In this document: positions 1 through 37,517 of the stretch, piece after piece
Layout: every line of letters starts with the position of its first letter
How positions within the stretch are numbered: the first letter of the stretch is position 1
Source of the DNA: a virus
Strand: one strand, 5' to 3'
DNA length: 37,517 nucleotides
Virus record (IMG/VR): IMGVR_UViG_3300027754_000222
Span: 1-37,517 of that record
Notes under the pieces: model-generated
Told to the model about the DNA's origin: nothing
Databases searched by the model: none
What the model saw: the letters and a program-made list of their open reading frames with translations, nothing else
Translations under genes and position numbers: made by a program

Positions 1-261
1 GAAGATGAATTTGGCGGATATACAATTGAGATTGACCAATTTGACTTTGGTCATGTTGCACATAAAAATACTAAACTTTATATTTGTGGAATAGCTAAAG
101 ATAATTTACCACCAATGCCACCTAAAAATCTATCATCTACTGACAGGTCAATATGTGGTAATGTAAAAGGAACAAAACGCTGTACTCAATATCAACGAGA
201 ATATACACCAGATGATTTAATTAACTGGATGACAAAGGTATGTAATGAATTACAGAAATAA
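1..261 (+). CDS. PPC-motif phage protein, C-terminal fragment (5' end outside window)
   Basis: The reading frame is open from base 1 to TAA at 259-261 and gives 86 residues. They match the last 86 residues of the full-length gene at 36327-36875 almost perfectly, so this is the truncated 3' end of a second version of that gene. Between the two copies I count about 19 nucleotide mismatches in the first 240 bases, most of them synonymous, so both copies look under selection for protein function. The fragment lacks the N-terminal part holding the HPPCRAWG motif. Its 3' end overlaps the next gene by 17 bases. The family is a common phage protein of unproven function. Base 1 corresponds exactly to the last G of the poly-G run in the other copy. 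Confidence 0.85.
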   Translation, partial: EDEFGGYTIEIDQFDFGHVAHKNTKLYICGIAKDNLPPMPPKNLSSTDRSICGNVKGTKRCTQYQREYTPDDLINWMTKVCNELQK

Positions 262-535
262 AAAACTATTAGAGGTTGTTAGGGAAGCTCCATGTATGAT
301 GTGTTCAATGGAAGATGGAACAGTTTGTGCAGCTCATAGTAATCAATTAAGAGATGGCAAGGGAACTGGCATAAAAGCTCAAGATTTCCGCATTGCAGCG
401 TTATGTCACCAATGCCACCATATGATAGATAATGACAAATCATTAGATAAACATGATAGAATAAGTGCATGGGAAGAAGCACATAGAAAAACTATAGGTT
501 GGCTATTTACTAACGGACATTTAGGAGTAAAGTAA
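245..535 (+). CDS. YbcO/DUF1364-like zinc-binding nuclease
   Basis: This 96-residue protein has paired zinc ligands: C17-x2-C20, an AHSNQLRD stretch with H31, and C54-x2-C57 followed by H58 and D62. That layout is the one seen in the DUF1364 family (E. coli YbcO type), HNH-like nucleases found among nin-region genes of lambdoid phages. It probably acts on branched or single-stranded DNA in phage recombination, but the substrate is not established here. It overlaps the previous gene by 17 bases, and its TAA shares a base with the next ATG (TAATG). A diverged second copy at 36862-37152 shares 59 of 96 residues by hand count, with all zinc ligands conserved. Confidence 0.8.
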   Translation: MNYRNKKLLEVVREAPCMMCSMEDGTVCAAHSNQLRDGKGTGIKAQDFRIAALCHQCHHMIDNDKSLDKHDRISAWEEAHRKTIGWLFTNGHLGVK

Positions 536-744
536 TGGGGAAAGGTTCTGGCAGAAGACCATTGTTAATTTCTGAACAAGAAGCACAAGATAACTGGGAC
601 AAGATTTTTAAGAAGAAAAAGAATAGTGATGATGTATCACCGCACACTTATGAATACGAACTAAATAAGTCTATCGGTGATGTAGAGAAAAGATTTATAG
701 ACGGAACATCTAAACCTAACGAAAGTCAATTTAATGGCAACTAG
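535..744 (+). CDS. small charged hypothetical protein
   Basis: This 69-residue hydrophilic protein has a basic central segment (DNWDKIFKKKK) followed by DDVSPHTYEYELNKS. I see no membrane segment, cysteine pair or named domain. It sits between two nuclease-like genes, with TAATG coupling to the gene before and an 11-base overlap with the gene after, so it belongs to the same transcript. A 56-residue homologue at 37152-37322 keeps the DNWDKIF and SDDVSPH blocks but has a shorter C-terminus, which suggests the tail is dispensable. The function is unknown. Confidence 0.7.
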   Translation: MGKGSGRRPLLISEQEAQDNWDKIFKKKKNSDDVSPHTYEYELNKSIGDVEKRFIDGTSKPNESQFNGN

Positions 745-1051
745 CCCAACGCAGTTAAGTCTTAAAAAATTACGAGAAGAAGGATACACATGTTGGATTA
801 CAGAGCATTGGAATAGTTATGCTAGGATACGTCAAGATTTATTTGGTTTTATAGATATACTAGCTTTAAAGGGAAAAGAAACATTAGCTGTGCAAACAAC
901 TACAGCAACAAATATGTCAGCTAGAGTAAAGAAGATAGGTGACCATGAAAACGTAGGTCCAGTTCGTGAAGCTGGTTGGGCTATTCATGTACATGGTTGG
1001 CATCAAGACGATAAGAAAAAATGGCATTGCAAAGTGAAAGATGTATCATGA
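734..1051 (+). CDS. PD-(D/E)XK-like (Holliday-resolvase/VRR-NUC-like) protein, degenerate motif
   Basis: This 105-residue protein has a core reading DLFGFIDILALKG and then VQTTT. The spacing resembles the beta-hairpin of PD-(D/E)XK nucleases: D41 would be the motif-II aspartate, but the usual E-x-K is Q54-T-T. The N-terminal LKKLREEGY helix and the later GHVHGW-like strand also suit a small resolvase fold. The changed residues could mean an inactive or altered active site. Its position among nin-type genes supports a DNA-processing role. The partial second copy at 37312-37517 has the same D and QTT residues (58 of 68 identical by hand count), so the change is conserved and not a sequencing error. 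Confidence 0.6.
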   Translation: MATSPTQLSLKKLREEGYTCWITEHWNSYARIRQDLFGFIDILALKGKETLAVQTTTATNMSARVKKIGDHENVGPVREAGWAIHVHGWHQDDKKKWHCKVKDVS

Positions 1052-1398
1052 GTAACAAAGATAAAATAATAGCTTATCTTACAGAGCCTAAAACTATAAA
1101 AGCAATAGCTGAACATGTAGACGCTAACTATCACACTATTAAAAACTTGCTTGTAGCTATGAAGATGGAAGGTGATGTACATTCATTTAAAGATAACGAT
1201 AATAGACTTATGCACTATTACATTCCACAGCCACATCCATTACAAGCTATATTTGGACACACAGCAAACTTTACAGATGACCAGATAAAGAGCATTACAA
1301 TACATAATGCAGATGACTCTAAACATAACCTTCAGCATAATACTACACGAGAAACATTTGGGGAAAGCATAACCTATACGTTAGGTAAATATGATTAG
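1048..1398 (+). CDS. winged-helix DNA-binding protein
   Basis: I place the start at ATG 1048, which overlaps the preceding TGA (ATGA); an upstream start at 1021 would run inside the previous gene. The 116-residue product begins with a short winged-helix-like block of about 55 residues (KTIKAIAEHVDANYHTIKNL, then GDVHSF and a HYYI strand). The rest is polar, without a recognisable domain. It lies directly before the Q-like antiterminator and overlaps it by 8 bases, so it may help control early-to-late switching, but a replication role is just as possible. Only the DNA-binding fold is supported. Confidence 0.65.
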   Translation: MSNKDKIIAYLTEPKTIKAIAEHVDANYHTIKNLLVAMKMEGDVHSFKDNDNRLMHYYIPQPHPLQAIFGHTANFTDDQIKSITIHNADDSKHNLQHNTTRETFGESITYTLGKYD

Positions 1399-1720
1399 TA
1401 TGGAACGCTTACTATCTATTCTGGATGATTGGGCTTTGTGGATGAAGTCGGATAATCACAAGCTAGGTTATCCATCTAAAAGCATAGGCATGTCATCTGG
1501 TGGAGAGTCTACAAGTGATGCGTTTGAAGAAATGTGTTCTGCTCAGGATATGTCTAATGTAAGGACATTGCACGCTATCATACATAGTTTAGAAAAGCCT
1601 CAACAAGATGCTATCTATACTAAATACTTAGGTGCTAAACCAAAAATAGGCTATTATTGGGAGTTAGAACTAGCTTATGACAATTTACTGACAATAGCAG
1701 GTAGAAGGATAAACGCATAA
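1391..1720 (+). CDS. Q-like late antitermination protein (phage_antitermQ type)
   Basis: This 109-residue protein resembles the small Q antiterminators of lambdoid phages (PF06530-like). It has an N-terminal ILDDWALWM helix, a GYPSKSIG segment, a central LHAIIHSLEKPQQDAIYTKYLG block like the RNA-polymerase/DNA-contacting helices of that family, and a final helix ending in AGRRINA. The call rests mainly on context. The gene is last in the early rightward operon and is followed within 6 bases by a strong promoter and then an intrinsic terminator, as Q is by PR' and tR'. In that system Q loads on RNA polymerase paused near PR' and lets it pass tR' into the late genes. A profile search would settle the family. 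Confidence 0.65.
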   Translation: MISMERLLSILDDWALWMKSDNHKLGYPSKSIGMSSGGESTSDAFEEMCSAQDMSNVRTLHAIIHSLEKPQQDAIYTKYLGAKPKIGYYWELELAYDNLLTIAGRRINA

Positions 1721-1725
1721 TGTTG

Positions 1726-1755
1726 TTGAACAGAAATAGCAAAGTGTGCTATAAT
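1726..1755 (+). promoter_or_regulatory. late promoter (PR'-like), sigma70 type
   Basis: The -35 box is TTGAAC (1726-1731) and the -10 box is a perfect TATAAT (1750-1755), 18 bases apart, so transcription should begin near 1762. It is among the best consensus promoters in the window and faces the late genes. Just downstream are two small inverted repeats: GGACA/TGTCC (1766-1770, 1776-1780), and CGTTA-A-TAACG (1780-1790). These could form a pause signal or a Q-utilisation element in the leader. Confidence 0.8.
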
Positions 1756-1799
1756 ACTACTTGTTGGACAACTCCTGTCCGTTAATAACGTAATCCCAC

Positions 1800-1842
1800 A
1801 AAAGCCTGACTGCACTCTCTCCGTGGTTGGGCTTTTTCTTTT
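1800..1842 (+). terminator. intrinsic terminator in late leader (tR'-like)
   Basis: The left arm AAAAGCCTGAC (1800-1810) pairs with GTTGGGCTTTT (1826-1836), 11 pairs including two G-U wobbles. A second short stem, CAC/GTG (1813-1815, 1823-1825), closes a 7-base loop. The T-rich tract runs 1833-1842. It lies about 40-80 bases after the predicted late transcription start, so without antitermination most transcripts would end as a short leader RNA. Confidence 0.8.
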
Positions 1843-1844
1843 AT

Positions 1845-2012
1845 ATGAAACTATCTATTTGCGAACAATGTGGTGAACCTTTTGACTTCACCGAGTATTC
1901 TTTGTGCAACGATTGTAGACATGACCATAGATTTATTAAATTAAGGAAAGATAATGAAGTCAACACCCAAGACAAAAGCAGGCAAGATGGCAAAGATGAA
2001 AAAAGTATTTAA
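1845..2012 (+). CDS. small zinc-ribbon protein
   Basis: Starting at ATG 1845, just after the leader terminator, this 55-residue protein carries C-x2-C (EQCGEPF) and, about 15 residues later, C-x2-C (LCNDCRHDH), a typical single zinc ribbon. Its C-terminus is highly polar. A longer reading from TTG 1827 would lie inside the terminator stem, so I reject it. It is the first gene of the late transcript and overlaps the next one by 59 bases in another frame. The function is unknown; nucleic-acid binding is the usual role of such modules. Confidence 0.55.
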   Translation: MKLSICEQCGEPFDFTEYSLCNDCRHDHRFIKLRKDNEVNTQDKSRQDGKDEKSI

Positions 2013-2130
2013 AGAATTTGGTGCAGGAACTTTAAACGTAGGTAAGTCATCAAAAAAAGTGTCAAACCCTAAACAAGCCACCGCAATAGCTTTATCAGTT
2101 AGCGGTATGTCTAAAAAGAAAAGGAAATAA
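1954..2130 (+). CDS. small Lys-rich protein, DUF6496-like
   Basis: The ORF starts at ATG 1954 behind an AAGGAAAG ribosome-binding site and encodes 58 residues, 17 of them Lys or Arg and one acidic. The pattern KVFKEFGAGTLNVG, then a Lys-rich linker, then NPKQATAIALS matches the small DUF6496-type proteins seen near structural genes of many phages, as I remember them. It is strongly basic, so nucleic-acid binding is plausible, but no function is established. It overlaps the zinc-ribbon gene in another frame and is 2 bases from the next gene. Confidence 0.65.
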   Translation: MKSTPKTKAGKMAKMKKVFKEFGAGTLNVGKSSKKVSNPKQATAIALSVSGMSKKKRK

Positions 2131-2132
2131 TT

Positions 2133-2264
2133 ATGCCAATGGTCGGAAAAATGAAGTTTGCTTACACAGAAAAAGGTAAGAAAGAAGCTAAATCATACGC
2201 AAAGAAAACAGGTAAAGCTATGACAGCTAAGCCTATGAAAAAGGCAGCTAAACGTGGCAAGTAA
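2133..2264 (+). CDS. very small Lys-rich phage protein
   Basis: This 43-residue ORF begins 2 bases after the previous stop, at ATG 2133. About a third of its residues are Lys or Arg. It opens MPMVGKMKFAYTEKG and ends in a Lys/Ala-rich tail. Similar openings (MPMVG-K-F-YTEKG) recur in small proteins next to packaging genes of aquatic phages, from memory. The next gene starts inside its 3' end in another frame. Role unknown; a DNA-condensing or minor virion protein is conceivable. Confidence 0.6.
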   Translation: MPMVGKMKFAYTEKGKKEAKSYAKKTGKAMTAKPMKKAAKRGK

Positions 2265-2409
2265 ACCAGGCTTGTACAGTAATATTGCAAATAAACGTGC
2301 AAGAATCAAGGCTGGCTCAGGTGAGAAGATGCGCAAGGTAGGTTCTAAAGGTGCACCTACTGCTATGGCATTTAAACAATCAGCAAAGACAGCTAAGAAA
2401 AAGAAATGA
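2254..2409 (+). CDS. small basic phage protein with GTG start
   Basis: This 51-residue ORF starts at GTG 2254 inside the end of the previous gene and stops at TGA 2407-2409, sharing ATGA with the next gene. The sequence (SKPGLYSNIANKRARIKAGS, then MRKVGSKGAPTAMAF) belongs to a small family often found before terminase genes in aquatic podoviruses and siphoviruses, from memory. It is very basic and has no cysteine or membrane segment. The function is unknown. The GTG start is chosen because the family motif begins there and no ATG lies upstream in frame. Confidence 0.65.
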   Translation: MASKPGLYSNIANKRARIKAGSGEKMRKVGSKGAPTAMAFKQSAKTAKKKK

Positions 2410-2657
2410 TTAAGAAGGGTAAAGAAACATTTTCAGGTTATAATAAACCTAAAAGAACACCTAATCATCCTACTAAGTCACATGCAGTATTGGCTAAAGA
2501 TGGTGACCAAGAAAAACTTATACGCTTTGGACAAAAGGGCGTAAGTGGTGATAAAACAAATACAGATAGAGCAAAATCTTTTAAAGCAAGACACGCTAAA
2601 AACATTGCTAAAGGAAAAATGAGTGCTGCTTTTTGGGCTAACAAAGTAAAGTGGTAA
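2406..2657 (+). CDS. conserved small basic phage protein
   Basis: This 83-residue protein contains KSHAVLAKDGDQEKLIRFGQ, then GVSGDKTNTDRAKSFKARH, and ends SAAFWANKVKW. The block is well conserved in small proteins of many marine and freshwater phages, from memory, always near packaging or head genes. The core is basic and globular-looking, with a charged N-terminus. It overlaps the previous gene by 4 bases and the following GTG-started glycosyltransferase by 7, so all are co-translated. The function is unknown. Confidence 0.75.
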   Translation: MIKKGKETFSGYNKPKRTPNHPTKSHAVLAKDGDQEKLIRFGQKGVSGDKTNTDRAKSFKARHAKNIAKGKMSAAFWANKVKW

Positions 2658-3358
2658 AACTAGATATATATGTAGGATATGATGGCAAGGTAGAACCAAT
2701 TGCTTATCATAACTTTTGCCAGTCAGTTATAGAGAAGTCATCTATACCGGTTAGCTTTACACCATTAGCACTAAACACTTTAAAAGACTACAAAGAAACA
2801 CATACAGACGGTAGTAACGCATTTATCTACTCACGCTTTCTAGTGCCATATCTAAATAACTTTAAAGGTATCGCACTATTTGTAGATGGCGACATGATAT
2901 GCCGCACAGATATTGCAGAGATACTAGCTAACTTTGATACAGACGAAGCAATCAAGGTAGTTAAGCATCATTACCAAACAAAGCACCCTATTAAATATTT
3001 AGGTGCAAAGAACGAAGACTATCCTAAAAAGAATTGGTCAAGCGTTATGTTATGGAACTGTGGACATTGGCTCAATAAACAATTAACACCTAAGTTTGTG
3101 CAAGAACAAACAGGTAAATACCTACACAGGTTTGAATGGCTTAAGTATCCTGAAGAACAAGTAGGCAAGCTAGACGAAACATGGAACTGGCTAGAAACAG
3201 AATACGAATACAACCCAGATGCTAAGTTAGTCCATCACACCCTCGGCACACCTTGCTTTAAGGATTATCAGAATTCTGATTACGCAAAAGAGTGGTGGCA
3301 GACTTACCATAGAATGATATACCCACTTAAGGGTAATAACAAAGAATCAGAACTATAA
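2651..3358 (+). CDS. GT8-like glycosyltransferase
   Basis: This 235-residue protein begins (GTG start) with KLDIYVGYDGKVEPIAYHNF, the nucleotide-sugar-binding opening of GT-A fold enzymes. At residues 79-81 it has the metal-binding DGD (DxD) inside LFVDGDMICRTD. The later NWSSVMLWNC segment and PEEQVGKLDETWNWL, with a final HHTLGTPC, are typical of this phage GT family. It would transfer a sugar from a nucleotide donor; the acceptor (host glycan, virion protein or DNA base) cannot be read from the sequence. It sits just before the terminase genes, away from the second glycosyltransferase at 9569. Confidence 0.75.
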   Translation: MVKLDIYVGYDGKVEPIAYHNFCQSVIEKSSIPVSFTPLALNTLKDYKETHTDGSNAFIYSRFLVPYLNNFKGIALFVDGDMICRTDIAEILANFDTDEAIKVVKHHYQTKHPIKYLGAKNEDYPKKNWSSVMLWNCGHWLNKQLTPKFVQEQTGKYLHRFEWLKYPEEQVGKLDETWNWLETEYEYNPDAKLVHHTLGTPCFKDYQNSDYAKEWWQTYHRMIYPLKGNNKESEL

Positions 3359-3392
3359 CAGAGGGCAACCAACCTAAGGGAGTTGCAATATC

Positions 3393-3650
3393 ATGGCAGA
3401 ACGATTAAGAAAACGACATCAAGACGAAGTAAGAACAAAAATACAAACAAGTCAGCTAGTAAATGTCTTGCAAAATCATGCACTTGGTGTAGATGATGAA
3501 AAAGAAATTACACCTACACGCATGAAGGCAATAGAGATACTATTACGTAAGTCATTACCTGACCTATCATCTACAGAGATAAGTGGTGTAGATGGTGGAG
3601 ATATACCCATTGGTGTAGGAATTAGCTTTGTCAAACCAAACGATAGCTGA
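3393..3650 (+). CDS. terminase small subunit-like protein
   Basis: This 85-residue protein lies directly before TerL and overlaps it by 23 bases. It is mostly helical by composition: a basic N-terminus (AERLRKRHQDEVRTK), then a segment like the oligomerisation part of small terminases (LQNHALGVDDEKEITPTRMKAIEILLRKSLPDL). This pattern, TRMKA-IELLL-K-LPDL, is common in small-terminase-like proteins of aquatic phages. It would recognise the packaging site and hand the DNA to TerL. The upstream gap contains a GCAAC/GTTGC hairpin (3365-3369, 3382-3386) around the AAGGGAG ribosome-binding site, which could modulate translation. Confidence 0.7.
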   Translation: MAERLRKRHQDEVRTKIQTSQLVNVLQNHALGVDDEKEITPTRMKAIEILLRKSLPDLSSTEISGVDGGDIPIGVGISFVKPNDS

Positions 3651-4884
3651 GTTTCCTGATAAGTTACAGTTTCTATTTGAGCCACACCGTTACAAAGTAG
3701 CATACGGTGGTAGAGGTTCAGGTAAGTCATGGTCTATGGCTAGAGCATTGCTTATAAAAGCAGCGAATGAGCCAACACGTGTCTTATGTGCCAGAGAAAT
3801 ACAACGTAGTATTAAACAATCAGTACATACATTACTTAATGACCAGATACAGTCTTTAGGTCTAGGAGCTTTCTATGAAGTCCTAGAGTCAGAGATTAGA
3901 GGTCTTAACGGTAGTACATTTAGTTTTACCGGTCTTGCTACAAACACAGTAGAGTCTATAAAGTCTTTTGAAGGTTGTGATGTTGTATGGGTAGAAGAAG
4001 CTCAGACTGTTAGTAAGAAGTCATGGGACATATTAATACCTACAATACGTAAACCTAATTCAGAGATATGGGTATCATTCAACCCTAACATAGACACAGA
4101 CGACACATACACTAGATTTGTGGTAGAACCACCAGAGAACGCTAAGGTTGTTAAAGTAAACTATACTGACAATCCTTGGTTTCCTGAAGTGCTAGAAATT
4201 GAACGCCTACATAGTGAGAAGACTAACCCTGACTATGCAAACATCTGGGAAGGTGATTGTAAGGCTGCTGTAGATGGTGCTATATACTCTAACGAGATAC
4301 GAGAAGCACAAGAAGGTAACCGTATAACAACTGTACCTTATGACCCTATGATGAAGGTTCATGTAGTTATGGACTTAGGATGGAACGACAGCATGTCAGT
4401 TATCCTATGCCAAAAGGGTATATCAGATTTACGCATCATTGGTTATATAGAAGATGACCACAGAACATTAGATAGCTATTCTGCACAACTAAAGAACTTA
4501 TCCTATAACTGGGGTACAATGTTCTTACCACATGACGGACAGTCTAAAGACTTTAAGCATGGTATATCAGCAGAAGATATTATGAAGAAATTAGGATGGG
4601 ATATACGTATCGTGCCTAAAGCAGACATAGAGTCTGGTATTAAGTTAGCACGTATGAACTTCCACCGTATATACTTTGACAAGTCAGCACAAAGACTTGT
4701 TGAATGTTTAAAGAATTATCGCAGAAGTATAAACTCTGCAACCAACGAACCTGGTGCGCCATTGCATGATGAGTTTTCACATGGAGCAGACGCATTCAGA
4801 TACTTATGTACCTCTATAGAAGCTATGAAGAACGAATCATGGTCTAGAGAGAAGATACAATATAATACTAGAGGGATTGTTTAA
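3628..4884 (+). CDS. terL: terminase large subunit
   Basis: This 418-residue ATPase-nuclease packages DNA into proheads. Walker A is GGRGSGKS (residues 27-34), Walker B with the catalytic glutamate is VVWVEEA (119-125), and the C-terminal RNase-H-like nuclease begins VHVVMDLGWND with D249. A late HDEFSHGADAFRYL motif supplies another metal-binding acidic residue. Length and motifs fit the PBSX/Terminase_3 family. The start is TTG at 3628, because no ATG occurs before the Walker A region and the upstream sequence (IAEFPDKLQFLFEPHRYKVA) is typical of the family. TAATG coupling joins it to the portal gene. Confidence 0.95.
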   Translation: MSNQTIAEFPDKLQFLFEPHRYKVAYGGRGSGKSWSMARALLIKAANEPTRVLCAREIQRSIKQSVHTLLNDQIQSLGLGAFYEVLESEIRGLNGSTFSFTGLATNTVESIKSFEGCDVVWVEEAQTVSKKSWDILIPTIRKPNSEIWVSFNPNIDTDDTYTRFVVEPPENAKVVKVNYTDNPWFPEVLEIERLHSEKTNPDYANIWEGDCKAAVDGAIYSNEIREAQEGNRITTVPYDPMMKVHVVMDLGWNDSMSVILCQKGISDLRIIGYIEDDHRTLDSYSAQLKNLSYNWGTMFLPHDGQSKDFKHGISAEDIMKKLGWDIRIVPKADIESGIKLARMNFHRIYFDKSAQRLVECLKNYRRSINSATNEPGAPLHDEFSHGADAFRYLCTSIEAMKNESWSREKIQYNTRGIV

Positions 4885-6917
4885 TGAAGTTACAAGACAT
4901 GGAAATCATAGCTCAGGTAGAACTTGAAGAGAGTATGGCTTATGGTGTCAATGACTCTTCACTATCTAATGATAGAGCAGATGCAATTGACTATTACCTA
5001 GGTCAACCTTTTGGTAACGAAGAGGAAGGTCGTTCACAAGTAATTAGCTATGACGTACAAGATACGATTGAGGCTGCATTACCACAACTCTTAAAAGTCT
5101 TTGTAGCTGGTGATAAGGTTGTTCAGTTTGACCCTAAAGGTCCTGAAGACCAAGACGCAGCAGAGCAAGAAACAGATTACATTAACCATGTAGTCATGGA
5201 AAAGAACGAAGGGTTCAAGACATTCTACGTATGGTTTAAAGACGCACTACTTTCTAAGAATGGCTATGTAAAAGTCTATTCAGAAGATGAAGAAGAAGTA
5301 GAAGAATATGATTACAAAGGTTTAACTGATGCACAACTACAGATGTTGGCTTCAGATGAGAATACAGAAGTATTAGAACATACTGGCTATCCTGACCCAA
5401 CTGTCAATATGGATGTTATCTATCAGCAAGCAGCTATGAATGGTGTAGACCCTGCTACTATTATGCAACCTATGTTACATGATGTTAAGCTCAAGGTTAC
5501 AGAGAAAAAGACAGAGATTAAGATTGAAAACGTAGCACCTGAAAGCATTATGGTGTCTGTAGAAGTTACTGGTCCTAATCTAAAAGATGCACGCTTTGTT
5601 CAACATAGAGAAGTGATGCAGTTAGCTGACATTGCAAAAGCATTTAATAAGCCACTAGAATACATCAAGTCTATTATGTCAGACCTTCGTGATACGTTTG
5701 AAGAAGAGTCTAATGCACGTGATATTTATGATGAAGAATACGATAGAGCTATTGAGTCAGGCGAAGCATTAGTTAAAGACACTTATATTAAAATAGATGG
5801 TGAACGTCATAGAGTAGTTATCTTAGGCAACACAGTTCTTTATAAAGAAAAGACTGAGGTTGTACCTTTCGCATGTATCACTCCAATGATAATGCCACAT
5901 AGACATATCGGTCGTTCTTATGCTGACTTGACTATGGACATTCAGTTAATTAAGTCTACCCTTATTCGTGGTCAGTTAGATAACATGTATCTAGCTAACA
6001 ATGGTCGTTATGCTATCTCTGATAGAGTAAACCTAGATGATATGCTTACATCACGTCCAGGTGGTATTGTTCGTGTAGAAGGTGACCCAGGCTCAGGCAT
6101 TATGCCTTTATCACATCCACCACTACCAGCATCATCATTCGGTATGGTTGAATACATGGACTCTATGAAAGAAAAGAGAACAGGTGTTACAGCTTACAAT
6201 CAAGGCTTAGATGCTAACAGTCTAAACAAGACAGCTACCGGTGTAGCACAGATTATGAATGCGTCTCAACAACGTATTGAGTTAGTAGCTAGAACATTTG
6301 CAGAGACAGGTGTAAAAGAACTATTTAAACTTGTTCATAGACTTGTAAGAACTACACTTACCAAACCTGACATTGTTCGTATGCGTAACAAGTGGGTAGA
6401 AGTAGACCCTAGAGAATGGGAAGACCGTAATGATTTATCTATCTCTGTAGGATTAGGCGCAGGTAATAAAGACCAACAGTTAGCACATCTCATGTCTATC
6501 TTGAATATGCAAAAAGAAGCTATCCAAATAGGTCTTACATCACCAGAGAAGATATACAACGCACTCGCTAAACTTACACAGAACGCAGGCTTTAAGAACC
6601 CTGAAGAGTTCTGGACTAACCCATCTCAGAACCCACAAGGTGAACAACCAAAACAACCTGACCCTCAAGAAACTCTTATTCAAGGTCAGTTAGCTATTGA
6701 GCAACAAAAAGCTCAGTCTGATATGCAATTGGCACAACAAAAAGCACAGGCTCAGTTAGCACAAGAACAAGAACGTAGTAAGAATGACATTATTATTGAA
6801 CGTGAAAAGATAATGTCACAAGCAGAACTAGAAAGATTTAAAGCACAACTTAAAGCAGAGACAGATTTAGCTATTGCTCAAATCAAAGCTCAGTCAGGAA
6901 TGATGTATGGCGGATAA
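4884..6917 (+). CDS. portal protein (P22-like podovirus type)
   Basis: This 677-residue protein forms the dodecameric vertex through which DNA enters and leaves. It starts with a DRADAIDYYLGQPFGNEEEGRSQ segment and DVQDTIEAALPQLLKVFV, standard in P22-type portals, and includes RSYADLTMDIQLIKSTLIRG and GVTAYNQGLDANSLNKTATG, the hallmark stem/clip region of this family. The C-terminal 100 residues are rich in Gln, Lys and Ala, a coiled coil like the barrel of P22 portal. Its length is close to P22 gp1. It follows terL with a one-base overlap and overlaps the next small gene by 11 bases. Confidence 0.92.
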   Translation: MKLQDMEIIAQVELEESMAYGVNDSSLSNDRADAIDYYLGQPFGNEEEGRSQVISYDVQDTIEAALPQLLKVFVAGDKVVQFDPKGPEDQDAAEQETDYINHVVMEKNEGFKTFYVWFKDALLSKNGYVKVYSEDEEEVEEYDYKGLTDAQLQMLASDENTEVLEHTGYPDPTVNMDVIYQQAAMNGVDPATIMQPMLHDVKLKVTEKKTEIKIENVAPESIMVSVEVTGPNLKDARFVQHREVMQLADIAKAFNKPLEYIKSIMSDLRDTFEEESNARDIYDEEYDRAIESGEALVKDTYIKIDGERHRVVILGNTVLYKEKTEVVPFACITPMIMPHRHIGRSYADLTMDIQLIKSTLIRGQLDNMYLANNGRYAISDRVNLDDMLTSRPGGIVRVEGDPGSGIMPLSHPPLPASSFGMVEYMDSMKEKRTGVTAYNQGLDANSLNKTATGVAQIMNASQQRIELVARTFAETGVKELFKLVHRLVRTTLTKPDIVRMRNKWVEVDPREWEDRNDLSISVGLGAGNKDQQLAHLMSILNMQKEAIQIGLTSPEKIYNALAKLTQNAGFKNPEEFWTNPSQNPQGEQPKQPDPQETLIQGQLAIEQQKAQSDMQLAQQKAQAQLAQEQERSKNDIIIEREKIMSQAELERFKAQLKAETDLAIAQIKAQSGMMYGG

Positions 6918-7179
6918 GTCACTAGAAGAAGTTAAGCGTGGTGAACAAGCATCAAAGATATTAGATAACCCTATCTATAAAGAAGCTATGGATAAGGTTC
7001 GTGAAAGTCTTATTGCTAGTATGGCTAACAGTCCATTAGGTGATGAGAAGACACACAACAGATTAGTAATAGCATTACAGTTATTAAACCAAATAAACAA
7101 GCAACTTACTGACGTTATGCAAACAGGTAAGTTAGCAGCTATCCAAACGGACAGACCTAAGTTTAAGATATTTGGGTAA
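6907..7179 (+). CDS. small helical protein between portal and scaffold
   Basis: This 90-residue, probably all-helical protein has GEQASKILDNPIYKEAMDKVRESL in the first half and HNRLVIALQLLNQINKQLTDVMQTGKLA in the second. The block resembles small proteins found at this position, between portal and scaffold, in podovirus-like phages. Its role is unknown; a head-assembly or packaging accessory is likely from context. It overlaps the portal gene by 11 bases. After its stop there is a 62-base gap that holds a hairpin before the scaffold gene. Confidence 0.65.
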   Translation: MADKSLEEVKRGEQASKILDNPIYKEAMDKVRESLIASMANSPLGDEKTHNRLVIALQLLNQINKQLTDVMQTGKLAAIQTDRPKFKIFG

Positions 7180-7220
7180 GGACAAGCCCACTTAATACTC
7201 TAACGAGTATTTCTATTGTC
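7180..7220 (+). promoter_or_regulatory. hairpin leader upstream of scaffold gene
   Basis: A perfect 7-bp stem, AATACTC (7194-7200) and GAGTATT (7205-7211), closes a TAAC tetraloop. An outer pairing GACAA (7181-7185) with TTGTC (7216-7220) extends it. No long T tract follows, so it is not a clear terminator. It may stabilise the capsid mRNA or mark an RNase processing site ahead of the abundant scaffold and capsid genes. Confidence 0.45.
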
Positions 7221-7241
7221 TAATTTCAAGGAAATAAAACT

Positions 7242-8225
7242 ATGAGTGACCAAGTCGCAGAACAGTCACCACAAAGTCGGTTAGAGACTATGCTTGGTGA
7301 TAGTGTTGAATCAGATGTTAAACCACCTGAACTTCAAGACGAAGAAGAACAAACACCACTAGAGGCTGAAGCTGAAGATACTGAAGAAGTAGAATCAGAA
7401 GAAGCAACAGAAGAATCAGATGACGAAGTTGAGGAAGAAGAACAGTCGCAAGATGAAGTTCCTGCTATCCTTAAACTTAAAGTCAATGGTGAAGATGTTG
7501 AAAAACCACTAGACGAAGTAGTAGCATTAGCTCAACAAGGCTTAGACTACACGCAAAAGACACAACAAGTAGCAGAACAACGTAAAGAGCTAGAAACTTA
7601 TGCCCAGCAAATACAATTGCAGGAGCAAGCCTTTCACGAACAAATGCAACTTAACAATGTGTTGATTGAAGATGTAGCAAAAATCACATCATTAGACCAA
7701 CAATTAAACCAATATGCTAACGTGAATTGGAATCAATTGTCTGATAATGACTTTGTGGAAGCGCAAAAACTTTTCTTTACATACAACCAACTACAGCAAG
7801 AACGTAGCCAACTCGTTTCACAGTTTGAAGCCAAAAAGCAACAAGTCGTTTATAAGCAAACGCAATTGATGTCTGAGAAGATAGCAAAGGGAAAAGAAAT
7901 TCTAGCAAAAGAGATACCAAATTGGAGTCCTGAGACTAACCAAGCATTGTTATCTACTGGCAAGGATTATGGATTTTCTGATGCCGAACTCAACTCAATT
8001 GTTGACCCTCGTCACGTAAAGGTATTGCATGACGCTATGCAATGGCGCAAACTTCAACAGAATTCTACTGTAAAGAAAAAAGTATCAAGTGCTAAACCAG
8101 TGGTGAAACCTGGTTCTAAAGATACCAAAACGGAAGCTAACTCTAACCACCGTAACCTACGTGAGCAATTACGTAAGACAGGTAAATCAGACGCAGCTAC
8201 AAAACTTATAGAAAACATGCTTTAA
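7242..8225 (+). CDS. scaffolding protein
   Basis: This 327-residue protein directly precedes the major capsid gene. Residues about 10-75 are extremely acidic (runs of Glu and Asp). Residues about 95-215 form a Gln/Glu-rich coiled coil (QKTQQVAEQRKELETYAQQ). The C-terminus is basic and helical (NHRNLREQLRKTGK), as expected for the part that binds the coat protein. Scaffolds guide coat assembly into a prohead and leave or are cleaved before packaging. Family identity rests on position, composition and length, because scaffolds diverge fast. Its ribosome-binding site is AAGGAAAT. Confidence 0.82.
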   Translation: MSDQVAEQSPQSRLETMLGDSVESDVKPPELQDEEEQTPLEAEAEDTEEVESEEATEESDDEVEEEEQSQDEVPAILKLKVNGEDVEKPLDEVVALAQQGLDYTQKTQQVAEQRKELETYAQQIQLQEQAFHEQMQLNNVLIEDVAKITSLDQQLNQYANVNWNQLSDNDFVEAQKLFFTYNQLQQERSQLVSQFEAKKQQVVYKQTQLMSEKIAKGKEILAKEIPNWSPETNQALLSTGKDYGFSDAELNSIVDPRHVKVLHDAMQWRKLQQNSTVKKKVSSAKPVVKPGSKDTKTEANSNHRNLREQLRKTGKSDAATKLIENML

Positions 8226-8245
8226 TTTAAAAGGAAACCATAATC

Positions 8246-9199
8246 ATGGCAGTATCAGCAACCAATAGTTATACCGGTAAAGGTATAGCGGAGTCTTTTG
8301 AAGATATCATTTTTGATATTTCTCCAGAAGACACACCATTGTTATCAATGGCAAAAAGAATGTCAGCAGGGCAAACTTATCATCAATGGCAAACAGACGC
8401 ATTAGCAGCAGCAGCGACTAACAGAGCAGTTGAAGGTGATGACGCTTCATACGCAACATTAGCATCAACAACAGTATTAGGTAACTATACTCAAATCTCA
8501 AGCAAGACAGTTCAAATTTCAAACACTTATGACGTAGTTAAAAAATATGGTCGTAAGTCTGAAGTTGCTTACCAACTTATGAAAGCCGGTAAGGAAATGA
8601 AACGTGACATGGAGTATGCTATCGTACGTAACCAAGCATCATCAGCAGGTGGCGCAGCAACAGCTCGTTCATCAGCAGGTATTGAGTCTTGGATTGTAAA
8701 CAGAGTACTAGCTACAGGTTCTACATCAGGTTCTACTCCTGGCTTTTCAGGTGGTCTTGTTGCAGCTCCTACAGACGGTACAGCAGTAACATTCATTGAA
8801 GCAGACTTAAAGTCAGCTTTACAATTAGCTTGGACAGATGGTGGCGAGCCATCAACAATCCTTATGTCAGCAACTAACAAATCACGTTTCTCTGGTTTTA
8901 GTGGTATTGCTACTAAGTTCAACAATGTTCAAGGTACAACACAAGCTACTATTACTGGTGCAGCAGACGTTTACGTTTCTGACTTCGGTAACCACACTGT
9001 GAAACTTGACCGTTTCATGCGTGATGCAGCAGTTCTTTGTATTGACCCAGGCTATGTTGGTTTAGCTTCACTCAGACCTTTAAGCAAAGAAGAACTTGCT
9101 AAAACTGGTGACTCAACTAAATATCTATTAACAGCAGAATATGCTTTAGTAGTACAGAACCCTGACGCACATGCAAAAGTGCAAAACACAGGTGCTTAG
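8246..9199 (+). CDS. major capsid protein (SU10/DUF5309-like)
   Basis: This 317-residue coat protein has an HK97 fold by family. Its opening, TGKGIAESFEDIIFDISPEDTPLLSMA, then TYHQWQTDALAAAATNRAVEGDDA, and QISSKTVQISNTYDVVKKYGRKSE are the characteristic sequence of the DUF5309/SU10-type major capsid proteins. A later DVYVSDFGNHTVKLDRFMR segment matches the same family. It has an AAAAGGAAACC ribosome-binding site, 20 bases after the scaffold gene. An intrinsic terminator at 9217-9249 follows, so coat mRNA levels can exceed those of the downstream tail genes. Confidence 0.93.
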   Translation: MAVSATNSYTGKGIAESFEDIIFDISPEDTPLLSMAKRMSAGQTYHQWQTDALAAAATNRAVEGDDASYATLASTTVLGNYTQISSKTVQISNTYDVVKKYGRKSEVAYQLMKAGKEMKRDMEYAIVRNQASSAGGAATARSSAGIESWIVNRVLATGSTSGSTPGFSGGLVAAPTDGTAVTFIEADLKSALQLAWTDGGEPSTILMSATNKSRFSGFSGIATKFNNVQGTTQATITGAADVYVSDFGNHTVKLDRFMRDAAVLCIDPGYVGLASLRPLSKEELAKTGDSTKYLLTAEYALVVQNPDAHAKVQNTGA

Positions 9200-9216
9200 T
9201 AACTAGATGTGATATG

Positions 9217-9249
9217 ATAGGGGGAGTTAATTCTCCCTCTATTATTTTT
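9217..9249 (+). terminator. intrinsic terminator after major capsid gene
   Basis: The stem is ATAGGGGGAG (9217-9226) with CTCCCTCTAT (9233-9242), 10 pairs including one G-U, closing a TTAATT loop. A T-rich tract (TTATTTTT) ends at 9249. It lies 18 bases after the coat stop codon and would reduce transcription into the tail genes unless antiterminated. Confidence 0.8.
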
Positions 9250-9252
9250 ACT

Positions 9253-9576
9253 ATGCCAATATTATTTGACCACAATAGCGTAACAGGTGTAAGTCAGTAC
9301 TTTGACTATGACCCTGCTAAAGATACATACTACCTAACTAGCACACAAGATATTAGTGGCATGTTAGACAATATTAAAAAGTCCAGAGATAACCCTGAAA
9401 TTTGGAACAAAGGTGTTAAACAAGAATGGGCGCACTTTGCTAGTATTCCACCGGTAGTGGAAATGCAGTTAAAGCAAAAGGGTATAGACATGTATAACCC
9501 TAACCAAACAAAAGAACTCATAAAAGAAATAAACGAAAACTATCCATATCTAAAGTTGACTACCAAACGTGGATAA
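9253..9576 (+). CDS. conserved hypothetical head-region protein
   Basis: I place the start at ATG 9253 (MPILFDHN). An in-frame ATG at 9214 would put the terminator inside the coding region and add an unlikely leader peptide. The 107-residue protein contains YFDYDPAKDTYYLTSTQDI and IWNKGVKQEWAHFASIPPVV, and ends with helices (TKELIKEINENYPYLKLT). Similar proteins occur next to capsid genes in aquatic phages, from memory; the function is unknown, and a head-completion or decoration role is a guess. No good ribosome-binding site precedes ATG 9253, which is odd for a gene in this operon. Confidence 0.65.
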   Translation: MPILFDHNSVTGVSQYFDYDPAKDTYYLTSTQDISGMLDNIKKSRDNPEIWNKGVKQEWAHFASIPPVVEMQLKQKGIDMYNPNQTKELIKEINENYPYLKLTTKRG

Positions 9577-10891
9577 ACACGAATTAAAGAACGTACAGTT
9601 AGCAATACATGACCTCATACAAAAAGAAGAGTATGACACAGCATTACCTATAATTAATGAAGTGTTAATGGTTTACCCTAATGATGCAGCTACACTAAAC
9701 TTCTTAGGTTATATCTGGTTAATGGGTGATAAGCCTGCATTTGCATATCAGTTCTTCCGTAGAGCATTACAAGAATCACCAAGCAATAAAGCGTTATGGA
9801 CATCTCTAGGTCGTGCATGCCATGAAATGGATATGTTTGATGATGCTATTAAATACTTTTTAAAGTCAGCAGAATTAGACCCTAGCTATGCACTAGCTTA
9901 TGCTAACGCTTCAGCTTCACTTGTTCAGATGTCAAGATGGGATGATGCAGAGAAGTCAGCAAAGATGGCTTTAGAATGTGACCCTAACGAATTAAACGCA
10001 CAATTAAACCTAGCTCATAGTTACCTTGCTAAAGGTGAATGGGAAAAGGGTTGGTCAGAATGGAACAAGTCACTAGGTGGTAAGTTTCGTAAAGAGTTAT
10101 CTTATGGTGACGAAGTAAGATGGGATGGTTCACCGGATAAGACATTAGTTATATATGGCGAACAAGGTTTAGGTGATGAGATATTCTACGCTTCATGTAT
10201 ACCAGACGCTATTGCTATTAGTAAGCAAGTCTATATAGACTGTGATGAAAGATTAGAAACATTATTTAAACGTAGTTTCCCTAAAGCAATTGTTCATGGG
10301 ACACGCAAAGCAAAAGAAGTGGAGTGGGCAAATGACATTACAATTGATGCAAGATGTCCTATTGGTGGGTTACCTCAGTTTTTCAGACCAACGAGCAAAT
10401 CTTTTCCTGGTACTCCTTTTCTAGTACCTGATACAGATAAGGTTGAAATGTGGAAAGCCATGTTTAAACCATGGGGTAAGACTGTAATAGGTATCACTAC
10501 TAAAGGCGGTACATTTAGAACTAACTCTAAAGGTCGTATTCTTACAAAAGATGACTTACAGCCACTATTAAGACGCAAAGATATACAGTTAGTTAGCTTA
10601 GATTATAGCGTAGAAAGCAAAATTGAAGGCATTAAGTACCTAGAATTAGCATCTGACGCAAAAGATTATGACGATACAGCAGCTCTTATAGCAGCTTGTG
10701 ATATGGTTTTAGGGGTTAATACTACAGCTTTACATTGTAGTGCTGCTATGGGCGTTAAAACATGGTGCTTAGTACCTAAATATCACCAATGGAGATATGC
10801 TCAAGTAAGTATGCCTTGGTATAGACACATGAGACTCATTTATCAAGACGATAGAACATGGAAAGAAGTCATTGAACAACTTAATCTCTAA
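9569..10891 (+). CDS. TPR protein fused to GT9-like glycosyltransferase domain
   Basis: This 440-residue protein has two parts. Residues about 1-165 are tetratricopeptide repeats (e.g. AATLNFLGYIWLMGDKPAFA, ALWTSLGRACHEMDMFDDAI, ALAYANASASLVQMSRWDDA). Residues about 190-440 resemble the GT-B fold of heptosyltransferase/GT9-type enzymes: VIYGEQGLGDEIFYASCIPD at the start, and a GVNTTALHCSAAMGVKTWCL sugar-nucleotide site near the end. Such TPR-GT fusions are common in bacterial glycosylation. In a phage it may modify virion proteins or host surface sugars; the acceptor is unknown. The start is GTG 9569, overlapping the previous gene by 8 bases. It overlaps the methyltransferase by 20. Confidence 0.78.
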   Translation: MDKHELKNVQLAIHDLIQKEEYDTALPIINEVLMVYPNDAATLNFLGYIWLMGDKPAFAYQFFRRALQESPSNKALWTSLGRACHEMDMFDDAIKYFLKSAELDPSYALAYANASASLVQMSRWDDAEKSAKMALECDPNELNAQLNLAHSYLAKGEWEKGWSEWNKSLGGKFRKELSYGDEVRWDGSPDKTLVIYGEQGLGDEIFYASCIPDAIAISKQVYIDCDERLETLFKRSFPKAIVHGTRKAKEVEWANDITIDARCPIGGLPQFFRPTSKSFPGTPFLVPDTDKVEMWKAMFKPWGKTVIGITTKGGTFRTNSKGRILTKDDLQPLLRRKDIQLVSLDYSVESKIEGIKYLELASDAKDYDDTAALIAACDMVLGVNTTALHCSAAMGVKTWCLVPKYHQWRYAQVSMPWYRHMRLIYQDDRTWKEVIEQLNL

Positions 10892-11384
10892 CGAATATAG
10901 AGAAATGCAGTCTAAACTGCATGAGAACCCTGAATATGGGATAGCAAGTACGTTCTTTGCACCTATTGTTGATGATGTTATACAAAGTTTTGGTATTACA
11001 AGTTTATTAGACTACGGTGCAGGAAAATGTAGACTAAGGGACAGCATAAAGTCAGAAGTAATCTACACTCCGTATGAACCTAGTAATCCATTATGGAGTC
11101 AAACACCAGAACCAAACGAATTTGTAACATGTATAGACGTTCTTGAACACATAGAGCCTGAATTACTAGATAACGTACTAGATGATTTAAAAAGAGTAGT
11201 AGATAAATACGGACTATTTACAATACATACTGGTCCGGCAATGAAAATCTTACCAGACGGTAGAAACGCACATCTTATACAACAACCTTTAGAGTGGTGG
11301 AATAAACATCTCAGCACTCGCTTTACTATTACCAAACAAGTAAAGATAGATAATGGTTGTATCGTATTAGTTAAAAAACAATAA
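10872..11384 (+). CDS. class I SAM-dependent methyltransferase
   Basis: This 170-residue protein has motif I as SLLDYGAGKCRLRD (residues 45-58), with the glycine-rich SAM loop. Motif IV is FVTCIDVLEHIEPE, and DDLKRVVDKYGLFTIHTGPA is the usual helix-strand pair after it. The length suits the compact phage or glycan methyltransferases. No catalytic PPY or PPC motif is present, so it is more likely to act on a sugar or small molecule than on DNA bases. The start is TTG 10872, overlapping the glycosyltransferase. ATG 10905 is an alternative, but it would drop a segment that looks conserved. Coupling to the TPR-glycosyltransferase suggests they act on one glycan. Confidence 0.78.
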   Translation: MNNLISNEYREMQSKLHENPEYGIASTFFAPIVDDVIQSFGITSLLDYGAGKCRLRDSIKSEVIYTPYEPSNPLWSQTPEPNEFVTCIDVLEHIEPELLDNVLDDLKRVVDKYGLFTIHTGPAMKILPDGRNAHLIQQPLEWWNKHLSTRFTITKQVKIDNGCIVLVKKQ

Positions 11385-11393
11385 GGATTACGA

Positions 11394-12002
11394 ATGGCAT
11401 TTACAAACTATACTACCTTTGTATCAACGGTAGAAAGCTATCTTGCACGTACAGACTTAACAACTGTTATCCCTGACTTTGTTCAGATGGCACAGTTAAG
11501 AATGAGTCGTGACTTAAGAACAGAAGCTATGTTAAAGGTTGCAACTACTACAGCCACAGATAATAAGGTAGCATTTCCTACTGACTTCTTAGAGTTAAGA
11601 GAGATGCACTTTGAGGGTAATCCACCTATTATCTTAGAGTTCCAATCACCTGACTTGTTCTTCCGTAATGGTCAAACATCATTATCAGGTCGTTCACATT
11701 ACTTTACAATGTTAGGTACAGAGTTTCAGTTTGCACCTAGCCAAGATGCAACTTACACTATTCAAATTTTATACTATGCTCAACCTACATTTATCTCTAC
11801 TACAACATCTAGTAACTTGTATTTAGCATACTACCCAGACGCTTTACTTTACGCAACTCTAGCAGAAGCAGAACCGTATCTTATGAATGACCCAAGAGTA
11901 GCAACATGGTCAGCTTTATATGATAGAGCCATTGCTAATATCAAGAAAAGCGATTTGGGACAAACATACGCATACACAACATTAAACGTAACACCAAGAT
12001 AA
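11394..12002 (+). CDS. head-tail adaptor protein
   Basis: This 202-residue protein starts MAFTNYTTFVSTVESYLAR, followed by VIPDFVQMAQLRMSRDLRTE. That is the helical opening of the phage adaptor family that binds under the portal in podoviruses and SU10-like phages. The middle has beta strands (KVAFPTDFLELREMHFEG), and the C-terminus has LYLAYYPDALLYATLAEAEPYL, typical of adaptors. It would bridge the portal to the tail hub. Its position before the tail genes supports the call. It starts 9 bases after the methyltransferase, with AAGGAT as ribosome-binding site. Confidence 0.85.
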   Translation: MAFTNYTTFVSTVESYLARTDLTTVIPDFVQMAQLRMSRDLRTEAMLKVATTTATDNKVAFPTDFLELREMHFEGNPPIILEFQSPDLFFRNGQTSLSGRSHYFTMLGTEFQFAPSQDATYTIQILYYAQPTFISTTTSSNLYLAYYPDALLYATLAEAEPYLMNDPRVATWSALYDRAIANIKKSDLGQTYAYTTLNVTPR

Positions 12003-12014
12003 AGGAAAAACATC

Positions 12015-12401
12015 ATGGCAGAAATGAGTAATTATTTAGAGAACGCTTTAATTAACGTTACTCTACGCAATACAGCTTACACAACACCTACAACAGTATA
12101 TGTAGCATTATATACAACAGACCCTACAGACGCAGACACAGGCACAGAAGTAACTGGCGGTTCTTACGCTAGACAATCAGCTACATTTGGTGCACCTTCT
12201 AACGGTGCTTCAGTTACAACTGCTGACATTACATTTCCAACTTGCACAGCAAACTGGGGAACTGTAACACATATTGGTATTAGAGATGCTTCTACAGCAG
12301 GTAATCTTTTATACCATACACCATTAGACACATCTAAAACTGTTACTACTGGTGACATCTTTAAGATTTCTACAGGTAATCTTTCAGTTACATTAGCTTA
12401 A
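12015..12401 (+). CDS. small virion protein (tail/decoration, beta-rich)
   Basis: This 128-residue beta-rich protein has the widespread opening SNYLENALINVTLRNTAYTTP and TTVYVALYTTDPTDADTGTE, then GGSYARQSATF. Its centre is ITFPTCTANWGTVTHIGIRDA. This family is found in many tailed phages beside fibre genes and is usually listed as a tail or minor virion protein; the exact place in the virion is not established. The ribosome-binding site is AAAGGAAAAA. It sits between the adaptor and the large adhesin and is not membrane-associated. Confidence 0.7.
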   Translation: MAEMSNYLENALINVTLRNTAYTTPTTVYVALYTTDPTDADTGTEVTGGSYARQSATFGAPSNGASVTTADITFPTCTANWGTVTHIGIRDASTAGNLLYHTPLDTSKTVTTGDIFKISTGNLSVTLA

Positions 12402-12404
12402 TTT

Positions 12405-12626
12405 ATGACTACTTGTGTTGTTTATGACAAGGCTACTGATAAACCTACAAACATTATCATAGCTGAAATTACAGACCAAGCTCCTGAAGGGTATTATTTT
12501 GGTGAATTACCTACTAATACTATTTGGAATGGTTCTGAATTAATTGCACAAGAAATTAGCACGCCTACAGAAGAAACAACAGAAGAATCTACAGAAGAAT
12601 TTGTACAGGAAGTAGACAATGGCTAA
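12405..12626 (+). CDS. small acidic-tail protein before the adhesin
   Basis: This 73-residue protein has a compact beta-like N-terminal part (CVVYDKATDKPTNIIIAEIT, then PEGYYFGELPTNTIWNG) and a Thr/Glu repeat tail (TEETTEESTEEF). It overlaps the large fibre gene by 8 bases. Short proteins with this YDKAT/NIIIAE opening are often placed next to fibre genes in aquatic phages. A role as a fibre partner or chaperone is an inference from position. The Glu-rich tail gives it a very low pI. Confidence 0.6.
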   Translation: MTTCVVYDKATDKPTNIIIAEITDQAPEGYYFGELPTNTIWNGSELIAQEISTPTEETTEESTEEFVQEVDNG

Positions 12627-15600
12627 TAGATATTGGGTAGGTGGAACAGCCTCTTGGGATGCTACTGTTGGCACTAAATGGGCATTAACATCTGGTGGCA
12701 CTGGTGGTCAAGCAGTTCCTACCGCTGCTGACGATGTATTCTTTGATGGTGGTTCTGGTGCAGTTACTTGTACTGTTTCAGGCAGTAGAGTAGCAAAAAG
12801 TATTACTTGCACAGGATTTACTGGAACACTTGCTGGAGCATCAACTCCTGCATTGGCTATATCAGGTAGCTTAACATTAGTATCAGGTATGACTTTAACT
12901 TATGCTGGAACTACTACATTTAATGCTACTGGAACAATTACAAGTGGTGGAAAAACATTAAGTGCTGTCACCATTAATGGTGTTGGAATTACTGTTACGA
13001 TAGGTGATTCATTTACATCATCAGGAGCATTAACATTAACTAATGGCACATTAAATGTAAATAATCAAACCTTAACTACTTCAACATTTTCAAGTACTAA
13101 TGCCAACACGAGAGCTATACAGTTTGGCACTGGCAACATTACAATAACAGGTACTGGCACAGCATGGACAACTGCAAACGCTAACAACCTTACTTATACA
13201 GGCACTCCAACAGTTAATTTAACTGGCTCTACCACCATGACAATAACTGCTGGTACTAGTAATGGAGCAGATACTAACGCATTTAACTTTAATAGGTCAG
13301 CAGGTACAGATTTAACAGTAACTACAGGTTCTTTTATACGCAATCTTGATTTTACAAGTTTTACAGGCACTTGGTCGCCATCAACAGCTACATGCTCATT
13401 CTTTGGAAATTTAACTTTAGTCTCTGGCATGACCTTTACTGCAGGCACAGGCATATGGACCTTCGCTGGAACTTCTGGTGTTCAAACAATTACCTCTGCT
13501 GGTAAAACAATAGGTCCAATAACAATTAATAACACTGGAACATCAGTTCAATTAGTAGGTAACACCACAGGTGCAGCAATAGTATTTACAAATGGCACGC
13601 TTGATATAAATTCTGTTACAACAAGCTTTACTACACTTACATGTTCCGCAGGTGCTACAAGTACTATTTCTGGTGGAACTTTAAACTGCACAACATTTAC
13701 AAATACTTCAAGCTCAACAACAACAACAATACAATCTGGTACTTTAAATCTTTCAAGTACCGTAACCCATACAAATGGCACAGTGACACTAGGAACATCT
13801 GGCGTTCTTACAGCTGCAAGCGCATACACATTTACTGCTGGTACTCTAGCGTTAGGGAGCAATACCTTAACTGCACTAACATTTTCATCATCTAGCTCAA
13901 GCGCACGTTCTATTAGTTTTGGTACAGGTCAAATAACTTTAACTGGAAACGCAGCAACTATTTGGGATAGCGCAACTGCCACTAACTTTACCTACTCAGG
14001 TACAGCTAAAATTGTTTCAAACTACGCAGGCTCAACTGGAACAAGAACATTTTCTTTTGGCGCAATAACAGTCCCATTTACTGTAGGCTCAGGGTCAGGC
14101 AATCAGTTTTCATTTGGTACAGCTGGAACAGATACAATAGTATTTACAAACAGCTCACGGGTAGCATCACTTGACTTTACAGGGTTTACAGGAACATGGG
14201 CACAAAGTACTAATGCAATGTCTATTCGCACAGATAACTTAACTTTGGCATCTGGTATGACATGTACAGCAAGCACAGGGGTTATATCATTTACTGCAAC
14301 TTCTGGCACACAAACAATTACATCTGCTGGTAAGACTATAAATCCAATTACAATAAATGGAACAGGTGGCACTACATCTTTAGCAGACACAGCAAGTATA
14401 AATGGAATAATTACAGTTACGTTAGGTACTTTTGCAGCTAACAATCAAAATCTATCAGCTACATCTGTTTCAATTGCAAATTCAGCAAATGCTATTGTCA
14501 GTATGGGTTCTGGCACATGGACTTTATCTGGTAGTGGAACAGTATGGGCACCACCTGCAAGTTCTGTAATAAATGCTGATACATCTACAATAGCTTTTTC
14601 AGATACATCTACAACTGCAAAAACATTTGCTGGTGGTGGTAAGACTTATTATAATTTATCTATAAGTCCAGCTACAGGTATTGCTGATTACATTATTACT
14701 GGTGCAAATACTTTTAACCAAATATCAAGTTCTAAAACTGTTGCTTCTTCTATTACGCTACCAGCAGCAACAACTACAACAGTAACAACTTGGGCAGCAG
14801 GTGGTTCTTCTGGCAACTTATTAACATTAAAATCTAGCACTTATGGCACTACAAATACAACTGCAACATTAGCAGTTACAAATACATTTACAACAAACTT
14901 TACCAATGTAGCTTATGTAGGTTTATCAGCACCTAATATAGGCACAATAACTAACGGAGCAACTTTTTTTACATCTGATACTGGAAACTGGACTACTCCA
15001 GCAGCAGCTAATATTTTAACATCTGGCACATCATGGACAGTACCTACTAATTGGAATAATTCTGCCAATAATATATATATATTTGGTGGAGGTGGAGGTG
15101 GTTCTGGTGCAATTTATGTAGCTACTACTAGCTTTTCAGGAGGTGGTGGTGGTGGTGGAGCAGGATATAGAACTCTTACCAATCAAACATATAGTGGCTC
15201 TGTAACTTATGCTATTGGAGCTGAAGGAGCTGGAGCTGCAGGTGCAACATCAGGCACTTCTACTGGTGGTACAGGCGGCACAACTACTTGGGATACCATA
15301 TATACAGCTACAGGTGGCGTAGGTGGCGTAACTACAACCACAACATCTACAGGTGGTATAGGTGGTACAGGAACATCATCTGGTGGTACTGGTGGTAATG
15401 GTGATGTTACTATTAGTATAACAAATACTGCTACTGCTGGTGGTGGAGGTGGAGGAGCTGCAGGAGTAAACGGTGCTGGTGGCAATGGTGGTAATGGACT
15501 TAATACCGCTAATGACAGTTTGACTGCTGGTGGCGGTGGTGGTGGTAACGGAGGAGGCACAGCAGGTGGTAATGGTGCGTCTGGTGTAGGCGGTAATGGC

Positions 15601-16650
15601 GGTAACAACTCACTAAGTTCTGGAGGAGCAACAGGAGCAATTGGAACAACTTCTGCTACAACTGCTACAAATGGTGGAGGCGGAGGAGGTGCAACTGGAC
15701 AAGCCAATAGTTCTGCTGGTAGTGCTGGTATAGATATACTATCATTTATAGGCGGAGGTGGTGGTGGTGGGGGTGGTGCTAACGTTAGAAACGCTTCTGC
15801 TGGTGGTTTATATGGTGCAGGTGGTGGTGGTGGTATTAGTCAGGCTAGTGGCACTTTACGTTCTGGAGCTTCTGGAACACAAGGTGCAATTATTGTTACT
15901 TGGACTCCAAGTGCAGGAATATTATTTGGTTCAGGTTCTGTAAACGGAACAGCTACTGTTACTGGACTAGGAAACTACACAACATCATCCTCTGGTTCAA
16001 TATTAGCATCAGCTACAGTATCATCATTTGGTAATTTAACATTCAGTGCAAATGGTTCAATAAACGCAACCGCAACCGTTGCAGCAGATGGTTCTTTAGC
16101 TTTAATTCTATTAGGTTCTGCAGTTATTAACGGAACTGCAACTGTTTCAGCAAATGGTATTTTAGTTCCAATTCTATTAGGTTCTGCAGTTATTAACGGA
16201 ACTGCCACAGTAAGTGCTTTAGGTGGTTTAATTCAATCTGGTGTAGGATATATTAATGGCACAGCCAGTGTATTTGCACTTGGCGGATTATTAAAGTTAG
16301 CTCAAGCAAGTATTACAGCAAATGGAACTGTAACAGCTAACGGTGGTTTATTACTTGGCGGTCAAGCGTTTGTAAATGGCACAGCTACAGTTACAGCAGA
16401 TGGTTTTTATATTGCAGACGGTGTTGCAGCAATTAGTGCTTTTGCTGACGTAACTGCATTAGGTAATTATACAGCAACTGGAACAGCAGGTATTACAGCT
16501 AACGGAACTATAATAGCTAATGGCGTTATACAAGGCGAAGGATGGAATCCTATTACACCTTCTTCAGATACATGGACAACAGTTACAGCAGGAACAGAAA
16601 CTTGGACTGATACAACTCCAAGTACAGACATTTGGTTAAGACAAGGGTAA
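12619..16650 (+). CDS. giant adhesin/tail fibre with beta-repeats, polyglycine domain and C-terminal repeats
   Basis: This 1343-residue protein is the largest in the window and probably binds the host surface. It opens with ANRYWVGGTASWDATVGTKW, common at the N-terminus of phage adhesins. Residues about 80-790 are Thr/Ser-rich beta-helix-like repeats, including three long units with LTLVSGMT (or LASGMT) and TSAGKTIxPITIN. Residues about 820-1095 are glycine-rich with runs such as GGGGGG, like the polyglycine domains of phage tip adhesins. Residues about 1100-1310 are roughly ten 20-22-residue repeats around GSAVINGTATVSANG. The end has a Trp/Thr-rich cap (SDTWTTVTAGTETWTD). No intramolecular chaperone motif is evident. 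Confidence 0.8.
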   Translation: MANRYWVGGTASWDATVGTKWALTSGGTGGQAVPTAADDVFFDGGSGAVTCTVSGSRVAKSITCTGFTGTLAGASTPALAISGSLTLVSGMTLTYAGTTTFNATGTITSGGKTLSAVTINGVGITVTIGDSFTSSGALTLTNGTLNVNNQTLTTSTFSSTNANTRAIQFGTGNITITGTGTAWTTANANNLTYTGTPTVNLTGSTTMTITAGTSNGADTNAFNFNRSAGTDLTVTTGSFIRNLDFTSFTGTWSPSTATCSFFGNLTLVSGMTFTAGTGIWTFAGTSGVQTITSAGKTIGPITINNTGTSVQLVGNTTGAAIVFTNGTLDINSVTTSFTTLTCSAGATSTISGGTLNCTTFTNTSSSTTTTIQSGTLNLSSTVTHTNGTVTLGTSGVLTAASAYTFTAGTLALGSNTLTALTFSSSSSSARSISFGTGQITLTGNAATIWDSATATNFTYSGTAKIVSNYAGSTGTRTFSFGAITVPFTVGSGSGNQFSFGTAGTDTIVFTNSSRVASLDFTGFTGTWAQSTNAMSIRTDNLTLASGMTCTASTGVISFTATSGTQTITSAGKTINPITINGTGGTTSLADTASINGIITVTLGTFAANNQNLSATSVSIANSANAIVSMGSGTWTLSGSGTVWAPPASSVINADTSTIAFSDTSTTAKTFAGGGKTYYNLSISPATGIADYIITGANTFNQISSSKTVASSITLPAATTTTVTTWAAGGSSGNLLTLKSSTYGTTNTTATLAVTNTFTTNFTNVAYVGLSAPNIGTITNGATFFTSDTGNWTTPAAANILTSGTSWTVPTNWNNSANNIYIFGGGGGGSGAIYVATTSFSGGGGGGGAGYRTLTNQTYSGSVTYAIGAEGAGAAGATSGTSTGGTGGTTTWDTIYTATGGVGGVTTTTTSTGGIGGTGTSSGGTGGNGDVTISITNTATAGGGGGGAAGVNGAGGNGGNGLNTANDSLTAGGGGGGNGGGTAGGNGASGVGGNGGNNSLSSGGATGAIGTTSATTATNGGGGGGATGQANSSAGSAGIDILSFIGGGGGGGGGANVRNASAGGLYGAGGGGGISQASGTLRSGASGTQGAIIVTWTPSAGILFGSGSVNGTATVTGLGNYTTSSSGSILASATVSSFGNLTFSANGSINATATVAADGSLALILLGSAVINGTATVSANGILVPILLGSAVINGTATVSALGGLIQSGVGYINGTASVFALGGLLKLAQASITANGTVTANGGLLLGGQAFVNGTATVTADGFYIADGVAAISAFADVTALGNYTATGTAGITANGTIIANGVIQGEGWNPITPSSDTWTTVTAGTETWTDTTPSTDIWLRQG
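16104..16205 (+). repeat. tandem 66-bp repeat in adhesin gene
   Basis: A 36-base stretch at 16104-16139 is repeated exactly at 16170-16205, a period of 66 bases (22 codons). It encodes the repeat core LLGSAVINGTA. The other C-terminal repeats are similar in protein but not in DNA, so this pair is a recent duplication and a likely site of repeat-number change. Confidence 0.8.
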
Positions 16651-16653
16651 AAA

Positions 16654-17388
16654 ATGGCAAAGACAAAAATTAGTGAATATTCAGCAACCCCAGCAGACAA
16701 TACAGACATTAGTAATATTAACATTGCTGAAGGATGCTCACCTGCAAACGTAAACAATGCTATTCGTTCTTTAATGGCACAAATTAAAGACTTACAAGCA
16801 GGCACTTCTGGTGATACTATTCCTGTTACAGCAGGTGGCACAGGCTCTACTACAGCTAGTGATGCTAGAACTGCATTAGGATTAGCAATTGGCACTAATG
16901 TTCAGGCTTATGATGCAAATACAGTCTTTGATGATGTTGCTACTAATTTTACTGCTAAACAAACATTTACAGGTACTTCTGCACTTATCTCATCTAAATT
17001 TGTTAATGCTTTAGAAGGTATAACTGTATCAGCAACAGCAGCTACAGGCACTATTAACTATGATGCTACTACACAATCTATTCTCTATTACACAAGTAAC
17101 GCAAGTGCTAACTGGACTGTAAACTTTAGAGCATCTAGTGGCACATCTTTAAATACTGCTATGTCTACAGGTGAATCTATTACAGTTGTATTTTTAGTAA
17201 CACAAGGCTCAACAGCTTATTATAATAGTGCTGTTCAAGTAGATGGTTCATCTGTTACTCCTAAATGGCAAGGTGGTGCAGCACCAACAACAGGTAATGT
17301 TTCTAGTGTAGATGCTTACTCATATTCTATTATTAAAACAGGTTCAGCAGCCTTTACAGTTTTAGCTTCTCAAGTTCAATTTAAGTAG
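16654..17388 (+). CDS. tail fibre protein
   Basis: This 244-residue protein begins AKTKISEYSATPADNTDISN and INIAEGCSPANVNNAIRSLM, a virion-attachment opening shared by many phage fibres. It is followed by IPVTAGGTGSTTASDARTAL, the GGTGST linker repeat typical of tail-fibre stalks. The C-terminal 110 residues are beta-rich (TGTINYDATTQSILYYTSNA, then ESITVVFLVTQGS), with a TPKWQGGAAPTTG segment often seen in fibre tips. It probably forms a trimer attached to the tail. It starts 3 bases after the giant adhesin and is followed closely by a glycine-rich fibre. Confidence 0.8.
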   Translation: MAKTKISEYSATPADNTDISNINIAEGCSPANVNNAIRSLMAQIKDLQAGTSGDTIPVTAGGTGSTTASDARTALGLAIGTNVQAYDANTVFDDVATNFTAKQTFTGTSALISSKFVNALEGITVSATAATGTINYDATTQSILYYTSNASANWTVNFRASSGTSLNTAMSTGESITVVFLVTQGSTAYYNSAVQVDGSSVTPKWQGGAAPTTGNVSSVDAYSYSIIKTGSAAFTVLASQVQFK

Positions 17389-17396
17389 GATATAAA

Positions 17397-18086
17397 ATGC
17401 CTTTTTTAGCTAGAAAAGCAGTAACTGCAGCACAAAGTTTTGGGCTAACTTCATCACAATATAAAGCAGGCTCACAAACCTTTACGTCTAGCGGTTCATT
17501 TACTGTTCCTGTAGATGTTAGAAGTCTTACTATTACCATGAGTGGTGCTAGTGGTGGCGGAGGTGGCGGTGGTACTGGAAATGGTCAAACAGGAGGCACT
17601 TCTTATAAAGACATAAGAACAATTACTGTTACTCCTAGAGAGGTACTTACTATTACAGTAGGTGCAGGTGGTCAAGGTGGTAGGTCAGGTATATCTAATT
17701 GTGGAAGTGATGGTGCAACATGGAATTCTGTTAATAGTGACGTTGCTCAAAGAAAAGGTCAAGGTGGTGCTGGATATACTAGCGGTGGTGCAGGAAGCGG
17801 TGCTAGTTGCCCTAACTCATTTAATTCTACAGGTGGTTGGTCTGGTGGCGGTGGTGGTTCAAGTGCATATGTATATTCAGGTGGAACAGTTATAGCTGGT
17901 GGTGGAACTGGTGGTAACGGTGGAACAAATTATGGCGGTAATAGTGGAACTGGTGGCAGTGGTGGAAATTCTACTAGTGGAAATCAAGGTGCTACAGGTG
18001 TAGCAGGCGGTGCAGGTCAATCAGCTACATTCTCTGGTGGATATGGAACAGATGGCTCTACAGGTTCTGTAGCTATTGTATGGTAA
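17397..18086 (+). CDS. glycine-rich tail-tip adhesin
   Basis: This 229-residue protein has a short N-terminal part (PFLARKAVTAAQSFGLTSSQ), then a beta segment QTFTSSGSFTVPVDVRSLTI. Residues about 50-225 are dominated by Gly (SGASGGGGGGGTG, GAGGQGGRSG, GGGGGSSAYVYSGG). The pattern FTVPxGVxxLxVxxxGAGGGGG followed by a glycine-rich body is the known phage glycine-rich domain; such domains form packed polyglycine-II helices in tip adhesins like S16 gp38. It likely contacts the receptor. It shares this domain type with the giant adhesin. It overlaps the next gene by 7 bases. Confidence 0.75.
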   Translation: MPFLARKAVTAAQSFGLTSSQYKAGSQTFTSSGSFTVPVDVRSLTITMSGASGGGGGGGTGNGQTGGTSYKDIRTITVTPREVLTITVGAGGQGGRSGISNCGSDGATWNSVNSDVAQRKGQGGAGYTSGGAGSGASCPNSFNSTGGWSGGGGGSSAYVYSGGTVIAGGGTGGNGGTNYGGNSGTGGSGGNSTSGNQGATGVAGGAGQSATFSGGYGTDGSTGSVAIVW

Positions 18087-18382
18087 ATTATAAAGAGTCA
18101 GTTGAATTCATTAATGCTCACAAAGACAAGTTAAGAGGAGTTATTATGACTACTTTAAGTTGCAGAGCTTGTGAATTAATTGTTAATTTATTTAATAACT
18201 CTACTATACCATTTGTTGTATTAAATGCAGATTCAGATGATTTAATTTATAAACCTACTGGCTACCCACAAACAAGTTTATTTTCTGAAAACAATAAATG
18301 TTATACAAGAGTAGATGTATTTGATTCCAAAATGTTTTATGAATGGATAGATAAAATTAAAGATTGGGAAGATAAAGTATGA
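18080..18382 (+). CDS. glutaredoxin/thioredoxin-fold-like protein
   Basis: This 100-residue protein looks like a minimal thioredoxin fold. After KDKLRGVIMTTLSC it has a C28-R-A-C31 redox motif at the start of a helix (ELIVNLFNN), then the strand IPFVVLNAD. GYPQTSLF follows, with P63 in the cis-proline position, and the next strand is CYTRVDVF. This order is that of glutaredoxin-like proteins. It is unusual for such a gene to lie between fibre and tail-hub genes, overlapping both by a few bases. It may assist disulphide handling of a virion protein or have lost redox activity. The fold call is by eye. Confidence 0.55.
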   Translation: MVNYKESVEFINAHKDKLRGVIMTTLSCRACELIVNLFNNSTIPFVVLNADSDDLIYKPTGYPQTSLFSENNKCYTRVDVFDSKMFYEWIDKIKDWEDKV

Positions 18383-20193
18383 CAACGCAACGCATACAAT
18401 TTAAAGACTGGTTACCTGACCAACCTAGCATTTTAGATGCAGTATCTGAAGCTAATAACGTTATTCCTCTAGCGGTAGGTTATGGTCCATTTAAGTCAGC
18501 AGTAAACTATTCAGGTGCAGCTACAGAAGACCTTAATAACTGTTTTGCAGCTAAAGTGGATAATGATGTAAGTATATTTGCAGGTGGTGCTACAAAGTTA
18601 TTTAAGGTATCTGCTACAGATTTAACTATGGAAGATGTATCTAAAGTTGGTGGTTATACAGGTATTAATAGATGGAAATTTGTTCAATTTGGTAACTATG
18701 CACTAGCTTCTAATGGCTCTGAAAAGATACAATACTTTGATGTAAATTCATCTACAGACTTTGCAGACTTAGCAGCAGCAGCTCCAGTAGCTAAATACAT
18801 TACAGTAGTTCGTGACTTTGTAGTAAGTGCTAATATAGGTGCTGGTACATATCCATCACGAGTACAATGGTCAGATATTAATGACCCAACAGATTGGACA
18901 GCAGGTGCTGCATCACAATCAGATTATCAAGAACTTCCTGACGGTGGTGATATTACTGGTATTACAGGTGGTGAATTTGGTATAGTATTCTTAGAAAAAG
19001 CCATTGTGCGTATGTCATATATTGGCTCACCATTATTCTTCCAATTTGACACGATTTCTCGTAACGTAGGTTGTATAGAAGGTGGTTCTATAGCCCAATA
19101 CGGTGGTATTACATACTTCTTATCAGATGATGGTTTTTATTCATGCAATGGTCAACAAGTTGTTGGTATTGGTTCAGAAAAAGTAGACAGATACTTTTTT
19201 GGTAATGCTAATATTGGTGATATTGACTCTATTTCAGCAGCTATAGACCCAGAACGTAACTTAGTTATTTGGAATTACACAACAGTTTCAGGTAATAGAG
19301 CATTACTTATCTACAATTTTGAAACACAAAAATGGTGTGAAGCAGATACAGACGTAGATGTTTTATCTACTCTAGCTACAACAGGTACAACTTTAGACGG
19401 TATAGATACCGCATACAACATAACAGCAGGCTCATTTGTAGCTACAAAACAATACACTATTAGAAGTTTGGGTACAAAAACAGGAACATATAGTAGAGTA
19501 GGAACAACTGTCACAGTAACTATTACAGCTCATGGGTTTTCTACTAGTAATGTATTAGCTATAGACTTTACTAGCGGAACTGCTTTAGATGGTAATTATA
19601 CTATTACAAGCACAGGAGCAAATACATTTACACTTACTACAGTAGCATCAGGTTCAACAAGTGGTAATGTAGAGGCATCCACATCATTTACAAATATTGG
19701 TGCAGTTGCTAATACTATAGGTGTATTATTTACAGCTACAGGTGTAGGCTCAGGTACTGGTGTTGCTATTGATATGGCAGCAAGTGCTACAGCATTAAAG
19801 ACTATAGATACTCTTACAACTACACTAGATGATAGACTATATGCAGGTGGTAAATTCTTGTTTGGTGGTGTTCGTGATACTAAAATTATTACATTTACAG
19901 GCACTCCTGCTACAGCAAATATTGTGACAAACGACCTAGAATATGGTTATAACTCTGTGCTTACTCTTATTAGACCTTCTGTAGATAGTGGCTCTGCAAG
20001 CGTTTCTGTGGCTTCTAGACGTATGTTAGACGATACTATTACATATGGTACAGCAGTAACAGCTAGCCAAGAAGATAGATGTGCTGTAAGAAGCGCAGGT
20101 CGTTATCACAGAGTATCTTTAACACCTACTGGTGCTAACTGGTTCTCAGCAATTGGCATGGATATAGATTACTCTACACAAGGTACTAGATAA
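18379..20193 (+). CDS. tail hub/nozzle protein, beta-propeller type, with inserted domains
   Basis: This 604-residue protein starts QRIQFKDWLPDQPSILDAVS and continues NNVIPLAVGYGPFKSAVNYS, the opening of podovirus tail hub/nozzle proteins (P22 gp10-like position and architecture). Propeller-like strands include SRVQWSDINDPTDWT and VFLEKAIVRMSYIGSP. Residues about 350-475 are an insertion: an ITAGSFVATKQYTIRSLGT module that is split by a TYSRVGTTVTVTITAHGFST domain and resumes at SFTNIGAVANTIGVLFTATG. The propeller then continues (LDDRLYAGGKFLFGG). It would form the tail tube end below the adaptor. It overlaps the neighbours on both sides by 1-4 bases. Confidence 0.78.
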   Translation: MTTQRIQFKDWLPDQPSILDAVSEANNVIPLAVGYGPFKSAVNYSGAATEDLNNCFAAKVDNDVSIFAGGATKLFKVSATDLTMEDVSKVGGYTGINRWKFVQFGNYALASNGSEKIQYFDVNSSTDFADLAAAAPVAKYITVVRDFVVSANIGAGTYPSRVQWSDINDPTDWTAGAASQSDYQELPDGGDITGITGGEFGIVFLEKAIVRMSYIGSPLFFQFDTISRNVGCIEGGSIAQYGGITYFLSDDGFYSCNGQQVVGIGSEKVDRYFFGNANIGDIDSISAAIDPERNLVIWNYTTVSGNRALLIYNFETQKWCEADTDVDVLSTLATTGTTLDGIDTAYNITAGSFVATKQYTIRSLGTKTGTYSRVGTTVTVTITAHGFSTSNVLAIDFTSGTALDGNYTITSTGANTFTLTTVASGSTSGNVEASTSFTNIGAVANTIGVLFTATGVGSGTGVAIDMAASATALKTIDTLTTTLDDRLYAGGKFLFGGVRDTKIITFTGTPATANIVTNDLEYGYNSVLTLIRPSVDSGSASVSVASRRMLDDTITYGTAVTASQEDRCAVRSAGRYHRVSLTPTGANWFSAIGMDIDYSTQGTR

Positions 20194-20990
20194 TGGCACG
20201 TAGTGATATGTACCGTAAACTACCTTGGACAGGTGGTGACCCTAGAAGTGTAGCTGAAATTGTAAATAACCTTGTAGAAGGTAAAAGCAATAATACTGGT
20301 ACAATTACTTTAGCTACAGGCAATGCTACAACTACCACGATATCTGATGAAAGAATAGGTTATAATAGTATAATATTATTAACACCTATTAGTACTGCTG
20401 CTGGTAGTGATACTGTTCCTTATGGTGCGTTTCAAGATACAACTAACCAGACTGCTGCATCAACAACTGCAGCTTATGCAATTACATTTAACACTACTGA
20501 CTTTTCTAACGGTGTGTATTTGTCAAATAGCTCTAGGCTTAATGTAAGAAATAGTGGTCTTTATAATTTAGAATTTTCTATACAGTTTAAGAATACAACC
20601 AACGACTCTCAAGATGTAGAAGTTTGGTTTAGAAAAAATGGCACAGATATTGCAGCATCAAACAGTAGATTTGGTTTAGCAGCAAGAAAATCTGCTGGTG
20701 ACCCAAGTCATATTATTGGTGCATTAAACTTTTATGTAGAATTGGTAGCAGGTGACTATGTTGAACTTATGTGGAAAGTATCTGATACTGGTGTTTCTAT
20801 AGAACATTATGCAGTAGGCACAAGTCCAACAAGACCAGCTACACCAAGCGTTATTACTACAATGAGTTATGTATCAACTTCAGCATCTACTAACGTATAT
20901 GTAAGTGCTAGAAGTAGCGGTAGTGCAACACTAAAACATTTTGCAAACAATACAGCAGATAAAACATACGGATACATTATAGTAGCGTGA
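20193..20990 (+). CDS. tail appendage protein with jelly-roll domain
   Basis: This 265-residue protein has an N-terminal virion-anchoring part (ARSDMYRKLPWTGGDPRSVA, EIVNNLVEGKSNNTG) that resembles other podovirus tail proteins. A middle segment gives TVPYGAFQDTTNQTAASTTA. The C-terminal half looks like a C1q/TNF-type jelly roll (SGLYNLEFSIQFKNTTND, DVEVWFRKNGTDI, VAGDYVELMWKVSDTG). Such domains are used for trimeric receptor binding or baseplate appendages. TAATG joins it to the tail hub gene, and GTGA to the next. It is probably a short tail fibre or spike. Confidence 0.72.
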   Translation: MARSDMYRKLPWTGGDPRSVAEIVNNLVEGKSNNTGTITLATGNATTTTISDERIGYNSIILLTPISTAAGSDTVPYGAFQDTTNQTAASTTAAYAITFNTTDFSNGVYLSNSSRLNVRNSGLYNLEFSIQFKNTTNDSQDVEVWFRKNGTDIAASNSRFGLAARKSAGDPSHIIGALNFYVELVAGDYVELMWKVSDTGVSIEHYAVGTSPTRPATPSVITTMSYVSTSASTNVYVSARSSGSATLKHFANNTADKTYGYIIVA

Positions 20991-21406
20991 TTTTACATTA
21001 CATACCTAAAGACCAATTACGTCAACATTGGGACTATGTTAAGCATGGTCTTGAATTAGTAAGAGCAAAAGGTCATACACAATGGATAGTAGAAGATGTT
21101 TATTGTGACTGTTACGAAAATCGTTCTATGTTATTTATTGGGCAACGTAATATTGACATCTCTACAAATGCTAGTGAATTAGTTGGGTTTGTAGTATTAC
21201 AACCTATAGGCGACACACTTCATGTATGGGCTACATGGTCTACACTTAATGACAAAACATTATTTCAACAAGCATTTCAAGAAATTCAAGCAATAGCAAA
21301 ACAAGGTGGTAAGTCTAGAGTTACCTTTTCTTCACAACGTAAAGGTTGGGAACGTAAGGCTAGATTAATGGGTTTTATACCTCAAACTTGGGAATATAAA
21401 TTATAA
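20987..21406 (+). CDS. GNAT-like protein of the tail region
   Basis: This 139-residue protein starts at GTG 20987, overlapping the previous TGA. It has HYIPKDQLRQHWDYVKHGLE and VEDVYCDCYENRSMLFIG, then strands GFVVLQPIGDTLHVWATWS. Its C-terminus, SRVTFSSQRKGWERKARLMG followed by FIPQTWEYKL, has the GW-x-K-x-A-x3-GF ending seen in GNAT-type folds. Related proteins occur beside tail and ejection genes of many podoviruses and are probably scaffolding or virion proteins with a GNAT-like fold more than active acetyltransferases. The acetyl-CoA loop (Q/RxxGxG/A) is not evident, so catalysis is doubtful. Confidence 0.55.
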   Translation: MILHYIPKDQLRQHWDYVKHGLELVRAKGHTQWIVEDVYCDCYENRSMLFIGQRNIDISTNASELVGFVVLQPIGDTLHVWATWSTLNDKTLFQQAFQEIQAIAKQGGKSRVTFSSQRKGWERKARLMGFIPQTWEYKL

Positions 21407-21415
21407 GGATAAGAA

Positions 21416-22522
21416 ATGGGTAATCCAGTAGAAGTTATTAGTGATGTAGTAGGTGGAGTTGGTGGTGCAGTCAATAATATTGTTCAACAAGTTCCCTTTA
21501 TAGGACCTGTATTAGGACCTGCAGCAGGTATAGCGTTAGGACAAAATCCTATCTCTGCTTTTGGTAGCTCACTTACTGGACAACTAATGAATAATTCTGG
21601 TGGTGGAGGTGGCGGTGGCGGTACTACTCCAACGTATGCTCAGCCTAGTTTTAACTACGGTAACCAAACATACGCATATCGTGATACCCCTTTAAATACG
21701 TCTAAATACTTTATTTCAGGTGATAGAGGTGTATATAATCTTTTGCCAGCATTAGGGCAAATTAATACAGGTACTGACAAAATGGGTGGACAGCTTCGTA
21801 TGAATTATGACCCTAATCAACCAAAATTTAATAAAGATATAGTTGCGGCTAATGCTTACACACCTTACGAAGCATACCAAGATATTCAAGCTCAAATGGC
21901 TAATGACCCAAAAGCGTTAGCAGCGTTTAACAAATTTTATCAACCAACGTCACTTTTGATGTCACCTAATAATCAAAATTCACCTATGGCTGAATTTCTT
22001 CAAAATACTCCTAACCCTTTAGGTCAATATGTTGATTTTGGAATCAACGACAGAATGAGTGGCGTAGAGCCAAAACTAGGTTTAACATATAATCAAATAG
22101 CTGATTATGCAGCTCAAAATAAAAACCCATTTTTTATACCATATGAAACAACACAAAATGCTACAACATTAGGGTTTACTCCATCTGCTGATAAACTAGC
22201 TGCAATAGATACATCACAATATTTAAGTGGGTATAATACTGCTCAAACTGCACAACAACAATTTGATATGCAACAACAAGCAATAAAGGCAGCAAATGAT
22301 AGAAGACGTCTAGCAGAGCAACAAGCTGCTAAAAAACCTATACTTGATACGACAAGACCAATTATTGACCCAGCACGTCCAGTATCACAAAATCCACAAT
22401 CACAAGTATTTCCTGCACAAATTCAAAGTTTATTATCTAACTTTGGTGTAACTGGCAACAATAAAGGTAACTCTCTTTTAGGTAATCAAACAACTTCTAA
22501 ATCTAATACATCTAAAAAATAA
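21416..22522 (+). CDS. putative internal virion/ejection protein
   Basis: This 368-residue protein has an N-terminal hydrophobic Gly/Val segment (VVGGVGGAVNNIVQQVPFIG, then PVLGPAAGIALG) that could insert in a membrane. A polyglycine linker (about residues 62-69) follows. The large middle is polar, with Asn and Gln (NYGNQTYAYRDTPLNTSKYF). Residues about 270-310 form a Gln/Ala-rich helix (QQFDMQQQAIKAANDRRRLA). No enzyme motif is visible. Proteins of this composition at this position, after the tail hub and before the lysis genes, are ejected with the DNA in podoviruses. The exact function is unknown. Confidence 0.55.
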   Translation: MGNPVEVISDVVGGVGGAVNNIVQQVPFIGPVLGPAAGIALGQNPISAFGSSLTGQLMNNSGGGGGGGGTTPTYAQPSFNYGNQTYAYRDTPLNTSKYFISGDRGVYNLLPALGQINTGTDKMGGQLRMNYDPNQPKFNKDIVAANAYTPYEAYQDIQAQMANDPKALAAFNKFYQPTSLLMSPNNQNSPMAEFLQNTPNPLGQYVDFGINDRMSGVEPKLGLTYNQIADYAAQNKNPFFIPYETTQNATTLGFTPSADKLAAIDTSQYLSGYNTAQTAQQQFDMQQQAIKAANDRRRLAEQQAAKKPILDTTRPIIDPARPVSQNPQSQVFPAQIQSLLSNFGVTGNNKGNSLLGNQTTSKSNTSKK

Positions 22523-22534
22523 CAAGGAATAAAT

Positions 22535-23641
22535 ATGTTTAAATTACATAACTGGTTACAAGAATTAGTCCAATCATTTACATTCTATGGTGGTGGTTCA
22601 GGTGGTGGTCAAACATCTACTACAAAAAATGAATTAGACCCTGCTGTTAGACCGTTTGTTGAATATGGTCTTGGTGAAGCAAAAAATCTTTATCAAACCG
22701 CAGGACCTGATTATTATAGTGGTCAAACTTATGTCGGACCATCTGCACAAACACAAACAGCATTAGGTTTAGCAGGGCAAAGAGCATTATCTGGTAGCCC
22801 ATTACTTCCTGCTGCTCAACAACAACAATTAAGTTCTATTCAAGGTGATTACTTATCTGCTGGTAACCCATACTTTCAACAAGCATTAGCAGGTCCTACA
22901 CAACAAGCTACACAAGCATATAATGACGCTATTCAAGCTGCACAAGGCACAGCTTCTATGGCTGGTCGTTATGGTTCAGGTGCATCTGCTGATATTCAAA
23001 ACAGAGCAGCAAACACACTAGCTACAACACTTGCAAATACATACGGTAACTTAGCTTATCAAAACTATGCTGGTGAACGTGGTATGCAAAACCAAGCTGT
23101 TATGAATGCTCCTGGATTAGCACAAGCTGACTATGGTGATATTTCACAATTAGCTAACGTAGGTAAAACAGCAGAAGACTATCAAAAAACTGCTCTACAA
23201 GCTGATATTGACAGATTCAACTTTCAACAAAATAAACCATATCAAAAATTATCATCTTATCTTGGTGCTGCTTATGGTGCTCCTATCGGCAACGTATCTA
23301 CTACAACTCAGTCTGGTGGTGGCAAGATAGTCTGCACAGCTATGAACGCTGAATATGGCTTTGGTAGCTTCCGTAACGCTATTTGGTTAGCTCAGTCTAA
23401 AGACTTAGACCCTGCATACGAAAAAGGTTATCACACTCTATTCTTACCATTAGTAAACTATGCTTACAAGACTGGTGAAAAGAATGCCCTACAACGCATT
23501 TTAAGGGGTGTTTTAGAGCATATCGCAAGACACCGTACTGCTGATATCTGGAAACAAAAAAGAAGTAAAAAACGTGATACTTATGGCATGATTTATCGTG
23601 CAATTATTGAACCTATTTGCTACGTAGTAGGAAAGGTATAA
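22535..23641 (+). CDS. virion protein with conserved C-terminal Cys/His-rich phage domain
   Basis: This 368-residue protein has an N-terminal Gly-rich linker, then a Gln/Ala-rich helical body from about residue 30 to 250 (NELDPAVRPFVEYGLGEA, QAYNDAIQAAQGTASMAGRY). After SGGGKIVCTAMNAEYGFGSF comes a distinct, more basic C-terminal domain (LPLVNYAYKTGEKNALQRIL, then RGVLEHIARHRTADIWK). That final domain, ending in a Tyr/Cys strand (IIEPICYVVGKV), recurs at the C-terminus of phage structural proteins. It starts 12 bases after the previous gene with AAGGAAT and is one base from the next. Probably an ejection or tail-associated protein. Confidence 0.6.
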   Translation: MFKLHNWLQELVQSFTFYGGGSGGGQTSTTKNELDPAVRPFVEYGLGEAKNLYQTAGPDYYSGQTYVGPSAQTQTALGLAGQRALSGSPLLPAAQQQQLSSIQGDYLSAGNPYFQQALAGPTQQATQAYNDAIQAAQGTASMAGRYGSGASADIQNRAANTLATTLANTYGNLAYQNYAGERGMQNQAVMNAPGLAQADYGDISQLANVGKTAEDYQKTALQADIDRFNFQQNKPYQKLSSYLGAAYGAPIGNVSTTTQSGGGKIVCTAMNAEYGFGSFRNAIWLAQSKDLDPAYEKGYHTLFLPLVNYAYKTGEKNALQRILRGVLEHIARHRTADIWKQKRSKKRDTYGMIYRAIIEPICYVVGKV

Positions 23642-23642
23642 C

Positions 23643-24488
23643 ATGGGTCAGTTATTAGTCCCTGCTCTTATAGGTGCAGGCGTAGGTGCTGTAGGTGGTG
23701 CTGTATCAGGCAAAAATCCATTTAAGTCAGCTTTACTAGGCGGTGCTTTAGGTGCTGGTGGTGCAGGTTTAATGGGTGCTGGTGCTGGTAGTGGAAGTGG
23801 CTTGTTCTCAGGATTTAAGGGTATAGAAGCTGCTGTTCCTAGTTTAGGCTCAGGTGGTTACGCACAGTTAGCACAAAACCCATTAGGTGCTATTGGTGGT
23901 GCTGCAACAGGCGGTATTAACTTTCCAAGTATAGGTTCTAATCTTGGTGGCACTAATTTACCATTTGGCAGTCAAGGCATTCAAATAGATAAATTTAATC
24001 CTGCTTTTAATTTTACTGATGAAGGGTTAGCTTTTGCAGATAAAGGATTGTCTTCAGCAGACCAAATGTTTGCCAATAAGTTTGTTACAGAACAAAATCC
24101 ATTTGCTTTAGACCCTAGAAGACTAGCTGTTAATACACCGTTATCATTAGGCGAACAATTTACAGATATGATGAGTAATCCATTATCAGGATTATCTACA
24201 TCTGATAAATTAGGTTTAGGTATGAAAGGTTTTGAAGCATATAATCAACCACAAGAAGCTATTAGACCAGTACAAATATCACCTGTTACTCCAGGAAATC
24301 CTAATCAAAAAGCTCCCAATTTTAATGTTAATCCATCATCTAATTTAATAAATGTAAGTCCTAATGTAGGATTACAAGAAGGCAATGATATAGGCTTAAC
24401 AAATTTAGAAACAACAATGCCTTTGTCAGACGAAGAAATATTAAGATTACAACAAATGTTGCAAACAACAGGATTTAGGGGAAGATAA
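23643..24488 (+). CDS. putative ejection protein with glycine-zipper N-terminus
   Basis: This 281-residue protein begins with about 65 Gly/Ala-rich hydrophobic residues (LLVPALIGAGVGAVGGAVSG, LLGGALGAGGAGLMGAG), a glycine-zipper pattern like that of membrane-inserting pore proteins. The rest is polar, with Asn, Pro and Phe. No catalytic motif is visible. It lies within the run of long virion genes before lysis. A role in forming a channel across the host envelope during DNA ejection fits the sequence but is inferred. Its ribosome-binding site is GGAAAGG. Confidence 0.5.
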   Translation: MGQLLVPALIGAGVGAVGGAVSGKNPFKSALLGGALGAGGAGLMGAGAGSGSGLFSGFKGIEAAVPSLGSGGYAQLAQNPLGAIGGAATGGINFPSIGSNLGGTNLPFGSQGIQIDKFNPAFNFTDEGLAFADKGLSSADQMFANKFVTEQNPFALDPRRLAVNTPLSLGEQFTDMMSNPLSGLSTSDKLGLGMKGFEAYNQPQEAIRPVQISPVTPGNPNQKAPNFNVNPSSNLINVSPNVGLQEGNDIGLTNLETTMPLSDEEILRLQQMLQTTGFRGR

Positions 24489-24490
24489 TT

Positions 24491-25603
24491 ATGGCACTAT
24501 TTGACACAAGTGGTGGACTAAGTGGTTTATTAGGTGATTTAGGTGACTATGGCTTTGGTGTTTCTAAAAATACAGGTCTTCTTACTGACGCTGAAAGAGA
24601 AGCAATTAATAAAAGAGCATTAATTTCTGGTGGTCTTAACGCAGCTTTAACATATCTTGCTACTCCTAAAAATTTAAATACAGGAAGCGTATTACCTTAT
24701 TTAGGTAAAGCAGGTCTAGCAGGCTTTGGTGCATCTCAAAATACAGTAGACCAAGCATTAAACAATGTTTATAGGCAAAAACTTTTAGCTGGAAAAGAAG
24801 ATAACATTAGAACTTATGAAAAAGATAGACAAAAAATTACAGAACAATTTGACCCAATTACAAAAAAATGGACTACATTGGGTACTAGCTCATTAGATGC
24901 TCCAAAAGAACAAAAACTTACTACAGAAGTTATTGATGTTGGCGGTAAAAAAATTCTTATTAATAAAGATACTGGTGTTCCTATTCAGTCTTTTGCAGTA
25001 ACTAAACAACCTAAAGAAGAAGATACATTTAAACAAACCAATGAATTACGCAATACATTTCAAAATTTACCTGAAGTAAAGTCATGGAACATTACACAAC
25101 CTATTTTAATGTCAGCTAGAGAAGCAACTAAAGATACATCAGGAGCTAGTGACCTTAATTTAATTTACGCATTAGGTAAAGCATTAGACCCAAACTCTGT
25201 AGTTCGTGAAGGTGAGCTAGAACTTGCTGCTGGGACAGGTTCTTTAGGAGAAAAACTTAAAGGATATTACAAATCAACCTCTGTTGGTGGAAAACTTACA
25301 CCAGAAGTTAAGCAAGATTTATTACGTCAAATTGAAAGCAGAACTTATGCTCAGAAAAAACAATATGAATCAGCTAAAAAACAATATACTAGCATTGCTA
25401 ACAAATATAAACTTGACCCTAGTGAATTATTTATTGAGCCTATTGTTGAGCCATTAGACACATCTGTTGATAGGACTGTAAATACTATTTCAGCCAAACC
25501 ACAAGTACAAAATATTAATCAAGGATTTAATTTAAATACACCAATTAAATCACAGCCAAAAGCATTATCTGACGAAGAACTTAAACTTAAATACAGAAGA
25601 TAA
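24491..25603 (+). CDS. putative internal virion protein
   Basis: This 370-residue protein has a hydrophobic N-terminal part (GGLNAALTYLATPKNLNTG, GKAGLAGFGASQNTVDQALN), a charged linker, and a helical C-terminal half from about residue 190. That half contains DLNLIYALGKALDPNSVVRE and GELELAAGTGSLGEKLKGYY, a segment I recognise from internal or structural proteins of many tailed phages. The end is Lys/Gln-rich. It probably travels in the head and enters the host with the DNA. Two bases separate it from the genes on both sides. No transglycosylase motif is apparent. Confidence 0.58.
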   Translation: MALFDTSGGLSGLLGDLGDYGFGVSKNTGLLTDAEREAINKRALISGGLNAALTYLATPKNLNTGSVLPYLGKAGLAGFGASQNTVDQALNNVYRQKLLAGKEDNIRTYEKDRQKITEQFDPITKKWTTLGTSSLDAPKEQKLTTEVIDVGGKKILINKDTGVPIQSFAVTKQPKEEDTFKQTNELRNTFQNLPEVKSWNITQPILMSAREATKDTSGASDLNLIYALGKALDPNSVVREGELELAAGTGSLGEKLKGYYKSTSVGGKLTPEVKQDLLRQIESRTYAQKKQYESAKKQYTSIANKYKLDPSELFIEPIVEPLDTSVDRTVNTISAKPQVQNINQGFNLNTPIKSQPKALSDEELKLKYRR

Positions 25604-25605
25604 AA

Positions 25606-27402
25606 ATGGATAACTATAAAGAACTAATGGATGCTGCTAGACGTGCAGATGCGTCTGGTGATGCAGAAGGTGCTGCTAGACTTGTTCAAATGGCTGTTTC
25701 TTCCCAAGAAAAACCACAACAAAAACAAGACAATGCAAATATAGACTTTGCAAAATCTGTAGTTAGTGGTGGTCAAGAAGCAAGAAATTTAATTATTCCT
25801 AGAGTTGATTCTAATGTAGGAGAAATTACTCCAGAGCAAGTGCAAAGAATTAAACAAGCTGAATTTAAAGATAAGCCAGCAGGTGAAAGGTTTATGATTG
25901 GAGCTGGGCAAGGTTTTGCTAATTTAGGTAGAGGTGCTGGTCAAATTCTTAGAGAAGGTATTGAAAAAGTATCTCCTCAACAAAAAACATTAAGTGACTT
26001 AATTGTTCGGCAACAAACTAATAATTTAGCAGATAGATTAAACTTACCTACAAGACAAGATATATCACGTAATAGATTACAAGAGCAATATATTAACCAA
26101 GACAAAGCAGCAACTGTTGGTAATGTAGCCGCTAATATTTCAGCATTTTTACCTACAGCTTTTGTTCCAGGTTTAAATACTGTTACAGGTGCTGGTTTAA
26201 CTGGTGCTGGATTTAGTGCATTACAACCAGTTACAGAAGAAGAAAGTAGAGTAAAAAATGCTTTAATAGGTGGTGCTACTGGTTTTGCTGTTACAAAAGG
26301 CGTTCAAGTATTAGGTAATGCTCTTAAACAAAACCAAGCAATACAAAATGCTTTAAAATCAAAAAATACTACTTTTGATAAATCATTACAAGAAGCTGTT
26401 GATGCTGGATATGTTATTCCACCAAGTTATGCAAAAGCTGGTGGTCTTGCTAGAGGAGCAGAAGCTATTTCAGGCAAAGCTAAAACTAATCAATTGGCTA
26501 TGGTTAAAAACCAAGAAGTAACAAATAATTTAGGAAGAAAATATTTAGGTTTGTCTGATGAAACCGCATTTGGAGAAGGTGCAATAAATGAAGCTAAAAA
26601 AGCACCTAATGCAGTTTATCAAAGAGTTGAAAAATTACCATCTATTACAAAAACTATAGAAACACCATCTTATGATGTAATGGGTATTCAAACAGGAGTT
26701 AAGTCAACAAAAGAAACTGTTATACCAAACGGAGCTAAATTACTTGAAGATTTAAAAAATACTCGCTTTGAAGCAAATGGATTATATAAAAAATATTTTC
26801 ATAGTCTTGATTCTGCTGGTGACCCTAAAATATATGCGGCTGCAAAAAAAGCAGACCTTAAAGCTGCAAAATTAGAATCTATGATTGATGATTTAGCTAA
26901 AGCCCATAAACAACCAGGTCTTGTAAAAGAATTGCAAACAGCACGAACTCAATTAGCTAAAGTATATAGTGTAGAAAAAGCAATGAATCCAGCAACAGGT
27001 GATTTAGATGCAAAAGCATTTGCTAGTATGCTTAAAAAAGGTAAATTACTTACAAAAGAAGCACAAACTATTGGTAAATTTGCATCAGCTTTTCCAGATG
27101 TTGCAAGAGTGCCACCAAGTGGCGCTGGAAATGCTTTTACCAATGTAGATTATTTAACAAGTTTAATTACTGGTTTAACAACTGGTAATTTAGGATATGC
27201 TGCTGCTCCAATTATTAGACCTATTGCTAGGTATGGTATTTTATCTAATCCAGTTCAAAAAGCTATGGCAAATAGAACGTATCAACAAGGAGCTATTCCA
27301 GGACTATTAAACTCATCATTAAATAGTAAATATGCTATACCAGCATTGCAAGGAAGCATTATACCAAACATGTTGCAAGATAACGAACAAGGACAACAAT
27401 GA
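25606..27402 (+). CDS. large internal virion protein
   Basis: This 598-residue protein is the largest of the ejection-type proteins. Residues about 5-35 form an amphipathic helix rich in Ala (YKELMDAARRADASGDAEGA). Around 165-230 is a hydrophobic Gly/Ala stretch (VGNVAANISAFLPTAFVPGL, LNTVTGAGLTGAGFSALQPV). The middle is long and helical (KKAPNAVYQRVEKL, LAKAHKQPGLVKELQTART). The C-terminus again has a hydrophobic segment (LTTGNLGYAAAPIIRPIARY). I see no lysozyme, SLT or peptidase motif. Its length and composition match internal proteins such as those of P22 or T7-like phages, without clear homology. It overlaps the next gene by 4 bases (ATGA). Confidence 0.58.
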   Translation: MDNYKELMDAARRADASGDAEGAARLVQMAVSSQEKPQQKQDNANIDFAKSVVSGGQEARNLIIPRVDSNVGEITPEQVQRIKQAEFKDKPAGERFMIGAGQGFANLGRGAGQILREGIEKVSPQQKTLSDLIVRQQTNNLADRLNLPTRQDISRNRLQEQYINQDKAATVGNVAANISAFLPTAFVPGLNTVTGAGLTGAGFSALQPVTEEESRVKNALIGGATGFAVTKGVQVLGNALKQNQAIQNALKSKNTTFDKSLQEAVDAGYVIPPSYAKAGGLARGAEAISGKAKTNQLAMVKNQEVTNNLGRKYLGLSDETAFGEGAINEAKKAPNAVYQRVEKLPSITKTIETPSYDVMGIQTGVKSTKETVIPNGAKLLEDLKNTRFEANGLYKKYFHSLDSAGDPKIYAAAKKADLKAAKLESMIDDLAKAHKQPGLVKELQTARTQLAKVYSVEKAMNPATGDLDAKAFASMLKKGKLLTKEAQTIGKFASAFPDVARVPPSGAGNAFTNVDYLTSLITGLTTGNLGYAAAPIIRPIARYGILSNPVQKAMANRTYQQGAIPGLLNSSLNSKYAIPALQGSIIPNMLQDNEQGQQ

Positions 27403-27605
27403 GTGATATAGACCCATTTGAGTACGGCAAACTAACCGCACAAGTTCAATCCTTACAAGACAAGGTAGACTCTATGGAAACAGACATAAAGTCTCTCCTA
27501 GAGCTTGCAAACAAGTCCAAAGGTGGCTTCTGGGCTGGCATGGCAATCGCATCTGCTATCGGTGGTTTTATAACATTCATTGTTAATCATTGGATGGGAA
27601 AGTGA
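27399..27605 (+). CDS. coiled-coil/single-TM lysis-region protein (XhlA-like topology)
   Basis: This 68-residue protein has a heptad-rich N-terminal helix (YGKLTAQVQSLQDKVDSMET, DIKSLLELANK) and one membrane segment at about residues 44-63 (FWAGMAIASAIGGFITFIVN). That topology is like XhlA-type haemolysins and small accessory holin proteins. It begins the lysis block, 4 bases into the preceding gene, and overlaps the next gene. It may help the 3-TM holin or anchor a complex at the inner membrane. No enzymatic function is expected. Confidence 0.6.
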   Translation: MSDIDPFEYGKLTAQVQSLQDKVDSMETDIKSLLELANKSKGGFWAGMAIASAIGGFITFIVNHWMGK

Positions 27606-27931
27606 AAGTACTTGCTTATTTCACAGTTCTAGTAGTATTTTGGTTATTCTTAATTGATGCACCTTATGCTAAAGAACTTGTAAAAGAAATGAGCATGGCT
27701 ACAGAATCAGGTGAAATAGTATTAACATCTGAAGAATGTATATTTACAAAAATGGGTTTACAAGGTTATGACTATGCTGCTTATGCAACTGATAAAGGTC
27801 ATCCTAACCATGAAGGTTGTTGGAAGTCTGATAACTATGAAGGTAAGCACGCTGTCTATATATACTTTCCAGAGATAAACCAAACAGCAGTATTTGACGC
27901 TAAACTATTTAAACCTAAAGCCACGATATGA
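27602..27931 (+). CDS. small secreted or membrane-anchored protein
   Basis: I place the start at GTG 27602, overlapping the previous TGA; TTG 27590 is possible but adds only four residues. The 109-residue product has a hydrophobic N-terminus (KVLAYFTVLVVFWLFLIDAP) ending near YAKEL, so it is either a signal peptide or an uncleaved anchor. The outside part has two Cys (EECIFTK and HEGCWKS) that could form a disulphide, and strands such as HAVYIYFPEINQTAVF. Similar small periplasmic proteins sit in lysis regions of phages that infect low-GC Betaproteobacteria, from memory. The function is unknown. Confidence 0.55.
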   Translation: MKVLAYFTVLVVFWLFLIDAPYAKELVKEMSMATESGEIVLTSEECIFTKMGLQGYDYAAYATDKGHPNHEGCWKSDNYEGKHAVYIYFPEINQTAVFDAKLFKPKATI

Positions 27932-28287
27932 CATTTATTACAGAAAATAATATAGCTAATCTATATTCAGCTCTGATAGAAATGCCCATATTTGACGAAT
28001 ATAAACTACCACCATCATCTAAAGTAGACTTTGTAATAGTGCATGATGCAAGTATATGTGGACAATATGAACCACCAGAGTCAGGTGAACCTCACGTTAT
28101 TACTATATCTACTGCACGTCATGCTCATTTATACAGCGTATTAGTCACTTTATGCCATGAGATAATCCACATGTGCGTATATTTAGATTCACCTAAAACA
28201 GAACAATATACAAGTCATAAAGGTTTATTCTTAAAACTACAAAAACGTGTAGCCAAGATGTATGGCTTTGACCCTAAGGAACTATAA
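27928..28287 (+). CDS. SprT-like zinc metalloprotease-like protein
   Basis: This 119-residue protein has a clear zinc-protease motif, LCHEIIHMCVY (HExxH), followed about 17 residues later by SHKGLFLKLQKRVAKMYGF, where the His is the likely third ligand. This is the SprT-like arrangement. SprT-type domains act on protein-DNA crosslinks in cells; in phages the substrate is unknown. The N-terminal half has a helix and strand (KVDFVIVHDASICGQYEPPE). It has no signal peptide. It overlaps both neighbours by 1-4 bases inside the lysis block, so it is expressed late. It might also process virion or envelope proteins. Confidence 0.68.
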   Translation: MTFITENNIANLYSALIEMPIFDEYKLPPSSKVDFVIVHDASICGQYEPPESGEPHVITISTARHAHLYSVLVTLCHEIIHMCVYLDSPKTEQYTSHKGLFLKLQKRVAKMYGFDPKEL

Positions 28288-28559
28288 TGAATATGGAAAA
28301 AATAACAAGCATGTTGTTTCCAGTAATAGTATCTGCTATTGCTTGGTTACTTACTGCAATGACTGCTATTCAAGCAGACTTAATTAACATCAAATCTAAA
28401 ATGCCTATTCTTATTACAGAACAAGGTGTGCCTACAGATAGTCCAATATCTGCTGACGCTAGAGGTAAACTTAAAGAAGAGTTAAGACAACAAATATCAG
28501 AATTAAATGTTCGTATCCGTATATTAGAAGAACACGATATGCAAAGGAAAGGCAAATAA
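28287..28559 (+). CDS. N-terminal-TM/coiled-coil protein (i-spanin-like topology)
   Basis: This 90-residue protein has one N-terminal membrane helix (LFPVIVSAIAWLLTAMTAIQ, residues about 10-29) and a C-terminal coiled coil (KLKEELRQQISELNVRIRIL, then EEHDMQRKGK). The topology suits an inner-membrane spanin subunit, or an accessory of the holin. I found no separate lipobox protein that would be the outer spanin. TAATG joins it to the neighbours. It sits immediately before the holin and endolysin, which fits a role in lysis. Function by topology only. Confidence 0.5.
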   Translation: MNMEKITSMLFPVIVSAIAWLLTAMTAIQADLINIKSKMPILITEQGVPTDSPISADARGKLKEELRQQISELNVRIRILEEHDMQRKGK

Positions 28560-29059
28560 TGTTTAGTATTATTAGCGGTATATTAGGGTTTGCTACAAGC
28601 GGACTTCCAAGTCTATTAGGATTTTTTCAACAAAAAGGCGACCAAAAACATGAACGAGAAATGGCTAAACTTCAAACAGAACGTGAACTTGAACTTGCAA
28701 AAGCTGGCTTTGTATCTCAAGAAAAAGTGGAAGCAATTAAGTTAGACGAAATAAACGCACAAACTTATGCAGATGAAAGAGTAGCATTATATGAACATGA
28801 TGCTAAACTTGTTTCTGAATCATCTCAATGGGTAAAAACTCTTAATGCTTCTGTAAGACCTATTGTAGCATTTACATTCGTAGGTTTATTAGTATTTGTA
28901 GATGTAGCAGGTTTAGTATGGGCAGTAAAGTCTACAGGTGGATTTACTCCAGAAGCTATGGATGCAGTATTTTCTAGTGAAGAGATGTCAATTGTAGCTT
29001 CTATTATTGGTTTCTACTTTGGTTCAAGAACTTGGGAAAAGAAACGTGAAGGCGTCTAA
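28559..29059 (+). CDS. holin (3-TM family)
   Basis: This 166-residue protein has an N-terminal hydrophobic segment (FSIISGILGFATSGLPSLLG), a long charged coiled coil (KHEREMAKLQTERELELAKA), and membrane segments VRPIVAFTFVGLLVFVDVAG and MSIVASIIGFYFGSRTWEK. The ending, GFYFGSRTWEKK, is the mark of the Holin_3TMS family (PF11351-like). It is placed directly before and overlapping the endolysin gene by 14 bases. Its role would be to open the inner membrane at the time of lysis. Confidence 0.8.
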   Translation: MFSIISGILGFATSGLPSLLGFFQQKGDQKHEREMAKLQTERELELAKAGFVSQEKVEAIKLDEINAQTYADERVALYEHDAKLVSESSQWVKTLNASVRPIVAFTFVGLLVFVDVAGLVWAVKSTGGFTPEAMDAVFSSEEMSIVASIIGFYFGSRTWEKKREGV

Positions 29060-29495
29060 TGTTTGCATACAACTTCTTAAACATCATGAGGGTGTTAGGT
29101 ACAAGCCTTATACTTGCCCTGCTGGTTTGTGGACTGTGGGTGTTGGTCATCTTATCGGTGATGGTAAGTCTTTGCCTAGAGAGTGGAACAAAACTTTTAC
29201 ACAGGCTGAAGTAGATGGAATTCTTAAACGAGACCTCAACCGTTTTGAGTTGGGAATATCTAAGATGTTACCTAACGTGCCTCTTAGACAACACGAGTTT
29301 GACGCTATCCTATCTTTCTGCTTTAATCTTGGTCTTGGTTGCTTTCAACGAAGCACCATCCGTCAAGCGTTGTTACGTGGCGATAAAGAAGCGGCTATGG
29401 AGTCGTTAGTCAAATATTGTAGAGCTGGTGGCAAGATATTAAAAGGTTTACAAAACAGAAGATTAGATGAACGCAAATTGTTTTTAGGGTTATAA
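29046..29495 (+). CDS. endolysin, GH24 lysozyme (E-x8-C-x5-T type)
   Basis: I place the start at GTG 29046, which gives the usual phage-lysozyme N-terminus (KASNVCIQLLKHHEGVRYK) and 149 residues; the frame is open further upstream, but that lies within the holin gene. The catalytic triad is E15 (HHEG), C24 (PYTCPAG) and T30 (LWTVGVGH), the E-8-(D/C)-5-T pattern with Cys in the Asp position, found in a known subset of phage lysozymes. The C-terminus has FDAILSFCFNLGLGCF and a final helix, both typical. It cleaves peptidoglycan after holin lesions form. There is no signal peptide or SAR segment, so it depends on the holin. Confidence 0.85.
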   Translation: MKASNVCIQLLKHHEGVRYKPYTCPAGLWTVGVGHLIGDGKSLPREWNKTFTQAEVDGILKRDLNRFELGISKMLPNVPLRQHEFDAILSFCFNLGLGCFQRSTIRQALLRGDKEAAMESLVKYCRAGGKILKGLQNRRLDERKLFLGL

Positions 29496-29513
29496 TAAAG
29501 CATCTTAACCCTA
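29485..29513 (+). repeat. inverted repeat at the end of the endolysin gene
   Basis: TAGGGTTA (29485-29492) and TAACCCTA (29506-29513) form a perfect 8-bp inverted repeat with a 13-base loop, overlapping the endolysin stop codon. No T tract follows on the plus strand, so it is not a classic terminator. The ribosome-binding site of the next gene (AGGAGAG) starts within its right arm. Possibly an mRNA stability or translation element. Confidence 0.5.
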
Positions 29514-29523
29514 GGAGAGTAGT

Positions 29524-30228
29524 TTGAAATATAAATCAGTTCTAGTCATATCTGACCTACATATTCCATATCATCATCCTGACGCATTTGCGTTTCTAAA
29601 AGCATTAAAGACTAAATACAAGTTTGACCATATAGTCAACATAGGTGATGAGCTAGACCAACACGCTATTTCTATGCACGAACATAACCCAGACTTATAC
29701 TCTGCTGGACATGAATTAGAAGAGTCTAAGAAGCACGTTAAAGAATTAGAAAAGATATTTCCTAAGATGGTTTTAGTTCACTCTAACCATAGCTCTTTAG
29801 TTTATCGTAGAGCATTAAAGTATGGTATGCCTAAAGCCTACCTAAAACATTATAATGAGTTCTTAGGCGTTGGCAAAGGTTGGGAATGGGTAGATGACCA
29901 CACCATAACCCTAAGTGATAACTCTAGATGTTTCTTTACTCACGGTATGTCTGCAGACGTTTTAAAGGTATCCCAGCAGTATGGAATGAGTACAGTACAG
30001 GGTCACTATCATACTAAATTCAGTATTGGTTATTACAGTAACCCAGATGCTCTTATTTGGGGTATGCAGGTTGGATGTTTAATACATCAAAAGTCTATGG
30101 CATTTGATTATGCTAAAAACTTTAAGAGTCGTTTCATTGTAGGTTGTGGAGTTATTATTAACGGTCAACCAAAGCTAATGCCTATGGTACTAAAAGAGAA
30201 TGGGCGTTGGAATGGTCATGTTTCTTAG
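29524..30228 (+). CDS. calcineurin-like metallophosphoesterase
   Basis: This 234-residue enzyme has all metal ligands of the family: D11-x-H13 (VISDLHIPY), G-D42 (IGDELDQH), N88-H89 (HSNHSS), H140 (FFTHGM) and H161-x-H163 (QGHYHT). It would hydrolyse a phosphoester; related phage enzymes act on nucleotides, phosphoproteins or nucleic acid, and the substrate cannot be told here. The start is TTG 29524 after a strong AGGAGAG site. It lies after the endolysin, at the end of the late operon, and is followed by one short gene before the convergent early operon. Confidence 0.88.
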   Translation: MKYKSVLVISDLHIPYHHPDAFAFLKALKTKYKFDHIVNIGDELDQHAISMHEHNPDLYSAGHELEESKKHVKELEKIFPKMVLVHSNHSSLVYRRALKYGMPKAYLKHYNEFLGVGKGWEWVDDHTITLSDNSRCFFTHGMSADVLKVSQQYGMSTVQGHYHTKFSIGYYSNPDALIWGMQVGCLIHQKSMAFDYAKNFKSRFIVGCGVIINGQPKLMPMVLKENGRWNGHVS

Positions 30229-30235
30229 GACAATT

Positions 30236-30412
30236 ATGCAACGGTCAGAAATAGAAATTATCTGTAATCACATGCTTGGTAAAACTATTATATCTTGTGA
30301 AGCTGAACATGGAGATAGCACCATCATCATTCAATTAGATGACGATAGTTATATAGAAATCACCGGTGAAGAGTTATCTGTCTATGGAGAACTTACACCA
30401 TTAGATGACTGA
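30236..30412 (+). CDS. small hypothetical protein at end of late operon
   Basis: I place the start at ATG 30236 (MQRSEIEIICNH), 7 bases after the phosphoesterase stop; GTG or ATG codons further upstream overlap that gene and add an unlikely leader. The 58-residue product is acidic and beta-rich (LGKTIISCEAEHGDSTIII, QLDDDSYIEITGEEL). No family is recognised. Its 3' end overlaps by 31 bases the convergent gene on the other strand, so late and early transcripts meet here without an obvious terminator between them. Confidence 0.55.
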   Translation: MQRSEIEIICNHMLGKTIISCEAEHGDSTIIIQLDDDSYIEITGEELSVYGELTPLDD

Positions 30413-30762
30413 TACCAAGCATCTATATAGTCTTTTAATCCTTCTATACCATTACCAATAATAACAAGTTTATTCTGGGTAACCTTATAAAAGTTATTTA
30501 CTTCAGTTCCTGTATCATCACTATATCCATATATCATTAACACAGTAAACTTATCTTGGTCTGCTAATGCTTTTAACAGTATCTTTTGACCTAAAGATAT
30601 ATCTTCATCCTCACGTTTCCACTCTCCAATAAGAAAGTTTCCACGTCTTTCAAAAACCATGTCAATGTTAGATGGCATAGCTTTTGGATTATCTAGTATT
30701 ACACCTCTTAAAAATCCAAAGTCTGTATGACTAGCATACGCATTACGCATAGCATTAGACAC
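30382..30762 (-). CDS. PD-(D/E)XK-family nuclease-like protein
   Basis: This 126-residue protein on the minus strand has an intact D-(x)n-E-x-K signature: D34 in PSNIDMVFERR and E47-W-K49 in FLIGEWKRE. The helix QKILLKALADQDKFTVLMIY follows, as in small resolvases. It may be a Holliday junction or DNA-end nuclease used with the recombination genes of the same operon. The start is GTG at 30762, overlapping the upstream gene by 8 bases; the second Met (ATG 30750) is an alternative. It is the last gene of the leftward operon. Confidence 0.65.
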   Translation of the reverse strand: MSNAMRNAYASHTDFGFLRGVILDNPKAMPSNIDMVFERRGNFLIGEWKREDEDISLGQKILLKALADQDKFTVLMIYGYSDDTGTEVNNFYKVTQNKLVIIGNGIEGLKDYIDAWYQSSNGVSSP

Positions 30763-30910
30763 AAATTACAATACCATTAGAGCCAACCTGACATACTGTT
30801 ACAGAACCATCAGGTGCTAGTATTGTAGTAGTTTGAGCCATAACCTGTTCTGTTCCCCAAATAGCTAATGCAGCTAATACCACAATAAATATCCAATAGA
30901 TTTTACTCAT
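30755..30910 (-). CDS. small secreted protein with signal peptide
   Basis: This 51-residue minus-strand ORF has a signal peptide or anchor (KIYWIFIVVLAALAIWGTEQ) with a VMAQ cleavage site near residue 25. A mature part of about 26 residues follows, TTTILAPDGSVTVCQVGSNG, with two Cys. Small secreted proteins with this TTTxLxPDGxxxxC pattern occur in several phages of Betaproteobacteria, from memory. The function is unknown; periplasmic action during infection, such as superinfection exclusion, is conceivable. It overlaps DUF3310 by 8 bases and the nuclease gene by 8. Confidence 0.65.
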   Translation of the reverse strand: MSKIYWIFIVVLAALAIWGTEQVMAQTTTILAPDGSVTVCQVGSNGIVICV

Positions 30911-31178
30911 CATCAAACCTTTGTAATTGAGCTTCTAATTCTGGTGGAATTTCAGCATCATCATCACGCATAACTTCTATTAGCTTATTTTTATACCATT
31001 CTGATTTGTCTAAGTCTTGTGCAAAAGCACCCTTAAAAGGATAGCGTAAATCATATTTCATCTTACAACCCTTTAAGTATCCAATAAACTCTTCCTTAGT
31101 CAAACGACTTTCAATCACATCTATTGTTTCAATACCACCTTGCAAGTAATGCGGTGGTCTATTCACTAAATCAACCAT
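30903..31178 (-). CDS. DUF3310 family protein
   Basis: This 91-residue protein begins DLVNRPPHYLQGGIETIDVI, followed by ESRLTKEEFIGYLKGCKMKY and DLDKSEWYKNKLIEV. These are the NxPPHY, GIExIDVIE and GYLKGNxxKY motifs of DUF3310, usually found as nucleotide-metabolism-associated phage proteins with no proven reaction. The C-terminus is acidic. The ribosome-binding site is AAGGGGATAAG. It lies in the leftward early operon between two tiny membrane-protein genes. Confidence 0.88.
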   Translation of the reverse strand: MVDLVNRPPHYLQGGIETIDVIESRLTKEEFIGYLKGCKMKYDLRYPFKGAFAQDLDKSEWYKNKLIEVMRDDDAEIPPELEAQLQRFDDE

Positions 31179-31180
31179 TC

Positions 31181-31297
31181 TTATCCCCTTATAAAAAATA
31201 AATCAACAAGTTCATAACATCCATAAGCAAACCAAAACATACCACCAACAATCAACATCCATATTACTATATCTAATATTTTTTCTGCTAAGTCCAT
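31181..31297 (-). CDS. 38-residue membrane peptide
   Basis: This minus-strand ORF starts at ATG (31297-31295) and gives 38 residues, with one membrane helix (IVIWMLIVGGMFWFAYGCY) between an N-terminal DLAEKIL and a short FFIRG end. It overlaps the gene upstream by 10 bases, and its stop is 2 bases before the DUF3310 start, so it fits neatly in the operon. The function is unknown; such peptides in early operons sometimes act as membrane-targeted inhibitors or exclusion proteins. Confidence 0.6.
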   Translation of the reverse strand: MDLAEKILDIVIWMLIVGGMFWFAYGCYELVDLFFIRG

Positions 31298-31536
31298 TTT
31301 CCATACTCCCTTCCTACAGTTACAGACACATACGTTCTATTCTTAAATCGCTTATCTAATTCATTATTATAAGTCCATTTAGGCAAACTAAAATATCCTT
31401 GGCTTTCTAAATACTTTAATCTTGTCCTATTAGTTGCACATTGTTGAACAATATTTTTAATGCTGCAATTAGGATGCTTATTAATATAATCTATAATAAA
31501 TTTTGCTTGTCGTTGGTCATCTAGTTTAGTGTACAT
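31288..31536 (-). CDS. small winged-helix-like protein
   Basis: This 82-residue protein has a helix-turn-helix-like middle: DDQRQAKFIIDYINKHPNCS, IKNIVQQCATNRTRLKYLES, then QGYFSLPKW. The pattern (helix, CSIKNIVQQ, helix with NRTRLKYL, and a GYF wing) resembles a winged-helix DNA-binding domain. The C-terminus is beta-like (RTYVSVTVGREYGKW). It has a good ribosome-binding site (GGAGTGAAAG) and overlaps genes on both sides. It could regulate early transcription; this is inferred from the fold alone. Confidence 0.6.
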   Translation of the reverse strand: MYTKLDDQRQAKFIIDYINKHPNCSIKNIVQQCATNRTRLKYLESQGYFSLPKWTYNNELDKRFKNRTYVSVTVGREYGKWT

Positions 31537-31672
31537 CTTTCACTCCATGCAATTGTTCTATAATCCTAGCAAATTGTATCATTCTTTCTATAGTCATAGG
31601 TTCATATCTTGTTGGAAATACTTTGCCATAAGCCTTCATTATTTCTTCTTGTGTTAGCGGTTTAGAGTCCAT
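31526..31672 (-). CDS. 48-residue hypothetical protein
   Basis: This minus-strand ORF starts at ATG (31672-31670) and overlaps its neighbours by 11 bases at each end. Its 48 residues include DSKPLTQEEIMKAYGKVFPT and then RYEPMTIERMIQFARIIEQL, two helices without hydrophobic membrane stretches. The motif LTQEEIM and FARxIE resembles small early phage proteins of unknown role. The overlap pattern with its neighbours supports its being a real gene. Confidence 0.6.
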   Translation of the reverse strand: MDSKPLTQEEIMKAYGKVFPTRYEPMTIERMIQFARIIEQLHGVKDVH

Positions 31673-31898
31673 TGTTAGCTTCTACTAATCGTTTACTATC
31701 ATACTTAGATAATCCTTTATATTCCTCTACAGGTTCACCAGGAAACAATGGTGTTATTTTAATGTGATGGGTTGTATTCTTTAAGTCGTTTAAATATGAG
31801 AGTTGGTTAGGATGAAATGACCATAAGTAAGACTTCTTTAGGTCACCTGACTTTATATCAAATTCCTCATACAAAAATGCTAGTGGTTCTTTTTTCAT
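31662..31898 (-). CDS. small hypothetical early protein
   Basis: This 78-residue hydrophilic protein reads KKEPLAFLYEEFDIKSGDLK near its start and contains YLWSFHPNQLSYLNDLKNTT, followed by HHIKITPLFPGEPVEEYKG. Its ATG overlaps the stop of the SleB-like gene (TAATG), and its end overlaps the next gene. Short proteins with an LYxxxD and ITPLYxxP pattern are frequent in early phage operons and remain uncharacterised. No cysteine or membrane segment is present. Confidence 0.6.
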   Translation of the reverse strand: MKKEPLAFLYEEFDIKSGDLKKSYLWSFHPNQLSYLNDLKNTTHHIKITPLFPGEPVEEYKGLSKYDSKRLVEANNGL

Positions 31899-32278
31899 TA
31901 GTAAAATACCATCCTTCCTATGTGCGTTTTCTTACGTTTACCGAACCATTCTTTCTTTGGCGGTATTGAGTCATCATGGAAATATAAAGCATTTGCAACT
32001 GGGTTAGTATGTTTATGATAAATAACCGTATCAATAACCAAAAGTTTAGTCTCCAAATACGCCCTTTCATCAACTGGATGGTGGGTTTCATCTTGCACAG
32101 CAAACTGATTATCAGCATAAACAACAGAGCATACAGAACGACCCCAGCGACCAGAATATAACCTATTACGTATAACATTTATAACACCTACCTTTTCTTC
32201 TAGTGTTCTTGTATTAACTTCATGGTACACAGCAGTTGCATAACACGCCACATCTAATTCTAAATTATGTATATCCAT
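31898..32278 (-). CDS. SleB-like cell wall hydrolase
   Basis: This 126-residue protein matches the Hydrolase_2 (SleB) domain: ACYATAVYHEVNTRTLEEKV with the catalytic Glu in YHE, GVINVIRNRLYSGRWGRSVC, SVVYADNQFAV, and near the end ANALYFHDDS and IGRMVFY. SleB enzymes are lytic transglycosylases that cleave peptidoglycan. It has no signal peptide. It lies in the early leftward operon far from the lysis genes. Its ribosome-binding site (GAAAGG) is 7 bases before the ATG. It may remodel the cell wall early in infection or be packaged. Confidence 0.82.
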   Translation of the reverse strand: MDIHNLELDVACYATAVYHEVNTRTLEEKVGVINVIRNRLYSGRWGRSVCSVVYADNQFAVQDETHHPVDERAYLETKLLVIDTVIYHKHTNPVANALYFHDDSIPPKKEWFGKRKKTHIGRMVFY

Positions 32279-32298
32279 TATAGACCTTTCATGGTTTT

Positions 32299-32331
32299 CT
32301 TGTGTCTAGTAAACCCACACAAGCGTATAAT
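32299..32331 (+). promoter_or_regulatory. promoter-like sequence with inverted repeat upstream of pqqA
   Basis: A perfect -10 box TATAAT lies at 32326-32331. Just upstream, CTTGTGT (32299-32305) and ACACAAG (32317-32323) form a perfect 7-bp inverted repeat with an 11-base spacer, covering the -35 region. No close match to TTGACA is present (GTGTCT lies at 18-base spacing). This could be an activator or repressor site controlling pqqA. It also lies in the 5' leader of the leftward SleB-like gene. Confidence 0.5.
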
Positions 32332-32364
32332 TCTACTATAAATCTAGAAGAAAGGAGAACTGCC

Positions 32365-32436
32365 ATGTGGACAACACCATCAGCAACTGAAATGCGTTTT
32401 GGCTTTGAAGTAACCATGTACGTAATGAATAAATAG
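32365..32436 (+). CDS. pqqA: PqqA, coenzyme PQQ precursor peptide (phage-encoded)
   Basis: This 23-residue ORF (ATG 32365, TAG 32434-32436) encodes a PqqA. The N-terminus reads MWTTPSATEMRF and continues GFEVTMYVMNK. The conserved Glu15 and Tyr19 of the E-x3-Y motif, which PqqE crosslinks and later enzymes convert to pyrroloquinoline quinone, are in place. The length, 23, equals that of the Klebsiella pneumoniae peptide. A strong site (AAAGGAG) lies 7 bases before the ATG. No pqqB, C, D or E gene occurs here, so the peptide would use the host enzymes, raising PQQ supply for methanol or other dehydrogenases. It is on the plus strand inside a minus-strand operon, which suggests a separately acquired cargo gene. 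Confidence 0.9.
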   Translation: MWTTPSATEMRFGFEVTMYVMNK

Positions 32437-32459
32437 TTATCATGCCAATGGGGATGCTC

Positions 32460-32696
32460 CTAAAAAGGAACATCCTCATCTGCGCCTTCAACAGCCGGTT
32501 TAAGTCTTTCATCAGTTGCTACCATTGCTACAGCACCAGCAATAAATTTACCATTAGGACCTTCTTTAACCCAACCTGATAAAGTAAATTCAATACCATC
32601 TACATTTAACTTTCCTCTATAGTCTGGTCGTTTAGGATTATCCCCCTTATCGTTTTTGTTTAACGTAAACGTGTTTGTTTTGTCATACTCAGCCAT
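32460..32696 (-). CDS. SSB-like small protein with acidic C-terminal tail
   Basis: This 78-residue protein begins AEYDKTNTFTLNKNDKGDNP, has strands GKLNVDGIEFTLSGWVKEGP and KFIAGAVAMVA, and ends EGADEDVPF. The acidic tail with a terminal Pro-Phe is the signature of single-stranded DNA-binding proteins (as in DDDIPF of E. coli SSB), used to recruit partner enzymes. The body is shorter than SSB and more like small phage proteins of the DUF736 style. It lies just after the YqaJ exonuclease and annealing protein, so a role in recombination fits. A small inverted repeat (32452-32475) overlaps its 3' end. Confidence 0.62.
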   Translation of the reverse strand: MAEYDKTNTFTLNKNDKGDNPKRPDYRGKLNVDGIEFTLSGWVKEGPNGKFIAGAVAMVATDERLKPAVEGADEDVPF

Positions 32697-32699
32697 ATA

Positions 32700-33329
32700 C
32701 TACTCCTTTAGTTTTAAAATTGTTTGGTCTACTTCGTCTAGGAACTTAATTACTTCTGCTTCTAATTCTGCTATGTAATCATTATCTCTTTCAACCCTAG
32801 CTACAAAGAGTTGCATTGTATCAGGAAAATTTGGGTTATAAGAGATAAAATCACACCATTTTACATTAGGACTTACAGAAGCCATTTGCCATTGTATCTG
32901 TGGTATATACTTACTAGGAACTGACTTGCTCATAAGCGTATTAGTATGGGTAGTTTCTATAGGGCATTTAATCTCTATAAGACCCGCATACTTACCATCT
33001 TCTTCTGCATTTACAGCTCCGTCAGGACTAGCACCGCTATTCTTAATAATGGGATGGTCAAAGAAACCTACCTCTGTCACAGATACCCCTCTAGTTCGCA
33101 TATAAAGCTCCCTAGCAGCACTTTCTCTCTCAATACCATCTAACATAGCCTGATTAACAAAACTATCGCCTTTCTTGCTTGTTAATCGTTCTGATACAAG
33201 CTGTATAAGATAGTTTTGACGAGATGTAGACACACCTGTTTTAGTTTTTGCTATTACGTCACTAATGCGACTGGCGGTTACTTTTCCTAGCCGTTGCTCA
33301 AACCATTCTTCTGTGCGTTGCTCTATCAT
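32700..33329 (-). CDS. YqaJ-like exonuclease
   Basis: This 209-residue nuclease starts IEQRTEEWFEQRLGKVTASR and has the PD-(D/E)XK active site: D103 in SGASPDGAV, and E119-I-K121 in LIEIKCP. E69 in GIERESAARELY is the additional acidic residue of lambda-exonuclease folds. YqaJ/lambda Exo enzymes resect DNA ends 5' to 3' to make the single strands used by annealing proteins. It overlaps the annealing-protein gene by 4 bases, forming a Red-like pair with it. The C-terminus is helical (AELEAEVIKFLDEVDQTIL). Confidence 0.9.
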   Translation of the reverse strand: MIEQRTEEWFEQRLGKVTASRISDVIAKTKTGVSTSRQNYLIQLVSERLTSKKGDSFVNQAMLDGIERESAARELYMRTRGVSVTEVGFFDHPIIKNSGASPDGAVNAEEDGKYAGLIEIKCPIETTHTNTLMSKSVPSKYIPQIQWQMASVSPNVKWCDFISYNPNFPDTMQLFVARVERDNDYIAELEAEVIKFLDEVDQTILKLKE

Positions 33330-33727
33330 AAAAAATCCTTACTAGAAACAGCTTTTACAACTGGTTGTTCTGACTCTGGAATATCCTCACCACTATAAAT
33401 ATAAAGACCAATACCATGTAATGCAATAGCTTTAGCTAAACAACGTTGCATAGCTGTATTAACTGCCATTGCATCTGGGCTAGAAATAGCTTGGTTTCTA
33501 AAGTTAAGCACAGGTAATTGTGAAGTCATAGACTTACCAAACGCATGAACTGTGCAAAATACCATAAGTGTTTCACCAAACTGTTTAGGTTCTTTATATT
33601 CCCAGGTAGCAGATGGGTCTTGTTGTAAAAGTGTGTCAACGGCATAAGCCCAAGAAAGGTAGCTTAGTCCATTCTTCTTCTCAATATTTTCTGATACGTT
33701 AATCTTACGTAGTTCGTTATAGTTCAT
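33326..33727 (-). CDS. single-strand annealing protein, DUF1071 (Sak3-like)
   Basis: I place the start at ATG (33727-33725), which has an AGGAG site 6 bases upstream. A longer version from 33799 would overlap the neighbouring gene and begins with Gln-rich sequence unlike the family. The 133-residue protein has NGLSYLSWAYAVDTLLQQDP, TLMVFCTVHAFGKSMTSQLP and MAVNTAMQRCLAKAIALHGI, the marks of DUF1071, a Rad52-like recombinase. It would pair strands made by the YqaJ exonuclease during replication and repair of phage DNA. Confidence 0.85.
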   Translation of the reverse strand: MNYNELRKINVSENIEKKNGLSYLSWAYAVDTLLQQDPSATWEYKEPKQFGETLMVFCTVHAFGKSMTSQLPVLNFRNQAISSPDAMAVNTAMQRCLAKAIALHGIGLYIYSGEDIPESEQPVVKAVSSKDFL

Positions 33728-33887
33728 CTTTCTCTCCTGTTGTAATTCTTGTTGATGTTGTTCCATCATTACTTGGTCGTAGTGTTGTTGTTGTGACATT
33801 TGCTCTCTCCCATTTGTCGTTATCTAATTTAAGTTCGTCATTCAATCGTTTAAGAATATCTGCTATCTGTTCTAAACCATTCGCCAT
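33717..33887 (-). CDS. small hypothetical early protein
   Basis: Starting at ATG (33887-33885) with a GGGG ribosome-binding site, this 56-residue protein has an N-terminal amphipathic helix (NGLEQIADILKRLNDELKLD) and a Thr/Ser-rich tail (ANVTTTTLRPSNDGTTSTRI). It overlaps the annealing-protein gene by 11 bases. Reading further upstream would add a hydrophobic stretch that belongs to a separate tiny ORF in another frame. The function is unknown; the helix pattern suggests a protein-protein interaction. Confidence 0.6.
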   Translation of the reverse strand: MANGLEQIADILKRLNDELKLDNDKWERANVTTTTLRPSNDGTTSTRITTGEKDEL

Positions 33888-33937
33888 ATTATATACCCCC
33901 AAAATACAAAAAGGAATAGCCATAAGTATTTATTCAT
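33872..33937 (-). CDS. 21-residue hydrophobic peptide (candidate)
   Basis: This tiny minus-strand ORF (ATG 33937-33935, TAG 33874-33872) encodes NKYLWLFLFVFWGYIIWRMV after Met, almost all membrane helix. Its ATG overlaps the stop of the upstream peptide gene (ATGA). It then overlaps the next gene by 16 bases. The overlap pattern fits this operon, but 21 residues is short and it could be chance. Confidence 0.35.
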   Translation of the reverse strand: MNKYLWLFLFVFWGYIIWRMV

Positions 33938-34029
33938 ATTGCACCTACTAACTTACCCATAACCCATAAGCATAATCCTACATAAACCCAGAATAGTGCT
34001 GCTGTTGCTATCATTGTCGTAATTTTCAT
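33934..34029 (-). CDS. 31-residue membrane peptide
   Basis: This minus-strand ORF starts at ATG (34029-34027), with AGGAGAG upstream. The product, KITTMIATAALFWVYVGLCL followed by WVMGKLVGAI, is a single membrane helix. It is the second gene of the early leftward operon. The strong ribosome-binding site suggests it is translated. Unknown function; a membrane-active host-takeover peptide is possible. Confidence 0.55.
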   Translation of the reverse strand: MKITTMIATAALFWVYVGLCLWVMGKLVGAI

Positions 34030-34030
34030 A

Positions 34031-34174
34031 TTATCTCTCCTGGCCAAGTCTTAATAAAAGTTTATACATTCGTTTGTATGCTTTAGTTTTATCTAAGTTA
34101 AAAAACTCATATTGCTCACATAAATCATAAGCATTACATTGGAATGTGGCCATCATTACTAAGTTATCTTTCAT
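34031..34174 (-). CDS. 47-residue hypothetical protein, first gene of early leftward operon
   Basis: This minus-strand ORF starts at ATG (34174-34172) with an AGGAGAG site. It encodes a polar helical protein: KDNLVMMATFQCNAYDLCEQ, then YEFFNLDKTKAYKRMYKLLL. Its stop overlaps the ribosome-binding region of the next gene. It lies nearest to the control region, so it is probably the first protein of the leftward operon. No known family. Confidence 0.6.
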   Translation of the reverse strand: MKDNLVMMATFQCNAYDLCEQYEFFNLDKTKAYKRMYKLLLRLGQER

Positions 34175-34202
34175 TTTTCTCTCCTATATAAAATAACAAC
34201 TT

Positions 34203-34239
34203 AATAGCAATATACACGATTTTTTAAAAATAGCAATAT
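34203..34239 (-). promoter_or_regulatory. divergent control region: leftward promoter and 11-bp direct repeats
   Basis: AATAGCAATAT occurs twice (34203-34213 and 34229-34239), 26 bases apart. Read leftward these give TTGCTA (-35; plus-strand 34231-34236) and TATATT (-10; 34209-34214) with a 16-base spacer, so the repeats both shape and could control the early leftward promoter. Between here and ATG 34328 the plus strand has only weak promoter-like boxes (TATGAT at 34280-34285). No repressor gene is adjacent. Confidence 0.5.
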
Positions 34240-34327
34240 TTCTAGTAAATTGTTAGTAATAAAATAGTTTACAAATATATATGATTCGTGTTAAGGTCTT
34301 TTGGAATTATTAACCAAAGGAGAGTAT

Positions 34328-34945
34328 ATGTACAAAATTAAGAACTGGGAGAAGTTTAATCTTTATAATCCAAAGAATCCAAGGTATCAAAAAAAGATGA
34401 CGTGGTTTAAGTTTTATGGTACGGATTACATAAATAACATAGATATACATAAGCTATCTTTTGAACAAAAAGCTGTTTTAGTAGAGTTGTGGTGTCTTGG
34501 TTCTGAAAGTGACGGAGTGTTACCAGAACTGTTTGAAATAGCTTTTAGACTTCATTATCCTATTGATTTTGTTGAGAAATTAGTAAAAGAACTATTTGCT
34601 AGAGGATTACTAGTAGAAAACTACGAGCCTGTTAGGATAGAGAAGAGAAGAGAAGAGAAGATAAGAGAAGATATATATGTCGTTAAAACGACCAACAGGT
34701 TTGAAGAATTTTGGGAAAACTATCCTAATGTTCGTAAAGTAAACAAGAAAACATGTATTGAAAGATGGGCTAATAAAAATCTTGACGGTATAGCAGATGA
34801 AGTGATAGGGTATGTAAAGAAGATGAAAGATACTCAATCATGGAAAGATGGATTCTCACCAGCACCTTTAACGCTTTTGAACCAGGAGAGATGGAATGAT
34901 GGTGAAGCTCCACAAGAACGTAAAGTTTGGGAAGGTGGCATTTAG
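34328..34945 (+). CDS. phage replication initiator/helicase-loader-like protein (O-like)
   Basis: I place the start at ATG 34328, which has AAAGGAGAG 4-5 bases upstream; TTG 34301 is out of context. The 205-residue protein has an N-terminal winged-helix-like part (FEQKAVLVELWCLGSESDGV, then PIDFVEKLVKELFARGLL) and a C-terminal domain: RFEEFWENYPNVRKVNKKTC, ERWANKNLDGIADEV, FSPAPLTLLNQERW. That ending is typical of phage replication proteins that recruit the helicase. A very basic/acidic linker (EKRREEKIREDI) joins them. It overlaps the helicase by one base, as in lambda O and P-type modules. Confidence 0.78.
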   Translation: MYKIKNWEKFNLYNPKNPRYQKKMTWFKFYGTDYINNIDIHKLSFEQKAVLVELWCLGSESDGVLPELFEIAFRLHYPIDFVEKLVKELFARGLLVENYEPVRIEKRREEKIREDIYVVKTTNRFEEFWENYPNVRKVNKKTCIERWANKNLDGIADEVIGYVKKMKDTQSWKDGFSPAPLTLLNQERWNDGEAPQERKVWEGGI

Positions 34946-35865
34946 TGAATATAGGTGAAGTAATAGATAAACTAACAGTTAGTCAATCAACAGTGCAAGA
35001 ATTTTATAACGAAGGATACGGACATGCAGAGTTTAAAGTTAAAAGTACGGATATATTTGCTGATGATTTGGTACGGTATTTTGGTGAGGAAATTCATAGT
35101 GGCAAATCACTTGGTTGGGTTAAGACGGAAGATAAGTTTAGGGTTAGGGCTTCGGAACTAACAATTCTTACCGGTGTATCAGGTCATGGTAAGTCAATGT
35201 GGTTATCACAAGTTGTATTATCTATGATGAAACAAAATACTAAATGTTTAATAGCGTCTTTAGAAATGAGACCTGTTCTTACATTAGCTCGTATGGTTAC
35301 TCAGGCATTAGGTTCACCAGAGCCAACAGATGAATATATACATAAGTTTTGTGAACGTGCTAAAGACAAGTTATATATTTACGACCAAACAGGTGTAACT
35401 ACTTCACAAGATATGGTTGCTACGTTATACTATGGTAAACATATTTTAGGTGTAGAAGTATTTGTAATAGATAGTTTGGTTAAATTAGATGATGTTTCTG
35501 AAGAGTCATTAGATGCACAACGACAAGTAACAAATACTTTAGCAGTCATTGCACGAGATTTAGAAATAAGTATTTTTTTAGTTGCACATAGTAGAAAATT
35601 AAAGTCAGAACAAGATATACCTGATGCTACAAACATTATGGGAAGTTCGCATATTAGAAATTTATGTGATAACATTATTTGTGTGTGGCGTAATCGTGAA
35701 AAAGAAAAGTTAATAGAAGTTGGTAAAACACCTGAAGCTGAGTTAAAGATTATTCCAGATGCAAAGGTCTTTGTTCAGAAGCAGCGTAATGCACAATGGG
35801 AAGGTTCATTTAACTTTTGGTTTGACCAAAAAGGTTTACGATATAACGAGAGTCCACCAAGATGA
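34945..35865 (+). CDS. DnaB-like replicative helicase (RecA fold)
   Basis: I place the start at GTG 34945, sharing a base with the previous stop and having GGAAGG upstream. The 306-residue protein has Walker A GVSGHGKS (77-84), Walker B VFVID (172-176) with a following Ser, and motif H3/H4-like FLVAHSRKLK near residue 210-220. RMVTQALGSPEPTDE is typical of hexameric helicases of the DnaB/twinkle class. There is no primase domain. It would unwind the fork during phage replication, loaded by the initiator encoded just before it. It overlaps the next gene (ATGA). Confidence 0.88.
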   Translation: MNIGEVIDKLTVSQSTVQEFYNEGYGHAEFKVKSTDIFADDLVRYFGEEIHSGKSLGWVKTEDKFRVRASELTILTGVSGHGKSMWLSQVVLSMMKQNTKCLIASLEMRPVLTLARMVTQALGSPEPTDEYIHKFCERAKDKLYIYDQTGVTTSQDMVATLYYGKHILGVEVFVIDSLVKLDDVSEESLDAQRQVTNTLAVIARDLEISIFLVAHSRKLKSEQDIPDATNIMGSSHIRNLCDNIICVWRNREKEKLIEVGKTPEAELKIIPDAKVFVQKQRNAQWEGSFNFWFDQKGLRYNESPPR

Positions 35866-36035
35866 CCATAAATGAATTTATAAAGCAATGCAAAAAAGTA
35901 TTTGGAGATAACATTCAATACAAAGCAACTTCTAAAGACGGACAAGTATTTAAAACGAAAGGATGGAGAGATGATAAAGTGGTCGCTAACCAAAGACAAC
36001 TTGCCAATGTTAGTGGAGAAATTAAAAACACTTGA
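35862..36035 (+). CDS. 57-residue hypothetical protein
   Basis: This ORF starts at ATG 35862 overlapping the helicase stop (ATGA) and ends TGA 36033-36035. Its 57 residues read TINEFIKQCKKVFGDNIQYK, then ATSKDGQVFKTKGWRDDKVV, with a small alpha/beta character. It fills an otherwise empty gap of about 105 bases, but its last 65 bases overlap NinB in another frame, so its 3' half is less sure. No family is recognised. It may be a small replication or recombination accessory. Confidence 0.5.
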   Translation: MTINEFIKQCKKVFGDNIQYKATSKDGQVFKTKGWRDDKVVANQRQLANVSGEIKNT

Positions 36036-36327
36036 CTTTACTCATAGATGGAGAGTAACAGTCACAGATGCTAAACTTAACCGTAGCCTAGAACAAAATG
36101 AAAGACTATGGGAACTGTATTCAAGCATAGGAAACCATTTAGGACTAGACAAGCAACAGGTGCATGAACTCATGTCTTGGCGTCTGCTTCGCTCACAAAC
36201 AGAAATAGCTGGATTTCCTATAGAGATTATAAAGTCAACAACTAAACTAACCACAAGTGAGATGACAGAATACCAACAACAGATAGAGGTATGGGGTCAG
36301 ACTATGGGTTGGGGTTGGGATTATTAG
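35971..36327 (+). CDS. NinB-like recombination protein
   Basis: I place the start at ATG 35971 (MIKWSLTKDN), since upstream reading covers the previous gene. The 118-residue protein matches the NinB/Orf family: KLKTLDFTHRWRVTVTDAKL, NRSLEQNERLWELYSSIGNH, and WRLLRSQTEIAGFP. Lambda NinB (Orf) helps load annealing protein onto SSB-covered DNA and replaces RecFOR functions. It fits with the Sak3/YqaJ/SSB-like set in the leftward operon. It overlaps the following GTG-started gene by one base. Confidence 0.88.
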   Translation: MIKWSLTKDNLPMLVEKLKTLDFTHRWRVTVTDAKLNRSLEQNERLWELYSSIGNHLGLDKQQVHELMSWRLLRSQTEIAGFPIEIIKSTTKLTTSEMTEYQQQIEVWGQTMGWGWDY

Positions 36328-36875
36328 TGATAGCTATATTATTTGCTAGAGATGATAGTCGCTATAAAGATTTTAATGTGTATGATGTGTATGACATTAA
36401 TCGTGATGCTAGAACATTCTGTAAAAAAATGCCTGTAATAGCACATCCACCATGTAGAGCTTGGGGTATGTTATCTCACATGGCAAATCCCAGAGAAGGT
36501 GAAAAGCAATTAGCTTATTTAGCATTAGCTCAAGTAAGACTCAATGGAGGTATATTAGAGCATCCTGCTGGAAGTCGTTTATGGAAAGAAGCACCTTTAC
36601 CTTTGGCGGGGGGGGGGGAGGATGAATTTGGTGGGTATACAATTGAAATTGACCAATTTGACTTTGGTCATGTTGCACACAAAAATACTAAACTTTATAT
36701 TTGTGGAATAGCTAAAGATAATTTACCACCATTACCACTTAAAAATTTGTCATCTACTGACAGGTCAATTTGTGGTAATGTAAAAGGAACAAAACGCTGC
36801 ACTCAATATCAACGTGAATATACACCTGATAATTTAATTGAATGGATGACAAAAGTTTGTAATGAACTATCGTAA
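36327..36875 (+). CDS. PPC-motif phage protein (possible methyltransferase relative)
   Basis: I place the start at GTG 36327, which shares the G of the NinB TAG stop. The 182-residue protein has a strand YKDFNVYDVYDINRDARTFC, then VIAHPPCRAWGMLSHMANP, LAQVRLNGGILEHPAGSRLW, and a C-terminal FDFGHVAHKNTKLYICGI. The HPPCRAWG motif resembles motif IV (PPC) of cytosine-5 methyltransferases, with the Cys as possible nucleophile, but the SAM-binding FxGxG motif is missing, so catalysis is unproven. An 11-base G run (36608-36618) encodes Ala-Gly-Gly-Gly-Glu in the linker region. The 86-residue end is repeated at the window start. Confidence 0.75.
   Translation: MIAILFARDDSRYKDFNVYDVYDINRDARTFCKKMPVIAHPPCRAWGMLSHMANPREGEKQLAYLALAQVRLNGGILEHPAGSRLWKEAPLPLAGGGEDEFGGYTIEIDQFDFGHVAHKNTKLYICGIAKDNLPPLPLKNLSSTDRSICGNVKGTKRCTQYQREYTPDNLIEWMTKVCNELS
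36608..36618 (+). repeat. 11-base G homopolymer inside the PPC-protein gene
   Basis: Eleven consecutive G bases occur in otherwise AT-rich DNA. As written the frame stays open through it. Slippage here would switch the gene off, and such runs are also prone to sequencing and assembly error. The copy at the window start begins exactly at the base matching the last G, so the run is also where the sequence record breaks. Confidence 0.9.
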
Positions 36876-37152
36876 CCCTAAACTACTTAAACTAGCCAAA
36901 GATGCACCATGTATGAATTGCGGTATTATGGATGACACTATAGTGGCAGCACACTCTAATCAGTTAAGAGATGCCAAAGGGGTCGGCATCAAGTCCCACG
37001 ATTATCGCATAAGTTACTTATGTAGTATGTGCCACGCAAGAATAGATAATGGTAAAGAGTTAAGCAGAGAAGAACGCATAGAACTATGGGAAAATGCACA
37101 CAGAAGAACTATAGGATATTTATTTACTAGCGGACATCTGGAGGTAAAGTAA
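36862..37152 (+). CDS. YbcO/DUF1364-like zinc-binding nuclease, second copy
   Basis: This 96-residue protein is the counterpart of the gene at 245-535, with the same length and the same zinc ligands (C17, C20, H31, C54, C57, H58). Differences cluster in the N-terminal helix and the C-terminal half, and the AHSNQLRD core is unchanged. Its start overlaps the PPC-protein gene by 14 bases, and its stop shares TAATG with the next gene, the same spacing as in the first copy. Likely the same nuclease function in a sister strain's version. Confidence 0.8.
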   Translation: MNYRNPKLLKLAKDAPCMNCGIMDDTIVAAHSNQLRDAKGVGIKSHDYRISYLCSMCHARIDNGKELSREERIELWENAHRRTIGYLFTSGHLEVK

Positions 37153-37322
37153 TGGGCAAAGGAAGTTCACAAAGACCTATAAAAGATAAAGAAGTATTTG
37201 AAGATAACTGGGATAAGATATTCAACAAGAAAAAACGTAGTGATGACGTATCACCACACCTACAAGAATATGAACTTAACAAGTCTACAGGTGAGTTGCA
37301 GAAGGTAGATAATGGCGACTAG
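37152..37322 (+). CDS. small charged hypothetical protein, second copy
   Basis: Starting at ATG 37152 (TAATG), this ORF encodes 56 residues with DNWDKIFNKKKRSDDVSPH in the middle, matching the core of the 69-residue protein at 535-744. The N-terminal 12 residues differ partly and the C-terminus is 13 residues shorter. It overlaps the following gene by 11 bases, as in the first copy. Function unknown. Confidence 0.7.
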   Translation: MGKGSSQRPIKDKEVFEDNWDKIFNKKKRSDDVSPHLQEYELNKSTGELQKVDNGD

Positions 37323-37517
37323 CCCTACACAATTATCATTAAAAAAATTACGAGAAGAAGGATACACAGTAGCAGTAGTAGAGCATTGGAATAGTTTTGC
37401 AAGGATACGCCAGGACTTGTTTGGCTTTATAGACTTACTAGCTTTAAAAGGTAAAGAAGTATTAGTAGTCCAAACAACAACAGCAAGCAATATATCAGCA
37501 AGAGTTAAGAAGATAGC
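37312..37517 (+). CDS. PD-(D/E)XK-like protein, second copy (3' end outside window)
   Basis: The frame is open from ATG 37312 to the window edge, giving 68 residues. They begin ATSPTQLSLKKLREEGYTVA and include DLFGFIDLLALKGKE and VVQTTTASN. D41 and the QTT triplet match the copy at 734-1051, with 10 replacements in 68 positions by hand count, most of them conservative. The gene is truncated only by the window boundary. Confidence 0.75.
   Translation, partial: MATSPTQLSLKKLREEGYTVAVVEHWNSFARIRQDLFGFIDLLALKGKEVLVVQTTTASNISARVKKI

Follow-up and report, generated by a model that had tools for sequence, protein, structure and literature searches.

Unequal ends of a phage contig lead to a putative homopolymer switch in a C5-methyltransferase-like gene

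Why should the two ends of one viral contig carry the same genes in different versions? We analysed record IMGVR_UViG_3300027754_000222, a 'linear' virus contig in IMG/VR, over its full 37,517 nucleotides (the window; 37% GC, no tRNA genes found in it). In BLASTN, positions 1-938 and 36618-37516 are collinear with 74.3% nucleotide identity over 947 columns (E ~1e-172), and the left end has no second match elsewhere in the window. With ends only 74% identical, the window lacks identical terminal repeats. The preliminary description of this DNA had noted the same four-gene order at both ends and an uneven divergence between them; BLASTN and per-gene comparison bear this out, with identities from 61.5% to 94.1% of residues. 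The copies agree at 91.3% of nucleotides and 94.1% of residues in the 3' end of the gene for a PPC-motif protein (about 8% nucleotide divergence had been claimed), at 61.5% of residues in the YbcO/HNH-like protein (38.5% differ; 39% claimed) and at 85% of both nucleotides and residues in the PD-(D/E)XK-like part (about 15% divergence claimed). The small middle ORF is 69% identical in residues.

A 10.6-kb viral contig (L003) that matches the window at more than 99.9% identity on either side of the join bears directly on how these ends arose. Its positions 1-2784 correspond to window 33824-36607 (2,784 bases, one mismatch, 99.95% identity), positions 2785-2795 are a run of 11 G (G11) lying between the equivalents of window bases 36607 and 2, and positions 2796-10623 correspond to window 2-7829 (7,828 bases; four mismatches, all within 44 bases of the tract). 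Both ends of the window are therefore contiguous within a near-identical genome, with five mismatches across about 10.6 kb and a single cassette. Because L003 runs on over the join, the ends adjoin in this strain (strain A), which has one cassette and a closed map of about 36,617 bases. The right-hand end of the window tells a different story of descent. After the tract, the window tail is 95-97% identical to four other contigs (L006, L014, L062, L068). Upstream of it, identity to the window falls to about 78-80% for L006, L014 and L062, against 99.95% for L003; L068 starts at the tract and has no upstream DNA. Since the tail at 36619-37517 matches another lineage, the contig consists of a closed map of about 36,617 bases followed by about 900 bases of a second strain, and the position of the strain change is the G tract itself (36608-36618). 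The strain-switch join of a closed map with a period of 36,617 bases, one of two explanations put forward in the preliminary description, is thus supported, as far as sequence comparison can tell, by the spanning contig and by the lineage-B tail.

The other explanation was that a single genome really holds two cassettes in tandem and that the contig was opened between them. It would account for a four-gene order present twice within one contig. We reject it: L003 is single-copy over the junction, the second copy comes from a different lineage, and the number of cassettes per genome, named beforehand as a deciding check, is one. None of 92 distinct contigs spanning from NinB to the Q-like gene carries two copies (in 90, the HNH and PDX genes are each present once; two lack the HNH gene), which makes a duplication very improbable.

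The preliminary description was also right that the nin-like region is mosaic, as backbones, gene order and inserts vary among the relatives. A YqaJ-type exonuclease and a Sak annealing protein, a recombination pair, are encoded on the minus strand at window 32700-33799, which fits this mosaicism. The join could then also be a natural recombinant, that is, molecules with lineage-A DNA upstream and lineage-B DNA downstream, brought together by recombination in the homopolymer or in the sequence beside it. That sequence is indeed conserved between lineages, the gene that contains the tract travels between unrelated backbones (L060/L061), and nin-like regions are mosaic. Yet the arrangement of A upstream and B downstream was seen in no other contig, strain A keeps A on both sides in L003, and the start of this contig, together with four other contig ends, falls at a tract, pointing to assembly breakage. 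We consider a natural recombinant quite unlikely, and the unequal ends are, on these alignments, most likely an assembly artefact.

The tract itself suggests how the artefact could come about. G11 is the only G run longer than five in the window. It is where the right-hand copy begins; the first base of the contig is either the last G of the homologous tract or the base that follows. Homopolymers mark five contig ends in all, namely the starts of the window, L068, L071 and L072 and, at a C tract, the end of L048. L071 starts with a garbled flank followed by G16; in L003, two Asp residues immediately downstream of the tract, near-invariant elsewhere, are altered. Both look like read errors, and the tract seems to be a place where short reads fail. 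Short k-mers shared at the tract would let an assembler cross between strains; most likely the assembly passed from strain A to strain B at G11, where flanks are shared and reads unreliable. The phage genome map would then be circular or circularly permuted, about 36,617 bases long, with one cassette, and opened at the G homopolymer. Tracts of this kind are a hazard for virome assembly: contigs break at them, and the resulting strain chimeras lose their 'circular/complete' status. The features concerned are collected in Table 1.

Table 1. Features at the ends of the window (nucleotide positions) and tract sites in the methyltransferase-like protein (residues)
Feature	Position	Strand	Remark
C5-methyltransferase-like gene, 3' part, lineage A	1..261	+	L003 G11 (2785-2795) runs on into window base 2
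YbcO/HNH-like nuclease, lineage A	245..535	+	homolog of 36862-37152, 61.5% aa
Small ORF, 69 aa, lineage A	535..744	+	one copy per relative
PD-(D/E)XK-like small protein, 105 aa, lineage A	734..1051	+	428 relatives in viral contigs
DNA contiguous with window base 2 in L003: DnaB-like, NinB, 5' half of methyltransferase-like gene	33824..36607	+	
C5-DNA-methyltransferase-like gene, 194 aa	36291..36875	+	phrog_12600, 4e-46; lineage A before tract, B after
G11 homopolymer, in-frame (ON) putative phase-variable tract, strain-change point	36608..36618	+	
Second-strain tail, lineage B	36619..37517	+	rest of methyltransferase-like gene, HNH_B, small ORF_B, start of PDX_B
YbcO/HNH-like nuclease, lineage B	36862..37152	+	PF07102 just below cut-off; phrog_131 HNH endonuclease
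Tract site 1	residue ~28		after helix 24-27, LGGGYDV
Tract site 2	residues about 105-110		AGGGEDEFGG
Tract site 3	residue ~147		LPPPPPKN, TPPRN
Tract site 4	residue ~180		YSPPPLI

For the small lineage-A ORF a PHROG search gave no match. Neither Pfam nor PHROG searches matched the PD-(D/E)XK-like protein, so its nuclease label comes solely from the motif recognised in the preliminary description. Elsewhere in the window, a 1,343-aa ORF at 12619-16650, among the structural genes, has no PHROG match at 0.01 and possibly encodes a large virion or internal protein.

What, then, is the gene in which the tract lies? Proteins of its family are about 183-195 residues long. The AlphaFold2 model (pLDDT 85, pTM 0.83) predicts a C5-cytosine-methyltransferase fold, and the top structural matches listed for it are C5-methyltransferases throughout, with M.HaeIII found by Foldseek (E 1.3e-4) and M.HhaI as the best match in VIA-align (Z 9.6, rmsd 4.5, 177 aligned residues). 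Across 22 sequences, Cys55 in HPPC and Glu90 in EHP are invariant and correspond, with positional equivalence judged by eye, to the catalytic Cys (PC) and Glu (ENV) of C5-methyltransferases. The SAM-binding motif I F-x-G-x-G is absent; F18-A-R20-D-D22-S23 takes its place, with R20, D22 and S23 invariant. The target-recognition domain is also nearly absent, as there is little room for one between the motif-VIII-like and C-terminal segments. Replacement of the G-x-G of motif I by R-x-D and the loss of almost all of the target-recognition domain make methyltransferase activity doubtful. Searches of curated families gave no Pfam match and in NCBIfam only one spurious match in a single member, no solved relative was found by sequence at E up to 1, and the single weak match in a defence library (PDC-S71 in one member, E 0.02) was disregarded. 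By its predicted structure, the protein is built on a C5-methyltransferase scaffold, yet it is not filed as a member of that family.

The family extends beyond relatives of this phage to microviruses, Mu-like Pseudomonas phages, an 11-kb Xanthomonas phage and many bacterial genome assemblies, where the genes presumably belong to prophages; no relatives were found on plasmids. Two contigs (L060 1294-1838 and L061 10001-10547) carry the tract-bearing gene in otherwise unrelated backbones, and conservation with the window reaches only about 280 bases upstream and about 240 bases downstream of the gene, so the gene and its tract move together. Gene order is changed in six contigs (L022-L027), with the HNH gene ahead of the methyltransferase-like gene. 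Three of them (L023-L025) share an early in-frame stop in the latter (RYK*LKG), perhaps another OFF state.

To place the G11 tract among these relatives, we compared G/C runs within the gene with runs in the DNA around it. Relatives had been fetched by protein patterns, and the sole tract-based scan gave only contigs already found; tracts were therefore not selected for in the sample. Genes were clustered at 95% nucleotide identity into 78 AT-rich and 129 GC-rich clusters, with flanks taken from the same contigs. The G/C runs of relatives are 8-16 long and occupy several different loop positions in the gene. Runs of at least 8 occur within the gene in 26 of the 78 AT-rich clusters, which is 26 runs within 48 kb of gene sequence, where the 684 kb of flanks hold 4 (about 93-fold, Poisson P ~1e-41); for runs of at least 9 the counts are 18 in the gene and 0 in the flanks. 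In the GC-rich clusters the excess is 14-fold (18 runs in 81 kb of gene, 12 in 765 kb of flank). Synonymous recoding with local codon usage gave a similar picture. Among viral in-frame genes, 0.26 tract-bearing genes were expected and 15 of 59 observed, with a maximum of 2 in 200 rounds; for genes from bacterial genomes, 2.4 were expected (maximum 7) and 8 observed. Conserved W-G-G and T-P-P motifs explain part of the excess in the GC-rich and bacterial genes. An excess of G/C homopolymers inside the ORF, as in a contingency locus, is thus present. A chance origin of the G run was ruled out by the scarcity of such runs in the window, the recoding test and the flank comparison.

The tracts lie near residues 28, 105, 147 and 180, all of them loops in the AlphaFold2 model. 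Tract-free relatives have other residues at these positions, and GGG accounts for only 19 of the 629 Gly codons in 14 window genes. Unless selection favours the tract, it is hard to see why tracts should arise repeatedly in one gene that sits on different backbones, and gain at several loops suggests that the ability to switch was probably selected.

A switch requires that both in-frame and shifted lengths circulate. We scored alleles as ON or OFF by translation through the tract; a motif-based frame test misled in GC-rich relatives (L326, L329, L340 and L356). At the window's tract site, relatives carry G9 to G12, in and out of frame, and at this main site six alleles are in frame (ON) and eight are shifted by one (OFF). 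With an OFF length there, translation stops 6-34 residues beyond the point where the tract codons begin, and the product lacks the motif-VIII-like and C-terminal segments. The N-terminal site reads in frame with G9 (L032, and L492, which is identical to contig L287) and out of frame with G8 (L258, and L504, identical to contig L267). A third site is in frame in a C8 allele and shifted in C10 and C11 alleles. ON and OFF lengths are hence both present at three sites, as in a contingency locus. The C-terminal tracts of AT-rich relatives, four in number, are all in frame. Two pairs of contigs isolate the change in length. L014 and L062, from two data sets, agree over 10,571 bases without a mismatch and differ solely by one G (G12 versus G11). 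Between L047 and L049, 1,201 bases contain 22 substitutions and a single indel, one C of the tract. In the genome assembly of a cultured strain, Pantoea sp. 18069 (L345:4395), a C9 tract is out of frame; intact in-frame relatives of it exist.

Length differences of this kind could instead be sequencing, PCR or assembly noise in a fixed run of G/C-rich codons that does not switch at all. G11 is difficult for short reads, homopolymer lengths from short reads or PCR can err by one, errors stand beside the tract in L003 and L071, and ON and OFF alleles are about equally common, as frequent length errors would give. Noise, however, leaves unexplained both the roughly 93-fold excess over flanks at several unrelated positions and the stringing together of GGG codons where tract-free relatives have other residues. 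We regard it as an unlikely explanation, though one that deserves to be weighed.

The OFF alleles might also mark a decaying gene in which tracts are passive frameshift hot spots of pseudogenes, and 13 tract alleles from AT-rich relatives are indeed frameshifted. Against this, OFF pairs have a dN/dS of 0.082 downstream of the tract, close to the 0.087 of ON pairs. This similarity means that OFF alleles are not old pseudogenes, and indirectly indicates the coding selection, through reversion, expected of alleles that switch. The frames are otherwise open, and shifted viral alleles number 13 with a tract against a single tract-free lineage (L053/L054; Fisher P ~3e-6). Decay was ruled out on the dN/dS values, and we give it a very small residual probability. 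In L053/L054 the one-base frameshift lies near residue 147 without a homopolymer of at least 7, and the near-twins L038-L042 are in frame.

Programmed ribosomal or transcriptional slippage would yield full-length protein at a set ratio from any tract length. Long homopolymers can slip, and the commonness of OFF alleles would suit such a device. The tracts are, however, G or C according to lineage, they vary in codon position and site, there is no conserved slippery heptamer, and many family members are tract-free. Programmed slippage is accordingly improbable as an account of these alleles, and we return to a switch that acts through the DNA.

Such a switch would work by slippage in replication, which would alter the G count by one and give mixtures of ON and OFF genomes. 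At the main site, 11 G followed by AAG or AGG keeps the frame, and with 10 or 12 G the protein ends a few to about 35 residues further on. The start codon of the downstream lineage-B HNH gene overlaps the 3' end of the methyltransferase-like gene by 14 bases, so an early stop in the latter could also lower HNH translation. The ON form may modify phage or host DNA, and mixed ON/OFF progeny could then be a safeguard where hosts restrict DNA in different ways, some with enzymes that cut unmodified DNA, say, and others with enzymes that cut modified DNA. We assign a probability of about 0.78 to the joint reading of a strain-A closed map with a strain-B tail, in which the tract is a frameshift switch that serves DNA-modification hedging. 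Taken singly, the claim that the tract in the methyltransferase-like gene is a true switch seems to us well founded in the distribution of alleles and probably correct. A role of the protein in DNA modification, suggested by the predicted fold, is a tentative proposal that we hold at somewhat below even odds. We also lean towards the broader view that this minimal C5-methyltransferase-like family is a widespread contingency locus, in which lineages in different dsDNA phages evolved poly-G or poly-C switches repeatedly and at different loops; phage populations would then be mixed for a function in DNA modification or counter-defence, ON in some members and OFF in others.

An artefactual contig end thus leads to a repeatable pattern, one phage gene repeatedly gaining slippery G/C runs. 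If the switch is confirmed, phage populations would hedge a DNA-level function, beyond receptor binding, and environmental virome reads could be used to measure tract switching directly. PolyG tracts are reportedly listed in more than 100 phage genera. Our full-text literature search found no account of homopolymer switching in a phage methyltransferase-like gene; the gene, its spread and the repeated gain of tracts look new, whereas polyG switching in phages is already known.

The closest known members of the protein family are phrog_12600, Gp8 of Rhodobacter phage Ebor, a 'putative DNA methylase', and Casadabanvirus genes that adjoin terminase. Relatives in isolate phages are about 40% identical to the methyltransferase-like protein. 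Among the Pseudomonas phages (L212, L359-L361), Doze, Frizzy and Meadow have G7 and G8 runs and Meltemi a G7 run in the gene, all in frame; in Frizzy, Meadow and Meltemi the gene lies directly upstream of that for the terminase large subunit. The likeness to M.HhaI and M.HaeIII comprises the predicted fold, the PPC cysteine and the Glu at the ENV position. The protein differs from them in having only 12-18% identity, 183-194 residues instead of about 325, and F-x-R-x-D-S in place of F-x-G-x-G.

Phase-variable DNA methyltransferases are known from bacteria, for instance a Campylobacter type IIG enzyme (PMC4889913) and M.NgoAV (PMC9577141). The present gene shares with them homopolymer control of an enzyme of the DNA-methyltransferase kind, here a predicted one. 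The bacterial systems are restriction-modification genes encoding full-size enzymes, whereas ours is a stand-alone phage protein of about 185 residues with an altered SAM motif. The nearest parallel on the phage side is polyG phase variation in receptor-binding proteins of Campylobacter Fletchervirus phages (Sorensen et al. 2021, as related in PMC11868660 and PMC11959909). As described in those accounts, Fletchervirus phages likewise carry poly-G within an ORF that is turned ON and OFF by frameshift, and their populations are mixed. There, the tracts serve receptor-binding proteins of phages with polyG-rich hosts; here, they lie in a C5-methyltransferase-like gene of AT-rich environmental phages and have been gained as G or C tracts at several positions.

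Follow-up and report, generated by a model that had tools for sequence, protein, structure and literature searches.

A gene for a 109-residue Q-like protein, followed directly by a sigma-70 promoter and by a short leader that contains an intrinsic terminator, stands in front of the late region of a freshwater virus of bacteria; together they very probably form a late switch of the Q/PR'/tR' type, in the compact version known from phage 21. The DNA analysed, here called the window, comprises positions 1-37,517 of IMG/VR virus record IMGVR_UViG_3300027754_000222 and its features are listed in Table 1. With a switch of this type, late control by Q would be extended to aquatic phages that are common and apparently lytic; one of their relatives, Venkman, infects a methylotroph. 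It would also be operated by a Q protein that is naturally minimal and for which the known rule of loading, a Q-binding element read by a complete helix-turn-helix, does not obviously hold.

Promoter, leader and terminator

The promoter-terminator module is situated between nin-type early genes and the late genes, that is, in front of the late operon. Upstream of the 109-residue gene, in circular order, are genes for a DnaB-like helicase, a NinB-like protein and YbcO-like proteins, and downstream of it, on one strand to about 30.4 kb, are the terminase, portal, scaffold and endolysin genes. TTGAAC (1726-1731) begins five bases past the Q stop codon and is separated by 18 bp from TATAAT (1750-1755), with the TG of an extended -10 at 1747-1748; within positions 1-20000 this is the only site that scores 10 of 12 with a TG (two registers, one site). 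The leader measures about 80 nt from the estimated start at about 1763 to the end of the U-tract, and the terminator stem, AAAAGCCTGAC/GTTGGGCTTTT, has 11 pairs, which RNA folding extends to 14. For 1757-1842 the folding energy is -23.9 kcal/mol (z -3.69), and 1 of 200 shuffles is as good. A scan for promoters (at least 10 of 12, with TGn) followed within 110 nt by a hairpin of at least 11 pairs and a T-run, the criteria for which were chosen after the site had been seen, finds a single site in the window, over both strands together, and none in 60 dinucleotide shuffles. Comparison of the module DNA with named phages gave ten weak partial rows (E 0.3), which we judged to be chance.

An earlier note on this DNA had proposed a Q-like gene followed by TTGAAC-18-TATAAT and a leader of about 80 bases with a terminator stem of 11 pairs, and all of these are present. 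It had also described two tiny inverted repeats in the leader; both exist, but the second (CGTT-AAT-AACG, 1780-1790) shares base 1780 with the first, and in relatives complementary arms are preserved for the first alone. The second, present in about 12 of the 31 distinct leaders and hence not kept in most of them, was rejected as a functional dyad.

Table 1. Features of the proposed late switch and the start of the late region (positions in the window)
Feature	Position	Strand	Basis
Q-like protein gene, 109 aa	1391-1720	+	ORF, profile matches, predicted fold
PR'-like promoter TTGAAC-18-TATAAT, extended -10	1726-1755	+	only high-scoring site with TG in 1-20000; kept in relatives
Estimated transcription start	1763	+	-10 spacing only
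Small 5' leader hairpin GGACA-ACTCC-TGTCC	1766-1780	+	mixed support
Conserved AACGTAAT in leader (AAYGTRAT in group A)	1787-1794	+	leader alignment
tR'-like intrinsic terminator, 11-14 pairs and U-tract	1800-1842	+	folding, module scan
First late ORF, 55 aa, Cys-rich	1845-2012	+	begins directly behind U-tract
Terminase large subunit, marker of late region	3628-4884	+	profile searches

The Q-like protein

The protein resembles, at a distance, the antitermination family PF06530 (Phage_antitermQ), against which the earlier note had suggested checking it: the match has an E-value of 0.0071 and 16.7 bits, below the gathering cut-off of 26, and it spans profile positions 4-81 of 118, leaving positions 82-118 unmatched. 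At E <= 0.1, 12 of 26 family members match PF06530 (best 2.3e-4) and 11 of 26 match Sigma70_r4_2. None of the PHROG families matches the window protein, a sequence search of the PDB with it gave no match, and a profile comparison with relatives of phage 21 Q (21Q) aligned 67 N-terminal columns only, at 15% probability. Its named relatives are proteins of podovirus ctXG6705 (61% identity), Methylophilales phage Venkman (52%) and EBPR podovirus 1 (30%); the first, annotated 'phage antitermination protein Q', and the second, gp37, annotated 'antitermination-like protein', belong to the same protein subfamily as the window protein.

The predicted fold brings the protein closer to 21Q. The AlphaFold predictions, one for the window protein and one for a ctXG-type relative, reach a mean pLDDT of 78 and 77, respectively; the loop at about residues 22-40 has low confidence. 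Among the chains re-aligned with VIA-align 2, the four phage 21 Q structures (6p18, 6p1b, 6jnx and 6jny) lead the ranking for the window protein, in its first four rows (Z 6.1-6.8 over 85-97 residues, rmsd 3.1-5.5), and for the model of the ctXG-type relative the best row is 6p18 (Z 6.1, 90 residues, rmsd 3.3). Structures of sigma region 4 follow or interleave with the 21Q rows, with Z within 1 of theirs; a Z near 6, under 8, can also result from a commonplace arrangement of helices, and Foldseek alone returned E > 1 for the window model. With a Z of about 6 and a loop of low confidence, the match to the 21Q fold, whose hallmarks are an N-terminal helix, a nozzle loop and sigma-R4-like helices, is no more than suggestive.

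The family is also shortened. Alignment with 21Q and six of its relatives indicates that roughly 24-27 residues are missing, and the gap falls on the 21Q segment that includes H5 and the long L3 loop. According to section 5 of the 21Q study, residues S93, K94, H95 and R113, in this H5/L3 part, contact DNA (PMC6606751). The complete helix-turn-helix (H5, L3, H6) is thus not found in the alignment, which has neither H5 nor L3, and in the AlphaFold models the last two predicted helices are joined by a short link only, so that the DNA-binding motif of the window protein seems to lack its first helix and loop. QuuD of Escherichia coli K-12, which belongs to PF06530, retains the stretch. Because neither the PF06530 cut-off nor a complete DNA-binding motif is reached, we file the protein as a Q-like variant and not as a member of the PF06530 or 21Q family.

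Conservation of the module in relatives

Relatives were collected from viral contigs, of which 80 of 312 were examined for the close group (group A) and 80 of 136 for the ctXG6705 group, and a further query with the Venkman protein gave 41. The module stands 3' of Q in 75 of the 80 close relatives listed, in 79 of the 80 ctXG6705-group loci listed, where the exception is a contig end, and in 12 of 12 group-A-like loci from the Venkman query (one of them, L198, is on the same contig as L079). Four of the close-group exceptions (L030, L037, L060 and L063) end before the terminator, and in the fifth, L038, an HNH endonuclease gene is inserted in the leader. TATAAT was part of the locus search patterns, as was the beginning of the terminator in those for group A; these letters are therefore conserved by construction and it is the count of loci that carries the conservation evidence. 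One further locus (L210) was dropped as a doubtful homologue, with 32% identity over 46 residues. Just upstream of the inserted HNH gene, at L038:6411-6476, there is an int-alpA RNA (RF02996, 44.2 bits, cut-off 35.8).

At nine of the listed loci (L027, L046, L047, L053, L056, L058, L059, L074 and L080) Q and the module are separated by a methyltransferase gene, behind which the module is kept. This gene, for a DNA methyltransferase, begins within the last Q codons, and its reading frame closes, in front of the module, with identical residues, RINA; methyltransferases of several different kinds share these borders, as if this were a cassette site.

The terminator of the ctXG6705 group has a different sequence in the same place. 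A looser scan of the 41-kb ctXG6705 genome gave two sites, one of them directly 3' of Q; annotated minus-strand ORFs lie between this module and terL. In EBPR podovirus 1, TTGACA, a hairpin and a terminator can be seen by eye between the Q homologue and terS. The Venkman genome, unlike that of ctXG6705, has no such module adjoining Q, and in the ten Venkman-like loci shown another ORF follows Q directly. In the literature open without subscription we found no report of the module in Methylophilales-type phages.

The earlier note had described a phage without visible lysogeny genes, and in 19 records, many of them fragments and including that of the window, neither an integrase (PF00589) nor an S24 peptidase repressor (PF00717) was matched; the same profiles matched 14 of 14 and 10 of 14 control genomes, respectively. 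A CI repressor profile gave one match in the 19 records, below its cut-off (14.7 versus 22 bits), and the genome contigs scanned, using two patterns only, held no prophage relatives.

The proposed late switch and its alternatives

Taken as a late switch, the locus would work as follows. Host RNA polymerase would start at the promoter and, without the phage protein, would stop at the terminator, giving a short leader RNA. An early transcript through the nin-type genes would allow the 109-residue protein to be made, which would then join the polymerase near the promoter and, going by its 21Q-like predicted fold, narrow the RNA exit channel. In the narrowed channel the terminator hairpin, and later ones, could not form, and the polymerase would read the entire late region of about 28 kb. 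The lambdoid late-control architecture that the earlier note had recognised holds up, in that Q-like protein, promoter and short terminated leader are conserved as one unit where the late operon starts. Its further claim, that this architecture implies processive antitermination, goes too far: our searches identified neither a Q-binding element nor a -10-like pause element, and antitermination is therefore read from architecture and fold.

Instead of antiterminating, the protein might work at initiation from the late promoter, as a sigma-R4-like activator or a factor for polymerase appropriation, with the terminator serving as a leaky attenuator or as an insulator against early read-through. 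We consider this distinctly improbable. It would agree with the Sigma70_r4_2 matches and with the sigma region 4 structures directly below 21Q among the fold rows, but the N-terminal helix and loop of 21Q, which sigma region 4 does not have, appear to be present and aligned in the model (residues 3-109), a near-consensus promoter with an extended -10 should need no activator, and both groups retain a terminator at this place, even with a replaced sequence. That promoter and terminator serve to make a short regulatory RNA or to close the early operon, independently of the neighbouring protein, is very improbable, although a methyltransferase gene can part Q from the module and Venkman-like Q has none beside it, since no Rfam family matches within the window, terminator and leader sequence differ between the groups and therefore no single RNA is kept, and the late genes would need another promoter when the window holds no comparable module elsewhere.

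Comparison with known systems

In lambda, Q, PR' and tR' have the same order and follow the same late-control logic. The earlier note called the leader much shortened, which is correct against the lambda leader of about 190 nt but not against phage 21, whose leader of about 50 nt is even shorter than the roughly 80 nt of the window; a compact Q/PR'/tR' leader was therefore already known. In the public record of phage 21 (OL657228), the -35 element lies 6 nt after the Q stop codon, two Q-binding repeats are located in the spacer, the pause element is at +2 and the terminator ends about 50 nt from the start. The late switch proposed here resembles it in a promoter 5-6 nt past the Q stop, a short leader, a terminator before the next late-region genes and a predicted protein fold suggestive of 21Q over residues 3-109. 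It differs in a protein of 109 instead of 162 residues, from which the first motif helix and loop seem to be missing, in a spacer without the TGAGCA direct repeat and in an extra 5' hairpin. What is unusual here is thus the shortened protein, the lack of a recognisable Q-binding repeat and the 5' hairpin.

According to section 5 of PMC6606751, lambda Q has no obvious sequence homology to 21Q. PMC9371919 and PMC11150451 describe AlpA and GafZ as antiterminators that are unrelated in sequence to lambda Q, act at one promoter and pass a terminator. Their binding element in the spacer is known or proposed, whereas none was identified at the window locus.

The leader hairpin

The small 5' hairpin is conserved in part. 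Tests of it across relatives give mixed evidence that it acts as RNA, and the kinship of the sequences inflates all of them. When the arms were swapped between leaders, 0 of 2000 permutations reached the native mean in group A and 201 of 2000 in group B. Two of the five hairpin pairs in group A have changes on both sides; for the whole structure, in a pair-count alignment that ignores register shifts, 32 of 500 shuffles were as well paired and 288 of 500 had as many two-sided pairs. No shuffle (0/500) was as well paired in group B. Single-sequence folds of the hairpin gave z-scores of -1.07 for the window, -4.79 for L088, 0.19 for L033 and -0.18 for L096.

Loading of the protein

The spacers between -35 and -10 (20 in group A, 37 in group B) have no common motif that would represent a Q-binding direct repeat. 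The mean best repeat is nevertheless higher than in shuffled spacers, at 3.70 of 6 versus 3.22 in group A (5/1000) and 3.70 versus 3.12 in group B (0/500), values that are inflated because the spacers are related and AT-rich. A scan for a -10-like pause element, with approximate -10 weights, placed the best site of group A at +24, where 491 of 500 column shuffles were as good, and gave a weak CAnnnT at +18 in group B (51/500). If the element at the conserved TAACGT (+24) is real, a binding site spaced as in phage 21 would fall on the hairpin sequence.

The 78 loci encode 41 distinct Q proteins, 20 of which are common to two or more loci; seven of these 20 occur with more than one spacer and four with more than one leader start. 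One identical protein is found at six loci with four spacers and three leader stems, each stem with complementary arms, which fits recognition of shape rather than of sequence. Identical proteins beside different spacers and stems amount to a natural variant set, with which the needs of Q loading are directly testable.

Given a Q-type switch, we see about an even chance that the protein binds a relaxed spacer element as 21Q does, through weak locus-specific repeats. The repeat excess over shuffled spacers in both groups argues for it, and the sites of 21Q and AlpA and the proposed site of GafZ lie in the spacer (PMC6606751, PMC9371919, PMC11150451). Against it stand the lack of a shared motif in related, AT-rich spacers, the seven shared proteins that occur beside more than one spacer and a DNA-binding motif that has apparently lost its first helix. 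Of the two loading routes, a relaxed spacer element is likelier than recognition of the leader start. In the latter case, which we hold to be unlikely, the family would be a Q-type nozzle protein without classical DNA recognition that is loaded via the transcript start, and the role of the Q-binding element would pass to the small 5' hairpin, acting either as RNA or, downstream of the promoter, as a displaced DNA dyad.

Other features of the window

The late region opens with several small Lys-rich proteins (1954-2657), and in the ctXG6705 group, too, small ORFs of a similar kind come after the terminator. A glycosyltransferase-8-like gene (2651-3358; E 7.9e-5, below cut-off) is located 3' of the late promoter and 5' of the terminase gene. 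A hairpin of 13 pairs with a T-rich tail (9214-9245), directly after an ORF that ends at 9199, is a possible internal late terminator or processing site. The ends of the window, 1-938 and 36618-37516, match each other as diverged versions of a single region, with 74% identity over 947 columns, and a poly-G run is found at 36608; the genome may be permuted or terminally redundant, or two strains may have been joined in a chimera.

Follow-up and report, generated by a model that had tools for sequence, protein, structure and literature searches.

Does a 23-codon ORF in a phage genome encode a functional PqqA, the ribosomal substrate peptide that is turned into PQQ, and why would a phage carry this gene alone? 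The ORF lies in a 37,517-base IMG/VR virus record, the whole of which was analysed and is referred to here as the window. The relevant features are listed below.

3628–4884, + strand: terminase large subunit gene (phrog_3717)
31898–32278, − strand: endolysin-like gene, divergent neighbour of pqqA (phrog_938)
32323–32334, + strand: putative −10 box GCGTATAATTCT, with TATAAT at 32326–32331 and no clear consensus −35
32351–32357, + strand: Shine-Dalgarno sequence AAAGGAG, 7 nt before the ATG
32365–32436, + strand: pqqA (translation, PF08042, TIGR02107, phage relatives)
32448–32479, no strand assigned: hairpin between the convergent pqqA and SSB genes (−20.5 kcal/mol, z −4.8)
32460–32696, − strand: single-strand DNA binding protein (SSB) gene, convergent neighbour (phrog_18154, phrog_7364)
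32700–33329, − strand: YqaJ/RecE-like exonuclease gene (phrog_149)
33326–33799, − strand: Sak-like ssDNA annealing protein gene (phrog_8492)

The ORF at 32365–32436 is real and encodes PqqA. It consists of 23 codons and a stop, and with its Shine-Dalgarno sequence and start codon it fits the size expected of PqqA (about 22–29 residues). The translation, MWTTPSATEMRFGFEVTMYVMNK, includes GFEVTMY at residues 13–19 and both members of the E-x3-Y crosslink pair, Glu15 and Tyr19. The peptide matched PF08042 (Pfam) with 41.3 bits against a cut-off of 21.1 (E=1.4e-10) and TIGR02107 (NCBIfam) with 38.5 bits against a cut-off of 20 (E=6.9e-10), exceeding the curated cut-offs of both PqqA families approximately 2-fold, far beyond chance. 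A search of the PDB with the peptide found no match. The initial annotation, made from the sequence alone, had described a phage-encoded PqqA with an upstream AAAGGAG, the GFEVTMY motif and the Glu/Tyr pair, and each of these elements was confirmed, as was the location in a phage, given the terminase, portal, scaffold and capsid genes in the window and the presence of pqqA in isolate genomes. Binding of the window peptide by PqqD and its crosslinking by PqqE are inferred, without biochemical data.

The window also contains SSB, exonuclease, Sak and helicase genes, and pqqA is the only + strand gene between the divergent endolysin-like gene and the convergent − strand SSB-exonuclease-Sak cluster. 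Translation signals are a general property of the viral genes, as a Shine-Dalgarno sequence was found in 143 of 146 distinct viral pqqA upstream regions compared with 8.7 in shuffled sequences. An exact TATAAT was present in 48 of the 146 (16.8 in shuffles). The TATAAT box is retained upstream of pqqA in near relatives, and the window itself has only this one exact copy of GCGTATAATTCT. A generic promoter scan gave no excess and did not include the box at 32326–32331 in its output, and its assignment as a −10 element remains putative, backed only by conservation. The hairpin at 32448–32479 is possibly a two-way transcript end, though this is an inference and there is no clear U-run; hairpin-like sequences of a similar kind are found in relatives. 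It overlaps codons of the acidic SSB C-terminal tail (DEDVPF), and the sequence may be doing double duty, coding and ending transcripts. An upstream inverted repeat, CTTGTGT...ACACAAG, was rejected as a regulator site because relatives do not conserve its right arm, and this region folded no better than shuffles. An Rfam search gave no match and a tRNA search found none.

When 50,697 phage records were searched with the window peptide using tblastn, 12 matches were obtained, namely nine methylophage isolate records (P19250A, Venkman, MEP301, MEP401, MEP402 and four Melnitz variants), MW202481 and two Acinetobacter contigs. The latter (Acinetobacter phage MD-2021a) were rejected, as they include a bacterial pqqABCDE operon under a phage name and probably derive from the host chromosome. 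Hence, pqqA was present in every methylotroph-phage genome found as well as in their metagenomic relative MW202481. Here, "every" refers to those matched; HIM624-A, MEP431–434 and Venkman EXVC038S were not among the matches. The isolates' own annotation and their terminases place them in about five unrelated phage types, and the position of the gene varies, at the head of a gene row in MEP402 and before tRNA-Leu in Melnitz. A reliable tree cannot be built from 23 residues, and the number of captures was therefore argued from the unrelated genomes and placements. The gene is unnamed in the methylophage isolate records and in MW202481, and has been overlooked in part because a spurious antisense ORF is annotated across it, as seen in Melnitz-1 and MW202481.

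The terminase large subunit was used to place the window phage and to sample its relatives. None of nine phage relatives found by terminase had a PqqA match, even at E≤1. Five are SAR11 phages (Pelagibacter phages HTVC024P, HTVC010P, HTVC106P, Lederberg and Hodr) and the others are Rhodoferax P26218, Roseobacter CRP-4, Lentibacter ICBM2 and MW202697, for which the host is unknown. As these relatives lack PqqA and the hosts of eight of the nine are not methylotrophs, pqqA tracks host methylotrophy, not phage lineage. Among records of the window's type, identified by terminase or portal, 16 of the 20 that are at least 20 kb carried pqqA, as did all 11 of at least 34 kb, and the four lacking it are fragments of 20–30 kb. 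The gene thus meets two expectations for an auxiliary metabolic gene (AMG), namely a host-like metabolic gene within a genuine phage genome, here in isolates and the window, and a distribution that matches the metabolism of the hosts and not the descent of the phages. The records closest to the window, MW202481 and Methylophilales phage Venkman, support the methylotroph host group proposed initially; for the window itself, phage relatedness is the only basis for inferring this host.

Viral pqqA loci in IMG/VR were found using degenerate DNA patterns, and the GFEVTMY pattern recovered at least 120 loci. One exact codon variant accounted for six of the 120 listed matches and occurs 103 times in IMG/VR, which, if the listed matches are a fair sample, extrapolates to about 2,000 contigs with pqqA (975–5,500). 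At least one ORF is shared with a methylophage reference or the window in 96 of the 120 listed loci. The suggestion that the gene would be missed in most annotations and be more widespread is therefore supported by the loci in IMG/VR as well as by the unnamed genes in isolates. A pattern for alphaproteobacterial PqqA was found in two viral contigs, one of them in a chance frame. In the IMG/VR contig at L518:2700–2800, the Methylobacterium-type PqqA MKWSAPIVQEVCVGMEVTSYESAEIDTFN has no pqqBCDE nearby, and whether this is a phage or a prophage edge is undecided.

Since counts of Glu15 and Tyr19 in loci selected by GFEVTMY are circular, a second scan was performed in which only codons 1–12 were fixed and codons 13–23 were left free. 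Glu15 and Tyr19 were present in all 120 viral loci recovered with this N-terminal pattern, in which the Tyr19 codon was TAC in 67 and TAT in 53. For this set, dN/dS was 0.024 for codons 13–23, with near-saturated synonymous sites, and 0.006 for codons 13–19, and for codons 2–12 in the core-sampled set it was 0.18. Among copies sampled by terminase or portal from phages of the window's type, dN/dS was 0.09 and the differences were mostly synonymous. The ORF is intact in related phages with its Glu and Tyr codons kept, and even a divergent relative, MWTTPAATEIRLGMEITAYVMNR, with several changes in the core retains both residues. Two of the conditions proposed initially for refuting PqqA, on profile similarity and on related phages, are thus not fulfilled. 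These codon comparisons demonstrate purifying selection on viral pqqA. Host genes under constraint that were captured repeatedly and recently could account for part of the conservation, although the mostly synonymous differences within the window's type speak against this. Of 158 viral peptides, 71 were identical to a host peptide.

The viral genes are orphans. No pqqBCDE genes were found in the flanks of the 120 listed viral loci, compared with 55 of 118 bacterial loci, and no PqqE over the cut-off was found in the 47 viral records searched (sets of 32 and 15, with two records in both sets). Of 42 viral records with pqqA that were tested, a single one, of 72 kb (L051), also had a PQQ-dependent alcohol/methanol dehydrogenase. 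Methylophilaceae genomes hold the rest of the pathway. All 120 examined contain pqqA (median four copies, range 1–12, single copy in only three), and each of 23 streamlined genomes (1.2–1.4 Mb) had one PqqE over the cut-off and mostly three pqqA. Between three and 12 pqqA copies have been reported where the remaining pqq genes are typically single copy (PMC4109929). Hence, the hosts show the same bias as the phages, with pqqA multiplied and PqqE single; this is most simply explained if each PQQ uses up one PqqA and supply is important. In OM43, xoxF, the product of which needs PQQ, is usually the most abundant transcript (PMC5120137). In streamlined marine Methylophilaceae, tandem pqqA genes lie about 200 bases apart (host loci such as L171 and L182).

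We consider it likely that the phage pqqA is functional and supplies substrate for host PQQ synthesis. During infection, the phage would make extra PqqA, host PqqD would bind it and host PqqE would crosslink Glu15 to Tyr19. Host PqqB, PqqC and proteases would complete PQQ, which would load the very abundant XoxF/MxaF methanol dehydrogenase, and PQQ would be sustained through infection. One PqqA is destroyed for each PQQ, while the pathway enzymes are catalytic and can outlast host shut-off. Phages may carry pqqA alone because the consumed peptide is the only part that needs resupply. Modification by host enzymes, raised PQQ and a benefit to infection are inferred, in the absence of expression, ribosome or PQQ data. 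There is also no evidence that PqqA limits PQQ in infected cells, and the hosts already have several copies. Two functions had been offered initially, and added substrate is favoured because the crosslink residues are invariant, many viral peptides are identical to those of hosts and hosts multiply pqqA; diversion of PqqE/PqqD gains no support and is not excluded.

Cyanophage psbA (D1) is an auxiliary metabolic gene by which a phage supplies a rapidly consumed part of the host energy machinery. Phage pqqA is similar in that it supplies a consumed component, but the psbA product is an enzyme subunit whereas PqqA is a ribosomally made substrate that becomes a cofactor. Host PqqA of Methylophilaceae has the same length, the Glu15/Tyr19 pair and the GFEVTMY core, and many viral copies are identical to it letter for letter, but the phage genes stand without the rest of the pathway and their upstream regions vary. 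Viral pqqA is already known from isolated reports. PqqA was reported as an auxiliary metabolic gene of the T4-like methylotroph virus VP_266 from Lake Baikal in 2020 (PMC7678222), and virus-encoded pqqA/E/D are listed in a 2026 reservoir study (PMC13188868). VP_266 is a single metagenomic population that also carries methanol dehydrogenase, whereas here pqqA was found in isolates of several phage types and a dehydrogenase accompanied it in one of 42 records. Phage PqqA is not mentioned in the OM43 phage papers PMC9004378, PMC10580990 and PMC8024684. In the open-access literature searched, the near-universality of pqqA in methylophages, its convergent acquisition, the selection on it and its hiddenness appear to be new.

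The peptide might instead harm the host pathway, with phage PqqA flooding PqqD and PqqE to block or divert PQQ synthesis and slow methanol oxidation. Binding to PqqD and PqqE is expected from established PQQ biochemistry and pqqA does travel without other pqq genes, but interference would not need both crosslink residues, yet both are invariant. Viral peptides that are the host substrate itself, hosts that raise their own pqqA copy number and are unlikely to be harmed by more, and the pairing of pqqA with a PQQ dehydrogenase in one viral record and in VP_266 favour promotion, making interference quite improbable. PQQ has uses in bacteria besides methanol dehydrogenase, and the peptide could be made and modified mainly for one of these, such as redox protection or release at lysis. 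This is unlikely, given that methanol dehydrogenase is the dominant quinoprotein of methylotroph hosts (PMC5120137) and that one viral record pairs pqqA with a PQQ alcohol dehydrogenase.

That host pqqA copies are captured repeatedly and persist without function is conceivable for a short gene with many host copies available and several placements. It is very hard to reconcile with purifying selection within phage lineages, near-saturated synonymous sites, the gene's presence in all window-type relatives of at least 34 kb, the Shine-Dalgarno sequences and its absence from the nearest phages of other hosts. Misassignment of host DNA to a virus, which does explain the two Acinetobacter contigs with host pqqABCDE, or an assembly artefact can practically be dismissed for the remainder, since cultured phages contain pqqA in their isolate genomes, the window has phage structural and packaging genes, and most listed IMG/VR loci share ORFs with methylophages and none has pqqBCDE in its flank.

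Beyond the supply of substrate, we lean towards a broader reading in which pqqA is a methylophage signature gene, repeatedly acquired, strongly selected and needed for phages to be fully productive, since the renewal of PQQ once the host is shut off would be limited by PqqA supply. If so, it is a simple sequence marker that could assign a methylotroph host to unknown metagenomic phages. Coastal and fresh waters commonly contain methylophages, and a sizeable flow of carbon passes through methanol oxidation by OM43 and Methylopumilus. A hidden pqqA in every such phage found here would mean that control of methanol oxidation by viruses has gone unnoticed, since genes of 23 codons are shorter than gene callers accept. 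As a metabolic gene its form is unusual, providing only a consumed substrate peptide and no enzyme.

One 52-kb virus record (G134) contains two pqqA genes (L513 and L515) with different upstream regions, the result of either a genuine duplication or chimeric assembly. Two phages that fall outside the methylophage reference types have pqqA in a late-gene placement, directly after the major capsid gene in one (L036:9121–9195) and adjoining the terminase large subunit gene in the other (L033:7643–7720).
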